Shown here one piece after another: positions 1 to 64,000 of a stretch of DNA of 64,000 nucleotides. A program made the translations under genes and the position numbers. Under the pieces are notes generated by a model that was not told the DNA's origin, ran no database searches, and saw nothing but the letters and a program-made list of their open reading frames with translations. Origin of the DNA: Edaphochlamys debaryana (lineage: Eukaryota > Chlorophyta > Chlorophyceae > Chlamydomonadales); contig JAEHOE010000075.1 in assembly GCA_016858145.1 (NCBI GenBank), positions 434,001 through 498,000 of the forward strand. The letters are read 5' to 3'. Every line of letters starts with the position of its first letter. The stretch's first letter is position 1.

Positions 1-3000
1 GCGGGGCCGGGGGCGGCGGGGGTGTACTCGAGCATCTCAACACTGCCGCCGGGTGGGGGGTAGCTGGGCGGGGGGTAGCCGGCAGGGGGGTAGCCGGGCG
101 GGGCGCCGTAGCTGCGAGGAGAGAGAGGTGGGACAGAAGTGTGAGTGCACGTGCGGGCCAGTGGGCGGGGCTCAGCTCAAGCTCAGCTCAAGTCCTCACT
201 GCCCACACCGCCCCTTCCCGAGAGTCTCGCCCATAGCCGGATAGCCCGGACCCCAGTCACCAGCTGCAGCCCCAGTGACCGCCCTCCCTCCGCTCACCCC
301 GGGTGGTACGGCGTGCCGTACGCCGGCAGCCCCATGACGGGCTGGCCGTCGCTGTAGGCCCCCGGGCCCGGCCCCGGTGCGGCCATGTAGAAGGGCTGCG
401 CGGGGGCGCCGTCGGGGCCGGGGCCGGCCACGGGTACCCCTATGGCGGGGGCGTAGGCGCCGCCGTACCTGGGGCCAGGGGGGGTGCGGCAGGGTTTGTG
501 AGGGGAAGAGCGATACTGTGGAAGAAGTTCGCATAACGAGGCGTTGGTAATGCCGGCTGCAGCGCACAGCCCGCTCTGGCGCACGCCGGGCCCTCCCCGA
601 GGCCATCCCCCCTTCCCCACGCACCCTCCCCCCTCCTGCCCCCCCCCCCCTCCCCCCCCCTCCACTCGCCTGTTGGCCAGGTCCCACGCGTACCCCTCCA
701 CCACGCCCGCTGGCCGCTGCGTGGGGCGGCGCCGCGCGCACAGCATGCGCCATGCCAGCAGCGCCGCCGCCGCCCATGCCAGGCAGCCCAGGGAGCCCAC
801 CACCACCAGCACCACACCGCTGGCCACCAGCGTGGACTGGGGGGGGGCGGTGAAGGGGGGAGAGCTTTGACGAATTGAGAATCCGAAGAGAGAGCAAATG
901 CATGGCGGCAGCGGCGGCGCTGGCGGGAGGGGGAAACCTCACAACCACGCGCCCCTATACATATAGAATAATCTCGCAATCCCGCTCGGCCCCCATCGCC
1001 GCTGACCCCATCACACCCCGCCTGCGGCCCCGACCCCCCCCCCCCCCAACCCCACCTTTCCGGCCCCCTCCCCTCCCCCCTCACCTTGTGCGTGCCAAAG
1101 TACCCGCTGCCCCCCGTCACGTACACGTAGCTCAGCCAGGGGTCGGCGCTGGAGCGCACAGTGAGGGTGAGGGAGGCGGGCCGCCCGCCCCTCCGGGAGT
1201 GGATGGAGAGCAGCTGGAAGAGGGGGCCCGCAGTGCCGTTGAGCGGCTTCGTCACGCGGGAGAAGCCTGGGGGGGGGGGGGAGGGGAGGGGAGGGGCAGA
1301 GGCGGACAGGGGCCGGGAGGGGAGCTTCAGCGGAGCGGGCTGGGCGGAAGCAGCCGGTGAGACCAGGCGGGGGGGCGCCATGAGGGGCGAGAGTGGGCCT
1401 CGTAGTGAGAGCCGTGAGAAGGAGGCTGTGGGGCAGAGGGATGTTGCCGCATGGTCAGATGCCTGGTGCGGAGTCCAGGCGAGCTAGCCAGCCAGGCCGG
1501 TGCGAACGAGGCAGAAGGCGTTGCCCGGTGAGGTGGGTGGGGCTAGGCCACAGGCCGCACCCTCAGGAGCCCCCAGCACCACCACTGCGCCAACCCACCA
1601 GCGAGCCACACCTCCCAGCCCGCCGGCCTACAACCGCGCCCGCACCCCGCCATCGTCCCCTCGGCCGGGGTGCCCAGGTCCCCGACCCCTGTCCCCACCT
1701 GTGGGCATCCAGTTGGCTCCGTACCCGGTGGATGGGCGGGCGGGGTCCAGAGCGTAGGAGCCGCCGGGGGCGGTGGGGGAGCCTGAGGCCGTGGGGGGGA
1801 GGGGGCGTCCCGGTGGGGAGGGGTCAGCCGGAGAGGGCTGAGGGTGGGAGCGCCCAATGGAAAGCAGGGCAGCAGGAACCAATCTACCTCCTTCCCCCCA
1901 CCCCAGCGCCCTTCGCGCTCGCCTGCCAGGGACTTTGCCCAATTCCCGCCTCTTGTGCCCGCGCCCGCGCACCTCCCGGTGGTGGGTCGTACTGCACCTT
2001 GATGGCCAGGTCGTCGAAGTAGGCGTCCTGTGTGGGGGGCGGGCGGAGGGGGAGGGGGGAGGGGGTGAAGGGGAAGGGTTACGCAGGGACTGCAATGGGG
2101 GAATGAGCGCTTCAAGGGGTGGGAACGGGGAGCGCATCCAGGTGTCAGCGGTCAGACCCCTTTCACCCTCCAGCCGCCCCCGCCTCACAACTATGTTGCA
2201 CACGTAGCTCCCTCCGTTGCAGCTGAAGTCGCCCTGGAAGTACTCCTGCGAGGTGGGGGGGGGGGGGCGGCACCGGGGGGGATCGTGTCAGAGGAACAGG
2301 GGGAAAAGGCAGGGTGGCGGGGCGTTGGCTGGGCCCCCGCACACGGCGCTGGACCCCATACCCACCAGGGCACCGCCCCCAAAGCCCCTCCGCCGCCTCG
2401 GGTCCATCACATGCCTCTCCCCAGAGCCAGGCCAAACCCCAGCCCCCCAGCCGCCTTACCGTGTGGCCCACCCCACCTGTCCTGCTCCCAGTCGACTCGC
2501 GCACTGCTGCCCCAAGTGCCCAGCCCCCCGCGGCCCTCCACTCCCGACTGCCCCTGCCGACCCTCCCCAGCCTCTCCCCTCCGGCCCCCGCCCACTCCTT
2601 CCCCGCCCCGTCCCCCCCACCTCGCAGTTGCGCCTGCAGCCATCAAAGTTGGAGCCCCAGCTGCGGGGGGGAGGGGGCAGGGTTGCGGGCAAGGGAGAGG
2701 GGGCAAGGGAGATTTCCGGAAGGAGCCTGCCCGCTAGCGGTGCCGCCCCAAACCTTCACGCCCGCCACAAGCCACCTCCCCTGCCGCCTCCCCTGCTCTG
2801 GACCTCGGTGCGCATCGGGCTCGCTGGCTGCCGCTACCTCCCTCCTATCGCTGTCTAGATCGTCGACCGACTGCCCCCTCCCCGTCCCTCCCCCTCCCCA
2901 CCACTTGTCCCTTGTGGTGCTGCAGGCGTAGGGCCCCACCGCCGCCGCCAGGTCCACCTTGTAGGAGCGGTCCTTGTCGCCTGGGGGGGCGGGGAGGGTG

Positions 3001-4873
3001 TTTGTTGCTGAGCGGGATCGTGCCGACGGGATGGGGAGGGGGAAGCAAGGCAGGGGCATGGGCAGGCAAGGGTAGAGGGTGGCTGTGCTGTGGAGGGACA
3101 AGAGGGCGCATGAGCGGAGCTCCGGGCAACCCGAGCTGCCTCGCCTCGCCCCACTCGCTCCCTCCCCTCACCCACCCCACCCCCCACCCACCCACCCAGG
3201 AGGACGTCGGGCAGGTCCGCCAGGAGGGTGGCCTCCGTGGCGCCGGCGGGTATCTGCAGGAACTTGACCTGCGGGGGAGGGAGGCGGGGTGGGGGTGGGG
3301 GTGAGGGGGGCAGGGTGCGGCAGGGGGTTGGTCCCGTCCAGGACCGCGCTGCACCGCCCCGCCCTCCGCGCGCACCCACCTCGAACTTGCACGACAGGTA
3401 GGTGTCGTAGTCCAGGACGAACCTGGGTTGGGGGGCAGGGCGCGGCAGGGGGAGAGGAAAGGGGGCAGGAGTAAAGAGCGAACCTGCTGGCAGTCGACCA
3501 CTGCACGCCTGCCGCCCCGCCATTCACCCCTGGCACCCCACCTCCACCTGGCCTGCGGGCACGCCCCGCCCGTGCAGCCGCACCCCTCCCGCCGCCTGCC
3601 GTCTGCACCCCGCTGTCCTGTCCCCAACACCCCCCTCCCACCACACCTTCCCCTCGTCCTGCCCTGCTCGGCCTCGCTGGCCGCCGCTTTTTCCGCTTCC
3701 CCCCCTCTTCTCGTCGCATAACATCCCCTCCCACCCAACGCTACACGTCCTAACAGCCGGCAACGACGAACCTGGAGACGGACCTTTCGCACTGGACCTC
3801 GGTGCGCATCGGGCTCGCTGGCCGCCGCTGTTGAATTCAACACGCTCGACAAAATCCCCTCCCACCCCCCACCCTCACCTGAACCTGGCCTGAGGCACGC
3901 CCTGGTACCGCCCCACCTCATCCGCGTAGTGGTCAGAGGAGGCAGTGGACAGCTGGGGGGGGGGAGGGTTGCAGGTGGGTCGGGGCTGGGCGAGTGGTGA
4001 GGAAGAGGACAGGAGTGAGGGGCAAGTGTGACCTTGGGCGGTCCCGCCCCCCCCGGCTTTGAGGCTTGATGCGGGCAGCAGCAGAGCGCGCACACGCTAC
4101 CCCGCCTCTTCCCTCCCTCCCCCTGCCCATGCCCATCCACCCCTCCCTCCCCCTCCCTCCCTCCCCCTGCCCCCCCCACCGTAAGCTCCTCGTCACGCGT
4201 GCAGCGGTCGGCCGTGTTGTTGTTGCCCGGCCGCAGCTGCACAATCACGCGCAGGCCCCCCGCCATCGCCTGCGCGCCCTCGGGGTTGGTGGGGTCGGTC
4301 CAGGCGGCCACCGCGGAGTCCACCTGGGCTGTGGGGGGAGGGCGGCGAACCGGCGGCGGAGGGGGGTAGGGGGCAGGGGGAGGTAGGCCGGTGGGGTGGG
4401 GAGAAGTGGTGGTGGACTGGGAGGCGGGTGGGTGAGGGCTGGTGCGTGGGGGCTGCAGCAGTGCAGGCAGGGGTGACGAAGGCCGTGGCTCGGCGCCCCG
4501 TAGCCACCGCGTACCCACCTATGCTATGGCCCCGAGTGTCCTTGGTCTGCGCGGCAGGAGAGCAGGGGCGGGGTGAGAGGCGGAGGGCCAGCGCAGGGGC
4601 GTTCCTCACCGGCAGCCCTTCCAGAACGGCCCTTTCCCGTAACGCCAATCCAGCTCCCGTGCGGTCTCAGCCCCCCACCAATGACAGCACTCCCGGAGGG
4701 CCGAGCGACTGACTCGCTCCCGCCTGCCGCTGCCCCGCTCGGGCCCTTCACGCCCCCCCCTTCCTCCTGCTCACCGCCTTGCTGAGCACCGAGGCGCCCA
4801 CGGCGATGAGGATGGGCCCACCCACGAGCACCAGACAGAGGCAGCACGCGAAGGCATGGACGCCATCGCAGAT
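1..4873 (-). CDS. Two-TM membrane protein with PPxY-rich tail (3' end beyond window)
   Basis: Spliced gene read on the minus strand. Fifteen exons in agreeing phase: 4873-4775, 4546-4519, 4328-4180, 3952-3879, 3422-3380, 3268-3196, 2980-2905, 2660-2621, 2245-2189, 2027-1973, 1782-1699, 1266-1085, 836-670, 468-298 and 111-1. The first recognised exon carries a hydrophobic helix (CLCLVLVGGPILIAVGASVL). About 320 residues of probable extracytosolic domain follow, with scattered cysteines (e.g. FDGCRRNCE, GDFSCNGGSYVCN) and a possible glycosylation site (NGT). A second helix (LVASGVVLVVVGSLGCLAWA) is followed by a basic stop-transfer (CARRR). The cytosolic tail is Gly/Pro/Tyr-rich and contains PPGY and PPSY, the PPxY ligand of WW domains. 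The 836-670 exon appears to use a GC donor (GCGAGT). I did not find the start-codon exon; it should lie above 4873. The protein runs off the window at position 1. I do not recognise the family. Confidence 0.7.
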
Positions 4874-6561
4874 CTGGGGGAGGAGGAGAGGACGGGGAGC
4901 AAGAAGGTCGGGACCGAGGGATGGATGCCGCCAGCACAAAGGGGCAAACCAAAACCATGACCTCGGGCGCAGCGTTATTGGCCTCGACAGTATGTGCGTA
5001 GAGCGATAGAGGGCCTCGCGGGCCAGGGCCGCAGGGTGCGCAGGATGCGTGCACTTTGACAACAGCTTGTGCACGCATCCACAGCAAAGCCGGACTTTGC
5101 CGTGACCCTTACAGAGGGTTGAAGTCGTCAGACGACACAGTAACGGGGGTTCGCGAGGAACTACGCACCTCACATCCTCCCTTGCCGCGCCCCCCGCCGC
5201 GCCCTTTGCCGCCTCCCTTGCCCATTACTCTGCTTTAGCTGGAAGCCAGTTGCTAGATCAGGCCTCCAAGCGACATGCAGGCTTCAACTACACGGAATCG
5301 GGGTTCGACTCAGGATGTTGCGCAGGCGGGCCTGGCTCAGTAGTCCAAGCACACGTAATTATCACATGTGAATTCAACAGCTTTACGCTCTTGGGCCAGA
5401 CCTTGAGGGATACGGACCGGTCCGACGTGTTGCCGGCATACACACGTGCCGCCAACTCGCCTCCTTCCAGCGTTGTCTCAGCGGGCTCACCTTGGCCCGC
5501 TTCCGTGCCCCCATCCCCTGTGAGCTCTAATGCACGTTCATCGCTCTCGCCTTCCTACGGGGAGCACGGGCCCTTGCGTAAATCCTGGGTTTGCCAGGGT
5601 TGCGCCCAGATGGCTTTTTTTTGCCCTGATACACTCTCCAGCTCTCGACCCACGCTCATGCACTCTCCCAGCGACCCAGATCCGTCTGATGGCCCACAGC
5701 GGCCAGGCATCAGGCCCACTCCAGGCAGGAATGAGACTGCGAGGACATTGAAGGGCCAAGACCGACGAAGCTCTGGCAATTCCATGCCTCAACGGAGCAA
5801 CAACTACCGCTTTGAGCCCGCAACTGGCGCTGCATTCCACCAGGGCCCATTCACCCCGCTAGCACGACGCCCTCAAGCGACATGACAGGGAAGAGCATAC
5901 CACCGCCACGTGTCCTCGGGATCCGGTCCAACAGGGCGGACTCCAGTGCTCGACGCCAACCCTCCTCAACTGCCATGTCCACATGGCCCCCGCCCCTCAA
6001 ATCCTCAATAGGGCCAGACCCGGTGGCCGCACCATTGGAGGCTGACCCAGCCCGCAACCCCATCAGCCTGGCTAAGGCCTCTCGCTGCTCTCTGCATCAA
6101 CTCTGCCCGAAGTGCCCAGGTATACAGCGTGGGTATGCAGCCTGACCCCGCATTCAGTGCCCAGAGTCGCTTCGCTTTGCGGTCCTTGCTCAGCGCTGCC
6201 AGGAGCACAGCTGCAAGCGCTTGGACGGAGTCCAGCCGCACGAGCTCGGCTGCAGCGCGCAGCCTCCCTACGTGGGACCTTGACAACAGGGGAGGGGCTG
6301 CGTCCGGGGAGACGGGAATGGGAAACTATCCGTGGAGTGGGTGGGCAGTTGACGGGTGGGGACTCGCAAGGCAGACCGCTGGGAGGCTATGCTCTGCTTC
6401 ATTTTTAACACGGATGGGTAGCTCTGGGTAGATGGGAAGCCGTCCACAGCGCTGCTCCATCTGGTCCTCCCCGCCCTAGTCGACACGTACAAAAGTGACA
6501 GCAATCGGAGTTACACAGGCTGACCCCGCTCCAACCCCAACCCCAACCCCAACCCCTCCGG
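4874..6561. other. No convincing gene; probable 5' region of the membrane-protein gene
   Basis: Holds the unseen first exon(s) or promoter of the minus-strand membrane protein. Base composition is more balanced than in the genes. Several 70-210 codon ORFs exist on both strands. One minus-strand stretch near 6005-6286 is helix-like and Ala/Leu-rich, but no splice arrangement joins it to anything recognisable. Confidence 0.4.
6531..6556. repeat. Short CCCCAA hexanucleotide repeat
   Basis: About four units of CCCCAA lie next to the end of the 75-bp-repeat ORF. It looks ciliate-telomere-like on paper, but is too short and isolated to call an interstitial telomere. Confidence 0.6.
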
Positions 6562-7275
6562 CTACCAGAAGCCCCAGGCGGCCGCCTCAGCCGCCCACGC
6601 CTTCCACTTCGCTTCGATCGCCGCCTCCTCCGCCGCCCGCTGCTTCACAAGAAGCGCCCGTCGCGCCTTCTGCGCCAGCTCCGTCAGTGGTCCCTCCTCC
6701 ACCAGCTTGCGCTTCCTGCCCCTCAGGTAGAACACCACGCCCTCCACCACCCTGCTTGCAGTGCAGCAGGTGTCACAGCACACAACGCTATCCCTGCCCG
6801 GCGCCCTGCTCGGCTCATCAGGCCGCATCGCCATGCACAGCAGGCATACTCCACTCTCAATCGCATAATCGACCAAGTCCGCTTCCATGTAATCGGCCAG
6901 CGCGGCCCACTTGCCCACCACTCCCTTCCTCTGTGCCCGCACATTCCTAGCGTACTCGGAGAAGGCCTCCGAGCTCCCAAGCTTGTCCCTCAGCGCCTCG
7001 GCACACTTCGCGCCCCCCTTGGCACAACCCAGCTTCCCCTTCCCCGACATGTACTCGGAGAAGGCCTCCGAGCTCCCAAACTTGTCCCTCAGCGCCTCGG
7101 CACCCAGCTTCCCCAGCCCCGACATGTACTCGGAGAAGGCCTCCGAGCTCCCAAACTTGTCCCTCAGCGCCTCGGCACCCAGCTTCCCCAGCCCCGACAT
7201 GTACTCGGAGAAGGCCTCCGAGCTCCCAAACTTGTCCCTCAGCGCCTCGGCACCCAGCTTCCCCAGCCCCGACAT
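6562..7275 (-). CDS. Repeat-containing Cys-rich hypothetical protein
   Basis: Uninterrupted 237-codon ORF. Residues 1 to about 110 are nearly identical 25-residue units with core GAEALRDKFGSSEAFSEYMS, ending in one longer divergent unit. A basic linker follows, then a paired-cysteine segment (CLLC about 45 residues downstream, then CCDTCC) that could bind zinc, and an Ala/Lys/Glu-rich helical tail ending WGFW. A TAG lies just upstream of the first repeat in the same frame, so the ATG at 7275 is the only in-frame start unless an upstream exon splices in. No promoter or second exon was recognised. It may be a gene, a fragment of one, or part of a dispersed element. I do not recognise the family. 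Confidence 0.45.
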   Translation of the reverse strand: MSGLGKLGAEALRDKFGSSEAFSEYMSGLGKLGAEALRDKFGSSEAFSEYMSGLGKLGAEALRDKFGSSEAFSEYMSGKGKLGCAKGGAKCAEALRDKLGSSEAFSEYARNVRAQRKGVVGKWAALADYMEADLVDYAIESGVCLLCMAMRPDEPSRAPGRDSVVCCDTCCTASRVVEGVVFYLRGRKRKLVEEGPLTELAQKARRALLVKQRAAEEAAIEAKWKAWAAEAAAWGFW

Positions 7276-7304
7276 GTACTCGGAGAAGGCCTCCGAGCTC
7301 CCAA
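6953..7304. repeat. 75-bp in-frame tandem repeat array
   Basis: Three full 75-bp units (about 7048-7272) are nearly identical. A partial unit follows to 7304, and a 90-bp divergent unit lies at about 6958-7047. The period is a multiple of three and keeps the minus-strand frame open. Confidence 0.85.
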
Positions 7305-7305
7305 A

Positions 7306-7372
7306 CTATGGGGCTATGGGGCTATGCGGCTATGAGGCTTGGGGTCTATGGAGCTATGGGGATATGGGGCCA
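7306..7372. repeat. 8-bp tandem repeat (TATGGGGC-like)
   Basis: About eight imperfect copies of TATGGGGC directly abut the truncated end of the 75-bp array, so one simple array is replaced by another at a sharp boundary near 7305. Confidence 0.75.
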
Positions 7373-7601
7373 ACGCACTGCCTCGGATGCGCCGACCCAG
7401 CGGTGCTGCGCGAGCGGGTGCTTCGACAACGCGACCCACCGGCCGGCTCTGCCATTCTGTGCGAGGGAACGCCCACGCAAAGCCGTGTCAAAGCCGTGCC
7501 GAACCTGCCCTTCCGACAAGTGAGTCGGACAGCACGCATCCACCCCTCACCCAACTCCCTTTCCCTGCATCCCCTCCTCTGCCCCCAACCCACGTGCGCT
7601 C

Positions 7602-7688
7602 CATTCACGATGTAGACCTTCCCGTTGGGCAGCACCACTCCGTCCCCCATGACCCGCTTAATGCCCTCCATGTCCTCCACCTCCCACC
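7602..7688 (-). pseudogene. Glyoxal oxidase-like exon relic
   Basis: One minus-strand exon-sized piece reads WEVEDMEGIKRVMGDGV followed by VLPNGKVYIVNGAH. This is the pattern of the copper-radical glyoxal/galactose oxidase family (W..E.M...RVMGD...LP.G.V.I.NGA). It is bounded by an AG acceptor and a GT donor. I could not find the neighbouring exons expected for the Kelch-like propeller or the copper ligands on either side. The downstream side runs into the 8-bp and 75-bp repeats. Most likely a fragment left after rearrangement. Confidence 0.5.
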
Positions 7689-8654
7689 TGTCGGGGGCCC
7701 AGAGGGGGGTAGGAAACATAAACCGGAGGGGCCGGAGGGGGTTGCCTCCCCGGAGCCCGTACCCCACGAACGGCGGCGCCGGCCCCTTCTTCCTCCCTGG
7801 CCCAGGTACATGGGCGCCCACGCCCCTGTCCTTCTGGCATGCCTGCGTGCGGCCCCTACAGCGCCCCCGCCCAGCCAGGCGCAGCCCTTCAAGAGGGCCA
7901 CGCCGGGGCAGGGAGAGACAACGCCCCAACCGCCGGGAGCCATGTCCAGGCTGCTCCTCTGCCCCGTTGAAGACACCTTGGAAGGTTGGTACCCGCAGGA
8001 AAGGTGGCTGCGCTCCGCATGGCCTGCTCCGCTGTGCTGCCTGCCTGCGGCCTCGGGCCCTGACGACCGGTGGCATGTCCATGGATCTGGCGCGCATGTC
8101 TCGCCCTACCCGCACCCAGACACCAAGCCAGGTCGCAACGGACTTAGTAGACTCAGCTAAGTCACAGAATTTTCGTGGAAGCCGGAGGACTCGAGAACCC
8201 GCGCGAAGCACCGGATGGGTGTTGCGCGAAGGTACAGAGGCGTCGGCCAAGCGGAGATATCAGGCGTACTGAGCGGCTCTGGGTAGATCTGGTGCTCAGC
8301 AAGGTGTGAGCAAGGAAGCGGGGCAAAGAGCGCAAAGGGGCCGATCCCGCGCTGGGTGTTGACCTTATGTCCTTGCCCCGCAGTAAGCATACATATCAAC
8401 AAGCTGAACAACGTCATCCACTCAAGCTCCTACACGAGGCCAGCAGCCATACCTTGAACAAAGGGCGCGAGAATCGTGTTACAAGCCTCTGCTGCGCCCA
8501 CTCTGCCCCAGCGAACCTCTCGCCACCTCAAACAAGCTATACTCTGACCTCTAGTGCCAATCGGAGTCGACATAAGCACTTGAGCCCGCGGCCCCCGCGG
8601 CTTTCCCGCGCGGCATCTCGCGGCCTCGAGCCCCGCTCCTAGTGTCTCAGCGCC
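7689..8654. other. Non-coding interval upstream of tubulin cofactor B
   Basis: Between the oxidase relic and the next start codon. Long ORFs are compositional. The last ~350 bases are less GC-rich and probably include the TBCB promoter and 5' UTR. Confidence 0.4.
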
Positions 8655-10559
8655 ATGGCGTTCATGGGGCGTGAGGATCTGGAGTCGCTGAAGGCCTATG
8701 TGGCGGGGCCCAACTCGGGCTTCGCCAACAAGGCCGACTCCACGGTGCTGCTGTCCATTACGCACAGCAACCTCAAAGCCCGGTTCATGGAGATCCGCCT
8801 CGACATGCACGTGAGCTGCCAAGGGGGGAGTACAAGAGGGAGGGGAGCGGCGGGGGGCAGGGAGCAGGGGGCCACCGGCCCTGAAGGGGGGCGTCTGGCG
8901 GCGGCAGTGCTCTGAGCTGACGGCCCTCTCCCCTACCACGCCCGCGTCCCGTTGTCCTCCCCTTCCCCCCCTTCATCCCCTCCCCTTCACGCCCTCCACA
9001 CACATCACCTCCCCCTCCCCGTCAGTCCACCATCGAGGCCGTCAAGGTGAAGCTGTCCTTCCACACCGGCACCAACCCCAGCGCCATGCTGCTCACGCTG
9101 CTGGACGAGGCGGGCACCCCCCTGGCGCAGCTCTGCGACGACTCCAAGAAGCTGGGCTTCTACTCCCCGCGGGACGGGTACTCGCTGCACGTGCAGGTGT
9201 GTGTTTGGGGGGAGGAATGGGGGCGGGGGGAGGAGGGTTGTGGGGGTATGGAGAGAGAGGAAGGGTTTGGGAAGGGGCGGGTGGAAGGGTGGAGGGGTCT
9301 TGGCAGAGTAGGGGCCGTTCAGCGCGTGGGAGTCAGCGGGAGTGCGGAGCAGCCTTGCGGTTACCGCTCCCCCTCTCCGCCACCTCCGCCCCTGGCCTCC
9401 TTCCTTGCCTCGCGAGGCACCTCCCGCTCACCGGCCCCCCTCAAGGCATCCACCCACACACACACACACCCGCATCCCCCCCCCCCCCAGGACACGGACC
9501 CCACCTCGGCCTCCGCGGGCGGCTGGCTGGAGGACACGAGCCTGGTTGCCAAGTACAAGATGAGCGACGAGGACTACGACAAGCGGGAGAAGTCGTACCG
9601 CAAGTGGAAGGTGGGGAGGGGGTCGGGTAGGGGGTGGGTGAAGGGGCAGGCAGAGAAGGGGACAGGGGCGTCGCCACGGAGGAAAGAGGCGACTGGAGCG
9701 GCGACCGCATGTGTGGTGAGGTCAGGGGCCGGACGGCAGCAGAAGGCTGGACCGGGGGGCGCTGCTGGGCGGCTTGCCTGCGGCTGCCCAGGGGTCTGAC
9801 TCTCTACCTGGCCCTGCCCTCCCTCCCTTGTCCTGTTGCCTCCCCCCAGAACGAGCAGCTGGCCAAGGACCCCTCCTGGACGCTGGAGAAGGAGATGGCC
9901 AAGCGGAGGGGAGTGGAGTACGTGGCGCCGCCCAAGGTGTGTTCGGGACCGTGGGGAATGAGAAACGGGGGACGAGGTTACGCGAAAAGCAGGGAGTGAG
10001 GCCGGGTTGCCAATCCTTTAAGGAGTACGTGGCGCCACCAAACGTGGGGGCTGGGTCGGGAGCGAGGGGGAGCACGGCCGTGGCCCCGCGAGACACGGTG
10101 CGGGTGCTATTGCGCACATGCTCCAAGCCTCCGGGTCGCGGCGTCCACCGGCCTTCCTCGTCCCCTCAGCTCACACCCCTCCTGCCCCTCACTTCCCTCC
10201 CTCCCTCCCCACCCCACACCCCTATCGCCCCCCTGCAGGTGGAGGACCCCGAGCACATGGCGGACCTGGCTGTGGGCATCACCGTGGGGCAGCGCTGCTC
10301 CGTGGACCCGGGGGACCGCCGGGGGGAGGTCATGTGGGTCGGGCGGGGGCTGGAGGGGCTGCCGCTGGGCTGGTGGGTGGGCGTGCGGTACGACGAGCCG
10401 CTGGGCCGCAACGACGGCAGCGTCAAGGGCAAGAAGGTGTTTGAGGCGCCGCAGGGGTACGGCGGCTTCGTGCGGCCGGACAAGGTCAAGGTGGGGGACT
10501 TCCCGCCCATCGACGAGTTCGCGGAGGAGGAGGAGGGGCTCGGGGCGGACGAGATCTGA
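8655..10559 (+). CDS. TBCB: Tubulin-folding cofactor B
   Basis: Five exons: 8655-8810, 9026-9196, 9491-9610, 9850-9936 and 10239-10559; about 284 aa, the usual length. The N-terminal half is the ubiquitin-like domain ([20 protein letters not shown]; later [11 protein letters not shown]). The centre is the charged linker ([12 protein letters not shown]). The last exon holds the CAP-Gly domain with [26 protein letters not shown] and GGFVRPDKV. The protein ends in acidic residues plus DEI, like the C-terminus of other TBCBs that interacts with TBCE and tubulin. It acts in the cytosol in folding and release of alpha-tubulin. The start is the first ATG in the frame. Intron 4 contains a near copy of the end of exon 4. 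Confidence 0.93.
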
Positions 10560-11898
10560 GCGCGGACATGGGAGCTCGGGGTTGGGAGGAGGGGGACCTT
10601 GGGTGTGGGGACATGGGTGGATGATGCATGAAGGAAACGCATGGCTGGAGGGGGCTGTGGAGGATCTCTGCTTGTGGCCACTTGCCAGGGTGGTAGCGTG
10701 CGTGGTACTGGTATTAATGACGAGCACATAAGTTATGCGAGCTAACGAGACGACTCTATTGACAGACGCTGGCGGCATTTACCGTGACGTGGAGGGCCTT
10801 TGGCGCGCTGGTGAGGAGTATGACTTGACGGGGGGCTGGAGAGGTGGTCTGCACATCGCTTGCACATGCGGAGGGCGCCAACGCGTCCCTCGAGTTCTTG
10901 GAGCATTCCTCATGCAAAGCCTGAAGCTGTCCTGTCTGCCACTCTGCCTACCACCACGGCCCTGCGCGCCACACGCCTCGAATACGTTGACGCGCATGGG
11001 TCGCCTCCCTAGCTCTGGGTCCCGCTTGCCAGTGCCCCGCCAACCAAAACAGCAGCTACACCTCTCATCCGTCGCCTCCTGCAACCCAGCACCAGCCAGC
11101 CAGTATCCACAGGCTGCACCCCACAGCCTCTGCCCAAGGCCCTGCTCAGCCAAACACTGGCAGCACGGTATCGGCCCCCAGCGCCTGCCCGCTACCCCGT
11201 GACCCACATGGCCACACTGCATGGCCCCTGCGAGCAAAGACCCACGAACGCCTCCAGTCCCTCGTCGAGGTTCCATGAGTCGCGGATGGGCCGATCCTGC
11301 ACCTTCCGGAGCCCTCAACCCTCCGCCATTTCTTCGTTGGCCTCCCGGTAACCCTTAACTGCAGTCCCGCACTGCTGCACCCAGCGCTCCGCCTCGCCCC
11401 GCCGTGGCCCCAGCTCCTGCCCCGCCCGGCCCACCCCCACCTGCCAAGTACCGGTGCAGGGCGCTCCCGAGGCGCTGTACCGCTCTCTGCGGCACTGCTC
11501 ACCACAGAGCCCGGCCGCACTGCTCCTGGCTCAGTACAAGCGAACGGCGCCCAAGCCCAGGCCCAGGCCCAGGCCCAGGCCCAGGCCCAGGCCCAGGATG
11601 AACATCTTCGCGCCCTCCCGAGGCCCAGGCCCGACGGGCTGCCCGCTCCCACGCTGCGTTGGCCGACACCTCCACCCAACAGCTGAATGCCCCGCTCAAG
11701 CCCACTCCGGTGCGAGGGGCCCCAGATCCAATGCTCCAACCCTCCTCGCCCCGCCGCCCCGGCTATGGGGCCCCGCCCCTTGCCCGCTGCGCCCGGCTGC
11801 TGCTCCCCGGCCTGGCTGCTCAGCCCCGCCTGGCTCCCCCGGCAAGGGTGGGGCAGTCCTGCGCCTGCCTCCTTGCGTGGGACTCCACGGGACCTCAG
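10560..11898. other. Intergenic, no gene recognised
   Basis: Between the convergent TBCB (+) and derlin (-) 3' ends. It holds ORFs of 150-200 codons without recognisable content, plus the (CCCAGG)n array at about 11557. Confidence 0.5.
11557..11599. repeat. (CCCAGG)n microsatellite
   Basis: About seven uninterrupted hexamer copies. It is responsible for the Pro-Arg and Gly-Pro strings in overlapping ORFs. Confidence 0.9.
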
Positions 11899-14800
11899 TC
11901 ATCGTGCGGGTGGGCTGCAAAGGCGGGGGCGGAGGGGGTCGGGGGCAAGGGGCGGGGGCATGATCTGAGTCTCTGTCGAGCTCCGCGCACCACGGGCCCC
12001 TCGCAGACACGGGGCCCTGCTGGTAGCTGCAGTCCGGCCAGGGCGCCTCCCGCGCATGCCCCGCGCCCGCCCCCCTACCCGCTGCGGGCCCCGGTCGCTC
12101 ACCCGGGTCCACTCCCGCTGCCGCTGCCGCCGCCGCTGGCTCGGGCCCCGGCCCCGGCTCCTCCGCTGCGTCCTGCGGCTCCGGGGGGGGCACCACGGCG
12201 GGGGCGATGACCACCCCGTCGTCCTGGGGGCGGGGGGGGGGGGGGGATGCGGGTGAGGGGACAAAGGGTGAGAGGAACGGCTTTGTGATGTGGAGCACAT
12301 GCTCCCGCAGCCTCCCCCCCCGCCTCCCGTATGTACCTTCTCCGGCAATCCCACCGACAACTACACGCTCTCCCGCTTATCACCTTCAAATACCCCCATT
12401 CCCCCCCCGCGCCCTCTGACCCCACCTGCGGGAAGAGCATCTTGACGATCCCCGGCGTCCGCAGCGGCCGCCTCCCGCTCATGCGGGGGTACACGTCCTC
12501 CAGGAAGTAGTACACGTGGCCTGGGGGGGAGAGGGGGGGAGCGAGGCTGGTGCGTGGTCGCGTTGCGCACGCCCCAAGCCCTTCCAATCCCATGCCTAGC
12601 ACGCCAACGGGTCCCAGTACTCCCTCCCCCCCTGCCCCTATCAACCCCTAAGCCTTCCCACCCGCGGCCATCCCCATGAGGGCCAGCCCTTCCCAACCCG
12701 GCCCCCTCCACCTCCCCTGTCTTCTTCCTGTTCTCCCCCCTCCCCCATTCCCCCTCCCCCCCCCCCCCCCCACCCGCCGCCATGCCCATGAGGTCCACCA
12801 CGGGCGAGGAGCCCAGCATGAGCGAGAAGGCCAGCAGCACCCAGGGCAGGTAGGGGGCGGTGAAGTTGAAGATGCCCAGGAAGGACAGGTTCACGTACTG
12901 GGGGGGGGGGGGTCAGGGGGCGGGGGGACAGGAGCGGTTGGGCGGGGGAGCGGTTTGCACTGGCAATGCTCGCGGAGCGTGGCAACATACCTCACATCTC
13001 AGCCCCTCGTAACCCTTGCTACCCCTCCCAGCCACCATCACCATGACCACCGCCACCCACACAACCAGCCCCCCCTGCCCGCCGCCGGGGCCAGTCCTTT
13101 GCTCTCGCCCTACCGCCACCGCCACCACCTTATTTGCCCCCACCTGGTGCCTCCGCCCCCAGACGTAGACCATCATGAAGGTCAGCGAGGAGCCCAGGAA
13201 CTGGATGTTGACGAAGGGCGCCAGCGCGGTCAGCAGCGTGCCGCCGAACAGCAGCATCCACAGGAAGTCGGCGGAGCGGCCGCGGAAGGAGCCTGGGGGG
13301 GGGGGAGAAGGGGGTGGTGGTGAGGGTGGTTGGGACTGAGCGGGGGATCGAGTCGCCAGTGCCATGGAAGCGAAGCTTGGTGGGGTGGGATGGGTTGGTG
13401 CGGGCTGCAGAGAGAGCGGTTCAAAGAGATGAGTTCCGTTGTTGTGCACCTGTCCTCCGCTCACACACACGCCCGCTCCCCCCTCACCCTCCTCCAGGGA
13501 CTTGCAGTACTTGATGAGGAAGAACATGTGGAACACAAAGTCCAGGCCTGGGGGGGAGGGGACGGGGCGGGGAAGGCGCTGAAGTGGAGCCGGGGCGGAG
13601 AGGCGCACGTGAGCGCAGCCGGAGCGCGTCCGCTTCTGCACCTGCTGCACCCCTACGCCCCGCTCCCCCCTTCCCGTCCCCACCCAGGTTCCCGAAGAAG
13701 AAGAAGTTGGTGACGAGGCGCCATAGCTCCAGCTTCTTGAACACCAGCTTGGCGTTGAAGTAGACGTTGAAGGGCGTGATGATCTTTTTGGGGGGGGAGG
13801 GGGGGGGAGCGGGGGCTCACTGAGGTCGCCAACGGGTGGACAGGGTGCAGGGTTTTAGCCTGAGGTGCTAAGCTGCTGGAGGGAGGGAGGATGGCCATTG
13901 GGCCTGGGAGGCAGGCGTGCAGGGTTGATCGACTGGGGTGACGGGGCTAGGCCCGGCAGCCCCCCCGCTGTCCGGACGGCAGGCCCCCCCTGCTCTGGCC
14001 GAAGCTGACGCGGTGGGGTGCAGAGGTGGGGTGCAGAGGTGTCCGCTCTCGCCCAGGGAGGCAGCCCGCCGTGGGGGTACGGGAGGGCCGGGACTGGACG
14101 CTCGCCCTCGCCCCAGCCCCCGGCCGAGGGAGGGAGGAGGCTCCCCTCTCTCCTGCCGCCCCCACGCCACGGCAATGGCCTTCGGTCCCCGCGTGTGCTC
14201 CAGCCGCGCCCCAGGCGCCAGCGCTGACTGCCACCAGAGCGCCGCCCGCTGCTCGGGACGCCGCCCTCCTCCATGGCCCCACCACCACCAGCGCCCGACC
14301 CCACGCCACGCCAGAGCAGCACGGCCCTGGGCAGCACGCATTTCGTTGCCCCAGGCGCACGGGCCATTCGGGACCGCGCGCAGGGGCACACGCTGGGCGC
14401 TGGCCCCCGCCCCCCCACGCTGTCGCGTGCTGCAGAAGCGCCCGGGGCCCGGACCCGGGGCCTCGCGAGGGCGTCAGGGCGTGGGGTCCCTGGGCCCACC
14501 ACCTTTCCGTAAGGCAGGGTGCATACAGCTCTGTCTGCTCCACCGAAGTCCTGTCCCAGGACAGAGCGTCTGAGACCTTCCTGTGCTAAGCCTCGGGCGC
14601 TTTACCATGGAACGGGGGAATGCCGCTCGGATAGAGCGTCTGGGGTCCCGTGAACGGTGAAGGGTGCCTCCCTCTGGGCGGGGCACCCAGTTGGCTCCAC
14701 CTGGCTGTGGGCCTTCCGCCCTGGGCTGCACCACCCGCAGCAAGCCCTGCTCGCTGGTGCAGCCCAGCCTCCCCGGAGGATGGATGGCCCTCGCGGACAG

Positions 14801-15144
14801 CCAAGCGCTGCCCGCTGCGCGGAATCGCATGCAGCCCGTTCCACTGTCGGTCACAGCTGCGCTCTCACCTCAAGGGCGCACCCCGCTGTTGTGAGGAACG
14901 ACATCGTGACATACGTACGCGTCACGATGGGTAACTGCGGGGCAAACGGGTGCACGCGACGTCTGGTGCAACCTTCGATCCCCGCCCACCCCCGGCAAAG
15001 AGGCTGCAGCTCTAGGCCATGCTCACCGACTTGTACCATTCCTCTATCGACTGCGGGGGGAAAGGGGGGTCGGGGGTTCCAGTTGAGGGTTCGCAGGCCC
15101 CGAGAAGGCTCGTTGCGACGTGTCTCCTCTGCTTCGCTTACCAT
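11899..15144 (-). CDS. DER: Derlin (ER-associated degradation, plant DER2-like)
   Basis: Well-supported exons: 15144-15142, 15050-15027, 14934-14869, 13783-13684, 13547-13488, 13292-13144, 12897-12774, 12520-12426 and 12223-12103, all in agreeing phase. The first coding exon is only the ATG, directly followed by GTAAGC. Diagnostic segments are [74 protein letters not shown] and [14 protein letters not shown], then [17 protein letters not shown]. This is the derlin/rhomboid-pseudoprotease fold of the ER membrane; no catalytic Ser-His pair is expected. The C-terminal tail after MLFPQ is Ala/Pro-rich and acidic. The last exon down to 11899 is a guess (acceptor near 12031, stop at 11899). Intron 3 (about 1.1 kb) is unusually long for this window. 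The gene is head-to-head with the methyltransferase gene. Confidence 0.92.
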
Positions 15145-15541
15145 TTTCGCCGCCTGTTTCCACCTCCTCCAGTAAATGAGAAGCTACTGCTTGTTGCGAC
15201 GCAGCTGTTGTGGGTTCGGGAACGTTGCGTGCCGAGCTCTGGGCACAGCCCTCGCGGTGAGGTGTTGTCGCAGGGACCCAGGTAACTAAGCTTTGGCAAA
15301 ACAGCACAATGGCAAAACAGCACGAGGCCGCGAGCTTGGCAGTGCCGTGATGCGGGAAGCGTTGCGATTGCACACTACTCGGCGCAGCACGCACGCGAGC
15401 GTACACAGTTGCTACGCTCCCGATCACAACAGCTTTGTCCTAGCTGCCATATGCCGCGACACGACTTCTCGCAAGCCCAGGAAGTTTAGGCGCCAAAGGA
15501 CCCGGGGCAGCCTTCTCGCTGGCCCACGCCTTGGGAGTCCA
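15145..15541. promoter_or_regulatory. Putative bidirectional promoter, derlin / MePCE-like gene
   Basis: 397 bases between two divergent start codons. AT content is higher than in the flanking exons. No defined motif was identified. The methyltransferase frame stays open upstream to about 15350, so a longer N-terminus would shorten this interval. Confidence 0.45.
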
Positions 15542-18500
15542 ATGTTATCCTTGGCCGCCAATGACGCTCTCGGCGCAGCCGTCGGCGAGGCACCGCTCTG
15601 CTCTGCCCCGCCGACAGCGGCCGATGCCGGCGCGCTCGTGGCCCAGCTCAAGGCCCGGCTGCTGCCTGGCGATAAGGTGCTGAACAAAAACCAGAAGAAG
15701 AAGGCCAGGAAGAAGGTCTCGAAGCTGGTGCACAAGGTGGGGCGTTCGGCGCGGATGGATGGGATGCTCAGGCGGGAAACCCCCGCCAGCTCCTTTGCAG
15801 CAACCTCTCGGCTCGGCACCACCCATACCCCAACCGCCTCTCCACCCCTCTCCATGTCCATCCCCTCTCATCGCGTAGACGCTGGGCCTCCCCCGCGCCG
15901 GCTCTGGCGCCGTCGACGGCGAAGGCAGCGGCGACGGCGATGACGGAGGCGACGGCGGCGACCTGCCCTCCCCCAGCAATGACACGGGCTGCAGCAACCG
16001 CCGCACGCCGGGTCCCGGCCCCGCCGCCCCCGCCTGCACCAGCGCCCCGGCCGGCGGGGCGCACCCGGCCAAGCGGCGGCGGCTGGCGGACGCCTCCGGC
16101 CCCAGCGGCGGCAGGCCGCCGCGGCCCCAGGGCAGCGGCCGCGGCCAGGGGCAGGGCCAGGGGCAGGGCAGCCTACTTTCGGGGCCCTACAGCGGCGGCC
16201 CGCCCTCGGCGGCGCTCAGCGGCGGCAGCAGCCGCCTGAGCAAGGGCGCGCAGAAGCGGGCGGCGCGGCGGCAGGCCACCGCCGACGACCTCCTGACGGC
16301 GGACGACGACGGCACCGAGACAGCCGACGGAGGCGCTGCAGCCACCGCCGCTGCCACCGCCGCTGGTGGCGGCGGTGGCGGCGCTGGCGGCCAGCAGGGG
16401 CGGCCCAGCGGGAACGGGTCGGGGCGCAAGCGCGGCCGTCAGCAGCGGGCCGCCGGCAGCGGCGGCGGAGGCGGCATGCCGGCGGTCGCCGCCGCCGTCA
16501 GCCAGGAGGTGATGCAGTCGCCACAGGGCGGCGGCACTGCTGCCGCCGCCGCTGCCGCCGCCGCCATCGCCGCGGCGGCGCTGCTGCCGCGGGGCTACCC
16601 CAGCGGCGCCGCGCCGCCGCCGCTGGCGGCGGTAGTGCCAGGGGCGGGGGGCAGGGGCGTGCCGCTGCGGGCCGGCCTCGGCCGCCCCCACCCCGGCGCC
16701 CCGGGCGGGGGTCCCGGGGACCTGTCCGCCGCGCTGCTGCTGATGCGGGTGGGCATGCGGGCGGCGGCGGGGCCGGGGTCGGTGGAGACGGGGTCGGGGT
16801 CGGGGGCGCAGGGGCCCGCAGCCGGGGCGCAGGGGGCGGCGGAGCAGAGCGAGGGCAGCAGCGAGGGGGGCACCGCTACGACTGGGGGTGCCCCGGGCTC
16901 ACAGGGCGCCGTCGCGGCCGCTGCCACGGCAGGGCCTGGGCAGCAGGGTGGCGCTGGCGGGAAGGCGCAGGCGCAGGGGGCCGCAGGCGGCGGCGGCGGC
17001 AAGCAGGAGGGCGGCGGCGGCGGCGGCGGCAGGGCCAAGGGCGATCGGGCCCGCGAGCGCGAGGGTCTGTACCGGTACGGCAACTACCACCGCTACTACG
17101 GCTACCGCCTGGGGGCGGACCTGGACCAGGACCCACGGGTCAAGGTGGGGTGGGGTTGGGAGGTGGGGTTGGGACCTTGGAGAGGTGGAGGGGTGGCGAG
17201 TCAAGAGGCGTTCCGGGGTGGAGGATGCCAGGGCCAGGGCCAGGTGCCAGGCCTCAGGGCTGAGCGGACCGCGGGGCAACCCTTGTCGTCACTTCCTCCT
17301 CCCCGCCCCTCCTCCTCCCCCCAGCTCATGCGGCGGGAGTGGTTCCAGGGCAAGGTGGCCATCGACGTGGGCTGCAACGAGGTGGGGGGAGGGAGGGGCT
17401 GGGAGGGGGTGCCTGCATGTATGGGTGGAGGTGGAGGAGGCCCACTTTCCGGGCTGTGGGGGCCTGGGAGTACCAGCGCAACACTTTTAGCGTCTCTGAC
17501 TGGCCAAAGCAAGGCAGAATGACCCTCCCCTTGCCTCATTTCTGCGCCCTTCCAACCCCATGCGAGTGTCTCAGTCCCTCTGCCCACTAACCCCCTCCCC
17601 CCCTCCCCCCCAGGGCCTGGTGACCCTGGCCATGGCCGCCCGCTTCGGCACTCGGCGCATGACGGGGTACGACATAGACACAGCACTCATTAAGAAGGCC
17701 TGCAGGTGGGGGCGGGGGGGCGGAGAGGGGCAGGAGATACGGAAACCGTGCGCGAGGTCTGGGGCTCCGCCGCCGGCACAAGTTGCGAGCAGCCTCCCCC
17801 TTGGCCCCAACACCTGTCTCAACTTTCTTTCCTCCCTCTCCTTACCCATACCTTTCCTCCCCCCACCCCTTCAGTTCCCGCCCTCTGCCCTTGCTTTTCT
17901 CCCTTTGCTCACCCATGCCTCCTCCCGCACCCCACCCCACCCCACCCCACCCCACCCCACCCCACCCCACCCCGCCTCACCCAAACAGGAACCTCCGCAA
18001 CATGCGCTCCGAGTGCACCACAGCGCTACGGGCGGCGGCGGGGCAGCACCACGCGGCGCGGGGGCGGGGGGGCAGCGGCGGGGGCGGAGGCAGCGGGGCA
18101 GGAGGGGGCGGCAGCTGGGAGGATGCCTGGGCGGAGGAGGAGGGCGCCGGCGAGGAGGACGGGGACTGGGCGGAGGAGGAGGAGGGCGGGCACGCGGACC
18201 CGCACGCCGAGGACGCGGCGGTGGACGAGGCGGACGCGGAGGCGCGCGGAGGGCCACACTCCGCAACCGCGGGCCCGGCCTCCGGGCCCGGCTCTGAGGC
18301 CGCGGCACCCGCCGCCCAGGCCCGGCCCCACCACGGCGCGCTGCTGGCGGCGGGCCCGCTGCCCCAGCGCCTGGGCCTGCTGCGGGGCCACATCGCTGCG
18401 CTCAGCCGCATGCACTTCGTGGCGGCGGACTGGGTCAACACGCGGGGCAGGTGGGGGGGGGAATGGATGGAGGGGAGGAGGGGGCTGGACGTAGGGGGCG

Positions 18501-19764
18501 GGGAGCAGGGAGGCGGGGTGCGAGGGGCACGTGTCCTGCCGGCTGGGCCTGGAGACGGTCCGACCACGAGGGGCGATGCGGCAGCGGGGCCCAAGGGCGT
18601 GCAGCGTGCAGCGGCAGAGGTATGGGGACGGGGGCCGCGGTCCAGCGGCTGTGGGTGCGGTTGCGCAAGCCGTCCGCCGCATGCTCAGCTGCCAGCTTCA
18701 ACGCCCCCTCTTACCGTCCCTCATCCCCCCCTGCCTGCTTCCCCACCCCCCAAAGGCCCGAGTCCGTGGACGTGGTGACCATGCTGTCGGTCACCAAGTG
18801 GGTGCACCTCAACAACGGGGACCAGGGCATGCGGCGGCTGTTCAGGTGGGGGCGGCGGGGTGGGGGTGGGGGATGAAGGGCGCGGGGGCAAGGAGCGGTC
18901 GGCGAGCCCAATGCGCAGGGGGGTCAGGAGGGGTGCTGCGGGCCCGGGCATGTGGCTTTGCTGCAGTGCACCCCACGCAACCTCTACTCCTTTTGTCCAA
19001 CTCCGACCACCCGACAGCCACTGACAAGTTTGGTCTACACCCCACCCCACCCATCCCCGCAGGAAGGCCTACGACATGCTGATCCCGGGGGGGCGGTTGG
19101 TGCTGGAGCCGCAGCCCTGGAAGTGAGCTTGGAAGGGGGGGAGGGGGGGGCACCGGGGGCCGGGGCCGAGTCGGAGGCGGATTGCGGGGACGGGCCAGGG
19201 AGGCACCACATGATACCCGGCCGCCCTGTCGTCATCCTCACCCCCGCAACCCGCCCGTAGGTCCTACAAGCGTGCCGTACACAAGGCCACGGCGCACGGG
19301 GTGCCGTACAGCCGCCTGGACGAGCTGGAGCTGCGGCCGGAGGGCTTCGAGGCCTACCTCACTGACACCGTGAGCGGGGGGGAGGGCGGGGCGGAGGGCG
19401 GGGAGCGAGGCCGCACATGGAGCGGGGCGGAGCGGGAAGGCCGAGGGCGGTGCAGCCCGTACAGCGACCTGCTGGGCTGGGCTCATACCCCGCCCCGCCT
19501 GTTGGGGAAGGGCGCCAAGCCACTGCGAGCACGATTGCTTCATTTCGCTCTGCACACCTCACACCCCATCCCATCACCCCATTCCAACACCCCATCCCAT
19601 CAACCCATCCCATCACCCCATTCCATCACCCCGCTCCGCCCCCCCAGGTGGGCTTCCAGCTGGAGGAGCGGCTGCACGAGGGCGGGGACGTGGGCTTCGA
19701 CCGGCCGCTGCTGCTGCTGCGCAAGCCCCTGCCCGGGGCCGGGGCGGGGGCCGGGGGGCAGTAG
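15542..19764 (+). CDS. MEPCE: BCDIN3/MePCE-type RNA 5'-gamma-phosphate methyltransferase
   Basis: Nine exons: 15542-15736, 15879-17144, 17325-17381, 17614-17705, 17989-18450, 18756-18845, 19063-19122, 19261-19369 and 19648-19764; about 815 aa. Residues 1-65 are basic (NKNQKKKARKKVSKLVHK). The next ~390 residues are Gly/Ala-rich low complexity with basic NLS-like patches (AKRRRLAD, GRKRGRQQR). The catalytic domain starts at YGNYHRYYGYRL and has the SAM motif VAIDVGCNEGLVTL, then GYDID. A second low-complexity acidic insert follows. The domain resumes with VVTMLSVTKWVHLN, GGRLVLEPQPWKSYKRA and the C-terminal RPLLLLRKP. The NYHRYYGYR and LSVTKWVHLN signatures define the Bin3 family, which monomethylates the 5' gamma-phosphate of 7SK, U6 or other Pol III RNAs. 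Likely nuclear. An upstream in-frame ATG near 15350 is an alternative start. Confidence 0.92.
17930..17974. repeat. (CCCCA)n microsatellite in MePCE intron 4
   Basis: About eight pentamer copies just upstream of the exon 5 acceptor, within its pyrimidine-rich tract. Confidence 0.9.
19555..19632. repeat. CCCATCCCATCA-type minisatellite in MePCE intron 8
   Basis: Imperfect tandem copies of CACCCCAT/CCCATCA occupy most of the acceptor-proximal part of the intron. Confidence 0.75.
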
Positions 19765-20560
19765 GCGGGGCAAGTGTATAGGGTGTCGGGGCTGAGCCCC
19801 AGCGGCTCCCGGCCTTGGCGGTAGGGAGCGCTGGTGAGGCGGCGGGGGCCAAAAGGGGAGGGTCCGGGGCGGTGAGCGTGCGGGACCGTGCGTGCGTCAC
19901 GTGAGCACGTGCGTGGTCGGCCTGCGGGCCGCGGTGTGTCCGGTTGGGCGCTTCGTGAGCGCGGAGGGCTGCTGAACGGCTGAGCGAGAGGTGGGCCGGT
20001 AGGGCTGGAGCAGCACTGGGCAGACTGGGCAGGGGCGCACAGAAGCTTGCTGGGTCAGCTTCATGCAATGTGCAGCTAGCCGGGTCTGGCCGGTCTGGCC
20101 GGGTCTGGACAAGAGTGCCAGGCAAGCGACAGAGTGGCTTTGGCTGTGGCTTTTGGTGGTGATCTGTGGCGCATGCACGCGCCTGCCCGGTCGCAGCAGT
20201 GCCGGTTGGGACCCCGCTGTCCGTGTGCCAAGGCCAAGGCGTGGTGGCTATGTACGGTCGTAAGCCGGTGTGACAAGAGTAGGTGGCTGCCTCGCGCGGC
20301 AGGAAAAGGGCTGAGCCCCTCCTGGGACCAACCAGTGGTGCCACCATCCAACCACCTGGGGTCACCAGCCATCCGGAGTAAGCGCACTGAAGCACGAACT
20401 CCCTCGTCAGGGGCCTTCGCAACCCCGCAATGCCGGACTTCGCCGGTTGGGTTGGGTGCACCACACACGCACCACAGAGGTAGAAAGAGGAGATGCCCGC
20501 CTCCCACCGCCCACACGCATCCGCCCCCGCGCTCCATCCCCCGTTGCTGCTAGCTAGCTC
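19765..20560. other. Intergenic, convergent 3' ends
   Basis: Between the MePCE-like stop and the Fanzor stop. ORFs here are unconvincing and no repeat or RNA gene was recognised. Confidence 0.5.
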
Positions 20561-21826
20561 TCAGCCCGCCCCCTCGGGCGGCTGTGGCGGCCGCTCGGTC
20601 GGCCGCTGCAGCGCGGCTGGCCGGTCGAAGCCCAGCAGCTTCAGGATGAGGAGCACGCGGATCACGTTGGCGGCGGAGACGTCGCGGTTCTGTGGGGATG
20701 TAGGCGTGGGGCGGGGCAACAGGGGAACGTCAAGGTGCCGCCAAGCCCAGTCCCCAGACTCGCCGACCCGCCAAGCCCAGCCCCCCGGGATTCCCTGCTC
20801 ACCCAAGTCGTCAAGCAGTCGTTGCAGACCTTGACCGACCAGGACCGCTGGTTCCCGCGCAGACCGGCGAGAGGCTTCTGCGCCATCGCCTGCGAACCGC
20901 AGTTGTAGCACGTCTGCGCGGTTGCCAGAAAAGGATGGGATGGTTTAGCACAAGTTGGATGGTGGCTGGACAATGAGGGCTGGACGTTGGAAGCCGTGAC
21001 CACGCCCCACACTCCAACACCCCGCAAGCCCACACCATCCAAACACCCCGTGTCCAACCTTCGACGTCCGGTACTCGTCGATGATCAGGACGTGCTTGGC
21101 GTATCGCTCACGGAGCAGCTTGACGAGCCGCCCCGTGGGTGCGCCACCACCCTTGGTGGAGATGGGGGAGCCCCCCTTCCCCCTCGAGAATGCCCACGAA
21201 CCCCACCCCACCACCACCTCCTCCTTGGGCCGGCCGCCCGTCAGCCGCTTGGCGACGCGGTGGAGCGCGCGGTCGCGCTGGATGAACGCGGCCCAGCGCT
21301 TGCGGCGGAAGGTGGAGGCGTGGTAGTGCCAAAGAACGTGCACCACGCCGTGCGCCGCTGGCCCCGCCCCCGCCCCCGCCGCCGGCCCCGCCCCCGCCCC
21401 CGCTGCCAGCCCTGCCCCCGCCGCCCCCGCCGCCGCCGCCGGCCCTGCCCCAAAGAGGTAGCGCAGGCGCTGCTCAAACCGCGCCACGGAGGCGGTCGCT
21501 GCTGTCGGAATGCCGCTGACGTACGCCTGCAAGGCCGGCGTGAACCGCGGGTTGTTGGGCTGCAGCCGCTCAAGGCCCGACATCTGCCGCCAGTGGCCCA
21601 TGCTCATGTGCAGGCGCCCCCGCTTCTGCCGCCGCCGACGGGCAGTGCGGGCTCGCGGCTGCCAGTGCTTGGACTGCTTGCGCCGCTTGCGCCCGGAGCG
21701 CCGCGTGCGCCCACAGCGCCGGGGCTTAGGGTGCAGCACAGCGGCAGCTTGCTGGGGGTCATAGTGAGCCCGGCAGTGCCACGACTGGTCAATGCCGCAT
21801 ATCGCGACGGCCGAGCAAGCGCACAA
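20561..21826 (-). pseudogene. Fanzor (eukaryotic TnpB-like RNA-guided nuclease), C-terminal part
   Basis: Three exons in agreeing phase: 21826-21059, 20913-20803 and 20689-20561; about 335 aa, against roughly 400-700 for the family. An Arg/Lys-rich segment is followed by MSMGHWRQMSGLERL (the 'S..e.r...G' region), SVARFEQRLRYL and WAAFIQRDRALHRVAKRL. The RuvC core comes next: VVGWGSWAF, then IIDEYRTSK, then zinc-finger halves CYNCGSQ and VCNDCLTTW, and NRDVSAANVI (RuvC-III). The Glu of DEYRTSK fits the alternative RuvC-II glutamate described for Fanzors; the canonical site is GWGSW. A RuvC-I aspartate is doubtful: the only candidate is CGIDQ near the 5' end of the first exon, without the usual DPG context. 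No N-terminal (wedge/REC) exons were found before the divergent neighbour. A truncated copy is therefore most likely. No terminal repeats or guide RNA were recognised. An Ala/Gly/Pro-rich insert at about 21361-21432 looks like slippage. Confidence 0.82.
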
Positions 21827-21904
21827 CTGTAAGCAATAGAGGAGAGCAAACACTATTACTTGGCCGGGCGGGTTGGGCGTGGGGTGCAAGCTGGTGCACA
21901 CGAC

Positions 21905-21958
21905 CGCAGACGGCAGACGGCAGACGGCAGACGGCCAGTGATCGCCGGTGATCGCCGG
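21905..21958. repeat. GCAGACG and GTGATCGCCG tandem repeats beside the Fanzor
   Basis: About four copies of a 7-mer followed by two copies of a 10-mer, just upstream of the Fanzor 5' exon. Their relation to an element end is unknown. Confidence 0.7.
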
Positions 21959-22294
21959 TGTGAAAAATGCATGAGAGTGGGAAACGGAATTTGGGTGACT
22001 ACGTTAGTCAGAGCCTTCAACTTTGGCAATGTGTTATGTGCGGTGGCTGCAGGCGGCGTTGCGCAGGGGTCCAAAAGGGTCCCCTCGAGGTACTCCCTTG
22101 TCGTACGATCGCCATTCTCGATAGACTCGTGTTGTGGCTATGTGGCACCTTTACAATGCAGTATTCACATCTTTAAACTTCACTCCAGCCCCGCAAAACG
22201 AGCTGTTCTTCCACGTCGGGCCGCTGGTCGCCCTGCTCTGCGGCGCACACGCGTGAAGCCTTACTTCAAGACAAGTCGGTTTCCATACAAATCA

Positions 22295-25200
22295 ATGGAG
22301 GTTGTGACAATATCGCTCAGCGTTCTGGTCGTCGTGTGGGGAGTGGCGTTCCTGGCCGGCATGATGAAAGGCAATTCGGCCCGCGAGAGCGACGAAAAGC
22401 GCAAGGCGGAGCTGGTAAGTCTATATTATAATCTACACACGGAGCGCTTGGGCTTGGAGCGCGGGGATGATTAATGTGTTCACAGCCCCCGCGACCGTCG
22501 ACGCATAACCTTCGGGGGCCCGACTCGGCCGCCGCCACCTCCAGAGCAGACTTTCCCCACGAATCCTCTTTCCCTGACCTTCCTTTCACGCAGGGGCTAG
22601 GCAGAGACGACAAAGTTCCATTGGTAAGCCAGCTAAATTAGGAGGCACCTCAGGTCTGGCACAATGCACGATGCCACGATGCCTCGCCTGCCGTGGCGGG
22701 CCTGCTGCGGCCTATCTATAGCTCGAGAGTTGGCCGCTGCACATGCGATTCCCACCACGTCCCCTGTCCGTCAACCTCACAGCACGCCACGAAGCAATGC
22801 CCCCTTCACACCTGCTGAACCCCAACCCCGCCATCCGCGCGCAGGGCTACGAGAACAGCTTCCTCGCCTCCCTGGGCTTCGTGGGCGGCGTATTCGGCAT
22901 GCTGACGCTGCACGTGCTCCTCATCGTGGACCTCATTACGGCGGCCTACAACGGAGCGACGCCCAGCGTGCCCGCCCCGCCGCCGCTGCTGCCGTTCCCC
23001 CCCCTGCCGCCTCAGCCCCCGCTGCTTCCCAACCCTCCCGGCATTCCCCTGCTGCCCAGCCCGCCGCCGTTGATGCCGCTGCCCCCGTCGCCCTTTCCCC
23101 CGTCGCCACCACGCCCAGGACCTGCGTTCCCGCCCACTCCTCCATCTCCGCCCTTTCCCCTTCGACGGCCGCCCAGCCCGCTCCCGCCCAGGCCATCCCC
23201 TCCGTCCCCTGGCCCCTCGGCCCCGCTTTCACCCCGTCCGTTTAAGCCCCCCGGCTGGCCGCCGCGCCCCCCGCGCCGGCACCCGCGCCAGCCTCGCCAG
23301 CCCCCAGGGCCACCCCCGGCCCCTTCCCCACCCACGGCCTACGACCAGGCGGCTGAGAGTGAAACGTACGTCGAAATCGTCATCATGTTCGCGTACTGCT
23401 GGATCATCGTGTCGGCGGGCTGTGCATCCGTACTGATCCTGCAGTACTATGCGGAAGCCCTCCAGGAGCACCTCGGCACGTGAGCGGGGTTGGGCACCAT
23501 AATGACGGGCAACTTGGTAGCCAGCAAAGCGGGGCTGGGCATGTTTGCGACCTGCAGGCTGCTGAAATAAAGTGCTCACATGCCCACAACAAGAGGCCTG
23601 GGAGCGTCCAGTACGGGGCGGGGACCTGAATGCACGCACCAGCGCCTGCTTCCCCCCACTCCCTGCTTCCTTCGGCAGCCCCATCCGTGCCCCAACCGCT
23701 TACCCCTCGCCCCCCACTGTCTCCCAGTGCCGCATGCGGAGGATTCATGGCTCGCCGGTTCGAGAACTGTGGCCGCTGGTGAGTGCGCGGGGGCCAGGGG
23801 GGTGGGGGGGTTGTCGTTGGCCTCAAGTGAGCCCATGAGGGCCCGCCCTCCACTGTACAGTACAGGCCCGCTAGGTAGGGCACGCATGTGGGCCCAAAGC
23901 CGGGGAGGAGGTCCGACATGCTGCTCGGCCTCCGCCTGCCTGGCCGTGTCCCCCATGGGCGGTGCGCGCTCTTGACGCCCCACACACCTCCATCCCGCAC
24001 CCCGCCGGCGCCCCCGCCGCACGGACGCAGCAACGACTGCTGCTACTCGGGCGCCTGCGCGTGCCACCTGGCGTGCGCCAGCCTGCTGTGCCTCATGCCG
24101 CTGTGATCGGACGTGTACGTGGGCTACCACATCCTGCGCCTGTGGTGGGGCACGTGCCGCGTCAGGGAGGTGAGACTGGGGGGGAGGGGGGTCGATCGAG
24201 GGCCCCGCTTTTGCCCTACGAGGCTACGACCGACCTCCCGAGCCGCACCTGCCCCCCAGGCTCTGGCCCAGTGCCGAACGGGCCTCATGGGCTGCCTGCT
24301 GTGCTGCGGCAAATGCCGATCCGATGACGTGAGTGAGCGGGCGGGCGGGGAGGAGGCAAGCGCGCTCCCGCACATGACAACCGACCGGGCCTGCCCAGTC
24401 CCAATCTTCCTGTTGCACCCCTGCCACCCGCGTCTGGCGCTCCGCCCACTCTGTCGTCGTGCTGTGTCACAAGTGTGGGCCCCCCCTGTGTGCGCTGCGC
24501 TGCGCAGCTGAGCGGCTCCGAGGTGGCTGCCCTGCGCGCCGCCACTGTGCTGATGGAGGCGCGGGGCTCCGTCACCATGTGGCTGCAGTCGGTGCCGCTG
24601 CTGGTGGGGGGGTGGGGGCAGGGGGGGCGGGGCCCTGTGGGCTGCAGACAATGCAGTGCTGGTTGGGAGACAGGACGGAGGCTGCCGGGTCTGGAATGCC
24701 CTGCCCACATTATTGCGTGGGTGCAATGTGTGCATGCTGCACGTGGTACATGCGTCGCCCGACGGCCTGGGCACACGTACCTGCACCGTTCACACGCGGC
24801 GCAAATGCCCTCCCCGTGCTGCAGACCATCGCCGTCACGCTGCACGCCCAGGGCTACACGTCCACCTGGTCGTACCTCAAGACGCTGGGGATCACAGGGG
24901 CCATCATGGCTGGGTACCTGTGGGGGCAGGTGGGCGTGTATTTGGGGGGCCGCGGGGCGGCTGGGGGAGAAAGGCGGAGGGCAGGAGGCGTGCTGGGTCC
25001 GGGGCCCGCTAGGAATCGTGCCCAGCACTGCCTGCTTGAGCAGCTGCTCGCTCGTCCTTGTCGGCCAACGCGTGACACGGGGTCTACCAGCTGGAGCCCT
25101 CACCTGCTTGCACGGTGCATGTGTGCACCGGCACCTACCTACGATGCCCGGCGACGCCCCCCCCCCACCGTGTGTGCTGCTGCGCAGGGCCAGCACATCG

Positions 25201-25864
25201 GCAGGTACTACAGCCCCTACCGCTGCAGTCCCAACGACAGGTGCGATGCCGGTACCGTACGCGCGCGGCCCCCTCGCCGGCCAGCAGGAGGGTGCCGTAC
25301 CTTGTTCGGTCTGCCCGGCAAGACCGCTCTCCTCCCCCTGCCCCCTGCCCGGTGCCCCCCGCCCGCTCCCCCCACCGGCACCCCCGTCCCAGGGAGGAGC
25401 TGCCCCCCACGGGCCCCCGGCGCCACGTCATGGTGGCCCTCCTCATGTGCCTCGCCCTGGGCCTGCTGTCCGCCTCCATGGTGGCCGCCGCCCCCGCCTG
25501 GGTGCACGACGACGGCGGCTTCGTGCTGGCCTACTGGCTGGCCTTCCTCGGGGTGCCCCTGGCCAGCCCGCTCGTCTACCCGCTGTGCCGCCGCCGCTGC
25601 GGCTGCCCCGACTTCAACAACCAGCTGGCGGACCACGTGGAGGGCGCGGGCGGGGGCGGGGGAGGGGGTAAGGGCAAGGCCGAGGACGGGGGTAGGGGTG
25701 GCGGCGACGGAAAAGGCGGGGGAGGCGGGGGCGGAGGAGCAGGGGGGGCAGGGGCAGGAGGAGCATGGGGAGGAGGCTGGTTGCTTCCGGCCCCGGGGCG
25801 CACCCGGGTGGCGCCGGCTCCGCAGGGCATGGAGCGGGGGGGCGGGGGGGCGGAGCGGGGCTGA
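22295..25864 (+). CDS. Polytopic membrane protein with Pro-rich loop; one in-frame TGA
   Basis: Exons in continuous phase: 22295-22414, 22594-22623, 22845-23479, 23728-23778, 24031-24169, 24260-24328, 24508-24603, 24825-24929, 25188-25240 and 25393-25864; about 590 aa. TM helices are seen at VVTISLSVLVVVWGVAFLAG, FVGGVFGMLTLHVLLIVDL, VIMFAYCWIIVSAGCASVL, LACASLLCLM, near MWLQSVPLLTIAVTL and in two helices of the last exon. Between helices 2 and 3 lies ~120 residues of PPSP/PPxP-rich sequence, like hydroxyproline-rich algal linkers. A Cys-rich loop (CNDCCYSGACACH) and CLLCCGKC follow. The last ~70 residues are Gly-rich. Codon 24104-24106 is TGA in an otherwise open exon (LMPL[TGA]SDVYVGYH). 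Alternatively a short 253-aa form stops at 23481-23483, with an AATAAA at 23566. I do not recognise the family. Confidence 0.6.
23566..23571 (+). promoter_or_regulatory. Possible AATAAA polyadenylation signal
   Basis: Lies 83 bases after the TGA that overlaps the intron 3 donor, so it could end a short isoform of the polytopic membrane protein. Confidence 0.35.
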
Positions 25865-26408
25865 GCGCTGGGGTGGGGAGGGGCGGGGGGGGGGGCATGG
25901 GGGAGCCTGGGTTGCGGAGAAGGGGCCGGGAGCAGGGCCGAGAGCTGCATCCACACTGGCCGTTACGGCGGTGACCGCCGCTTCCCTCCTTCATGCAGCG
26001 CATGATGCCAAATCATGGTCAACTCATACATACTTCACTGTAGGCTCGCGCACCGAGCAAGCACGCGTCGCGCCCTGCGTCGCGACGACCGCAATACCCG
26101 CGCGCCAGGCAGTGGCCAGCCTCACGACGCCACAGGCCAACACAGGCCAGCGATAGCAGGCGCGTAAGGCTCTCCACGTAGCCGTGTTTAGTCTAATCAG
26201 GGCGGTAGGCGCCGCGACACCGGAAAGTCGCTGTCGGCGTGCCCTGGGCGCTCCGGCTCAGCCTCCCCCCCCGGGCCCGCCCCTCCCCGTCGCCACCTGC
26301 AGCGCAGCTCCCGGCCAGAGATAGCGGGCCCAATTGCCCTCACCCCCCTAAATTTCCATGCCTCCTGATTCACTATCATTGCCGGAAGAAGGGCCAGCGT
26401 GAGCGGCC
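25865..26408. other. Intergenic, no gene recognised
   Basis: Between two plus-strand genes. The middle part (26000-26400) is less GC-rich and probably holds the next promoter. Confidence 0.5.
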
Positions 26409-28535
26409 ATGCCATCGGGCCAGCCCGGGGGCCGGCGCCCCCGCCGCCCTCCCCGGCCCTGCTCCCGCCGCCTCGACGGCCCTGAGCCGCCCCGCCCCGA
26501 GGGAGCCGCGGCACCGCCCCCTGCAGCCCCCGACCCCACAACGGCCTCAGCCGCACTCGTGCAGGCGGCGGTGGCGGAGGTGCTGGGCAACGCCTGTCGC
26601 CTGGGGGTGGCGTGGGGCTTGGGCTCCGGAGAGGGTGGCTCGGGGCAGGCGGTGCGCCAGCTGCCGGCAGCTGTTGGCGGGGGCAGCAGCAGTGACGTTG
26701 AGGGGGAATCCAAGCTGCCGAGGCGCCCAACGGTGTTCTGGAAACCGCACGAACAGGAGGCAAGGGGGGCCTGGGGGCAGGGCCGGCCAGGGAGCGCCCT
26801 TGTCAGGATAGGCTGGGCCGGGGGCTAGGACTGAAGCCCAACTGCTCGGCCAGTCTTCTACCCGCACCAGCTCGTCCCTTTGACCCCCCCTCACTCCTTG
26901 CCTCAGGCTGCGGTGGCGCTGGTGGGGTCGCTGAGCCCCGGCCAGCCCCTGGCGAGGGGAGACCTGGACCGGCTGCTGAGGGAGCTGGGTGGGTGGGGTT
27001 TGGCAGGGGAAAGGTTGGGAGTGATTACTGCTAAGCGGGATCGCGTCGGGGGAGGTAGGGGCGAGGAGGGTTGACCGGGTCCCGACGAGCATCAGCGCGG
27101 GGCAGGGGGACTTCCTTGCGGGGGGAGAGGCGTTCTGAGGGGGCTCAGTTGAGGCTCATTCTTAGGGCCACGCCCGTGCTCTCATGCGCGCAGGCTGGCC
27201 GCTGCAGGGGTACCCACGCGTCAAAGCGAGGCTCAAAGTGAGGGTGAAGGATGTAGCCTGAGGCGAAGCCGGGGGATGGATGGCAGCAAGGGACACGTGG
27301 CGGAGGGGGAGGGCGAGGGGGACAACGCAACAAGCCTTGGGCCCGCAGCAGCACTCTCCTTGCAACCCTGACTCGTCCAGGTGTGCCAGCTGCGGGCGGC
27401 GGTGGCGCACGGAGAGGACCTGAGTGAGCGTGAGTTGACGGGATGGGGGCGGACTCAGGGACGGAGCAGGGGCAGAACAGGTTTCTCACCACGTCACCCT
27501 GGCGATGTATCAATCCCTGTTGCCGCAGTGCTCAAACCCGCCACCCAGCGCCAGGCATTCACTCGCACGCGGAGCAACACGTGGGAGGTGGGCAAGCATC
27601 CTTTCCCTCCGCCTTGCTACCGACATGATCCCTCAGCTTCTCGAATCCCTCAGGACTGGTGCCGTGATGCGTTCCTGGCGATGCCGGGACACAAGGTGGG
27701 CCGCAGGCGGGGAGGGGCGTTGGCTGGACTCTGAAGATGTGCGCGACGACCACCAGTACTCGCCCCACGCCCCACAGGGCACGGCTGAGGATGTGTGCGC
27801 TCACCTGCTGGCCACCCCCCGCATCGCATCCCGCCTGGACATGCGGTGGCTGGGGCCTGGGAGGTTGGCGGTGGCCGCACGGCTGCACGGCGTGCGGCCG
27901 TGCCCCCCCCCCCCGCCTCCCGCCCTAAACTCCATGCCGTCCCACCCCGCCCCTTGCGCCCCAGGCCGTCGCCCTACAACCACCGCACATTCCCCCGCTG
28001 GAGGAGCCAGGTGTTCAAGGCGCTCGGCCGGTGGGGCCGCCAGCAGGGCCGCGGGCGTGCACGGCGAGGGGGCAGCCTGGGTCCTCGTGTCGCAGCACTC
28101 GTCGCACCTCCCACCGCAACAAGCGTGTCGCCCTGAGCCTAGGCTTTAGGACCCACGCACTTCCTCAGCACGCCACCGGCCGCTTCAAGCGCCTCGCTCT
28201 CAGTCTAGGCCCCCTGCCGCGTACCCACCCGCAGCCTGGAGGGCCTGGTCAAGACGGGCGCCAAGGCCGGGGGCCTGCACGTGTACCGCTACCAGCAGGC
28301 AAGCGGGCGGATGCAGCTGGGGAGCTGACACTGTGGGGACGTGCCGGTGCCGAGGGGACCAGGGCGGGAAGCACGGGGGGGAGCCCTGTGGGCCCGTATG
28401 ATGTGGTCCCTCCCTGGTGCTTGCCCTCAGCCTCCCACAGCACAGGAGGCGTGCGAGGGAGCTGGGCCGCAGGGCGCTGAGGCAAGGGCCGGCGCTGCCC
28501 AGGCGCGGCGCAAGCGCCGCCGCGGCCCCGACTGA
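26409..28535 (+). CDS. Basic, probably nuclear protein with winged-helix-like C-terminal region
   Basis: Ten exons in agreeing phase: 26409-26759, 26907-26988, 27194-27237, 27381-27423, 27529-27587, 27654-27695, 27778-27863, 27965-28030, 28235-28298 and 28431-28535; about 313 aa. Exons 1 and 9 appear to use GC donors (GAG|GCAAGG, CAG|GCAAGC). The N-terminus is Pro/Arg-rich. A helical region (AAVALVGSLSPGQ, DLDRLLRELG) is followed by WEDWCRDAFLAM, AEDVCAHLLATPRI, YNHRTFPRWRSQVFKALG and LVKTGAKAGGLHVYRYQ. The last three pieces resemble helix-helix-wing order, and the final 'VKTG...GLHVYRY' looks like a wing. The tail ends in RRKRRRGPD, a possible nuclear localisation signal. The winged-helix reading is by eye; I cannot name the family. 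Confidence 0.6.
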
Positions 28536-29314
28536 CTGGCGACGGGGAGGCAGGCACGGGAGACAGATACCGGGGGCCTTCGCAGATGAGCCTCCCTAGG
28601 CGCAAGGGCGTGAATACCAGGATTTGGGAGACGGGGAGGAGGTATGTGTGCTGCCTGATAGCGGTCAGCTGAGGGTGCTATCTAGCGGGCTGTGCCATTT
28701 GGTGCGTGAGCGGCAGCATGGGCCCGTGGCGACGGAGGCAGTTCGGCATCCGGCAGTTGAGCTGCGGGGCCGCGCGGGTGGGCACATGAGATCTGGTGGC
28801 GGTGTCAAGGCTCTCAACTGGTGGTGCTGTGGTGAGCTGCCGGGGAGCTCTGAACTGGATCACCTGGCGGAGGTGCCCGTTGGGGGTGTGCGGGGGCATC
28901 ACAGGCGAAGCGCGTATAATTTCGGGCTGGAGGGTGCTGGGCGCCGCGGTAGGCGCCAGGAATGTGGGGCGGTGGGGCGTGGGGCGGTGGTGCGGTGGTG
29001 GGGCAGTGCGATGGGGGCACGCTGCCGGGGCATGCTGCATGTCCCCGGCTACTCCACTCGACCACATTGCTGCTGTGGCATCTGATCACAGTGCGACCGC
29101 CTGCGCACACGTTGAACCACACGGGCGTTGCACGCACTCGCTCACCCGAAACTTCTACCGCCGCTGTAACAGTCGCTAGTTAGTGCATAAATAGCTCCAA
29201 TATTGCCTTCAAGGTCATAAAAAGAGTTGATCGCGCACAGTGTCTCGCGAGGCGATTGCCGGTAGTTGCAGCTTTGGCTGAAGCCGCAGGCCTGTTTGCC
29301 AGCGGCGTAGAGCC
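28536..29314. other. Intergenic / promoter region of the calcineurin-B-like gene
   Basis: No convincing ORF. The last ~150 bases before the next start are AT-richer. Confidence 0.5.
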
Positions 29315-30780
29315 ATGGGTCAGGTGGGAGCTCGCGCGATCACGATGGCGTCTACACGCCAAAGGAGGGGCGCATCGCAACCGGACGCCCTGCCCGCTGC
29401 AGGCCGCGAGCGGGGGCCTGACACAGAGCGACGTGGATGAAGTGATCGCGGCGTCCAAGGGCGTGTGTGAGTGGGGTGCGGCTCCGGGGGACCACCAGGC
29501 GCTGGCGGGGCTGGGGAGCCAGCCCTTCGTGCCCGGCACCCGCGTTCTCGCCACAGCCCTTTCCCGCGGCACCCCGACCCCCTCCCCCGTAAACCCTCCC
29601 CCCCTCCCCCCAGTCAACCAGGCGGAGATCGAGTCGCTGTACAAGCGCTTCCGCTCTCTGGACCGCGGGCGCAAGGGCTACATCTCGCCCGAGGAGTTCC
29701 TGTCCATCCCGGAGCTGTCCATCAACCCGGTGGCCCAGCGCCTGGTGCGCTGCTGCGAGTGCCCCAACTTCACGGACTTCGTGAGGCTGGTGGCGCCCTT
29801 CAGGTGGGGCCGGGAGGGGGGGGCAAGGGAGGGGGCAGGGGGTTGGGGGGCAGATTATGGGCCAGGCCGGCCAAGCACGCGCGGCCGTGGCCAGGGCTGA
29901 ATTCAGCGCCGCTTTCTCCACAGCATGGGCGTGCGGTGGTGGCTCTTCCCAGACCGCTTGGGGGGACGGCAGGGGGCACGGCAGGGGGGGTACACGGGCC
30001 CGGCTGGCCAAGCACGGGCGGCCGTGAGGGGAGTATGGTTAGCATGGGAGTGTGGTCATGGCCCTTCTCACCGTTCCCAGCCCGTGTGCTGATCCCTTCC
30101 GCCTTTCCCCCCCTCTCTCGCTCTCCCCCTCTCCTCCCTCCCCCCCCAGCCCCCGTGCCTCCCGCGACGACCGCCTGGCCTTCATGTTCTCCGTGTACGA
30201 CGTGGACGGAGACGGTGGGGGGGCGGGGGGAGGGGGGGCGGAAGGGGCAGGCCAGTGCAATGTGGGAAGGTGGAGAGACGACGACCGGGAAGTGGACGGT
30301 GGTCAAGCCAAGTCACGGGGTTGAATGATGTTGTCCACCTCCTCGCCCCCCTCCCCCCCTCCCCCCTCCCCCCTCCCCCCCAGGCTTCATCTCCCGCGAG
30401 GACATGGGCATGATGCTCAAGCAGCTGGCGGGCAGCTCCCTGGCGGAGGAGGACCGGCAGGAGGTCATCACGCAGGTGGGGGTATTGGGGGTGGGGGTGG
30501 GGGGGACGGGGGCGCAGCTGGCTCGGCGGCCGACGTGGCGGAGCGGAAGGGGTTACGCTGTCGCAATGGCCGGGGTCCAACAGGGATGGGCAGGATGCGT
30601 GTGGATCTGCCCCCTCTCTCACCTCAACCTCGCCCTAAACAGATGCCCGCCCTCCCCCCTACTCCCCAGGTGCTGGCGCTGGCCGGCGGTGCTGAGCGGC
30701 TGGACCTGCCGGGCTTCAAGGCGGCGCTGGCCTCCGCCGACCTCAGCAACATGGTGGTGGAGGTGGGGGTGGACCTGTGA
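29315..30780 (+). CDS. Calcineurin B-like / CHP-like EF-hand protein, N-myristoylation motif
   Basis: Six exons: 29315-29323, 29403-29466, 29614-29803, 30150-30214, 30384-30475 and 30670-30780; about 176 aa. The first exon is ATG GGT CAG, giving MGQAASGG, an N-myristoylation consensus as in calcineurin B. EF-hand 1 is degenerate (DRGRKGYISPEE). YKRFRSLDRG and IPELSINPVAQRLV are calcineurin B/CHP signatures. EF-hand 2 has lost its loop (CCECPNFTDF). EF-hand 3 is canonical (DVDGDGFISRED). EF-hand 4 lacks acidic ligands (LAGGAERLDLPGF). The tail NMVVEVGVDL resembles the MVVDV end of calcineurin B. It probably regulates a phosphatase or transporter at a membrane. With only one clear Ca site it may be CHP-like rather than a true calcineurin B. 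Confidence 0.88.
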
Positions 30781-31863
30781 GGGTGGGGGGGGGGGGAGGC
30801 CGGGAGACTGGCCTGAGAGGGATGGTGTTTGAGGATTGCTTGGGTGGATGGGTTTGGGAGAGACGAGAGAGGAGACACAGAGGGCAGAGGAAGAGGGCGT
30901 GGGAAGTGGGGTCAGCCCGGCCGGAAGAAGGGGGTCACGGGCTCCTCTGGTTGCGCGTTCGGAGGGAGGGGAGGGGGCGCCGTGACGGGATGCAGGAGGT
31001 GATGCAGAGCTCGGGGTGGCTACGCGAGAGGGCTGAGGACGATCAAGATGGGTCTTCTACGCCGCTTGAGCAACGACAGCATGGCTTGGATGCTTGTTTG
31101 GGTGCTGCCGCTGTGATGGCGAAGGTCTACCGTGTCGGGTTGCGGCGGTTCGGGGGGGCTGTGGCCAAAAGGGTCAGCTTGCGGCGTACCGCTATGTTAC
31201 ACGGCGCCCCGCTGAGAGCTCACCCGGTGTGTTACCCCCAGTCCAGGCGCTGTGGCGCCACCATGACCCGCTCAGCCTCAACAGCGCCCCAGCCCATGGT
31301 CCAGCCCACCCCAGCTCAGGGGGGAGGGGGCACCAGCACAGACCCTGCCGTCGGGCCCAGCACAGCCCAACATGGTTGTAACACCAGGAGCAACCGCAAA
31401 CGCCGCTCTTAGCGCCCAGCGGCACGGTGAAGCCCGCTTCGTGCCTCCGCCAGCAGCCCAAGGCTGGCGACGGCCCCTCGGGCCGGACCACGGCCGACTG
31501 ACCCCAGCCACGAGCCACCGCACGCCAGCGCCCCGCTCCATTCCCAGGGCCCTCGCACGACCAGACCGCCTACGCGGTTCTTAGGCCGTGCGGCCCGCAG
31601 GGGCTGCGCAGCTCCGCATCTAACAACCGTCGCAGAGTCGCCAGCGCCCCCCTCCCTCTTGCTCGTCCCAACCCAGCGCCAATCCCACAGCAGCATCAGT
31701 GTCCACTCACAGTACGTGCGCCATCCTGCGTCGCTCACCGTTCATTCGTTCGCCTCTTGACGTTCCGCCTCACCCACCGCCCGCTCCTCACCGTCTCTTA
31801 ACCCCGGCCGCCTTCAAGCGCCGCTGCCCCCTCCTCCCCCCCCCCTTCCATCCACCTGGCCGC
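30781..31863. other. Intergenic, convergent 3' ends
   Basis: Between the EF-hand gene (+) and TMEM138-like gene (-). Several 70-210 codon ORFs lack recognisable content. Confidence 0.5.
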
Positions 31864-33882
31864 TCAGCTCCACCACTTCTTGCCGTCCCTCCTCGCCGCC
31901 CTCTTCCGCTCCCGCTCCTCCTCCCGCTCCTTGGCCGCCTTGTCCAGCCCCACCAGGTGCAGCGGGTCAAAGTACTTGGGGTTGAAGGCGGCGATGGAGG
32001 AGGCCACCGCCGCCACCCAGTACAGCAGCAGCACCGCGCGGTTGACCATCCACAGGGGCGTGTAGCCGGGCGCGTCCCACAGGTCCAGGTATGAGATGCG
32101 CCGGTACACCAGCACCTGCGGAGGGGGAAGGGGGTGGGGGAGGGGGGAAAGGACGGTGATGAGGGGTGGTTGGTTGGGCATGGCTGCCCTTCCCGAACCC
32201 CGCCGTCCCGGTTACAGTAACCTACACACCCCAACGCTCTCCTCAACGCCACCCGCCCCCAGCACCCTCTACCGCGCCCAGCACCCTCTCCTTCATCCCC
32301 CCCCTCCACGCCCTCCCCCCGCCCTAGCCCCTCCCACCGCCGAGTAGATGCGCACTGCCACGTACACGGCCAGCTCCAGCACGAAGAGGCCGTAGAAGAA
32401 GGCGAACTCGCGCAGGTACAGGTCGTAGCGGCCCAGCTGCACGTAGAGCGTGGAGGCGGTGAGCACGAAGAAGGCCATGGCGATGGCCAGCAGGATGCCG
32501 ACCTGGAAGCTGCGGGAGGGAGGGGGGGCGGGCAGGGTGGGGAGGGGGAGGCGGAGGGGGAGGAAAGTTGGGGAAGGTAGGGCAGTAGGGAGAGGCGCCT
32601 GGCCCATGACTGAAACGTCCGCCGGCCCATCTGCCAGCACCTACTGACGTGTGTTGGTGTCAGCTGAGTTTTGGGGAGCGCTTCACTCTTTTGCTGCGCT
32701 CAGGCCACCAAGTGGCTGGGAGACAATACCGGCGGACCACCCTTTCCTGCGAGTCTCAGGTGGCAGATTGACTGTGCAGGAGCCCCCAGGCGTCCTGGCC
32801 TTGATTGACGATGATTAAAGGCACAGCGGAATTAGTGGAATAGTACTGAGGGGGGCTCTACGGGCCCGACCCTAGCAACGTGGTGTGACGACCGAAAGTC
32901 AGTCACGTTGCGTGGGTGTCGGTGTGCAGGTGGCACACCCAGTAGGTGGCGCTCTCGCTCAACCCCTCCCCTTCTGGAGGCGGTTCCTGCTGTAACCATC
33001 GCATCCCTACTCGACGCCCCGCCCCTGCACAGCACCTCCTCCACCTCCCCCGCCCCCCCCCCCCTCCCAGTCCCTGGCTCACCAGTACACGATGACCTGC
33101 GTGAGCGGCGCCTGGATGTAGATGGGGTCTGTGTAGGCCAGCACGAAGGCGTGCGCCACCACCAGCAGGATGACGGCGGCCAGGCCGTAGCGCATGCGCC
33201 GCTGCAGGGTCTGGGGGTTGGGGAACATGACCTGGGGTGGGGAGGGTGGGCGGGGTGGGCGGGTGGGTTAGAAGGGGGAGAGGGAAGAGGAAGGGCAGGG
33301 CGCCGATTGGCAAGGCAGCTGTCGCTGCCCTGCCCTGCCCCACCTGGCCCCTGCCTGCCAAGCCTGCAAGACCGCACCCGCAAGGCACGGGCGCAAGGCT
33401 GCAGGACCTGGGGCCTCCTAACGCTGGGTAATCCCTCCAAGGGTCAACCCAGGCCAGCCATCGCTGCCTAGTCGCCGCCCCCGGCCTGCCTTGCGTGCAG
33501 CCGCCCCGCCCTCTACGCAGCCTCAGCGTAGGCACTGGCATGACAGGGCACCAACGTGTCCTCACAGGCGGCCAGGCCCCGCCCAGGCATGGCCACTAGA
33601 ATCCAGGACCTGTGGCCCCTTCCAGGGCCACAGCCCGCCTCTGGTGGCTCAACACTCACACCCGGCCCAGCCCCCGGCGCCCCCACAGCCCACACCCCGG
33701 CACCCGCCCGCGCGGCTCACGTCTATCAGGTCCCCCGACTCCGGCTTCACGGTGATGGCCTTGTGCAGCTGCACTTGCCGTACAGGCTCGTACATGGGAT
33801 TGTCCCATGCCTTCTTGGTGGTGTGCGGCCGGTCCGTGGCCAGCCGGAACAGCGTGTCCAGCACGGTCGGGACACGCGGCAT
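31864..33882 (-). CDS. Four-TM protein, TMEM138-like (putative ciliary)
   Basis: Four exons: 33882-33721, 33231-33083, 32509-32338 and 32115-31864; about 244 aa. An N-terminal soluble stretch of ~65 residues (MPRVPTVLDTLF...; KAWDNPMYEPVRQ) precedes TM1 (YGLAAVILLVVAHAFVLAYT). TM2 is VGILLAIAMAFFVLTAS, TM3 is EFAFFYGLFVLELAVYVAV, and TM4 is in NRAVLLLYWVAAVASSIAAF. A Lys/Arg/Glu-rich C-terminus ends KKWWS. The spacing TM2-TM3-LW...R..LLLYW...NPKYFDPL resembles animal TMEM138, a ciliary transition-zone/trafficking protein of about 162 aa; this one has a longer N-terminus and charged tail. The family call rests on my reading of that pattern and needs a profile search. Divergent from cytochrome c1. 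Confidence 0.7.
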
Positions 33883-34584
33883 GGCGCCGACTCAGCCACG
33901 CTCGCCGCTCAGGGTGGATTGAAGCAGCTGTCGCAAGCAGGGCGTCGGAGGGGGGCTCTCGCCAACGCCGCGGGGTTCACGGGCCCGTGGGGCGCTGGCG
34001 AAGGTGTGGGGTCGCGCAGGTGGAGGTGGACCGCCGTGGAGGTTGCACAAGCCCCGGCAGCAGCCCTCAAGAAACCAGCCTTGGGCGCGGACTGTCCAAG
34101 GAGTCCGCAAGGCTGCTTTTATGCTGCCTGGGCGCAGTGGGTCCTCGGCAGCGGGCTGTCGCGCGACGGATGTTCGGCAGCTGCCGACGCCTGCTCCGTC
34201 GTCTGTGCTCCGGCTGGGCCGGGAACCAGCTTTTAGCGCTTATCGGCGCGTGAGGGCCAATTGTGAGGCGCCAGGAGCGTAGGTAAGGTGGGTCGCGGGC
34301 GGGCAGCGCTTGCCGAGTCAACGAATGCGGTCAGGTAGCGGGTCGCGAACTATCAGTCAGTGCCAGTCGAGTGCGTCGTATGTGGGATTGGTCACGGAAT
34401 AGCTTGCCCACGTCGAGGAGGGCGGGTTGGCGAGCCTGGGCAGTTTGGCTGCATGGAGGTCATGCAGGGCGGCAAGTCCGAGCGCGCGCACCGGTACTGT
34501 AGTCGCCTGAGTAGAAGCAACACCTTCACCTAGGGGCGACCGGCCCTCGTTTCCCCATTCGGTGACAGAGCGGAAGTCCCGACG
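33883..34584. promoter_or_regulatory. Divergent intergenic region, TMEM138-like / CYC1
   Basis: 702 bases between two divergent start codons; presumably holds both promoters. No recognised motif. Confidence 0.4.
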
Positions 34585-36975
34585 ATGAGGTCCGCCCTCT
34601 TCCGGACCCTGGGCAAGGGCCTGGGGCTGTGCGCGGAGGCCAGCAGCACGCGGGCGATGCAGCAGGTTGGTGTGAGGAGCTGGCATGCACACTCGGGTCC
34701 CCAGCGCGTGATGGAACAGCAGGCTGGGAATCCTGGGGCGCATGCCGCTCCCCTGGCCCGTATCTGCCTCCTTAAATAGCGTAGGAGCTAAATGGGACCT
34801 CGGTGGGCTGTGCGCGCAGAGCGTGCCGGCCCTCACGGCCGCGATGTCGAGCACCGCCTCCGACTCTGAGCCCAGCAAGGCGGCCCGCTACGCTGCTGCC
34901 CTGGGTGGCGTTATCGCCGGAATCTTCGGGGCGTCGTGCGTAGCCACCGCTAGCGAGGCTGGTGATGGTCTCCACGCCCCGCACTACCACTGGTCGTTCG
35001 ACGGCGTGCTGGACTCCTACGACCACGGTGCTATCCGCCGTGGCCACAAGGTGCGCACTCCATGCGGGCTGCTCCTGAGCAACGCGGGCTCCGATTGATG
35101 CGCGGAGGCTGCGCTCTCCTCGTGGCCGCTTCACCGGCTGAAAGCTGGCCGTCGTGTGGAGTTCATATGAGCCCATTTACCGGCGGGGTCGAGCACCAGT
35201 GCCCGAAATTCGGAGGCACGTTCGGCTTGGGACCCCCGCGCACCCGCAGCGGATATCTCGGCGGTCTCTGGAGCCGGAAGCCGCGCTGGCGCCTGGCAGC
35301 CGCTGCCAGGGCTCGCAGCTACGGGCACATAGCGGACATTATCAGCTGGAGCTAGAGAGCAGCCCTGGAGTGCTGGCGGAGCTGTGCGACCGGGGTGTGC
35401 GTTGCGCTTTAACGTGGCGCTGCCGCGGAGCGACACGCCAGCGCCCGTGACCCTACGGCGGGGCCCTGGGGGCCAGGGCTGACCGGTCTCAGCCCCAGGC
35501 CCGCCCAACATAGCGCCCGTGCCTGGCACCCCACGACCCCCTGCCGCTCACCGGCGGGAGGTCTAGGGGCCGCGAGCCCGGTCGAGCCATGGACCAGCCA
35601 CACGGCGCGCCCCCCGGTTGACCATGCGCCATCGCTCCCTCCCCTCCGCCCCTCCCCACCCGCCTGTCCCCTCCCCCAGGTGTACCAGCAGGTGTGCGCG
35701 GCCTGCCACTCGATGCAGTACCTGCACTGGCGCCAGCTGGTGGGCGTGTGCTACACGGAGGAGGAGGCCAAGGCGCTGGCCGCGGAGACCGAGGTGCGGC
35801 CGGGGGCCTGGAGACGGGGGCGGATGGGACGCGGCGGAAGGAGCCGCGGCGAATTCAAAGGTCTTAGCCTGGCGGTCGCCCGGGGGTCAGCCGGGGGCTA
35901 TGGGGGCGAGGGCGGTGTTGCCAGCGCCATGCTGGGCTCTCAATCAAGCGTCTAGGACTGCCGGGTGGGGCTACGCCGCGCAGTGTCGATACCCTGGCAC
36001 TAGCGAGCGATGTCTGACTTCCCTACCCCCGCGGTGACGGGTCTTGCGGCAGCCTGACCGGCCCCCATCCTTGCCTCAACTCTCGCCCTCCTCGTCTCCC
36101 TCCTCCCCAGGTGGAGGACGGCCCCAACGACGAGGGCGAGATGTACTCCCGCCCCGGCCGCCTCTTCGACGCCTTCCCCTCCCCCTACATGAACGAGCAG
36201 CACGCGCGCTTCGCCAACGGCGGCGCCTACCCGCCCGACCTCTCCCTCATCAGCGGCGGCCGCCACGACGGCCCCAACTACATCTTCTCCCTGCTCACCG
36301 GCTACCGCGACCCGCCCGCCGGCATCTCGGTGCGGCCGGGGGACGGAGAGAGGGGCTGATGCGGGGCAGCCCTCCGCTTCGGGCTGTAGTTGATGGGGGC
36401 ATCAGGGTACGCAGGAAGACCGACGAAAGCAATGCGAGGTCATGGGAAGGATGGCCCATCACCCGCGTGGGATGAGTTGCAACTGACGCTCCCGCTCTCA
36501 CTCCCCCCCGTCCCCCAGCTCCGCGAGGGCCTCTACTACAACCCCTACTTCCCCGGCGGCGCCATCGCCATGCCCAAGATGCTGGTGGACGGCGGCGTGG
36601 AGTACGAGGACGGCACCCCCTCCTCCGCCTCGCAGCAGGCCAAGGACGTGGTCACCTTCCTGGCCTGGAGCTCCTACCCCTACCAGGTGGGGTTGCCACC
36701 GGGGCCACAGGTCATGACGCCCTCGTCGCGGCAGGAAACGAGCCTCAAAACGGAGCTGCCATCCTTGCTGACCGCTCTCGCCACCGCCTTCTTTACCCTA
36801 TACGTCTCACCCCCCCCTCCTTTCTCCCCTCCCTCCCCCCCAGGACGAGATGCGCGTCATGGGCATCAAGGCCTGCCTCATGATCAGCCTGCTCATCGGC
36901 TTCGCCGCCTATTCCAAGCGCCTCCGCTGGGCGCCCATCAAGTCGCAGCGCATCGTCATGGACGTGGTCAACTAA
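34585..36975 (+). CDS. CYC1: Cytochrome c1, mitochondrial complex III subunit
   Basis: Six exons: 34585-34665, 34820-35050, 35680-35793, 36111-36329, 36519-36686 and 36844-36975; about 314 aa. The basic N-terminal presequence ([15 protein letters not shown]) and a hydrophobic sorting segment ([20 protein letters not shown]) precede [11 protein letters not shown] and [15 protein letters not shown]. The heme motif is [48 protein letters not shown] and [17 protein letters not shown] (containing the Met heme ligand) are all present. The C-terminal membrane anchor is [20 protein letters not shown], then WAPIKSQR. The protein faces the intermembrane space and passes electrons from the Rieske protein to cytochrome c. 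Exons join in phase 0 throughout. Confidence 0.97.
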
Positions 36976-38361
36976 GCAGGACGCGGGCGGACGAGGCGGA
37001 GCGGAGGCTGCAGGCGGCAGAGGCTGGATCTGGAACCGGGCCGCCTGGCAGCAGCTGCAGCGGCGGGCACGGCTGGGGGAGGCTGGTGCTGGAGGCCTTC
37101 TAGTGGGCCGACCCTCAGCGCCCTCGGCTGGGGCTCGCTGTGTGGTGACCGGCCGGGAGGAGTTGTCGCTTGACGCCTGGTCACCGGGCGCGGCGGCGGC
37201 ATCTGGCCGGCTCGGGTGGGCGTAGAAGCGCGGCGCAGCGGGAGAGGATGCGCGGGCAGGCATGGCGGTGCGCGGACGGGCGCAGGAGCTGGTGAGGGGA
37301 CCACGGCCAGCACGGCCTCCTGCCCTTCGGCGAAGGCTGTCTGGGGCTCTCGGCCGTTGAGGACGTGCCCGGAGGAGCAGGGGCTGTAGCAGCGCTGGGC
37401 GGGTCCGGGGTAATTGAGGCGTGGTGAGGTGTTGGGGCGGCGCTTGTGGCGCCCCGTGCGGCCGCCTGTGGGCCGTTAGCTTAACTCTGTGGGCGGGTGG
37501 GTGCAGCGTGTTTGCTCGGGGCAAGGGGTGCAGGGACGTGCAGGGACGAGGGGAACGCTCACGCACCGCGATGGGCAGTCTGCCCCTCAGAAGTAGATAG
37601 GCGCTGAGGGCATAGGTAGGCGACTACATGAACACTGAATATGCAGCCGCAAGATGCGCTTGTAAGCGAGCGAGTGCACTGCCGCTCCCTCCGTCTTCTC
37701 TCCTCTCAACTGGAAGGACTTGGGTACTGCAAGCGCGCAGCCTTTGACAGCTCGTGCCGTGAACCCGATAGAGCCATGTAGGCTCAAGTGGTCACGAGTG
37801 ATTAGGGCCCCTTCCGTAGTGTTCCACGGGCGGGCGAGGCTTAGTGGGCACGGCTACCGGTACTGGAAGAGTGACTAGGGCCCATCCGGCAAGTTCTCGC
37901 GCAAAGGCAGGTGAGACACGGAATGTGTCTGAGCGTGCTGCCCAGTGCAGCTGCATTGGGTCACGTGGCGCTTGTCGCGCTTGTCGGGGCCGGCAAGTGA
38001 GGGCGACTTCCGGCATGGACATGGCACCCCAACCCGTCTGACCTTGTAAGTGAATGCCTTTGCCCCTCGACACGAGACCTGCACCGCGATGCATCCAGAG
38101 CCAAGTGTACAAGCTTCGCGCGGGAATGAGCGGGCAAGTGTTTCGGCACCTTTTGGGCACAGGTACCCCATGCAACCTCGCCACGTATGCCAATGCTCGA
38201 AATGCGTGCCAGCATACGCTTTCCACTTGTATCGATTCCCACATTCAATCATAGCCACCGCAAAAGCCAGATCTAGCAGTGCAGCGCGTCGGAACCCGCA
38301 CGACGCGTCCTCGCTTCATTAGTTCCGTGACCGGTCCAACAGCACTCCGCTAGCAGCCGCC
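36976..38361. other. Intergenic, no gene recognised
   Basis: About 1.4 kb between two plus-strand genes. The first part is GC-rich. From about 37.6 kb composition becomes balanced, as in upstream regions elsewhere in the window. Confidence 0.5.
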
Positions 38362-40112
38362 ATGGCCACGCTTCGCTGCTCGACCGCCCTGCAGAGCGCT
38401 GGGCGCCTCCGACAGCCGTGCGCTAGGCGCAGATGTAAGCCATTGGGCGGTCGGCACTGCGGCTGTGGTGGGGCGATTAAGAAGGCTAATCTCACACTCG
38501 GGTCGTCGATTCTTGCAGATGTGTGCGCACGCGCCGCGGACGTCCCGAAGGAGACGGCCCCGGTGAGCATGGCCTTGGAGCAATTCTGTGCAGCCGGCTC
38601 CCGGCATGGCCCTCGCCACCCCTGCTCAGTCGATTGAGTCTAGAGGGCGTCTCCGCTCAAGGCCCGAAACGGGGCCTGTGACACGCTCGGGTGTATGCGA
38701 CCGCCATCCGTGCTGCATCTTGGCCCGCTGCTGCCGACCCATCCTTTCGGTCGCGCCCTATTCACGCAGGCCCTGTCCACTGTTGAGCTGAGCTACAACA
38801 GGCTCCTCCTGACCATTCTTGATGGAAACCCCTTCCTGAGCGACGGCTCCAAGACGGTGAGAGCCCTGACCGCCACGGGCACTCTCGCGAACCCTCTGGA
38901 CACTGGCGCAAGCCTCCTCGCACTGCCGGGCCGCATGGTCGTGGAGGGCCGCCGGAGCGGGTCGCACGCCCTCAACGCAACATGCAGCTCTTCCCCTCCG
39001 AACGCACGACCGCCCCCTCTGTCACAACCGCGGTCTGCCAACCCAGCTGCCCCGCGCCCCAGCCCCTGCACCCACATCGCTGCCGCCAGCTCGTGCTTGC
39101 CCCACACGGTATCGGCAGTTCGTGTCCTTTGACACCGCCAGCCCCCTCCACCACCCACCCACCCCTACCCTCCAGGCCGTGGCCACCGCCGCGCTGCTCG
39201 CCAAGCAGTACTCGTCCAAGGTGACGGTACTGGTGGTGGACGAGCCGGGTGAGGGTGCGGAGGGAGGGCGGGGGAGTATGGGAGCTGGGGCTGGGCTCGG
39301 GGCGCTAAGGTATGGGTGCGTGGGGAGGGTGCAGAGCCCGGGTCCCGAGCAAAGCTGCTCTCCGCCCCGCAACTTGAGCCGGCGTCCCGCCCCGCCCCTG
39401 CCCGCAGGCACTGAGAACGCGGACCCCTCCCGGCGGCTGGAGAGCATCGGCTGGCACCTCAAGGTGGGGCACCGGGGGCGAGGGACGGGGCGCAGCACAC
39501 CTGACCTTGAAGAGCGAGGAAAGCACTCCGGGGCCCTGACGATCACGACCACTGACTCCCCTGCCCCTCTTCCCCTCCCCCCCCCCAGGAGCGGGGCTGC
39601 CTGGACTATGAGGTGGTGGAGCGGGCCATCACCTCCCCCGCATCGGTGCTCGTGGGTGAGCAGGGGGGGGGGGCATGGGGGGCAAAGGGGTGGGTGGGAC
39701 GCGAGGAGAGGGACTGGGGGCAGCGGCAGCAAGGTGACATGTTTGTGTGGGCGGGTGCGAACAGCGAATCTGGGCCCTGTTCAATCCGAGTAAGCCCCGA
39801 TACCCCCCACCCACTCCTGCCTCCCTGGCTCCAGGCGATGTGGCGGACGAGATCTCCGCAGACATGGTGAGCAGGACTGGAGGGCACGTGGGGAGGCCGT
39901 CACGTGGGATAATCGATAGCTTAGTACAGTACCGCAATGCGGGGAGGAGTTGGGGTCGATCTGCGCCCCCCTGCCAGCCCCGCTCCCTCACCTCCCCCTT
40001 CCTCCCCCTTTCCCCCCAGGTGGTGCTGTCCTCCGAGGCCGTCCACGCCAAGCACGTGGACGCCAACCAGCTGGCGGAGTTCGTGTCGTGCCCCGTGCTG
40101 CTGCTGCCGTGA
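38362..40112 (+). CDS. Universal stress protein-like (HUP fold), probably plastid
   Basis: Eight exons: 38362-38434, 38519-38562, 38770-38856, 39176-39248, 39408-39463, 39589-39655, 39835-39866 and 40020-40112; about 174 aa. The N-terminus MATLRCSTALQSAGRL plus Ala/Arg-rich residues looks like a transit peptide. The mature part starts at YNRLLLTILDGNPFLSD, followed by ATAALLAKQYSSKVTVLVVD and the late strand VVLSSEAVHAKHV, ending CPVLLLP. This is the order of USP beta strands. The classical G-x2-G-x9-GS ATP loop is absent, so it would belong to the non-ATP-binding class. The last exon is copied in part at 44876-44918. Confidence 0.78.
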
Positions 40113-41237
40113 TGAGGGGGGAGGGGATGAACTAGGTGGGAGGATTGTTGGGGTGAGGAGAGGGAGAGGGAGGGTTGGGGCGGCGCAGGACCGCCGGAGC
40201 ACGGAGGCCCGCGGAGAGCTCATGGAGGGAGCTCAAAAGAGCCAAGCCGCTGGAAGGCGATGTGGCGGCCGCTGGCGAGGGCGTACGCGTTCTGGACCTG
40301 GGTCAGCCCTCTCCATGCACGGCTCGCCGTGAGGGGCCTAGCGGGTAGCGCCGGTCAGTGCCCTGAAGTGGCAGGAGGCCCTCTGCAGCAGGGAGGCAGG
40401 GCCGGCGGCTTGGGCGAGTCACGCTTCGGACCGTGAACTGTGAGTGCCAACCGTGCCGGAAGGCGAGGAAGAGCTGCATCGGACGGTGCGGAGTGGCCGG
40501 GAAGAGGCAGGGCACGGCTAGCCCACCTTGTGTGTGGCCTGCAGCAGGGGTAGCCTGTGAGCATAGGGGTCAGGGGTCGGTTGGGAAGATAGGGGTGGAG
40601 TGGGTGGGGAGGACCCAGTGGCCGCAAGCCTGTGCATGCGCGTGTAAGGAACAGGGCGATGTCGGGTTTCCCGGCCATAGGCCGCTCCCTACTGCCAGAA
40701 ACCATGGAGCCGAACCGCATGCCGACATTGCCGAGCCATCGCTGGCCGCTGGGCTGGCTCCGGACAATTACACTAGCCTGCTATATTAAGCACTAGTACA
40801 CGTATCAACAGGGGGGTGAAACTGTGCGGGGGACGGTTGTCGCAGAGATGGCGGGGGCCGGCTCTGCCGTGGAACCCACGGCCGACCCCCGACCCGGGAT
40901 GAGCGAGGCTCCATGGCCTTGTGATTCGTTCTTCCACCGACGACACACATACAGCTCGCGGGCGTCTAATTACTCACGTAGGCGTAGTCGGCACCGACCT
41001 CGCGACCTCGCGGGCTCGCGATGGCTCCTGTCGGATGATTGCTCGTGCGCGCCGTCTGAGCACTGTGCTGCGCATCGAGTGGATTACTTCCAGCTGCGGT
41101 ACCTCAGCACCAGACCCCCCCTACCGGCCTTTCCCCCCCCAAAAGCCGCGACACTCGGCAGGAGGCTTCCTAGCAGCCAGAATCCTAGCCCACCCCTGAA
41201 CTGACAACAACAACTCCCATACAAGCCTGCAGTTGGC
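40113..41237. other. Intergenic, no gene recognised
   Basis: Between the USP-like gene and OAS-like copy A, both on the plus strand. ORFs are short and unconvincing. Confidence 0.5.
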
Positions 41238-44200
41238 ATGGAAAAGGCAAGCCTCCCTCCTGGGTGGGAGGTCTTCGGCCCGCCATCCCAGGCCATCCTG
41301 CCCGGTGCCCACAGTACGCACTCCCTTCGTTCGTTCGTTTGTGCGCCACGTACCGGTACTCGTGCAGGCGGCCCCCGCCCCGCATCTGACCCCCTACGAG
41401 GTGCTGCAGCGCGGATCGGGGCCGGAACTGCAGGCCCTGCGGAGCGGTATGGCGCTGCGGCAGCTGGCGGGGGTGGATACGCCCCTCACGCCCCTGGAGC
41501 GGGCGGTGCAGCAGCGATCGGCCAAGCTGCTGCTGCAGTGGGAGGTCACCTGCGACGCCGCACTCCTCCAGGTATACATGCAGGCTGGGGCATTCAAGCA
41601 AGAGGGCCGTCTCTTTTTGAGGTAAGCACGGCCCCCGCGCATGCAGAGCAGGAGCAGTGGCCCAACCGCCGAGGCCTTTGCCGAGGGCTTTCATCGGGCC
41701 TACCTCCTGCCGCTGGAGGCCGAGGAGGCCGAGCGCTGGCCGGAGGAGCTGGCGGCCAACCAGCTCATCTACCTGTCCTTGTCAGCTGAGGAAGCCGTGC
41801 CCGGCATCGGGGTGAGTGGGAGTGGTGGGGGCGCAGGCTGCCCTGGGCGTGTCGACAAACAGCTGGAGGTGGGCGGGCCCCGGAGGACTGTAAGCCAACT
41901 GCTGTGTTCGCCGTTGGCAGGCTGCTCGCACACACGTGGGCGGCAGCTACGGCAGAGAGACCATGGTGGAAGGAAACTTCGACGTCGGTGGGTGGCCTGA
42001 GGGTGGCCGCGCATGAAGGAGTGCGTCTTGGTTATTGTCCTGACGCTCTGTCCCGCACGGCTTCCACTCCTCAGACCTCGTTGTCTTTGTCCGTGGAGTG
42101 ACCATGGATGAGTGGCTGCAGCCTGAGATGGGCAGGAAGGTCAGGCGCATGGTGAGCCCGTGTCTCTGTGGGGGGCGCGATTGCAGTGTATGGCACAATC
42201 CAGGGCGCTGTGATGGAGGCGGCCCCGCTCACCCCCAATCGCAGTTTGCGCGGGCGCTGCTCGACGTGGCCCCCGGGGAGTGGTGCGTGCAGCTGTCGGC
42301 TCCTGATGAGGAGGCAGAGGAGGAGGGGGGACCACGTTATGCTCTGCAGGTGCTGGAGAAGGCAGGGTCCGGTAGGGGGAAGGCTTTGACTGGAAAGGGC
42401 AGGGAGCCCGCCGTTCCGCTGGCTTCGCACTTTGACGTCCCACCGCTCACCCTCGCCGGTCCCAGCTGCGCCTGGGTGCTGTGGAGGCGGATGTCCTGCT
42501 GGTGCCAGACGTGGTGGAGGGTGGGTAGGGCGGGTGGGGTGGGTGGGACGTGTCGGGTAGCCCCTGGGGTGGGAGGGAGGGGGAAGCCCAACGCGCCCGC
42601 ACATGCCCTCCCGGCTGCCGCCGCCACCAGGCTCACGGCTCGTGAAGGAGTCACACGGCGCGCCCCGGGCTCGCCGGATACTGCTCTGGCTCCACACCTT
42701 CGTGGCGTTGGTCGTACGAGAGGCCCTTGAGGTGCGGCATGTCAAGGTTTCAGGGAAATGCAGGTAGAAGGGAGGGGGCTCTTGTCATCGACCGCATTAG
42801 CGCGTCTGCCGTCGGCCCGCCCTGCCCACAGTCCAAATACTCATCAACGCTTCGGCTCAGCGCATACGTGGCGCACTCTCTCGTGGAGGGGGTCGCGGAG
42901 GGCGTCGTCCACTCGTGCTTGAGAGCGCCACTGGACAGCCCGCAGCGTGGCGGTTGCGACCGCGTGAAGCAGTGGCGGCAGCGGCACCTCAATTGGCTCC
43001 GGCGGCAGCGGCTCGGGGCCCTGTGCGGAGTCTACCCGGTCAGTTCCTGAGTTGAACGCATGCATGGCTGGCAGCTCACCTGACTTGAAAGGACTGGTCT
43101 GCGGCCACTGCAGATGCCCGATGCTGCGCCCCACATCTCGCTGAGTGGTGAGCTCCTGCTGCGGGGGTCTGAAATCGACCTCAGGGGAAGGTCTGGTGCA
43201 AAGGGGGTTGGTCGGCTAAAGCATAACGCTAAAGCATAACGCACACACAATCCGCTGATACCCACTGCACTACCGAAACCCTGGGTTGCGGACGCCCGCG
43301 GGGGGCGCAGAAGGCACTCTGCTTCTACGCTGGGGCACTGCCTGGCGGCAAGGGGGTCCGCGCGTCAGTGACCGTCGCATTCTTATTTTAGACCGCAGAA
43401 TCCCTAAGCCCTCCTCCACGCCCCTCCCAGACCCGATCCTGAACGATCCGGACTGGGTCCTCGCCCAGCACACGGCCCTGATGCGGGAAATGTACGACAA
43501 CCCTGGCGGCGCGTCGTACTGCCGGCTGCGGGAGCGGGCTAATTCCACCGCCCTCACGACGTTCATGCGGGAGCAGCCGGAGGAGGTTCGGGCGGTGGCG
43601 AGGGGGCTCAAGGTGACTGGGTGTCTGGATGGGAGGTTCCCGCTGTGGGCGGAGGAAGTGTCTAGTGCGCGATGGCCTCATCTGCCCGACCTCCCGACCT
43701 CTCCTGCCTTCATCCCTCCCCCCCCAGGCCTGGCGTGACGGCCTCGAGGTAGACGCCGTCCCCAACTGCGGCATCGGCAGTGTGGCGCTGGAGGTGCTGG
43801 CGCTGGCGGCACACCAGCAGCTGCAGGGGCAGGGGCCCCAGGAGGGCAGGTGAGCGGGTGGGACAGGGGTGTCAGCGCTCGCTATGCTGGTTGGCAGCGG
43901 CGCAGCTGACCGGGCCACGCCGCCGTATCCCTCTGCCCGACCCGCGCAGCCCCGCGCTCTACCAGGTGCGGCTGTTCCAGGCGGCTCTGAGTCTGCTGGT
44001 GGAGGCGGTGGAGGGGGGGCGGCGGGTGGTGACGGTGGACGCGGGGGGCTGGGGCCCACCGCCCCCACGCAGCCCCCTCGACTACCAGCACTGCTGGGCG
44101 GCTGACCCCGTCAAGATCATCCACCCCATCGACCCCACCTGCAACCTTGCGCACGTGAGGAGGGTGGGGCATGCATGCTCACAGTAGCGCGTCTGCAAGG

Positions 44201-44524
44201 GCACCGGTGCCGGTCCGGCACTTGCGCGTCCGTCAGTCTGCACAGCGGGGCGTCCCACACCACCCCGCGCGTGACCACACGTCCATGCCTTGTCACGACC
44301 CGTCCTCCCCGCAGCAAAGCCCCGACAAGCCCACGGCGCAGTGGCAGGCGGTGGCGGCGGAGGCCAAGGAGCTGCTGGACACGTTCCGGTCCGGCACGCT
44401 GGGGGAGGTGCTGGGCGTCCTAGCACCGGCCATGCAGCTGCAGCGGGAGCGGGCTGCCGCGGGCCTGGAGCGGGTGGAGCTGGGCCCGCCGCCCGTCCTC
44501 CTAAGCGTCGGCGACTCAAGGTGA
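41238..44524 (+). CDS. OAS-like nucleotidyltransferase, copy A
   Basis: Fourteen exons: 41238-41246 (ATG GAA AAG before a GC donor), 41368-41571, 41647-41811, 41921-41987, 42075-42151, 42245-42349, 42466-42520, 42631-42731, 42832-43038, 43114-43147, 43431-43612, 43728-43849, 43950-44154 and 44315-44524. The nucleotidyltransferase core shows VGGSYGRETMVEGNFDVDLV (GS motif plus DxD) and the third Asp in VEADVLLVPD. The OAS1_C-like part has VPNCGIGSVALEVL and KIIHPIDPTCNLAH, matching the DP.DPT stretch of animal OAS. About 580 aa with exons 8-10, or about 466 without them. Those three exons (342 nt) form an in-frame cassette absent from copies B and C. Animal relatives make 2'-5' oligoadenylate or cyclic dinucleotides on sensing dsRNA or DNA; the algal product and ligand are unknown. 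Exons 1 and 2 are the least certain. Confidence 0.85.
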
Positions 44525-44875
44525 GGTGGGGCATGGGAGCGGGTGCAGTTCACTGCCTGGGGAAGGCGTCCCTCATTTTGACCTCCTCGGCAGGAGGGGC
44601 CGACTGGTCGGAAACCTTGCGCGAATCATTTGGGACTGGAGGCGGCAATTCTGCGAAATCTTCGGCCACCCGCGGCAGCAGGGGAGGCTGATCCGAAGCT
44701 GCAAGTGGCGGCGGATGGGGGCCGTGCTCCGGTGGGCTGCTCTGGACCTGGCCCTGTTTACAGTCCTGAGGCCCCTTGCGGGAACCTTCCCCTGAGTTCA
44801 CGCTCGGAACACCTGGCGCCACGGGTTAAGCCACCAGCGGCCGCAGGAGCACGCAGGAGCGGCTGTGGCCAGCCA

Positions 44876-45041
44876 CCCCCAGGTGGTGCTGTCCTCCGAG
44901 GCCGTCCACGCCAAGCACCCAGGAGTGCTGGGGGACGTGATGGGCGAGCTGGGCCCGGCCATGCGGCTGCAGTGGGAGAGGGCCGCCGCCGCCCTCGAGC
45001 GGCTGGCGCCTGTGCCCGCACCTGTACCGTGCCGCACGTGA
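44876..45041 (+). pseudogene. Chimeric relic: USP last-exon start fused to OAS C-terminal exon
   Basis: Positions 44876-44918 repeat 40013-40055 of the USP-like gene exactly, including the end of the pyrimidine tract, the AG acceptor and codons VVLSSEAVHAKH. The frame then continues into VLGDVMGELGPAMRLQWERA, which is the OAS C-terminal motif (compare VLGVLAPAMQLQRERA in copy A), and stops at TGA 45039-45041. No upstream OAS exons accompany it. Its relation to the 3' end of copy A (356 bases upstream) is unclear; it could in principle act as an alternative last exon. Confidence 0.75.
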
Positions 45042-46410
45042 TGGGCCGGGTGCCGGGCTCCGCCCCGCCGCGCTGGTCATGACCAGTCCCAATGATTGCC
45101 GTCCCTGCGGTTGGCATCAAACCGGCAGGTGGGCCCTGGGGGCTGAGGCGCATGGCAGGCGGATAGGGCATTTGGGACACGGGATTCATAGATTCATTTA
45201 CTTTTATAGCCGGCGTGCGTGACACCGGTGCCAGCACGCACGCGGAATGGGGGTGGAGGATGGAGGATGCGAGCTTGGCGAGGTTCTCCATGCTCCTCCT
45301 CCATCCCTTACGGGCCCGTTTTCGGCCCCATCTTGTTTTGCGGGCCGGTCTGGGGCCCCATCCTGGCCCTGAGCGCCAAGGGGGGTAGCGCCAAGGGCAT
45401 GCTCTTAAGTGGATCGGCCAGATGCCACGCAGCCGGTGTACGCAGGGGCATGGATAGGAGGGTGTTGCGGTGTGCTGGCCTGGGGGCACCTACAGTAGGT
45501 AGGCTGGTGGGCAGACGGGCATAGTGTGCGCAGGGACCTAGTGCTGTACTTCTTGCGGCAGAGTTGGCCGACTGCGCTGGTGCAGCATCAGCAGAGCGAA
45601 GGGAGGCGTGCTGTAGTCTGGCGTGCTGTGCGCGGGGTGGGGGGCACTTACGGCAGAGTTGACAGGCTGTGTTGGTGCAGTACCAGTATCAGCGGAGCGA
45701 AGGGGGGTGGGCCTAGTCCGGCGTGCTTTGCGAGGGGCCTCGCGGGAGTGCGATCTGTTCACGGCGTCAAGCCGGTCAAGGGTGACGCGGCAAAAGTGCC
45801 TTCTCAGCGTACCGGTATGGTTAGGCAGGACGTGACATCTGTGCGAGATGCCGAGGCGGGCAGGAGACCTCGCAGGAGACGGCTTGCGCACGGGTGGTGT
45901 ATGGGCGGCAGGCGGGACAACAAACGAGCGAGCAGGATGGGAGTGTCGCTTGGCGTGCAGGTGGAGCGGCACGGTGGGTGGGGGAGTTGGCGCGCGGGAG
46001 GGTTGCTGTAACGAGCCGCGGACCCATCGATGATGAGACGCGGCCATGTCCCCGCCATCCTCTCTATCAGCTGTCCAGCTCTGCAGCCGCCGCTGACCCC
46101 CTGTCCCCCTGTAAGCCGCAGCCAATTTTTCCCTTCTGTCAGCGTATGCTCCTCTCTGTCTCCAGCTGGGCGTGCATCGGCAGCAGCATCGCGGGGGTGT
46201 TCGGGATCGCGCCCTGGTTTGGCACGGTTGACCTGCCAAGGAGCAATGCCAAAGTAGAACCTTCATACATTGTAGTGTGTACCATACTCTTTTTGTTGAA
46301 GTGCGAGACACTATTGGTCCCCGAACGCTGCGGGTCGATCGCGATGCTGCATTTCCGATAGCGCCTTTCGCTGAAGCGGGCAAGTAGTGCCTGCAGACCA
46401 AAGACTTTCT
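45042..46410. other. Intergenic before HIT-TsaE-TsaD; imperfect ~98-bp tandem duplication
   Basis: No gene recognised. About 45548-45645 and 45646-45745 are diverged tandem copies (shared GGCAGAGTTG..., GCGAAGGG...GTGCTG). The last 300 bases are AT-richer and probably contain the promoter. Confidence 0.5.
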
Positions 46411-49400
46411 ATGGAGGGCGGGGAGCCTCGCGCCAAGCGGCAAAAGATGGCGCCTGGCGCGAGCAATGCGGCGGCGGCATCCGTGCCTGTGACGGCGTAC
46501 CGCTACAACGCGCAGAACGTGTTCCAGCTGTTGCTTCAGGGCGGCGGTCTGGAGACGCCGCTCATCTTCGACGCGCAGCACACGTTCGCGGCGCTGGACA
46601 AGTACCCACTCGTGCGCGGCCATGCGCTGCTCATCGTCAAGCACCCGGCAGCCACGCTCCTAGACGAGCTGCCCCCGGCCGTGGCCCAGGCCGCCTTCAT
46701 GGACCTTCAGGCCCTGAGCCGGGCGGTGCAGGTGGCCACGGGCTGCGCGGGGCTGCGCGTGGTGCAGGCCAGCGGCCCCGCCGCGGGCCAGACCGTGCCC
46801 CAGCTCCACTTCCACGTCCTCCCCGTCTACGCCCCCGACCCCTCCGCCCCCTCCTCCCCCACTCCCTCCACCGCCCCCGCCTCCGAACCCACCCCCGCCT
46901 CCACCTCCGCACCCTCCTCAGCCCCAGCCCCCGCAACGGCCCCTGCCGAACGCGAGCCGCTGTCCTCGGCCGAGGCGGGTCCGCTGCTGGCGGCGCTCCG
47001 CAACGCTCTGCCCGAGGCGCTCAGCCCCGGTTACACCGTGTGGGCGGCCTGCGAGTCGGACATGGAGGCCCTGGGCTGGGCGCTGGCGGGGGCCTGCAGC
47101 CGCCCGGGCAGCCTGCTGGCGCTCAGCGGGCAGCTGGGGGCGGGCAAGAGCACCATCTGCCGGGGCTTCGTGCGCGCCTTCACGCGCGACCCCGGGCTCG
47201 AGGTGCCCTCCCCCACCTTCCTGCTGTGCCTGTCGTACCGGGACGACACGGCGTACGAGCGCCGTACGGCCCCGGAGCCCGCGGAGGGGGGGCAGGCCGC
47301 CGCCACCGAGCCGGGGGCTGCTGCCGGTGCGCCCTCCGCCCCCTCCAGCTCCTCCGCACCCTCCAGCTCTGCACCTTCCGAATCCGCCCCCGCCACCTCC
47401 TCCGCACCCTCCACCTCCGCCCCCCCCTCCCGTGCCTCCTGCGTGCACCACGTGGACCCCTACCGCCTGGGCTCCAAGGCGGACAAGGTGGCGGGGCTGG
47501 TGGACTGGGGGCAGGCGCTGGGGGCCGAGGTGTGCCTGGTGGAGTGGCCGGACCGCATGCCGGCGGCCGTCATGGCGGGGGCGGGGGCGGGGCTGGCGCT
47601 GGACGTGAGCGGCATGGGGGCGCAGGTGAGGGGGGGTCGGGGCGGGCGGGGGGGAGGGAGGGGGAAGGGGCTTGGAAAAGGAGGAGGGAGAGGGCTTCGG
47701 GAAGGAGAAAGTGGGCCCGCTGGGGCGGGGTGACTGGGGATAGGTGGACTTGTCCGGCCCCCAAATGTTCCAAGTTGAGCTCCTCGCCATGTGCCATGCG
47801 ACCGCGCACCACGTGACTGCTTGAGACGGACGTGGTAGCAAGCTAGCAATCCTCCGCCCCGTCTCCTCTGCGACTCCCCGCAGGCCTCCGGGCGGCTGGT
47901 GAGCATCACCCTTGTGGGGGACCGCTTCAAGCCGGCCCCGCCCAAGCCCGCGCGGGCGGGCAAGGCCGGGAAGCAGGGGGCAGAGGGGCAGGGCGGGGAG
48001 CAGCAGCAGCCGGCGGCGGCAGCGGCAGCGGCGCCCGACCCGCCGGCGCCCCTGCCCCCCGCTGACGCCGCCGCTGTGGCCGCCACCGCCGCCGCCTACG
48101 AGTCCGTCCTGCGGGACTGGCGGCGCCGCTACCCCTCCTCCCTGCCGCCGGCTGACGTGGCCTGGCGGGGCGGCGCCGACGGTGCGGGCTCCAGCGCCGC
48201 CGTCGGGCCCAACCACCCCGGCGGCGCCGCTGGCGGCGCCGGCGGCACCATCAACGCCGCCGCCGCCGCCGCACTTGCTTCTGGCGACGCCAGCCGCTGG
48301 GTGGTTCTGGGCATTGAGAGCTCCTGCGACGACACGGCGGCGGCGGTGGTGCGGGGGGACGGCACGGTGCTGGCACACACCATCGCCAGCCAGGTGCGGT
48401 GGGGGCGGGGAAGGGGGTGGGGATGAGAAGGATGGAGGTGGGGTGGCCAGAGGTGGGGAGGGTGGGAGGGGAGTCGAGGCGCGGGCGGGTATCTGGGCAG
48501 GGCGTAGGGGGGCACAGAGGAGCGGGAGGGGGGCAACCTTGCACTCTGTCATCGCGACTCTGCCACCCGCCTGGATGTGCGACATGAGCATGCACATCAC
48601 ACCACTGCGCTGCACCGCTGAAGGCACCTCCGCCAAAGGATACAACATGATTAGTCTTTCCGATAGCTCGCCAAATACCCTTTGGCACTACGGGCATGCG
48701 GACACAACGAAACGCTGATGGCCGGAACGCCTTGCCTGACCCCAGGCCCTTTAGCCTGACACTCCGCGGCTTGCATTTAACGTGCACCTTGCACCCAACC
48801 CCAAGGGACCCCCGCCAAATGATACAACATGATTAGTCTTTCCGATAGCTCGCCAAATACCCTTTGGCGTAATGGGCATGCGGACACAACGAAACGCTGA
48901 TGGCCGGAACGCCTTGCCTGACCCCAGGCCCTTTAGCCTGACACTCCGCGGCTTGCATTTAACGTGCACCTTGCACCCAACCCCAAGGGACCCCCGCCAA
49001 ATGATACAACATGATTAGTCTTTCCGATAGCTCGCCAAATACCCTTTGGCACTACGGGCATGCGGACACAACGAAACGCTGATGGCCGGAACGCCTTGCC
49101 TGACCCCAGGCCCTTTAGCCTGACACTCCGCGGCTTGCATTTAACGTGCACCTTGCACCCAACCCCAAGGGACCCCCGCCAAATGATACAACATGATTAG
49201 TCTTTCCGATAGCTCGCCAAATACCCTTTGGCATAATGGGCATGCGGACACAACGAAACGCTGATGGCCGGAACGCCTTGCCTGACCCCAGGCCCTTTAG
49301 CCTGACACTCCGCGGCTTGCATTTAACGTGCACCTTGCACCCAACCCCAAGGGACCCCCGCCAAATGATACAACATGATTAGTCTTTCCGATAGCTCGCC

Positions 49401-52400
49401 AAATACCCTTTGGCACTACGGGCATGCGGACACAACGAAACGCTGATGGCCGGAACGCCTTGCCTGACCCCAGGCCCTTTAGCCTGACACTCCGCGGCTT
49501 GCATTTAACGTGCACCTTGCACCCAACCCCAAGGGACCCCCGCCAAATGATACAACATGATTAGTCTTTCCGATAGCTCGCCAAATACCCTTTGGCACTA
49601 CGGGCATGCGGACACAACGAAACGCTGATGGCCGGAACGCCTTGCCTGACCCCAGGCCCTTTAGCCTGACACTCCGCGGCTTGCATTTAACGTGCACCTT
49701 GCACCCAACCCCAAGGGACTCCCGCCAAATGATACAACATGATTAGTCTTTCCGATAGCTCGCCAAATACCCTTTGGCACTACGGGCATGCGGACACAAC
49801 GAAACGCTGATGGCCGAGACACCGTTCGAACTTCACACCCTCGCACGCACTCACGGCGCACGCACTCCTGTCGCACTCTTGCTTGTTGGGCCCCCACCTG
49901 CGACCCTTACACAGCGCTCCTCCTCCCCTCCCTTCCCTCGCCGTCTCCCCCCAGACGGGCCTCCACGAGCAGTTTGGCGGTGTGAAGCCCGACGTGGCCC
50001 GGCAGGCGCACGCGGCGGCCATCCAGGTGGGGGCAGGGAGGGGCGCCTGCGCCGGGGGCACCGCTATGGGCAGAGCAAGCAGGGCAGGGCCTGCAGCGGA
50101 GGCGCCCCTCCCACTGCCCTCGAGGGGGTGCGGGGGTGGTCGGCCTGGGCTGCTGGGTGGATGGTCAGCCTCAGCGCAATACCCCAGCCCCCAACCCGCC
50201 CGTCCGGAACCCCCTGCTCCACCCCGCCTGGTCCCTCCCCCCTCCCACCCCAGTCCACGGTGGACTCTGCGCTGGCGGCTGCGGGGGTGGCCCCGGAGGA
50301 CCTCACGGCGGTGGCGGTGACGGCGGGGCCGGGGCTGGCGCTGTGCCTGCAGGTGGGGGTGGGGGGGGGCTCTGGGAGGAGGGGGACAGGCGGTCAAGAG
50401 GGGCTCAGAGTCAGAGGGGGCAGGGGCGTTTGGCGAGAGCTGACATGCGGTCAAGACCGCGTTCACCCCCGTCGCCTACCTCTCCGACCGCCCCTCCCCC
50501 CTCCAGGTGGGTGTGCAGCACGGCCTCTCCCTGGCCGCCCGCCACGGGCTCCCCTTCGTGCCCGTGCACCACATGGAGGCGCACGCGCTCATGGCCCGGC
50601 TGCCGGGGGTCAACGAGACGCCCATGCAGGTGGGGGGGGGGGGGCTGGGAGGGCGGGAGGGCAGCGCGAGGGGCGCCCAGGCCGTCGGTGAGACGGGGCC
50701 TCGGGGGGAGGATGCGTCGGACGAATGCTGGCGGGAGCCTTGGCCCCGCCGGCGCACCCCAGGCGACGTACTCCCGCTAAGCTTCAAACCCTTCCCCTCC
50801 CCCCCCCAGTTCCCCTGCCTGCTGCTGCTGGTGTCGGGGGGCCACAACATGCTGGTGGTGTGCGAGGGCGTGGGGCGGCACCGCATCCTGGGCACCACCC
50901 TGGACGACAGCGTGGGGGAGGCATTCGACAAGATCGCGCGGCTGGCGGGCATCGGGGCCATACCGGGTGGGTGAGGGCTTGGGGGAGAGGGAGCGCTGGC
51001 AGCGATTGTAAAGGAACGTATGGACAGGTTGAAGCGGTTAAAGCACTTTCCCCAGGACTCATCCCCCCTCTCACAAACCTCGGTCTCCCTCCTCCTACCC
51101 CCCCAGGCGGCCCCCACCTGGAGCGCCTGGCCGCCTCCGCCCCCCCGGGCGCCCACACGCGCTACCCCCTCACCATCCCCCTGGCCAACGGGGCGCAGAA
51201 GGACAGCTGCAACTTCTCCTTCTCGGGGCTAAAGACGCAGGCGCGTGGGGAGAGGGGGGGGGGTCAGGGGGGCCCGCACGGAGACATGAGCGCAACTCGG
51301 GGGAAGGGTGCGGCCTTGAGTCTTACAGCCTCACGCTGGAGACCTGACTTGGGAATCTCTCCTCTACCCATCCCACTCGGGCCCTTCACCCGCCGTCCTC
51401 TCGCACCACCATCCCTCCCCCTGCAGGTGGCCACCCTGATTGCTCAGAAGCGGCGGGAGCTGGGTCTGCCCGAGCCGCCCCCGCCGCCCGGCATCGCCGC
51501 GGCCAACGCAGCGGCGGCGGCGGCCGCGAGGGCCGAGGCGGGGGCAGGCGAGGACGAGGCGGAGGCAGGGGCGGATGGGGCGGGGGAGGCGGCAGCAGCA
51601 GCTGCCAAGGATGCGGAGGCGGAGGGGGCGGCGGAGGACCCCGAGGCTGCCGCCCAGCGGGCTGCCGCCGAGGCCGCCTTCACGTCCGCGTGTGCCGACA
51701 TGGCGGCCTCCTTCCAGCGCACCGCCGTCAGGTTCCTGCAGCAGCGCACGCGCAGGTGGGGGGGGGGTGCTGGGGTGACGTGGGGCAGCGGTCGGGAGAG
51801 GACCATAGACTTGCGAAGAGCGGACCGGGGGAGGAAGGGGGCCGGCTGTGGACTTGGGCAGAGGGCCTGCGTATGGCGGCACGGTCGGGCCTCGGAGCGG
51901 TAGGGGTTCCTCGCCGGCTGGCCGAGTCGGGTAGCCCTGTCCCCAGCTGTCGGGTCTTCAGATCTAACTCTAGGTTCCGCCCCGCCACTGTCCACCCCCC
52001 ACCGCAGGGCGCTGCAGTGGCTGCGGGACGACGCGGCGCAGCAGGCGGGGGGTGCCTGGGCCTCGGGGGCTGAGGGCGCCGCACCCACCGCCTCTTCCGC
52101 CTCCCACCCGCCCGGCTTCGTTCGCCAGCTGGTGGTGGCGGGGGGCGTGGCGGCCAACGGGGCGGTGCGGGCGGGGCTGGCGGAGGTGGCGGCGGAGTTC
52201 GGACTGCCCTGCGTCTACCCGCCCACCAAGTGAGCACGGCGCACATGGGTGGAGGGGACGGAAAGGAGAGGGGAAGTGCAATGGTGCCGTGGTCCTCTCC
52301 ATCGTGCATCCTGCTTGCCATCCCCACCACAAGATCCCCACGTTAACCTCCCCGGCCCCCCCCCTCCCTTCCCTCCCCCTCCCCTGCAGGTACTGCACCG

Positions 52401-52597
52401 ACAACGGGCTCATGGTGGCATGGACGGGGGTGGAGCGCCTGCGCCTGGGCCTGGCGCAGCAGCCGCCGCCGCCCCGCGCCGCCGAGGGCGCCGCGCTGGA
52501 GGCGCACGTGCAGGTGCTGCCGCGCTGGCCCATCGGGCCCATGGACCCCCGCAGCATGGCCTCCAAGGGCCGCACGCACATCAAGATCCTGCACTGA
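46411..52597 (+). CDS. HIT-TsaE-TsaD fusion protein (t6A tRNA modification)
   Basis: Ten exons: 46411-47625, 47884-48393, 49955-50026, 50254-50352, 50507-50629, 50810-50966, 51107-51240, 51427-51755, 52008-52229 and 52390-52597; about 1,020 aa, phases agree. Residues ~30-140: HIT-like domain ([28 protein letters not shown], with Gln for the first His). Residues ~190-395: TsaE ATPase with P-loop GQLGAGKST (~240-248), [19 protein letters not shown] and LVEWPDRMP; a Ser/Ala/Pro linker is inserted. Residues ~543-end: bacterial/organellar-type TsaD with [21 protein letters not shown] metal ligands, [48 protein letters not shown] and YCTDNGLM, plus Ala-rich inserts. TsaD with TsaB/TsaE transfers threonylcarbamoyl to tRNA A37. 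Exons 1-2, which hold HIT, TsaE and the first TsaD motif, are joined by one short intron. Exon 7 appears to use a GC donor. Start is the first ATG in frame. An organelle location is expected from the TsaD type, but no clear presequence is visible. Confidence 0.92.
48627..49816. repeat. 182-bp satellite array inside TsaD intron 2
   Basis: Six full units start at 48647, 48829, 49011, 49193, 49375 and 49557; a partial one at 49739 ends near 49816. Units are almost identical, differing mainly at one site: CACTACGGG in copies 1, 3, 5, 6 and 7, CGTAATGGG in copy 2, CATAATGGG in copy 4. The array makes the intron 1,561 bases against 80-260 for its neighbours. Repeated 72-codon minus-strand ORFs are a by-product of the repeat. 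Confidence 0.97.
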
Positions 52598-53462
52598 GCA
52601 TGGGGCGGGTGGGGGAAGGGGAGAGGGGGAGGGCCGGGGGCAAGGGGGCAGGCGGGCGCGGCATCGGGCAGCTGCGTATGGTCGGGCTAGCAGTCTAGCG
52701 CGCACGGTGCAGAGGCGTTCCTGTTGACGGAGGCAGGCAGTCGGTGCGCAGTGTGAAGCTGCACGGCAATTCAGGCGCGAGGTCCCGTGTTAGTCACAGC
52801 AACGGCGGGCTTGCACAGGTGTAAGCCGGTCAGAGCTGACGATGGGGCGCAGGGTAGAGTGAGGGTGTCTTGATAGCGGCGCGGGCAGGTGTGGAGCAGC
52901 GGCGTGTGGTTACCTGCATGGGTCTTCCCCGCTGAGGATCACGTGAGCTGTAACGCGCCTGGCATGACGTGCCTGGTACCGGTGCTGGTTACACCAGCTT
53001 CCTGCACTGTGTCCCCACTCGCTCGATGCCGCTAGCGCTGGTTGTCAACATTCCCCCGCATGACCCACCGAACGTGCATGCGGCTCAGGGCCTCATCGGG
53101 CTATCGAGACCTGTCTACTGATTCTTGCCAGCCTGACGCCGTACATCGCCAATCGCCCATCACACAGCAAGAGCCATAAGGAGACACCAGGAGACCGGGC
53201 CCGGGCCCGGGACCAAGGGACCAAAATCAAGAAGTGCACGGGACGAAGAAGTGCCGGCGCGAGCCCAGGGGGAGCCGTCCAGGCCACGATACACATCCAT
53301 GGGCGAGGGTTGCGCCGAGTCTACGCCCAGCAACATTGGCGCAACATCGCCGACGATGCACGAAACTGCCTCCCCCGCCTCCCACCCCCCTGCACTCCTG
53401 CTTGCAGTGGCCGATGCAGGCCAAGTACGGTATCCCGACCACGCCTGGCCACGCCGCTGAGC
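52598..53462. other. Convergent intergenic region TsaD / OAS-B
   Basis: 865 bases, no gene. Parts (around 52980-53010, TGGTTACACCAGCTTCCTGC) resemble 57549-57568 in the equivalent interval of the second TsaD/OAS pair. Confidence 0.5.
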
Positions 53463-55859
53463 TCAGCGTCGGAAAGCGGTGGTGCCCCAACCGTCAGGGC
53501 TGGTTAGTACGAGCCGCAGCCTCCGGTCCCAAGCAGCGCGCTCGCGGTCCCGCTGCAGCTGCATGGCCGGGCCCAGCCTGCCCAGGACCTCCCCCAGCGT
53601 GCCGGTCCGGAACGTGTCGAGCAGCTCCTTGGCCTCCGCCGCCACCGCCTGCCACTGCGCGGTGGGCTTGTCGGGGCGTTGCTGCGGGGAGGACGGGTCG
53701 TAACAAGGCATGGACGTGTGGTCACCCGCGGGGTGGTGTGGGACGCCCCGCTGTGCAGACTGACGGACGCGTAAGTGCCGGACCGGCACCGGTGCCCTTG
53801 CAGACGCGCTACTGAGAGCATGCACGCCCCACCCTCCTCACGTGCGCAAGGTTGCAGGTGGGGTCGATGGGGTGGATGATCTTGACGGGGTCAGCCGCCC
53901 AGCAGTGCTGGTAGTCGAGGGGGCTGCGCGGAGAGCCCCAGGTCCCCGCGTCCACCGTGACCACCCGCCCCTCCTCCACCGCCTCCACCAGCAGACTCAG
54001 GGCCGCCTGAAACAGCCGCGCCTGATAGACCTTGGGGCTGCGCGGGCGGGGGAAGAGGGATCATGCAAGCCCGCGCAGCAAGGGCTGCCGCTGCCGCCTG
54101 CGCACCTGTCCTTCCGACTGTACCCCTGCCATTTTTGCTGCCATCGCAGCTGCTGGTGTGCCGCCAGCGCCAGCACCTCCAGCGCCACACTGCCGATGCC
54201 GCAGTTGGGGACGGTGCTCACATCCAGACCGTCGTGCCAGGTCTGGGGGGCAAGCGGATGAGCAAACCAGCCTGGCCAGCCCAGACGGTCCACAGGGTCC
54301 CACCTTGAGCGCGCGGGTTACCAGGCGCGGGCTGAAGGGTTGCTCCCGCACAAACTGTGTGAACGCCACTGAGTCCGCCCGCCCCCGCAGCACGGAGTGC
54401 CGTGCGCCTCCCGGGTTGCCTTACACGGGCACCATGAGGGCCTCGTGCTGCCGGGACATCCAGTCATAGCGGCCTGTAGGTTTGCAAAGGGGAGCGACGG
54501 GCGCGGAAGGAAGCCGGATGGGGCCATGTGAACGGACGCTGGGGAAGCTGCCCAGCCGTGCGTACGATGAACTGTATGGTGTACAGCTCACGAGGCCCTT
54601 CCCGCCGAAGCCCCCGCCCACCCTCCACCACGTTCGGCAGCAGGAGGAGGTCCACCTCGACGGGCATCTTTCCGAGGGTCAACTGGAGGACGGGCGAGGT
54701 GAATGGCTTGAACTTCATGACGCTCAGCATTCAGCTGCACGCACCCGCCGCAGCTTCACCAGGCCTCAGCGGCGGACCCGGATTTAGCCCCCACCCCCAC
54801 CTGCATGGCATAGCGGTAGTGCGCCTTCTCCGAGATTTGCACGTCCCAATCCAGCGCTCGCGCCTCGAGCGCTGTCCGGACCTGTAGGCAGGGTGCGCTG
54901 CCGCTAGATAGGTGCGGGCGTGCCCCAGCCCCGACAGTTTTGCCCGACCCCCTGCGACCCTACCCTGCGCCGCAGCTTGATACCCACGCCCCGGTCGTGC
55001 CAGTCCCCAAGACTGAGCGCTCGGCCGTCCATCTCATGGACGAAGAAGATCAAGTCTAGGGGCGGATAGGAGCGAAGGGTGCCGCAAATTTCATGCTAGC
55101 TTCAGAGGTTACTTCTGGGTCCCAGCACCCGCTCACCAACGTCGGAGCTGTAAGGTTCGGAGCATTTGTCCCCCGGCCAGCCTTATGTACCTGAGACACC
55201 TGCGCGCCGTGGAGATGTCATACGGTACCACCGTGGCCCCGTCCCAAGGCCCCGCCCCTTGACTCCGCCCCCTGGACTTGCATAGCCTGAGTAGCCCCAT
55301 CCCGCGCACCGTTACGCCGGGCAGCTGCTGAACCAGGTCGTGCAGCCTTTGCACAGCCTCCGCGGTCGTGTCCATCGCCACGAGCGGCTGGATGAAGGAC
55401 ACGTTGAAGGCGCCAGCAAACGCCTTCCGCTCGGACTCAGACCCCCTCCACGTAAGCTGCGGTCAAGTGACGGACCAAGCTCTTCCCGGCTGCAAAGACG
55501 CTGGGGTACGTCGCCCGGGCCACTCCGCTGCCCGGCGTCAGGGGCGTCCCCTCACCAATCCGCCATACATACGTCCCTGGCAACCACGCGCAGCGCCGGT
55601 CACATTTACCCCCATCCCCAATACTGTCCCTACCTGTTCCATGGGTTTAGACCGAACAGAGAGCGGGGGTTTCTCGTTGAAGCCTCCGTCCCCGTCGGAC
55701 GATGGCGCCGCCACCGCGGCGGCCAGTGCGGGCGCTGGGGGCCGCCAGGCGGCCCCAGGGGGCCCCCGCAGCCTGATTGCGGCGGAAGCCCGGGCCAGAG
55801 GGGCCTTGGCGCCCCCCGGCCGCTGCCAAAAACTGACCAGCATGGCTGCTAGGGGCACG
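53463..55859 (-). pseudogene. OAS-like nucleotidyltransferase, copy B (pseudogene)
   Basis: Homologous exons: 55456-55310, 55199-55135, 55055-54964, 54881-54801, 54682-54622, 54473-54304, 54242 to ~54131, 54037-53842 and 53681-53463. Preserved: LVQQLPGV, DGRALSLGDWHDR, VEVDLLLLPNVVEG, VPNCGIGSVALEVL and KIIHPIDPTCNLAH. Broken: the exon that should carry GGSYGRGT...FDV reads HKAGRGTN, so the GS motif is gone and the frame at the DxD is shifted. Codon 54423-54421 is TAA where copy C has TAC (VYGNPGG). The donor after the 54242 exon is mutated (GGCAGGGGTA). A possible first exon is ATG GAA CAG before GTAGGG near 55642, or a longer ORF from 55858. The 5' exons resemble copy C; the 3' exons and last intron resemble copy A. 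Confidence 0.85.
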
Positions 55860-56627
55860 CCTGTAGCGGCGGATATCGAGACGCTGAGGTGCGTTACGGT
55901 ACGGTTCCGCGACTTGGGCGGCTCGAGCCGCGCACCTGTTCTCTGTTGTCAAGTCACCAGCCACAACCACACGACCAGCACGTCGACTGCCGGTCGACAG
56001 CTCAGAGGGAAGCAGCGGGCGGCCAGGGAAGCAACTAGGGTCGAACTCTGCCCGGCAGCGTCCCACGTTGAATCGCCAGCATATCAACGGTTGGTGTTAT
56101 TGGTGTGCAGGGTAAGAGCGATAGCAGTTGGCAGGGTTCAGAGAGCGGTAGAAGCTGGCAAAAAGCTCGCCGACAGCTAGTCACAAAATGCAGGAGGAAG
56201 CGACCTACGTGACATCAGTAACAACAACAGCAACGGGTTAATATGCAATAACAACGATAGTGTGCCCCCTCGATTGGGCTCCATCCAGCGCAGGGCCCGC
56301 ACGAACCCGTCACTCGGGGCGAGTCACCCGCCCGTCCCCGCTCGAGTACGCCCTTACGCGGGTTCCCCCGCAGGGTCCCCTGCTCGTGCCGACGCAAGTT
56401 GCCAGCATATATTTGGCCATTGTAAAATGAGTTGGCCCCCATAACGCCTCCCGCAAATCCCATACCCATCCGCCTTACACCTCCTTTGCATTCAGGGTTA
56501 TGGTACGCAGGTTACTGCACATTGAGACTCCGGATGGGGCAAGCCAACACTGAGGGGCACAAAGGCGCATGGCGTCCCAGTGCTGCGGTCCACACGGTAA
56601 CGACGGTAGCAGAGCGTAACGGCCGCC
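55860..56627. other. Intergenic, no gene recognised
   Basis: Balanced base composition. Separates pseudogene B from the OAS/TsaD relic junction. Confidence 0.5.
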
Positions 56628-56760
56628 TCACGGTGCCTCTGGCAGGCCAAACAGCCGCCGTGCCGCACTGGTCCGGGCCCTGGACAGCTTCAGGGCCGGC
56701 GCCAGCTCCGCCATCACCTCCTCCAGCGTGCCGCCGTCAAAGGCCCCCAGCTGCTTTGCC
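56628..56760 (-). pseudogene. OAS-like C-terminal exon relic
   Basis: Minus-strand frame reads AFDGGTLEEVMAELAPALKL, then SRARTSAARRLF and a stop at 56630-56628. It aligns with the C-terminal exon of copies A and B (GTLGEVL..L.PAMQLQR). Only this exon is present; it ends where the plus-strand TsaD-like sequence begins. Confidence 0.75.
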
Positions 56761-56764
56761 TGCC

Positions 56765-57318
56765 CCGCCCGGCTTCGTTCGCCAGCTGGTGGCCGGGCCC
56801 GGGGGGCGTGGCGGCCAACGGGGCGGTGCGGGCGGGGCTGGCGGAGGTGGCGGCGGAGTTCGGACTGCCCTGCGTCTACCCCCCCATCAAGTGAGCACGC
56901 AGTGCGCATGGGGCCGATGGGGGAAACGGGCGGGAGAGGGGCGATACGATGGGGTACTGGCTGCTGACGGTGCGGAGCGCCCGCATGACCTCCAGCGCAG
57001 AGGGCGGGGCGGCGCGGCCCCCTCGTGTATCGACCTTACCCACCAAGCTCATCCCTCCTTACCACTCCTCTTCCTCCCCCCTCCCTCTCCCTTCCCCCCC
57101 CCTGCCGGTACTGCACCGACAACGGGCTCATGGTGGCGTGGACGGGGGTGGAGCGCCTGCGCCTGGGCCTGGCGCAGCAGCAGCAGCCGCCGCCCCGCGC
57201 CGCCGAGGGCCCCGCGCTGGAGGCGCACGTGCAGGTGCTGCCGCGCTGGCCCATCGGGCCCATGGACCCCCGCAGCATGGCCTCCAAGGGCCGCACGCAC
57301 ACCAAGATCCTGCACTGA
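56765..57318 (+). pseudogene. TsaD 3'-end duplicate (last two exons), frameshifted
   Basis: Matches 52111-52597 of the HIT-TsaE-TsaD gene: FVRQLV..., the [12 protein letters not shown] region, the intron, then [20 protein letters not shown] to the end with one extra Gln. CCGGGCCCGG replaces six bases after the FVRQLV codons, a net +4 frameshift. The second-exon acceptor has changed from CAG to CCG. No start and no upstream TsaD exons. A non-functional segmental duplicate. Confidence 0.88.
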
Positions 57319-58208
57319 GCATGTATGGAGGGGAGGGGGAGGCCAGGGAGGCGCAGAAGGGCGCGTGCGTGGTAGCGTCTTGCGTACCGGTATGGCTGTA
57401 CGGAGGCCGCGGCTCGGGCTTGGGTCGGCTCGCTGCAGGCCCTGCAGCGTCTGATGTGTGGCTGCGTGGAGAGCTGTTGGACGAGGTGCGGAGACCCCCC
57501 CGCTCACCCCGCTGCGGGGCATGTGATGAGGACTGCAACGCATATCTGGTTACATCAACTTGCTGCACGCACGGTGTGCACACACGCCGAATGCCCCCTC
57601 GAGGAGCTCGAGGATCAGCTCGGGGCGGCGCAGGCGGTCCCCAGCATGCCGAAATACCAGTATCCGGACAGAGCCTGGACTCGGTGCCCCGTGCCTCGGC
57701 CCCGGCCCTCAATGTCGCCTCAATGCTCTCTCTCTCTCGATGCCCCGTCAGCGGTACCGATATCAACCGCGCCCATTCTGCCGTGCAAACCCGTGCGGAG
57801 CACAGTTTGGGCCCTGAGCTCATCAGCTTGCAGGAGCGCTCAAGGCTAAGATCCCCTTGCATGGCACCACAAGCATGAGAATTGTGCACTTCACTCACGA
57901 TCGACGACGAGGCAAAGTGCGCATTCGAATGGAACATTTGTGCCCTCCCACGGTCATACGCCCCGACCCATACTGTACATAAAGACCTGTGCCGTGCCTC
58001 ACCTCAGCCACCCTCATGGTCACAACATCCAACATATCTCGAGACAGATCGCCCTACGATGGGCTAGCTCACGCTCGTACCAAGCTTCCCTCTACAACGC
58101 TTCGGACTCACCCGGCCGACAGCTCACATCCGACTTGATAGTCACAACATTCCACATATCTCCTTATAGGTCACCCGACGATGGGCTAGCTCACGTTCGT
58201 ACCACCCT
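57319..58208. other. Convergent intergenic region TsaD relic / OAS-C
   Basis: 890 bases, nearly the same length as the interval between real TsaD and OAS-B. Contains an imperfect repeat of ACAACAT(C)CA(C)ATATCTC...GGGCTAGCTCACG around 58021-58080 and 58142-58200. Confidence 0.5.
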
Positions 58209-60600
58209 TCAGAGCCCAAACAGGATGTCGTTCATGAAGTCCCCCCCGGGCGCTCTGGGCCCCAGCATCCGCTCCCGCACGTCCTGCACAAGGCTCCGCT
58301 GCAGCAGAATGGCGGGAGTGAGCATGGCCAGCACATCCCGCAGCGTGCCGTCCTCGAACTCCGCCAGCAGCGCCTTAGCCTCTACCGCGACCGCCTGCCA
58401 CTTGGCCGTGGGCTTGTCACGCCGTTGCTGCATGGGGCGGACGTTGGTGGGAGCGTGAGGGCTTGCCAGGGTAGACGTACCGAGCAGCGAGGAAAGGCAC
58501 TGTAAAACTGCTGCGGAGCTTACGTGCGCGACGTTGCATGTGGGGTCGATGGGGTGGATGATCTTGACCGGGTCCTCGCCCTCCTCCGACACCCAGCAGT
58601 GCCGGTGCCGCAGGATGCTGTGGGGCGGGCCCCAGTCCCCCGCATCCACCGTGACCACCCGCCCCCCCTCCACCGCCGCAACGAGTAGACGCAGGGCCTC
58701 CACGAACAGCCGCACCTGGTAAACCCGGTCGCTGTGGGGGGGAGCATACAGAAGAGAATGTGTGGAGCTGCGGGGAGGCGAGCGAGGCAGCGCCGATTTT
58801 CATGAAACACACCTGCCCTTTGGCCCTTGGCTTTGCAGCTCCTGGTGTGCTGCTAGCACCAGCACCTCCAGCGCCACACTGCCAATGCCGCAGTTGGGTA
58901 CGGCTCCCGCATCCAGCCCGTCGCGCCAGGCCTGGTGGGGGAGGTGGGGAAGAGAAGGGCGGGTAATCAGCTGCACGCTGGAGGCCGATGCAACCCTGCA
59001 CGCCGGATACAGCGAGTATAACCATGACTTGTGTTGGGGGGACGGCCGGTCAGTCTCGTCACCATGACCAGGGCAGGTCGCCCCACCTTGAGCGCGCGGG
59101 CCGCCAGGCGCACGTTTGGGTCCTGCCCACGAACGAACTCAGTGAACGCCCACGAGTCAGCTCGTCCCCGCAGCACCGAGTGCCGTACGCCTCCCGGGTT
59201 GCCGTACACGGACTTCACGAGCACGTCGTGCTGCCGGCGCACCCAGTTGTTGGGGCCTGAGGGACGGACCGAAGGCGGCGGCAGCTGAGGGCATCTATCC
59301 CGCAAGGAGATGGAGGGGGTCGTCCCCGTGCGTCCCCGATTCAATTCCCTCTTAGCTCCTCCCGCGCAGCCACCCACCCTTCGCGACGTCCGGCAGCAGC
59401 AGGAGGTCCACCTTGACCTCCATCTCCCCGAGCGTCAGCTGGAGGGAAGGTGAAGGGAGGCAACCAGCTTGCCCCTGCTGTGCCTTACACCTTCAGCCCC
59501 AGCACTAGCCCAGAGCCCCTTGCCCTACCCGCATGGCGTAGCGGTAGTGCCCCGTCTCAGAGATCTGCGCCTTCCACTCCGGAGCCCGCGCCTGCAGCGC
59601 TTCCCGGACCTGAAGGGAGCGTATGCAGAGGCTTGGGCGGATGAAGCCCAGACCAGAGCCTCGGCCTCTACGACCTGCACTGTTGACCACCCCTTCGGCC
59701 CCACCCTGCGCCGCAGCTCGTTGCCCACGCGGGGGTCGTTGAGCCAGTCCTCCAGGGTGAGCGCCCGGCCGTCCAACTCGAGCACGAAGATCAGGAGGTC
59801 TGAAAGGAGTCGTGATGTGGAAAAGGATCCAGATGTCAGTCAGATGATGGCGGGGAGCGGGAGGTTTCAAGTTGCCCTCCGGCACCCAGAAGGTCCGCAC
59901 CCACCGACGTCGAAGTTCCCCGCCACCATGGTCCCTCGGCCGTAGCTGCCGCCCTTGTGGGCGCGGGACACCTGCGGCCATGTCCGCGGGCGTCACCTCA
60001 AGCCCGCACCCACCACACCCGAAGCCCCTCACCCTCGTCTCGAGTTCCCCCTTTCCGCCGCCATCTAAACCTCCCGCTCTGCGCCCCGCTCTCTACAGCC
60101 CCCAGCACGGACCTTGACTCCGGGCAGCTGCTGCACCAGGGAGTACAGCCGGTCCACCGCCTTCCCCGCCGGCTCCGTCTCCACCACCTCGGCGCTCAGC
60201 TGCTTGGTGAAGTTCTCCCAGAAGCCATCTGCAAACACTCGTCGCTCGGAAGCAGACCCGCTCCACGTGCTCTACGTGCGGGGGCACACCGGGTCAGGCC
60301 CAACTGTCCCAACCCGGGGCCGAGGCGGGCTTGCAGGGCGATTGCAGCCGGGGCACTGACCTGCCCGGCGCCAGGGCTCAACAGGCTCTCGGGAAAGTTT
60401 GAGGTTTTCGCAGCGTACTGCTGGTAAGCGCGCCGCACTAGCCTGGAGGGCTGCTTCTTGTAGCGCCCCTCCGCCTCCGCGAAGCCCAGCACACGCGCGA
60501 CCAGGCTCCGGCCCCGCCCCCTGGCGCGTGGGGTTACGGGCGCAGGCACCGGCCGGCCCGGCACCGCCTGCTGCGGCCGCAGTCCGGAGCGGCCCAGCAT
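58209..60600 (-). CDS. OAS-like nucleotidyltransferase, copy C
   Basis: Ten exons in agreeing phase: 60600-60361, 60271-60113, 59971-59905, 59799-59705, 59609-59529, 59438-59378, 59256-59087, 58931-58813, 58731-58524 and 58427-58209; about 472 aa with no internal stop. Residues 1-80 are Arg/Pro-rich and basic (MLGRSGLRPQQAVPG..., YKKQPSRLVRRAYQQ) and unrelated to copy A; they could be a targeting peptide or nucleic-acid contact. Catalytic core: HKGGSYGRGTMVAGNFDVDL (GS and DxD) and MEVKVDLLLLPD (third Asp). The C-terminal OAS-type domain has GNPGGVRHSVLRGRADSW, AVPNCGIGSVALEVLVL, RVVTVDAGDWGP and KIIHPIDPTCNVAH. All three predicted metal ligands are present, so it is probably active. Product and activator are unknown. 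Confidence 0.9.
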
Positions 60601-61303
60601 GTCGGGCTTAACGAGTTACGCACGCCAGCAAGTGAGCGAGCGTCGCGGTCAACGCCTTTCGGAGTTAGGGTTTGATGCGTCTCTAGCGACTAGTGTCCTC
60701 GGCACACAGTGGAGGCGCGACTTGAGTCAGAAAAACTTTAGCGAGTGCATGTGTTATACCGCGACCGTGCGCGAGATGGCGGTCTAGGACGGGTTCGTCT
60801 TTCGGACGTCGCTGCCCGCCGAGCGGCTACAGTCAGGCGGGCACAGTCGAGTCACGGCATGATACCACTGTGTATCCATTACATCGCAGCATACAGAGCA
60901 TCGCAGTGGAGATCGTACCACAGGCACGTACCCACGGGCCGCGCCAAATCCACTTCCCCCTCCGACACGGCCTTGCTCGTCAATAGTTCTTCCACTGGCA
61001 CATATCGGTCAGAATGACAGCCCTGCGCATCCTCAATAACTGCCGCCGCCGAGTACTCGGGGCACTAGTGCCCCCAGGTGAAACCCGCTCCCGTCCCCGT
61101 TCCCCGCGCAAACCCAGCGCCCGCCGTCAAGGTGAGCCAGGGGACTCCTGCCCGGGTGGCTTATACCTGCGTGGTGAGTAGAGGTGGGGCAGGTGGGGAA
61201 TGCATGGCGTGTCATGGCGCATGGAGAGGCCTGCTCACTGCGCCCATCCAAAGGCAGGACCCTCTCCCCTGCCAACCAGTCCGCTAGCCAGCTGCCCCTT
61301 GCA
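60601..61303. other. Intergenic, no gene recognised
   Basis: Upstream of OAS-C and downstream of the ankyrin gene, both on the minus strand. AT-richer; likely the OAS-C promoter. Confidence 0.5.
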
Positions 61304-64000
61304 CTACGGCCCGCCCATGGCCGGTCGGTCCCACGGGCCGGCCCCCACCCACCACCAGGGCATCTGGCAGCCCGCATTCCACAGTGCGGCCATGACCTCC
61401 TCCTTGGCCTCGCTGCGGAGGGCCAGGCCCGCGGCGTTGTGGCCCACCTGCAAGGGGTGGGAGCAGGCGGGGGGGAGGGGGGGCCTCGTTGCCTCAAAGC
61501 TGGCAGCAGGCTAGCTGATCGGGCGCTACAGGGGATTGCGTGCGCCCCTACTAGGCGCTGAAGGGGACCACGTCCGCAACGAGGAGAGAAAAGTGTGAAT
61601 ATCGGCCCGGCCCACAGGGACGCCCCTACCTCGGTCCTGGCGTGCACGTTGGCGCCCGCCGCCAGCAGCTCCTGCACCACCTCCAGGCGCCCCGCCAGGC
61701 TCGCCACCAGGAGCGGCGTCTCGCGGCCCTGTGGGGGCGCATGGACCCAGTAGTGCACCAGCACGTGTCCCCTGCGTGCTGTGCATTAGACCGACCCAAG
61801 CCCAGCGGCAGCCTGCATCCATGCGCCCACGACCCACCCTGGCCAGCTGCGCCTCGATGTCGGCGCCTGCCCGCAGCAGCAGCCGCACCGCCTCCAGGTG
61901 CCCGGACTTGCAGGCCCTGTGGAGCGGCGTGGAGCCGTCCTGGGGGAAGGGGCAGGGCGGCGGGCGCATTACAGATGGAGGCGTACGTCCTAGCGTTGGC
62001 GTCCGGCAGGCCTGGCATGACGTGAGTCCTGCCTAGTGAAGGGCTCATCCGCGCACCTCGAGGGTCGCCTCCAGGCGGGCCCCCGCCTCGATGAGGGCGC
62101 TGGCTGCCTCCACGCTGCCCGCCAGCGCGGCGCAGTGCAGCGGCGTGTGGCGCTTCTGGGGGCAGATGGCGCAGGCAGCCGCGGGCGGGTGGATGGGTGG
62201 GTGAGTGGGGGGTAGGTGGCTCGGGAAGCGCCTAGCTAGGGTTCTGTCGTGGCCGGGAGTGGTGTCAGGCATGAAAGCGTTCCGGCTGGGTCGGGCGCAT
62301 CCCCATGCGGCCCCCGCCCCGTACCTTGTTGGCCAGCTCCCTGTCCGCCCCTGCGCTCAGCAGCGCCTGCACCACCTCGGTGTGCCCCGCCCGGCAGGCC
62401 AGGGTCAGGGCGGTGTCGCTCCCAGCCTGCGGCGGCGCCCCCCGGACATCGACCAATCGTTACAAAGGGGTTTCAAGGGGCCTAGAATGGAAGGGGTGGT
62501 GGCGCGTCCTGACTCTGCCCGGCCACCCGGTCTGCCCTTGCTTGCTGTGCCGCTCCGTCCCCACCTGGTTGACCGCATCGACCGGGGGCCCCGACGCTCC
62601 CCGCAGCAGCGCGAGGGCGGCCTGCAGGCAGTCGCCCTGGGCGGCGCAGTGGAGGGCCGTGGAGCCGTTCTGAGGGGCCGGGGCGGGTGGGGAGACGGGA
62701 CCAAGTAAGGGGGTGTTCACATGTGACGGGGTTCGTCGGGGTTTGGGCGATGGACGTGGACAACGCTCCTGCGCGCTTGGCCGCAATGAGTTAGCCGGGG
62801 GCCTGCAGATGCCTCATGCTGGGGAAACCTCACGCACCGCTGCGACCGCGCTCTTCCGGGCCCCCGCTGCCATCAGGGCCAGCGCCACCTCCTGGCGGCC
62901 GCACGACAGCGCCGCCAGCAGGGGCGTGCGGCCGTCCTGGGGGCGGGCAGGGCAGCGGGCGAAGGCAACATCATGCGGGGTTCGAACCCATGCAAGCATG
63001 CATGCAGTTCATTGCATGAAAATCTATCTGTGCATGTGGCCCCTCACCTTGCTGGCTGCCTCCATGCTGGCCCCTGCCGCCAGCAGCGCCCTCGCCGCCT
63101 CCAGGCGCCCGGCCTCGCAGGCCAGCCACAGGGGCGTGCAGCCCTCCTGCAGTGGGGCACCGGGGGGGGGGAGGGGGCGTCGGGGGGGCAGCCTTTCTGT
63201 CTGCGTGTACTGCAAGCGGGTCTCCCACTGCCCCTTCCCGCCCCATCCCCTGCCCGCCCCTCGGCGCACCTCGGTGGCCGCCTCCAGCAGTCCGACAGCA
63301 GGGCCCCCCGCTGCTGCCAGCAGGGCCCGGGCCGCCCCCACGTGCCCCGCCTTGCAGGCGAGGTGCAGCGGCGTGTGGCCGTCCTGTACGACAGGGAGCG
63401 GGCTGGGGTAGAGGAGCGTGTGCTAGACCCGTGCACAGCAGCAGTGCTGATCCTCGCACCCACGCACGCACCCGTGTGGCCACCCGGGGGTCCGCCCCTG
63501 CGCCCAGCAGCGCCGCCACCGCCTCCGCACTGCCCCCGGCGGCGGCGCAGGTGAGCGCTGTGGAGCCGTCCTGCGGGGGCGGGGGCAGGACAGGGGGCGG
63601 CTAGGACGGGGAGCAGGACGGCGCCGGGGAGGTGGGTACGTACGGTGTTCCGGTACTGGTGTGTGGGCACGGGCAGTGGCGTGGGCCCCAGCCTCCTCTG
63701 CTGTTCCCTGCACCCCCGCACCTGGCAGGCCGAGTAGCCTAGCAGCGCCGCGGCCCCGCCAGCCGCCCCGGCCGCCTCCACCAGCAGCCGCCCCACCTCC
63801 GCCGCGTCCCCCAGCCGGGCCCAGTGCTGCAGCGCCCGGCGGGGGTCGGCCAGGGCCTCGTCGCGCCACAGCCGCACCTGCGCAGCGGTGGGGAGGGGGG
63901 TGGAGGGACCGTGGGGGAGGGGGCAGAGGGGCCGCATCGTGGGTATCCGCCAACTGACCCCTGCTACCCCCCCCCAAGCGGCCCGCCCCCGCTCACCGTG
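61304..64000 (-). CDS. Ankyrin-repeat protein (5' end beyond window)
   Basis: Eleven exons in the window: 63877-63722, 63570-63472, 63383-63270, 63146-63048, 62936-62838, 62669-62565, 62426-62325, 62155-62057, 61939-61838, 61728-61630 and 61447-61304 (stop). Nine middle exons each encode one ankyrin repeat of 33-38 residues and begin at the same point of the repeat (e.g. DGSTPLHRACKSGHLEAVRL, KRHTPLHCAALAGSVEAASA, EGCTPLWLACEAGRLEAARA). All boundaries are phase 0. The first exon (LWRDEALADPRRALQHWARL) is also helical. The last encodes a capping piece (VGHNAAGLALRSEAKEEVMA) and ends near WDRPAMGGP. A further exon seems to end at the window edge (donor near 63996). Ankyrin arrays mediate protein binding; partners are unknown. 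Confidence 0.92.

Follow-up and report, generated by a model that had tools for sequence, protein, structure and literature searches.

OAS and CD-NTases connect the innate immunity of animals with the anti-phage defence of bacteria. According to the available portion of the survey of Culbertson and Levin 2023 (PMC10732462), OAS-like homologues occur in 8 of the 12 eukaryotic supergroups, the OAS superfamily is placed within bacterial clade C, and only sequences with a Mab21, OAS1-C or SMODS domain of Pfam at E <1e-3 were retained. As for green algae, Cre15.g641050 of Chlamydomonas reinhardtii is annotated as a 2'-5' oligoadenylate synthetase with 'defense response to virus' in the accessible part of PMC5508029. 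The genome paper of Edaphochlamys debaryana (PMC8226300), as far as its main text goes, treats other immunity-like expansions (SRCR/CTL) and contains neither 'oligoadenylate' nor 'nucleotidyltransferase', and no description of the E. debaryana OAS-like family was found in the accessible parts of the open-licence literature, supplements aside. The kind of enzyme (OAS/CD-NTase-like) is already known; the divergent, recombining algal family is a new member of it.

Genes A and C and the broken copy B

The window, that is, the whole 64,000-nucleotide stretch of E. debaryana DNA analysed, had been described in an earlier note as containing two intact-looking OAS-like genes (A and C), a pseudogene (B) and two C-terminal relics (Table 1). 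The description of A and C has been confirmed, since both, with 10 exons each in our own models and GT-AG at all internal introns, splice to open proteins with GGSYGR..FDVD, a third Asp and KIIHPIDPTCN. Gene A carries GGSYGRETMVEGNFDVDLVVF, EADVLLVPD and KIIHPIDPTCN, and gene C carries GGSYGRGTMVAGNFDVDLLIF, VDLLLLPD and KIIHPIDPTCN, the nucleotidyltransferase core (GS motif, D-x-D and third Asp) being complete in each. The gene C model is identical over 472 aa to the public protein HYH03_012293, and that of gene A, compared by eye, matches HYH03_012290 from the annotated Met at 41449 to before the last exon. The 5' end of A is uncertain, the public protein starting at 41449; the ATG at 41238, formerly proposed as the start, allowed no in-frame join in the splice models. 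As regards the relics, both exist, the one at 56655-56777 being an orphan and that at about 44829-45041 serving as the terminal exon of A in the public annotation.

Table 1. Position of the features in the window, and loci of the family in the genome of E. debaryana
Feature	Position	Strand	Basis or remark
Gene A (HYH03_012290), OAS-like nucleotidyltransferase	41449..45041	+	own splice model and public protein
Gene A exons, first to fifth	41368-41571 (annotated Met 41449), 41647-41811, 41921-41987, 42075-42151, 42245-42349	+	own model
Gene A exons, sixth to tenth	42466-42520, 43431-43612, 43728-43849, 43950-44154, 44315-44524	+	own model
Two catalytic exons of gene A (whole span), GGSYGRETMVEGNFDV / DLVVFV	41921..42151	+	GS motif and D-x-D
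Gene A third-Asp strand, LRLGAVEADVLLVPD	42466..42520	+	
Gene A OAS1_C-like exon, ending in KIIHPIDPTCNLAH	43950..44154	+	
Duplicate C-terminal exon	44829..45041	+	last exon of A in public protein; ends approximate
Intervening gene	46408..52597	+	one open frame shared by HIT and TsaE domains, TsaD exons downstream
Gene B (part of it as HYH03_012292), broken OAS-like copy	53494..55438	-	5' part C-like, 3' part A-like
B segment 85% identical to A 43710-44451	53545..54261	-	751 alignment columns, introns included
Orphan C-terminal exon relic	56655..56777	-	weak profile match, 7.7 bits
Duplicated TsaD-gene 3' end	56764..57340	+	87% to 52107-52273, 90% to 52323-52616
Gene C (HYH03_012293, 472 aa)	58209..60600	-	own splice model, same as public protein
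Gene C exons, first to fifth	60361-60600, 60113-60271, 59905-59971, 59705-59799, 59529-59609	-	
Gene C exons, sixth to tenth	59378-59438, 59087-59256, 58813-58931, 58524-58731, 58209-58427	-	
Two catalytic exons of gene C (whole span), GGSYGRGTMVAGNFDV / DLLIFV	59705..59971	-	protein residues Asp154 and Asp156
Gene C third-Asp strand, VDLLLLPD	59378..59438	-	Asp225
Gene C OAS1_C-like exon, ending in KIIHPIDPTCNVAH	58524..58731	-	
Family loci (n=17)	A, B, C, C75:250 kb, C142 (3), C71 (2), C1, C161, C33 (5), C162		

Gene B is broken, as its designation as a pseudogene implied: the catalytic exon at 55137-55199 has lost the GS motif and counts 63 bases against 67 in C, the exon at 54304-54473 contains an in-frame stop, and the public model HYH03_012292 has the third-Asp exon of B as its first exon and nothing earlier. 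Nevertheless, simple decay of B from a single parent was rejected and B is a mosaic, because the amino acid identities change from C-like to A-like at a single place, an exon boundary at profile position ~228. Over profile positions 25-228, B shows identities of 0.51-0.70 with C and 0.28-0.54 with A, and over positions 229-385 of 0.78-0.91 with A and 0.51-0.77 with C. The A-like tract is likely to derive from gene conversion or recombination between A and B. The HIT/TsaE/TsaD gene lies outside the OAS-like family, and yet its 3' end has been duplicated beside C in the same convergent layout that the parent TsaD gene has with B; therefore, B and C likely stem from a segmental duplication that carried the TsaD 3' end along. 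In this order of events, the B/C duplication would have come first and the A-B conversion later.

Distribution and divergence of the family

Several combined genome searches found at least 17 E. debaryana loci with a C-terminal exon bearing the HPIDPTCN-type stretch, counts that are lower bounds for a searched genome of 141.9 Mb in 502 contigs (the published assembly being given as 142.14 Mb, 67.1% GC and 527 contigs in the main text of PMC8226300). The whole triad is present in 12 of the 17, the other five (B, C71a, C161, C33c and C33e) being incomplete or degenerate; these calls were made on profile-aligned exons with some splice junctions unmodelled, the public proteins P0003 and P0005 serving for two junctions and the call for C33a joining exons ~5 kb apart. 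The claim of a multicopy family with intact and broken copies was thus well founded. The family extends far outside the window, and recombination is an addition to what had been described before.

The family is under constraint, though weak: pairwise dN/dS reaches 0.64 between A and C and 0.68 between A and B, lies at 0.34-0.51 in the nine closest pairs, and stays below 1 in each of the 32 closest pairs listed (0.34-0.81). The values come from a simple Nei-Gojobori count over profile-aligned codons, which carries some noise from intron edges and has no neutral control.

In the public protein database, at least 14 members were found, seven of them from E. debaryana and the others from Gonium pectorale (three), Tetrabaena socialis (one), Chlamydomonas schloesseri (one) and C. 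incerta (two). The earlier note suggested a lineage-specific system; the family is, however, not specific to this alga, since relatives exist in four other volvocine/Chlamydomonas species. Two of the protein searches scored the best 7,992 and 7,988 word-sharing candidates and the third all of its 38, so that the family may well extend beyond the volvocine algae; no C. reinhardtii relative appeared among the candidates scored, which is no proof of absence. A pattern built from the first family alignment gave 50 viral and 320 bacterial matches, none of which was confirmed by tblastn, and so no donor was found. A maximum-likelihood tree was built with the seven proteins from other species and 16 E. 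debaryana loci, C161 being omitted as too short. The C33/C162 copies group with Gonium 5g417 (ultrafast bootstrap 94), and local expansions appear in the C142 trio (100), the C71 pair (100) and A with C75:250 kb (99); support is weak (46-68) at several deeper nodes.

Relation to OAS, CdnC and RNA-tailing enzymes

The identification of A and C as OAS/CD-NTase-like enzymes is upheld by the motifs together with profile matches. With the family profile, OAS1 was the best match in the PDB, beyond chance (E 4.7e-10), and CdnC the best non-animal one (E 2.5e-5). The Pfam side of the profile comparison foreseen in the earlier note did not follow the PDB side: OAS1_C gives 13.3 bits for C and 15.1 bits for A against a gathering cut-off of 19.9, and NTP_transf_2 also stays below its cut-off for both genes. 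Among 13 members scanned at E up to 1, OAS1_C is matched in six (best 0.0046), the best SMODS value is 0.092, and Mab-21 is absent from the nine Pfam families listed. The predicted structure has the OAS-type two-lobed fold, with OAS as the best PDB match by fold; a first, poor model (pLDDT 60.8), whose fold searches also put OAS at the top, was superseded by a second. Taken together, we consider it on balance probable that A and C, with B as a broken mosaic, are OAS/CD-NTase-like nucleotidyltransferases that would be activated by nucleic acids and make an oligonucleotide messenger, likely in cell-autonomous defence.

The proteins could, alternatively, be RNA-tailing enzymes (TENT, poly(A) polymerase or CCA-type), resembling OAS merely through a common fold, which we regard as quite improbable. 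The fold scores are indeed close, poly(A) polymerase reaching 20.9 and CdnC 20.5, so that some OAS entries rank below one or both (OAS3 20.8, OAS2 20.1, pig OAS1 1px5 19.5); moreover, the NCBIfam archaeal CCA enzyme profile matches 6 of the 13 members (best 1.9e-4) and Pfam MTPAP-like weakly matches one (0.0034). Nevertheless, none of the 16 PDB sequences matched at E up to 10 is named as a PAP, TENT or CCA enzyme, three being named only 'Nucleotidyltransferase', nor is any of the 11 matched with the first family profile, and OAS1 has counterparts of the K-x-W helix and the P-x-DPT-x-N stretch, aligned in the same order. A poly(A) polymerase was therefore rejected on sequence, although fold alone leaves room for it, and the better match to a TENT/poly(A)-polymerase family that had been named beforehand as evidence against an OAS-like identity was not seen on sequence, fold separating the two only modestly. 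A maker of cyclic di- or trinucleotides like clade C CdnC, working with a CBASS-like effector, would be a variant overlapping the explanation that we favour, and seems to us rather unlikely. In addition to the rank of CdnC among the PDB matches and its nearness on fold, it is favoured by CBASS cyclase profiles matching up to 8 of the 13 members, a superfamily-level similarity only (for P0004, whose E is the best among the members, CBASS_cyclase of NCBIfam gives 32.1 bits against a cut-off of 200), by the position of the OAS superfamily inside bacterial clade C in the available text of PMC10732462, and by the RNase L search described below. However, OAS1 and OAS2 outscore every bacterial enzyme with the PDB sequence profile; genome searches for SAVED and STING, as well as for OAS1_C and Mab-21, gave 0 matches, and their controls also gave 0, so that they carry no weight as absence.

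The family might also be catalytically capable but serve outside immunity, in RNA metabolism, stress, mating or development, its copies arising by neutral duplication. The five incomplete or degenerate loci and the dN/dS of up to 0.81 would suit such a role, to which we give a minor share of belief, but the triad has been kept in 12 of the 17 loci and no dN/dS value among the 32 closest pairs listed reaches 1. In addition, housekeeping enzymes seldom show rapid turnover together with gene conversion, and changing copy sets are common among defence genes.

Proposed function and comparison with known systems

In the favoured OAS/CD-NTase-like messenger mechanism, enzymes of the A/C type would be activated by RNA or DNA and would link NTPs into a short oligonucleotide that serves as second messenger, either a linear 2'-5' oligoadenylate or a cyclic nucleotide. 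Catalysis is predicted to be a two-metal nucleotidyl transfer, with Asp154, Asp156 and Asp225 as the catalytic residues in C. The residues aligned with two positions of human OAS1 bear on this proposal. At Lys199, which we take to be a dsRNA contact, the equivalent is basic in 12 of 16 E. debaryana copies and in 3 of 7 proteins from other species, being Asp in C. incerta. The equivalent of Tyr230, presumably a nucleotide-stacking residue, is Val, Ala, Gly or Phe in the 13 members aligned and Tyr in none, and therefore product or base choice may differ from that of OAS1.

As for the effector, RNase L combines ankyrin repeats with kinase-like and KEN domains. The exon-by-exon genome search (control 0/14 genomes) found one KEN-domain locus, C144:233.4 kb, which adjoins kinase exons with HRDLKPHN and KLSDMGLSK, by eye those of a plant-type IRE1. 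This locus was set aside as an RNase L partner, and thus no RNase L-like gene was found in that search, which may have missed a second, divergent KEN gene; a 2-5A/RNase L pathway in E. debaryana is for this reason doubtful. The messenger would instead act through another effector, in an antiviral, cell-autonomous role, and the set of copies would keep shifting through local duplication, likely A-B gene conversion and decay. The immune role suggested in the earlier note is putative, a possible antiviral defence of algae.

More speculatively, volvocine algae may hold a fast-changing arsenal of OAS-like sensors, with a messenger other than 2-5A and an effector other than RNase L, as a third, plant-lineage version of OAS/CBASS signalling; we put this forward as a tentative idea. 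The proposed arsenal would be diversified by local duplication and gene conversion, as in resistance-gene clusters, and the idea of a non-2-5A messenger comes from the replaced stacking Tyr. A multicopy, recombining family of this type is a concrete plant-lineage candidate for defence by nucleotide second messengers, its hosts being culturable unicellular green algae. If it has no RNase L partner, OAS-like synthesis would be separable from RNase L, and one could ask directly which product and effector the superfamily had at first.

Compared with the known systems, the OAS label was already present in a related alga with C. reinhardtii Cre15.g641050, a bare annotation in the accessible part of PMC5508029 that was compared by label alone. 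With the OAS1_C and SMODS values given above and Mab-21 unlisted, none of the 13 algal members scanned reaches the domain threshold of E <1e-3 stated in the available portion of PMC10732462, and the filter may therefore have dropped the family from that survey of the OAS superfamily. The bacterial clade C CD-NTase CdnC of CBASS differs in that the algal members lie far below the NCBIfam CBASS cut-offs and gene C has 9 introns. From animal OAS the family is set apart by OAS1_C scores under the Pfam cut-off, by a Tyr230 position that is not Tyr and a Lys199 position only partly basic, and by having no RNase L-like partner found; nevertheless, it shares with OAS1, OAS2, OAS3 and OASL the two-lobed fold, as predicted, the GS and D-x-D motifs, the third Asp, the K-x-W helix and the P-x-DPT-x-N stretch.

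KEN domain and possible organelle targeting of OAS-like proteins

In the exon-by-exon search of the E. debaryana genome, a KEN ribonuclease domain, sought as the mark of an RNase L-like partner of the OAS-like enzymes, was detected at a sole locus (C144:225000-234999, on another contig), where the kinase motifs are typical of plant-type IRE1. Among the public OAS-like member proteins, the N-termini of P0001 (residues 1-40), P0004 (1-75) and P0011 (1-50) are rich in Arg, Ala and Pro, with acidic residues nearly absent, and look like organelle transit peptides, although a GC-rich coding bias could give the same composition. Judging from these sequences, some members may be targeted to the chloroplast or mitochondrion.

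Other features of the window

Between the OAS-like genes A and B, a single open frame with HIT and TsaE domains is followed downstream by TsaD exons; together they may form a HIT-TsaE-TsaD fusion gene that would belong to the pathway for t6A modification of tRNA. The 182-bp repeat sits within what looks like an intron in the TsaD portion of this gene.

Features of the window outside the OAS-like family
Feature	Position	Strand	Basis or detail
Der1-like domain	12916-13854	-	Pfam DER1, E 1.6e-13
HIT + TsaE domains, single open frame	46408-47616	+	domain matches
HIT-TsaE-TsaD gene (possible fusion)	46408-52597	+	domain matches
Tandem repeat, 75-bp unit	7027-7307		3.7 copies, 99% matches
Tandem repeat, 182-bp unit	48621-49816		6.6 copies, 98% matches

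Immune-type gene annotations in E. debaryana and C. reinhardtii

In PMC5508029, C. reinhardtii Cre15.g641050 carries the label 2'-5' oligoadenylate synthetase and is listed under 'defense response to virus'; this is a bare annotation. A further immune-type gene, a relative of the Mx-like antiviral GTPases, is named for both E. debaryana and C. reinhardtii in PMC11789081, where its acquisition from fungi is reported.
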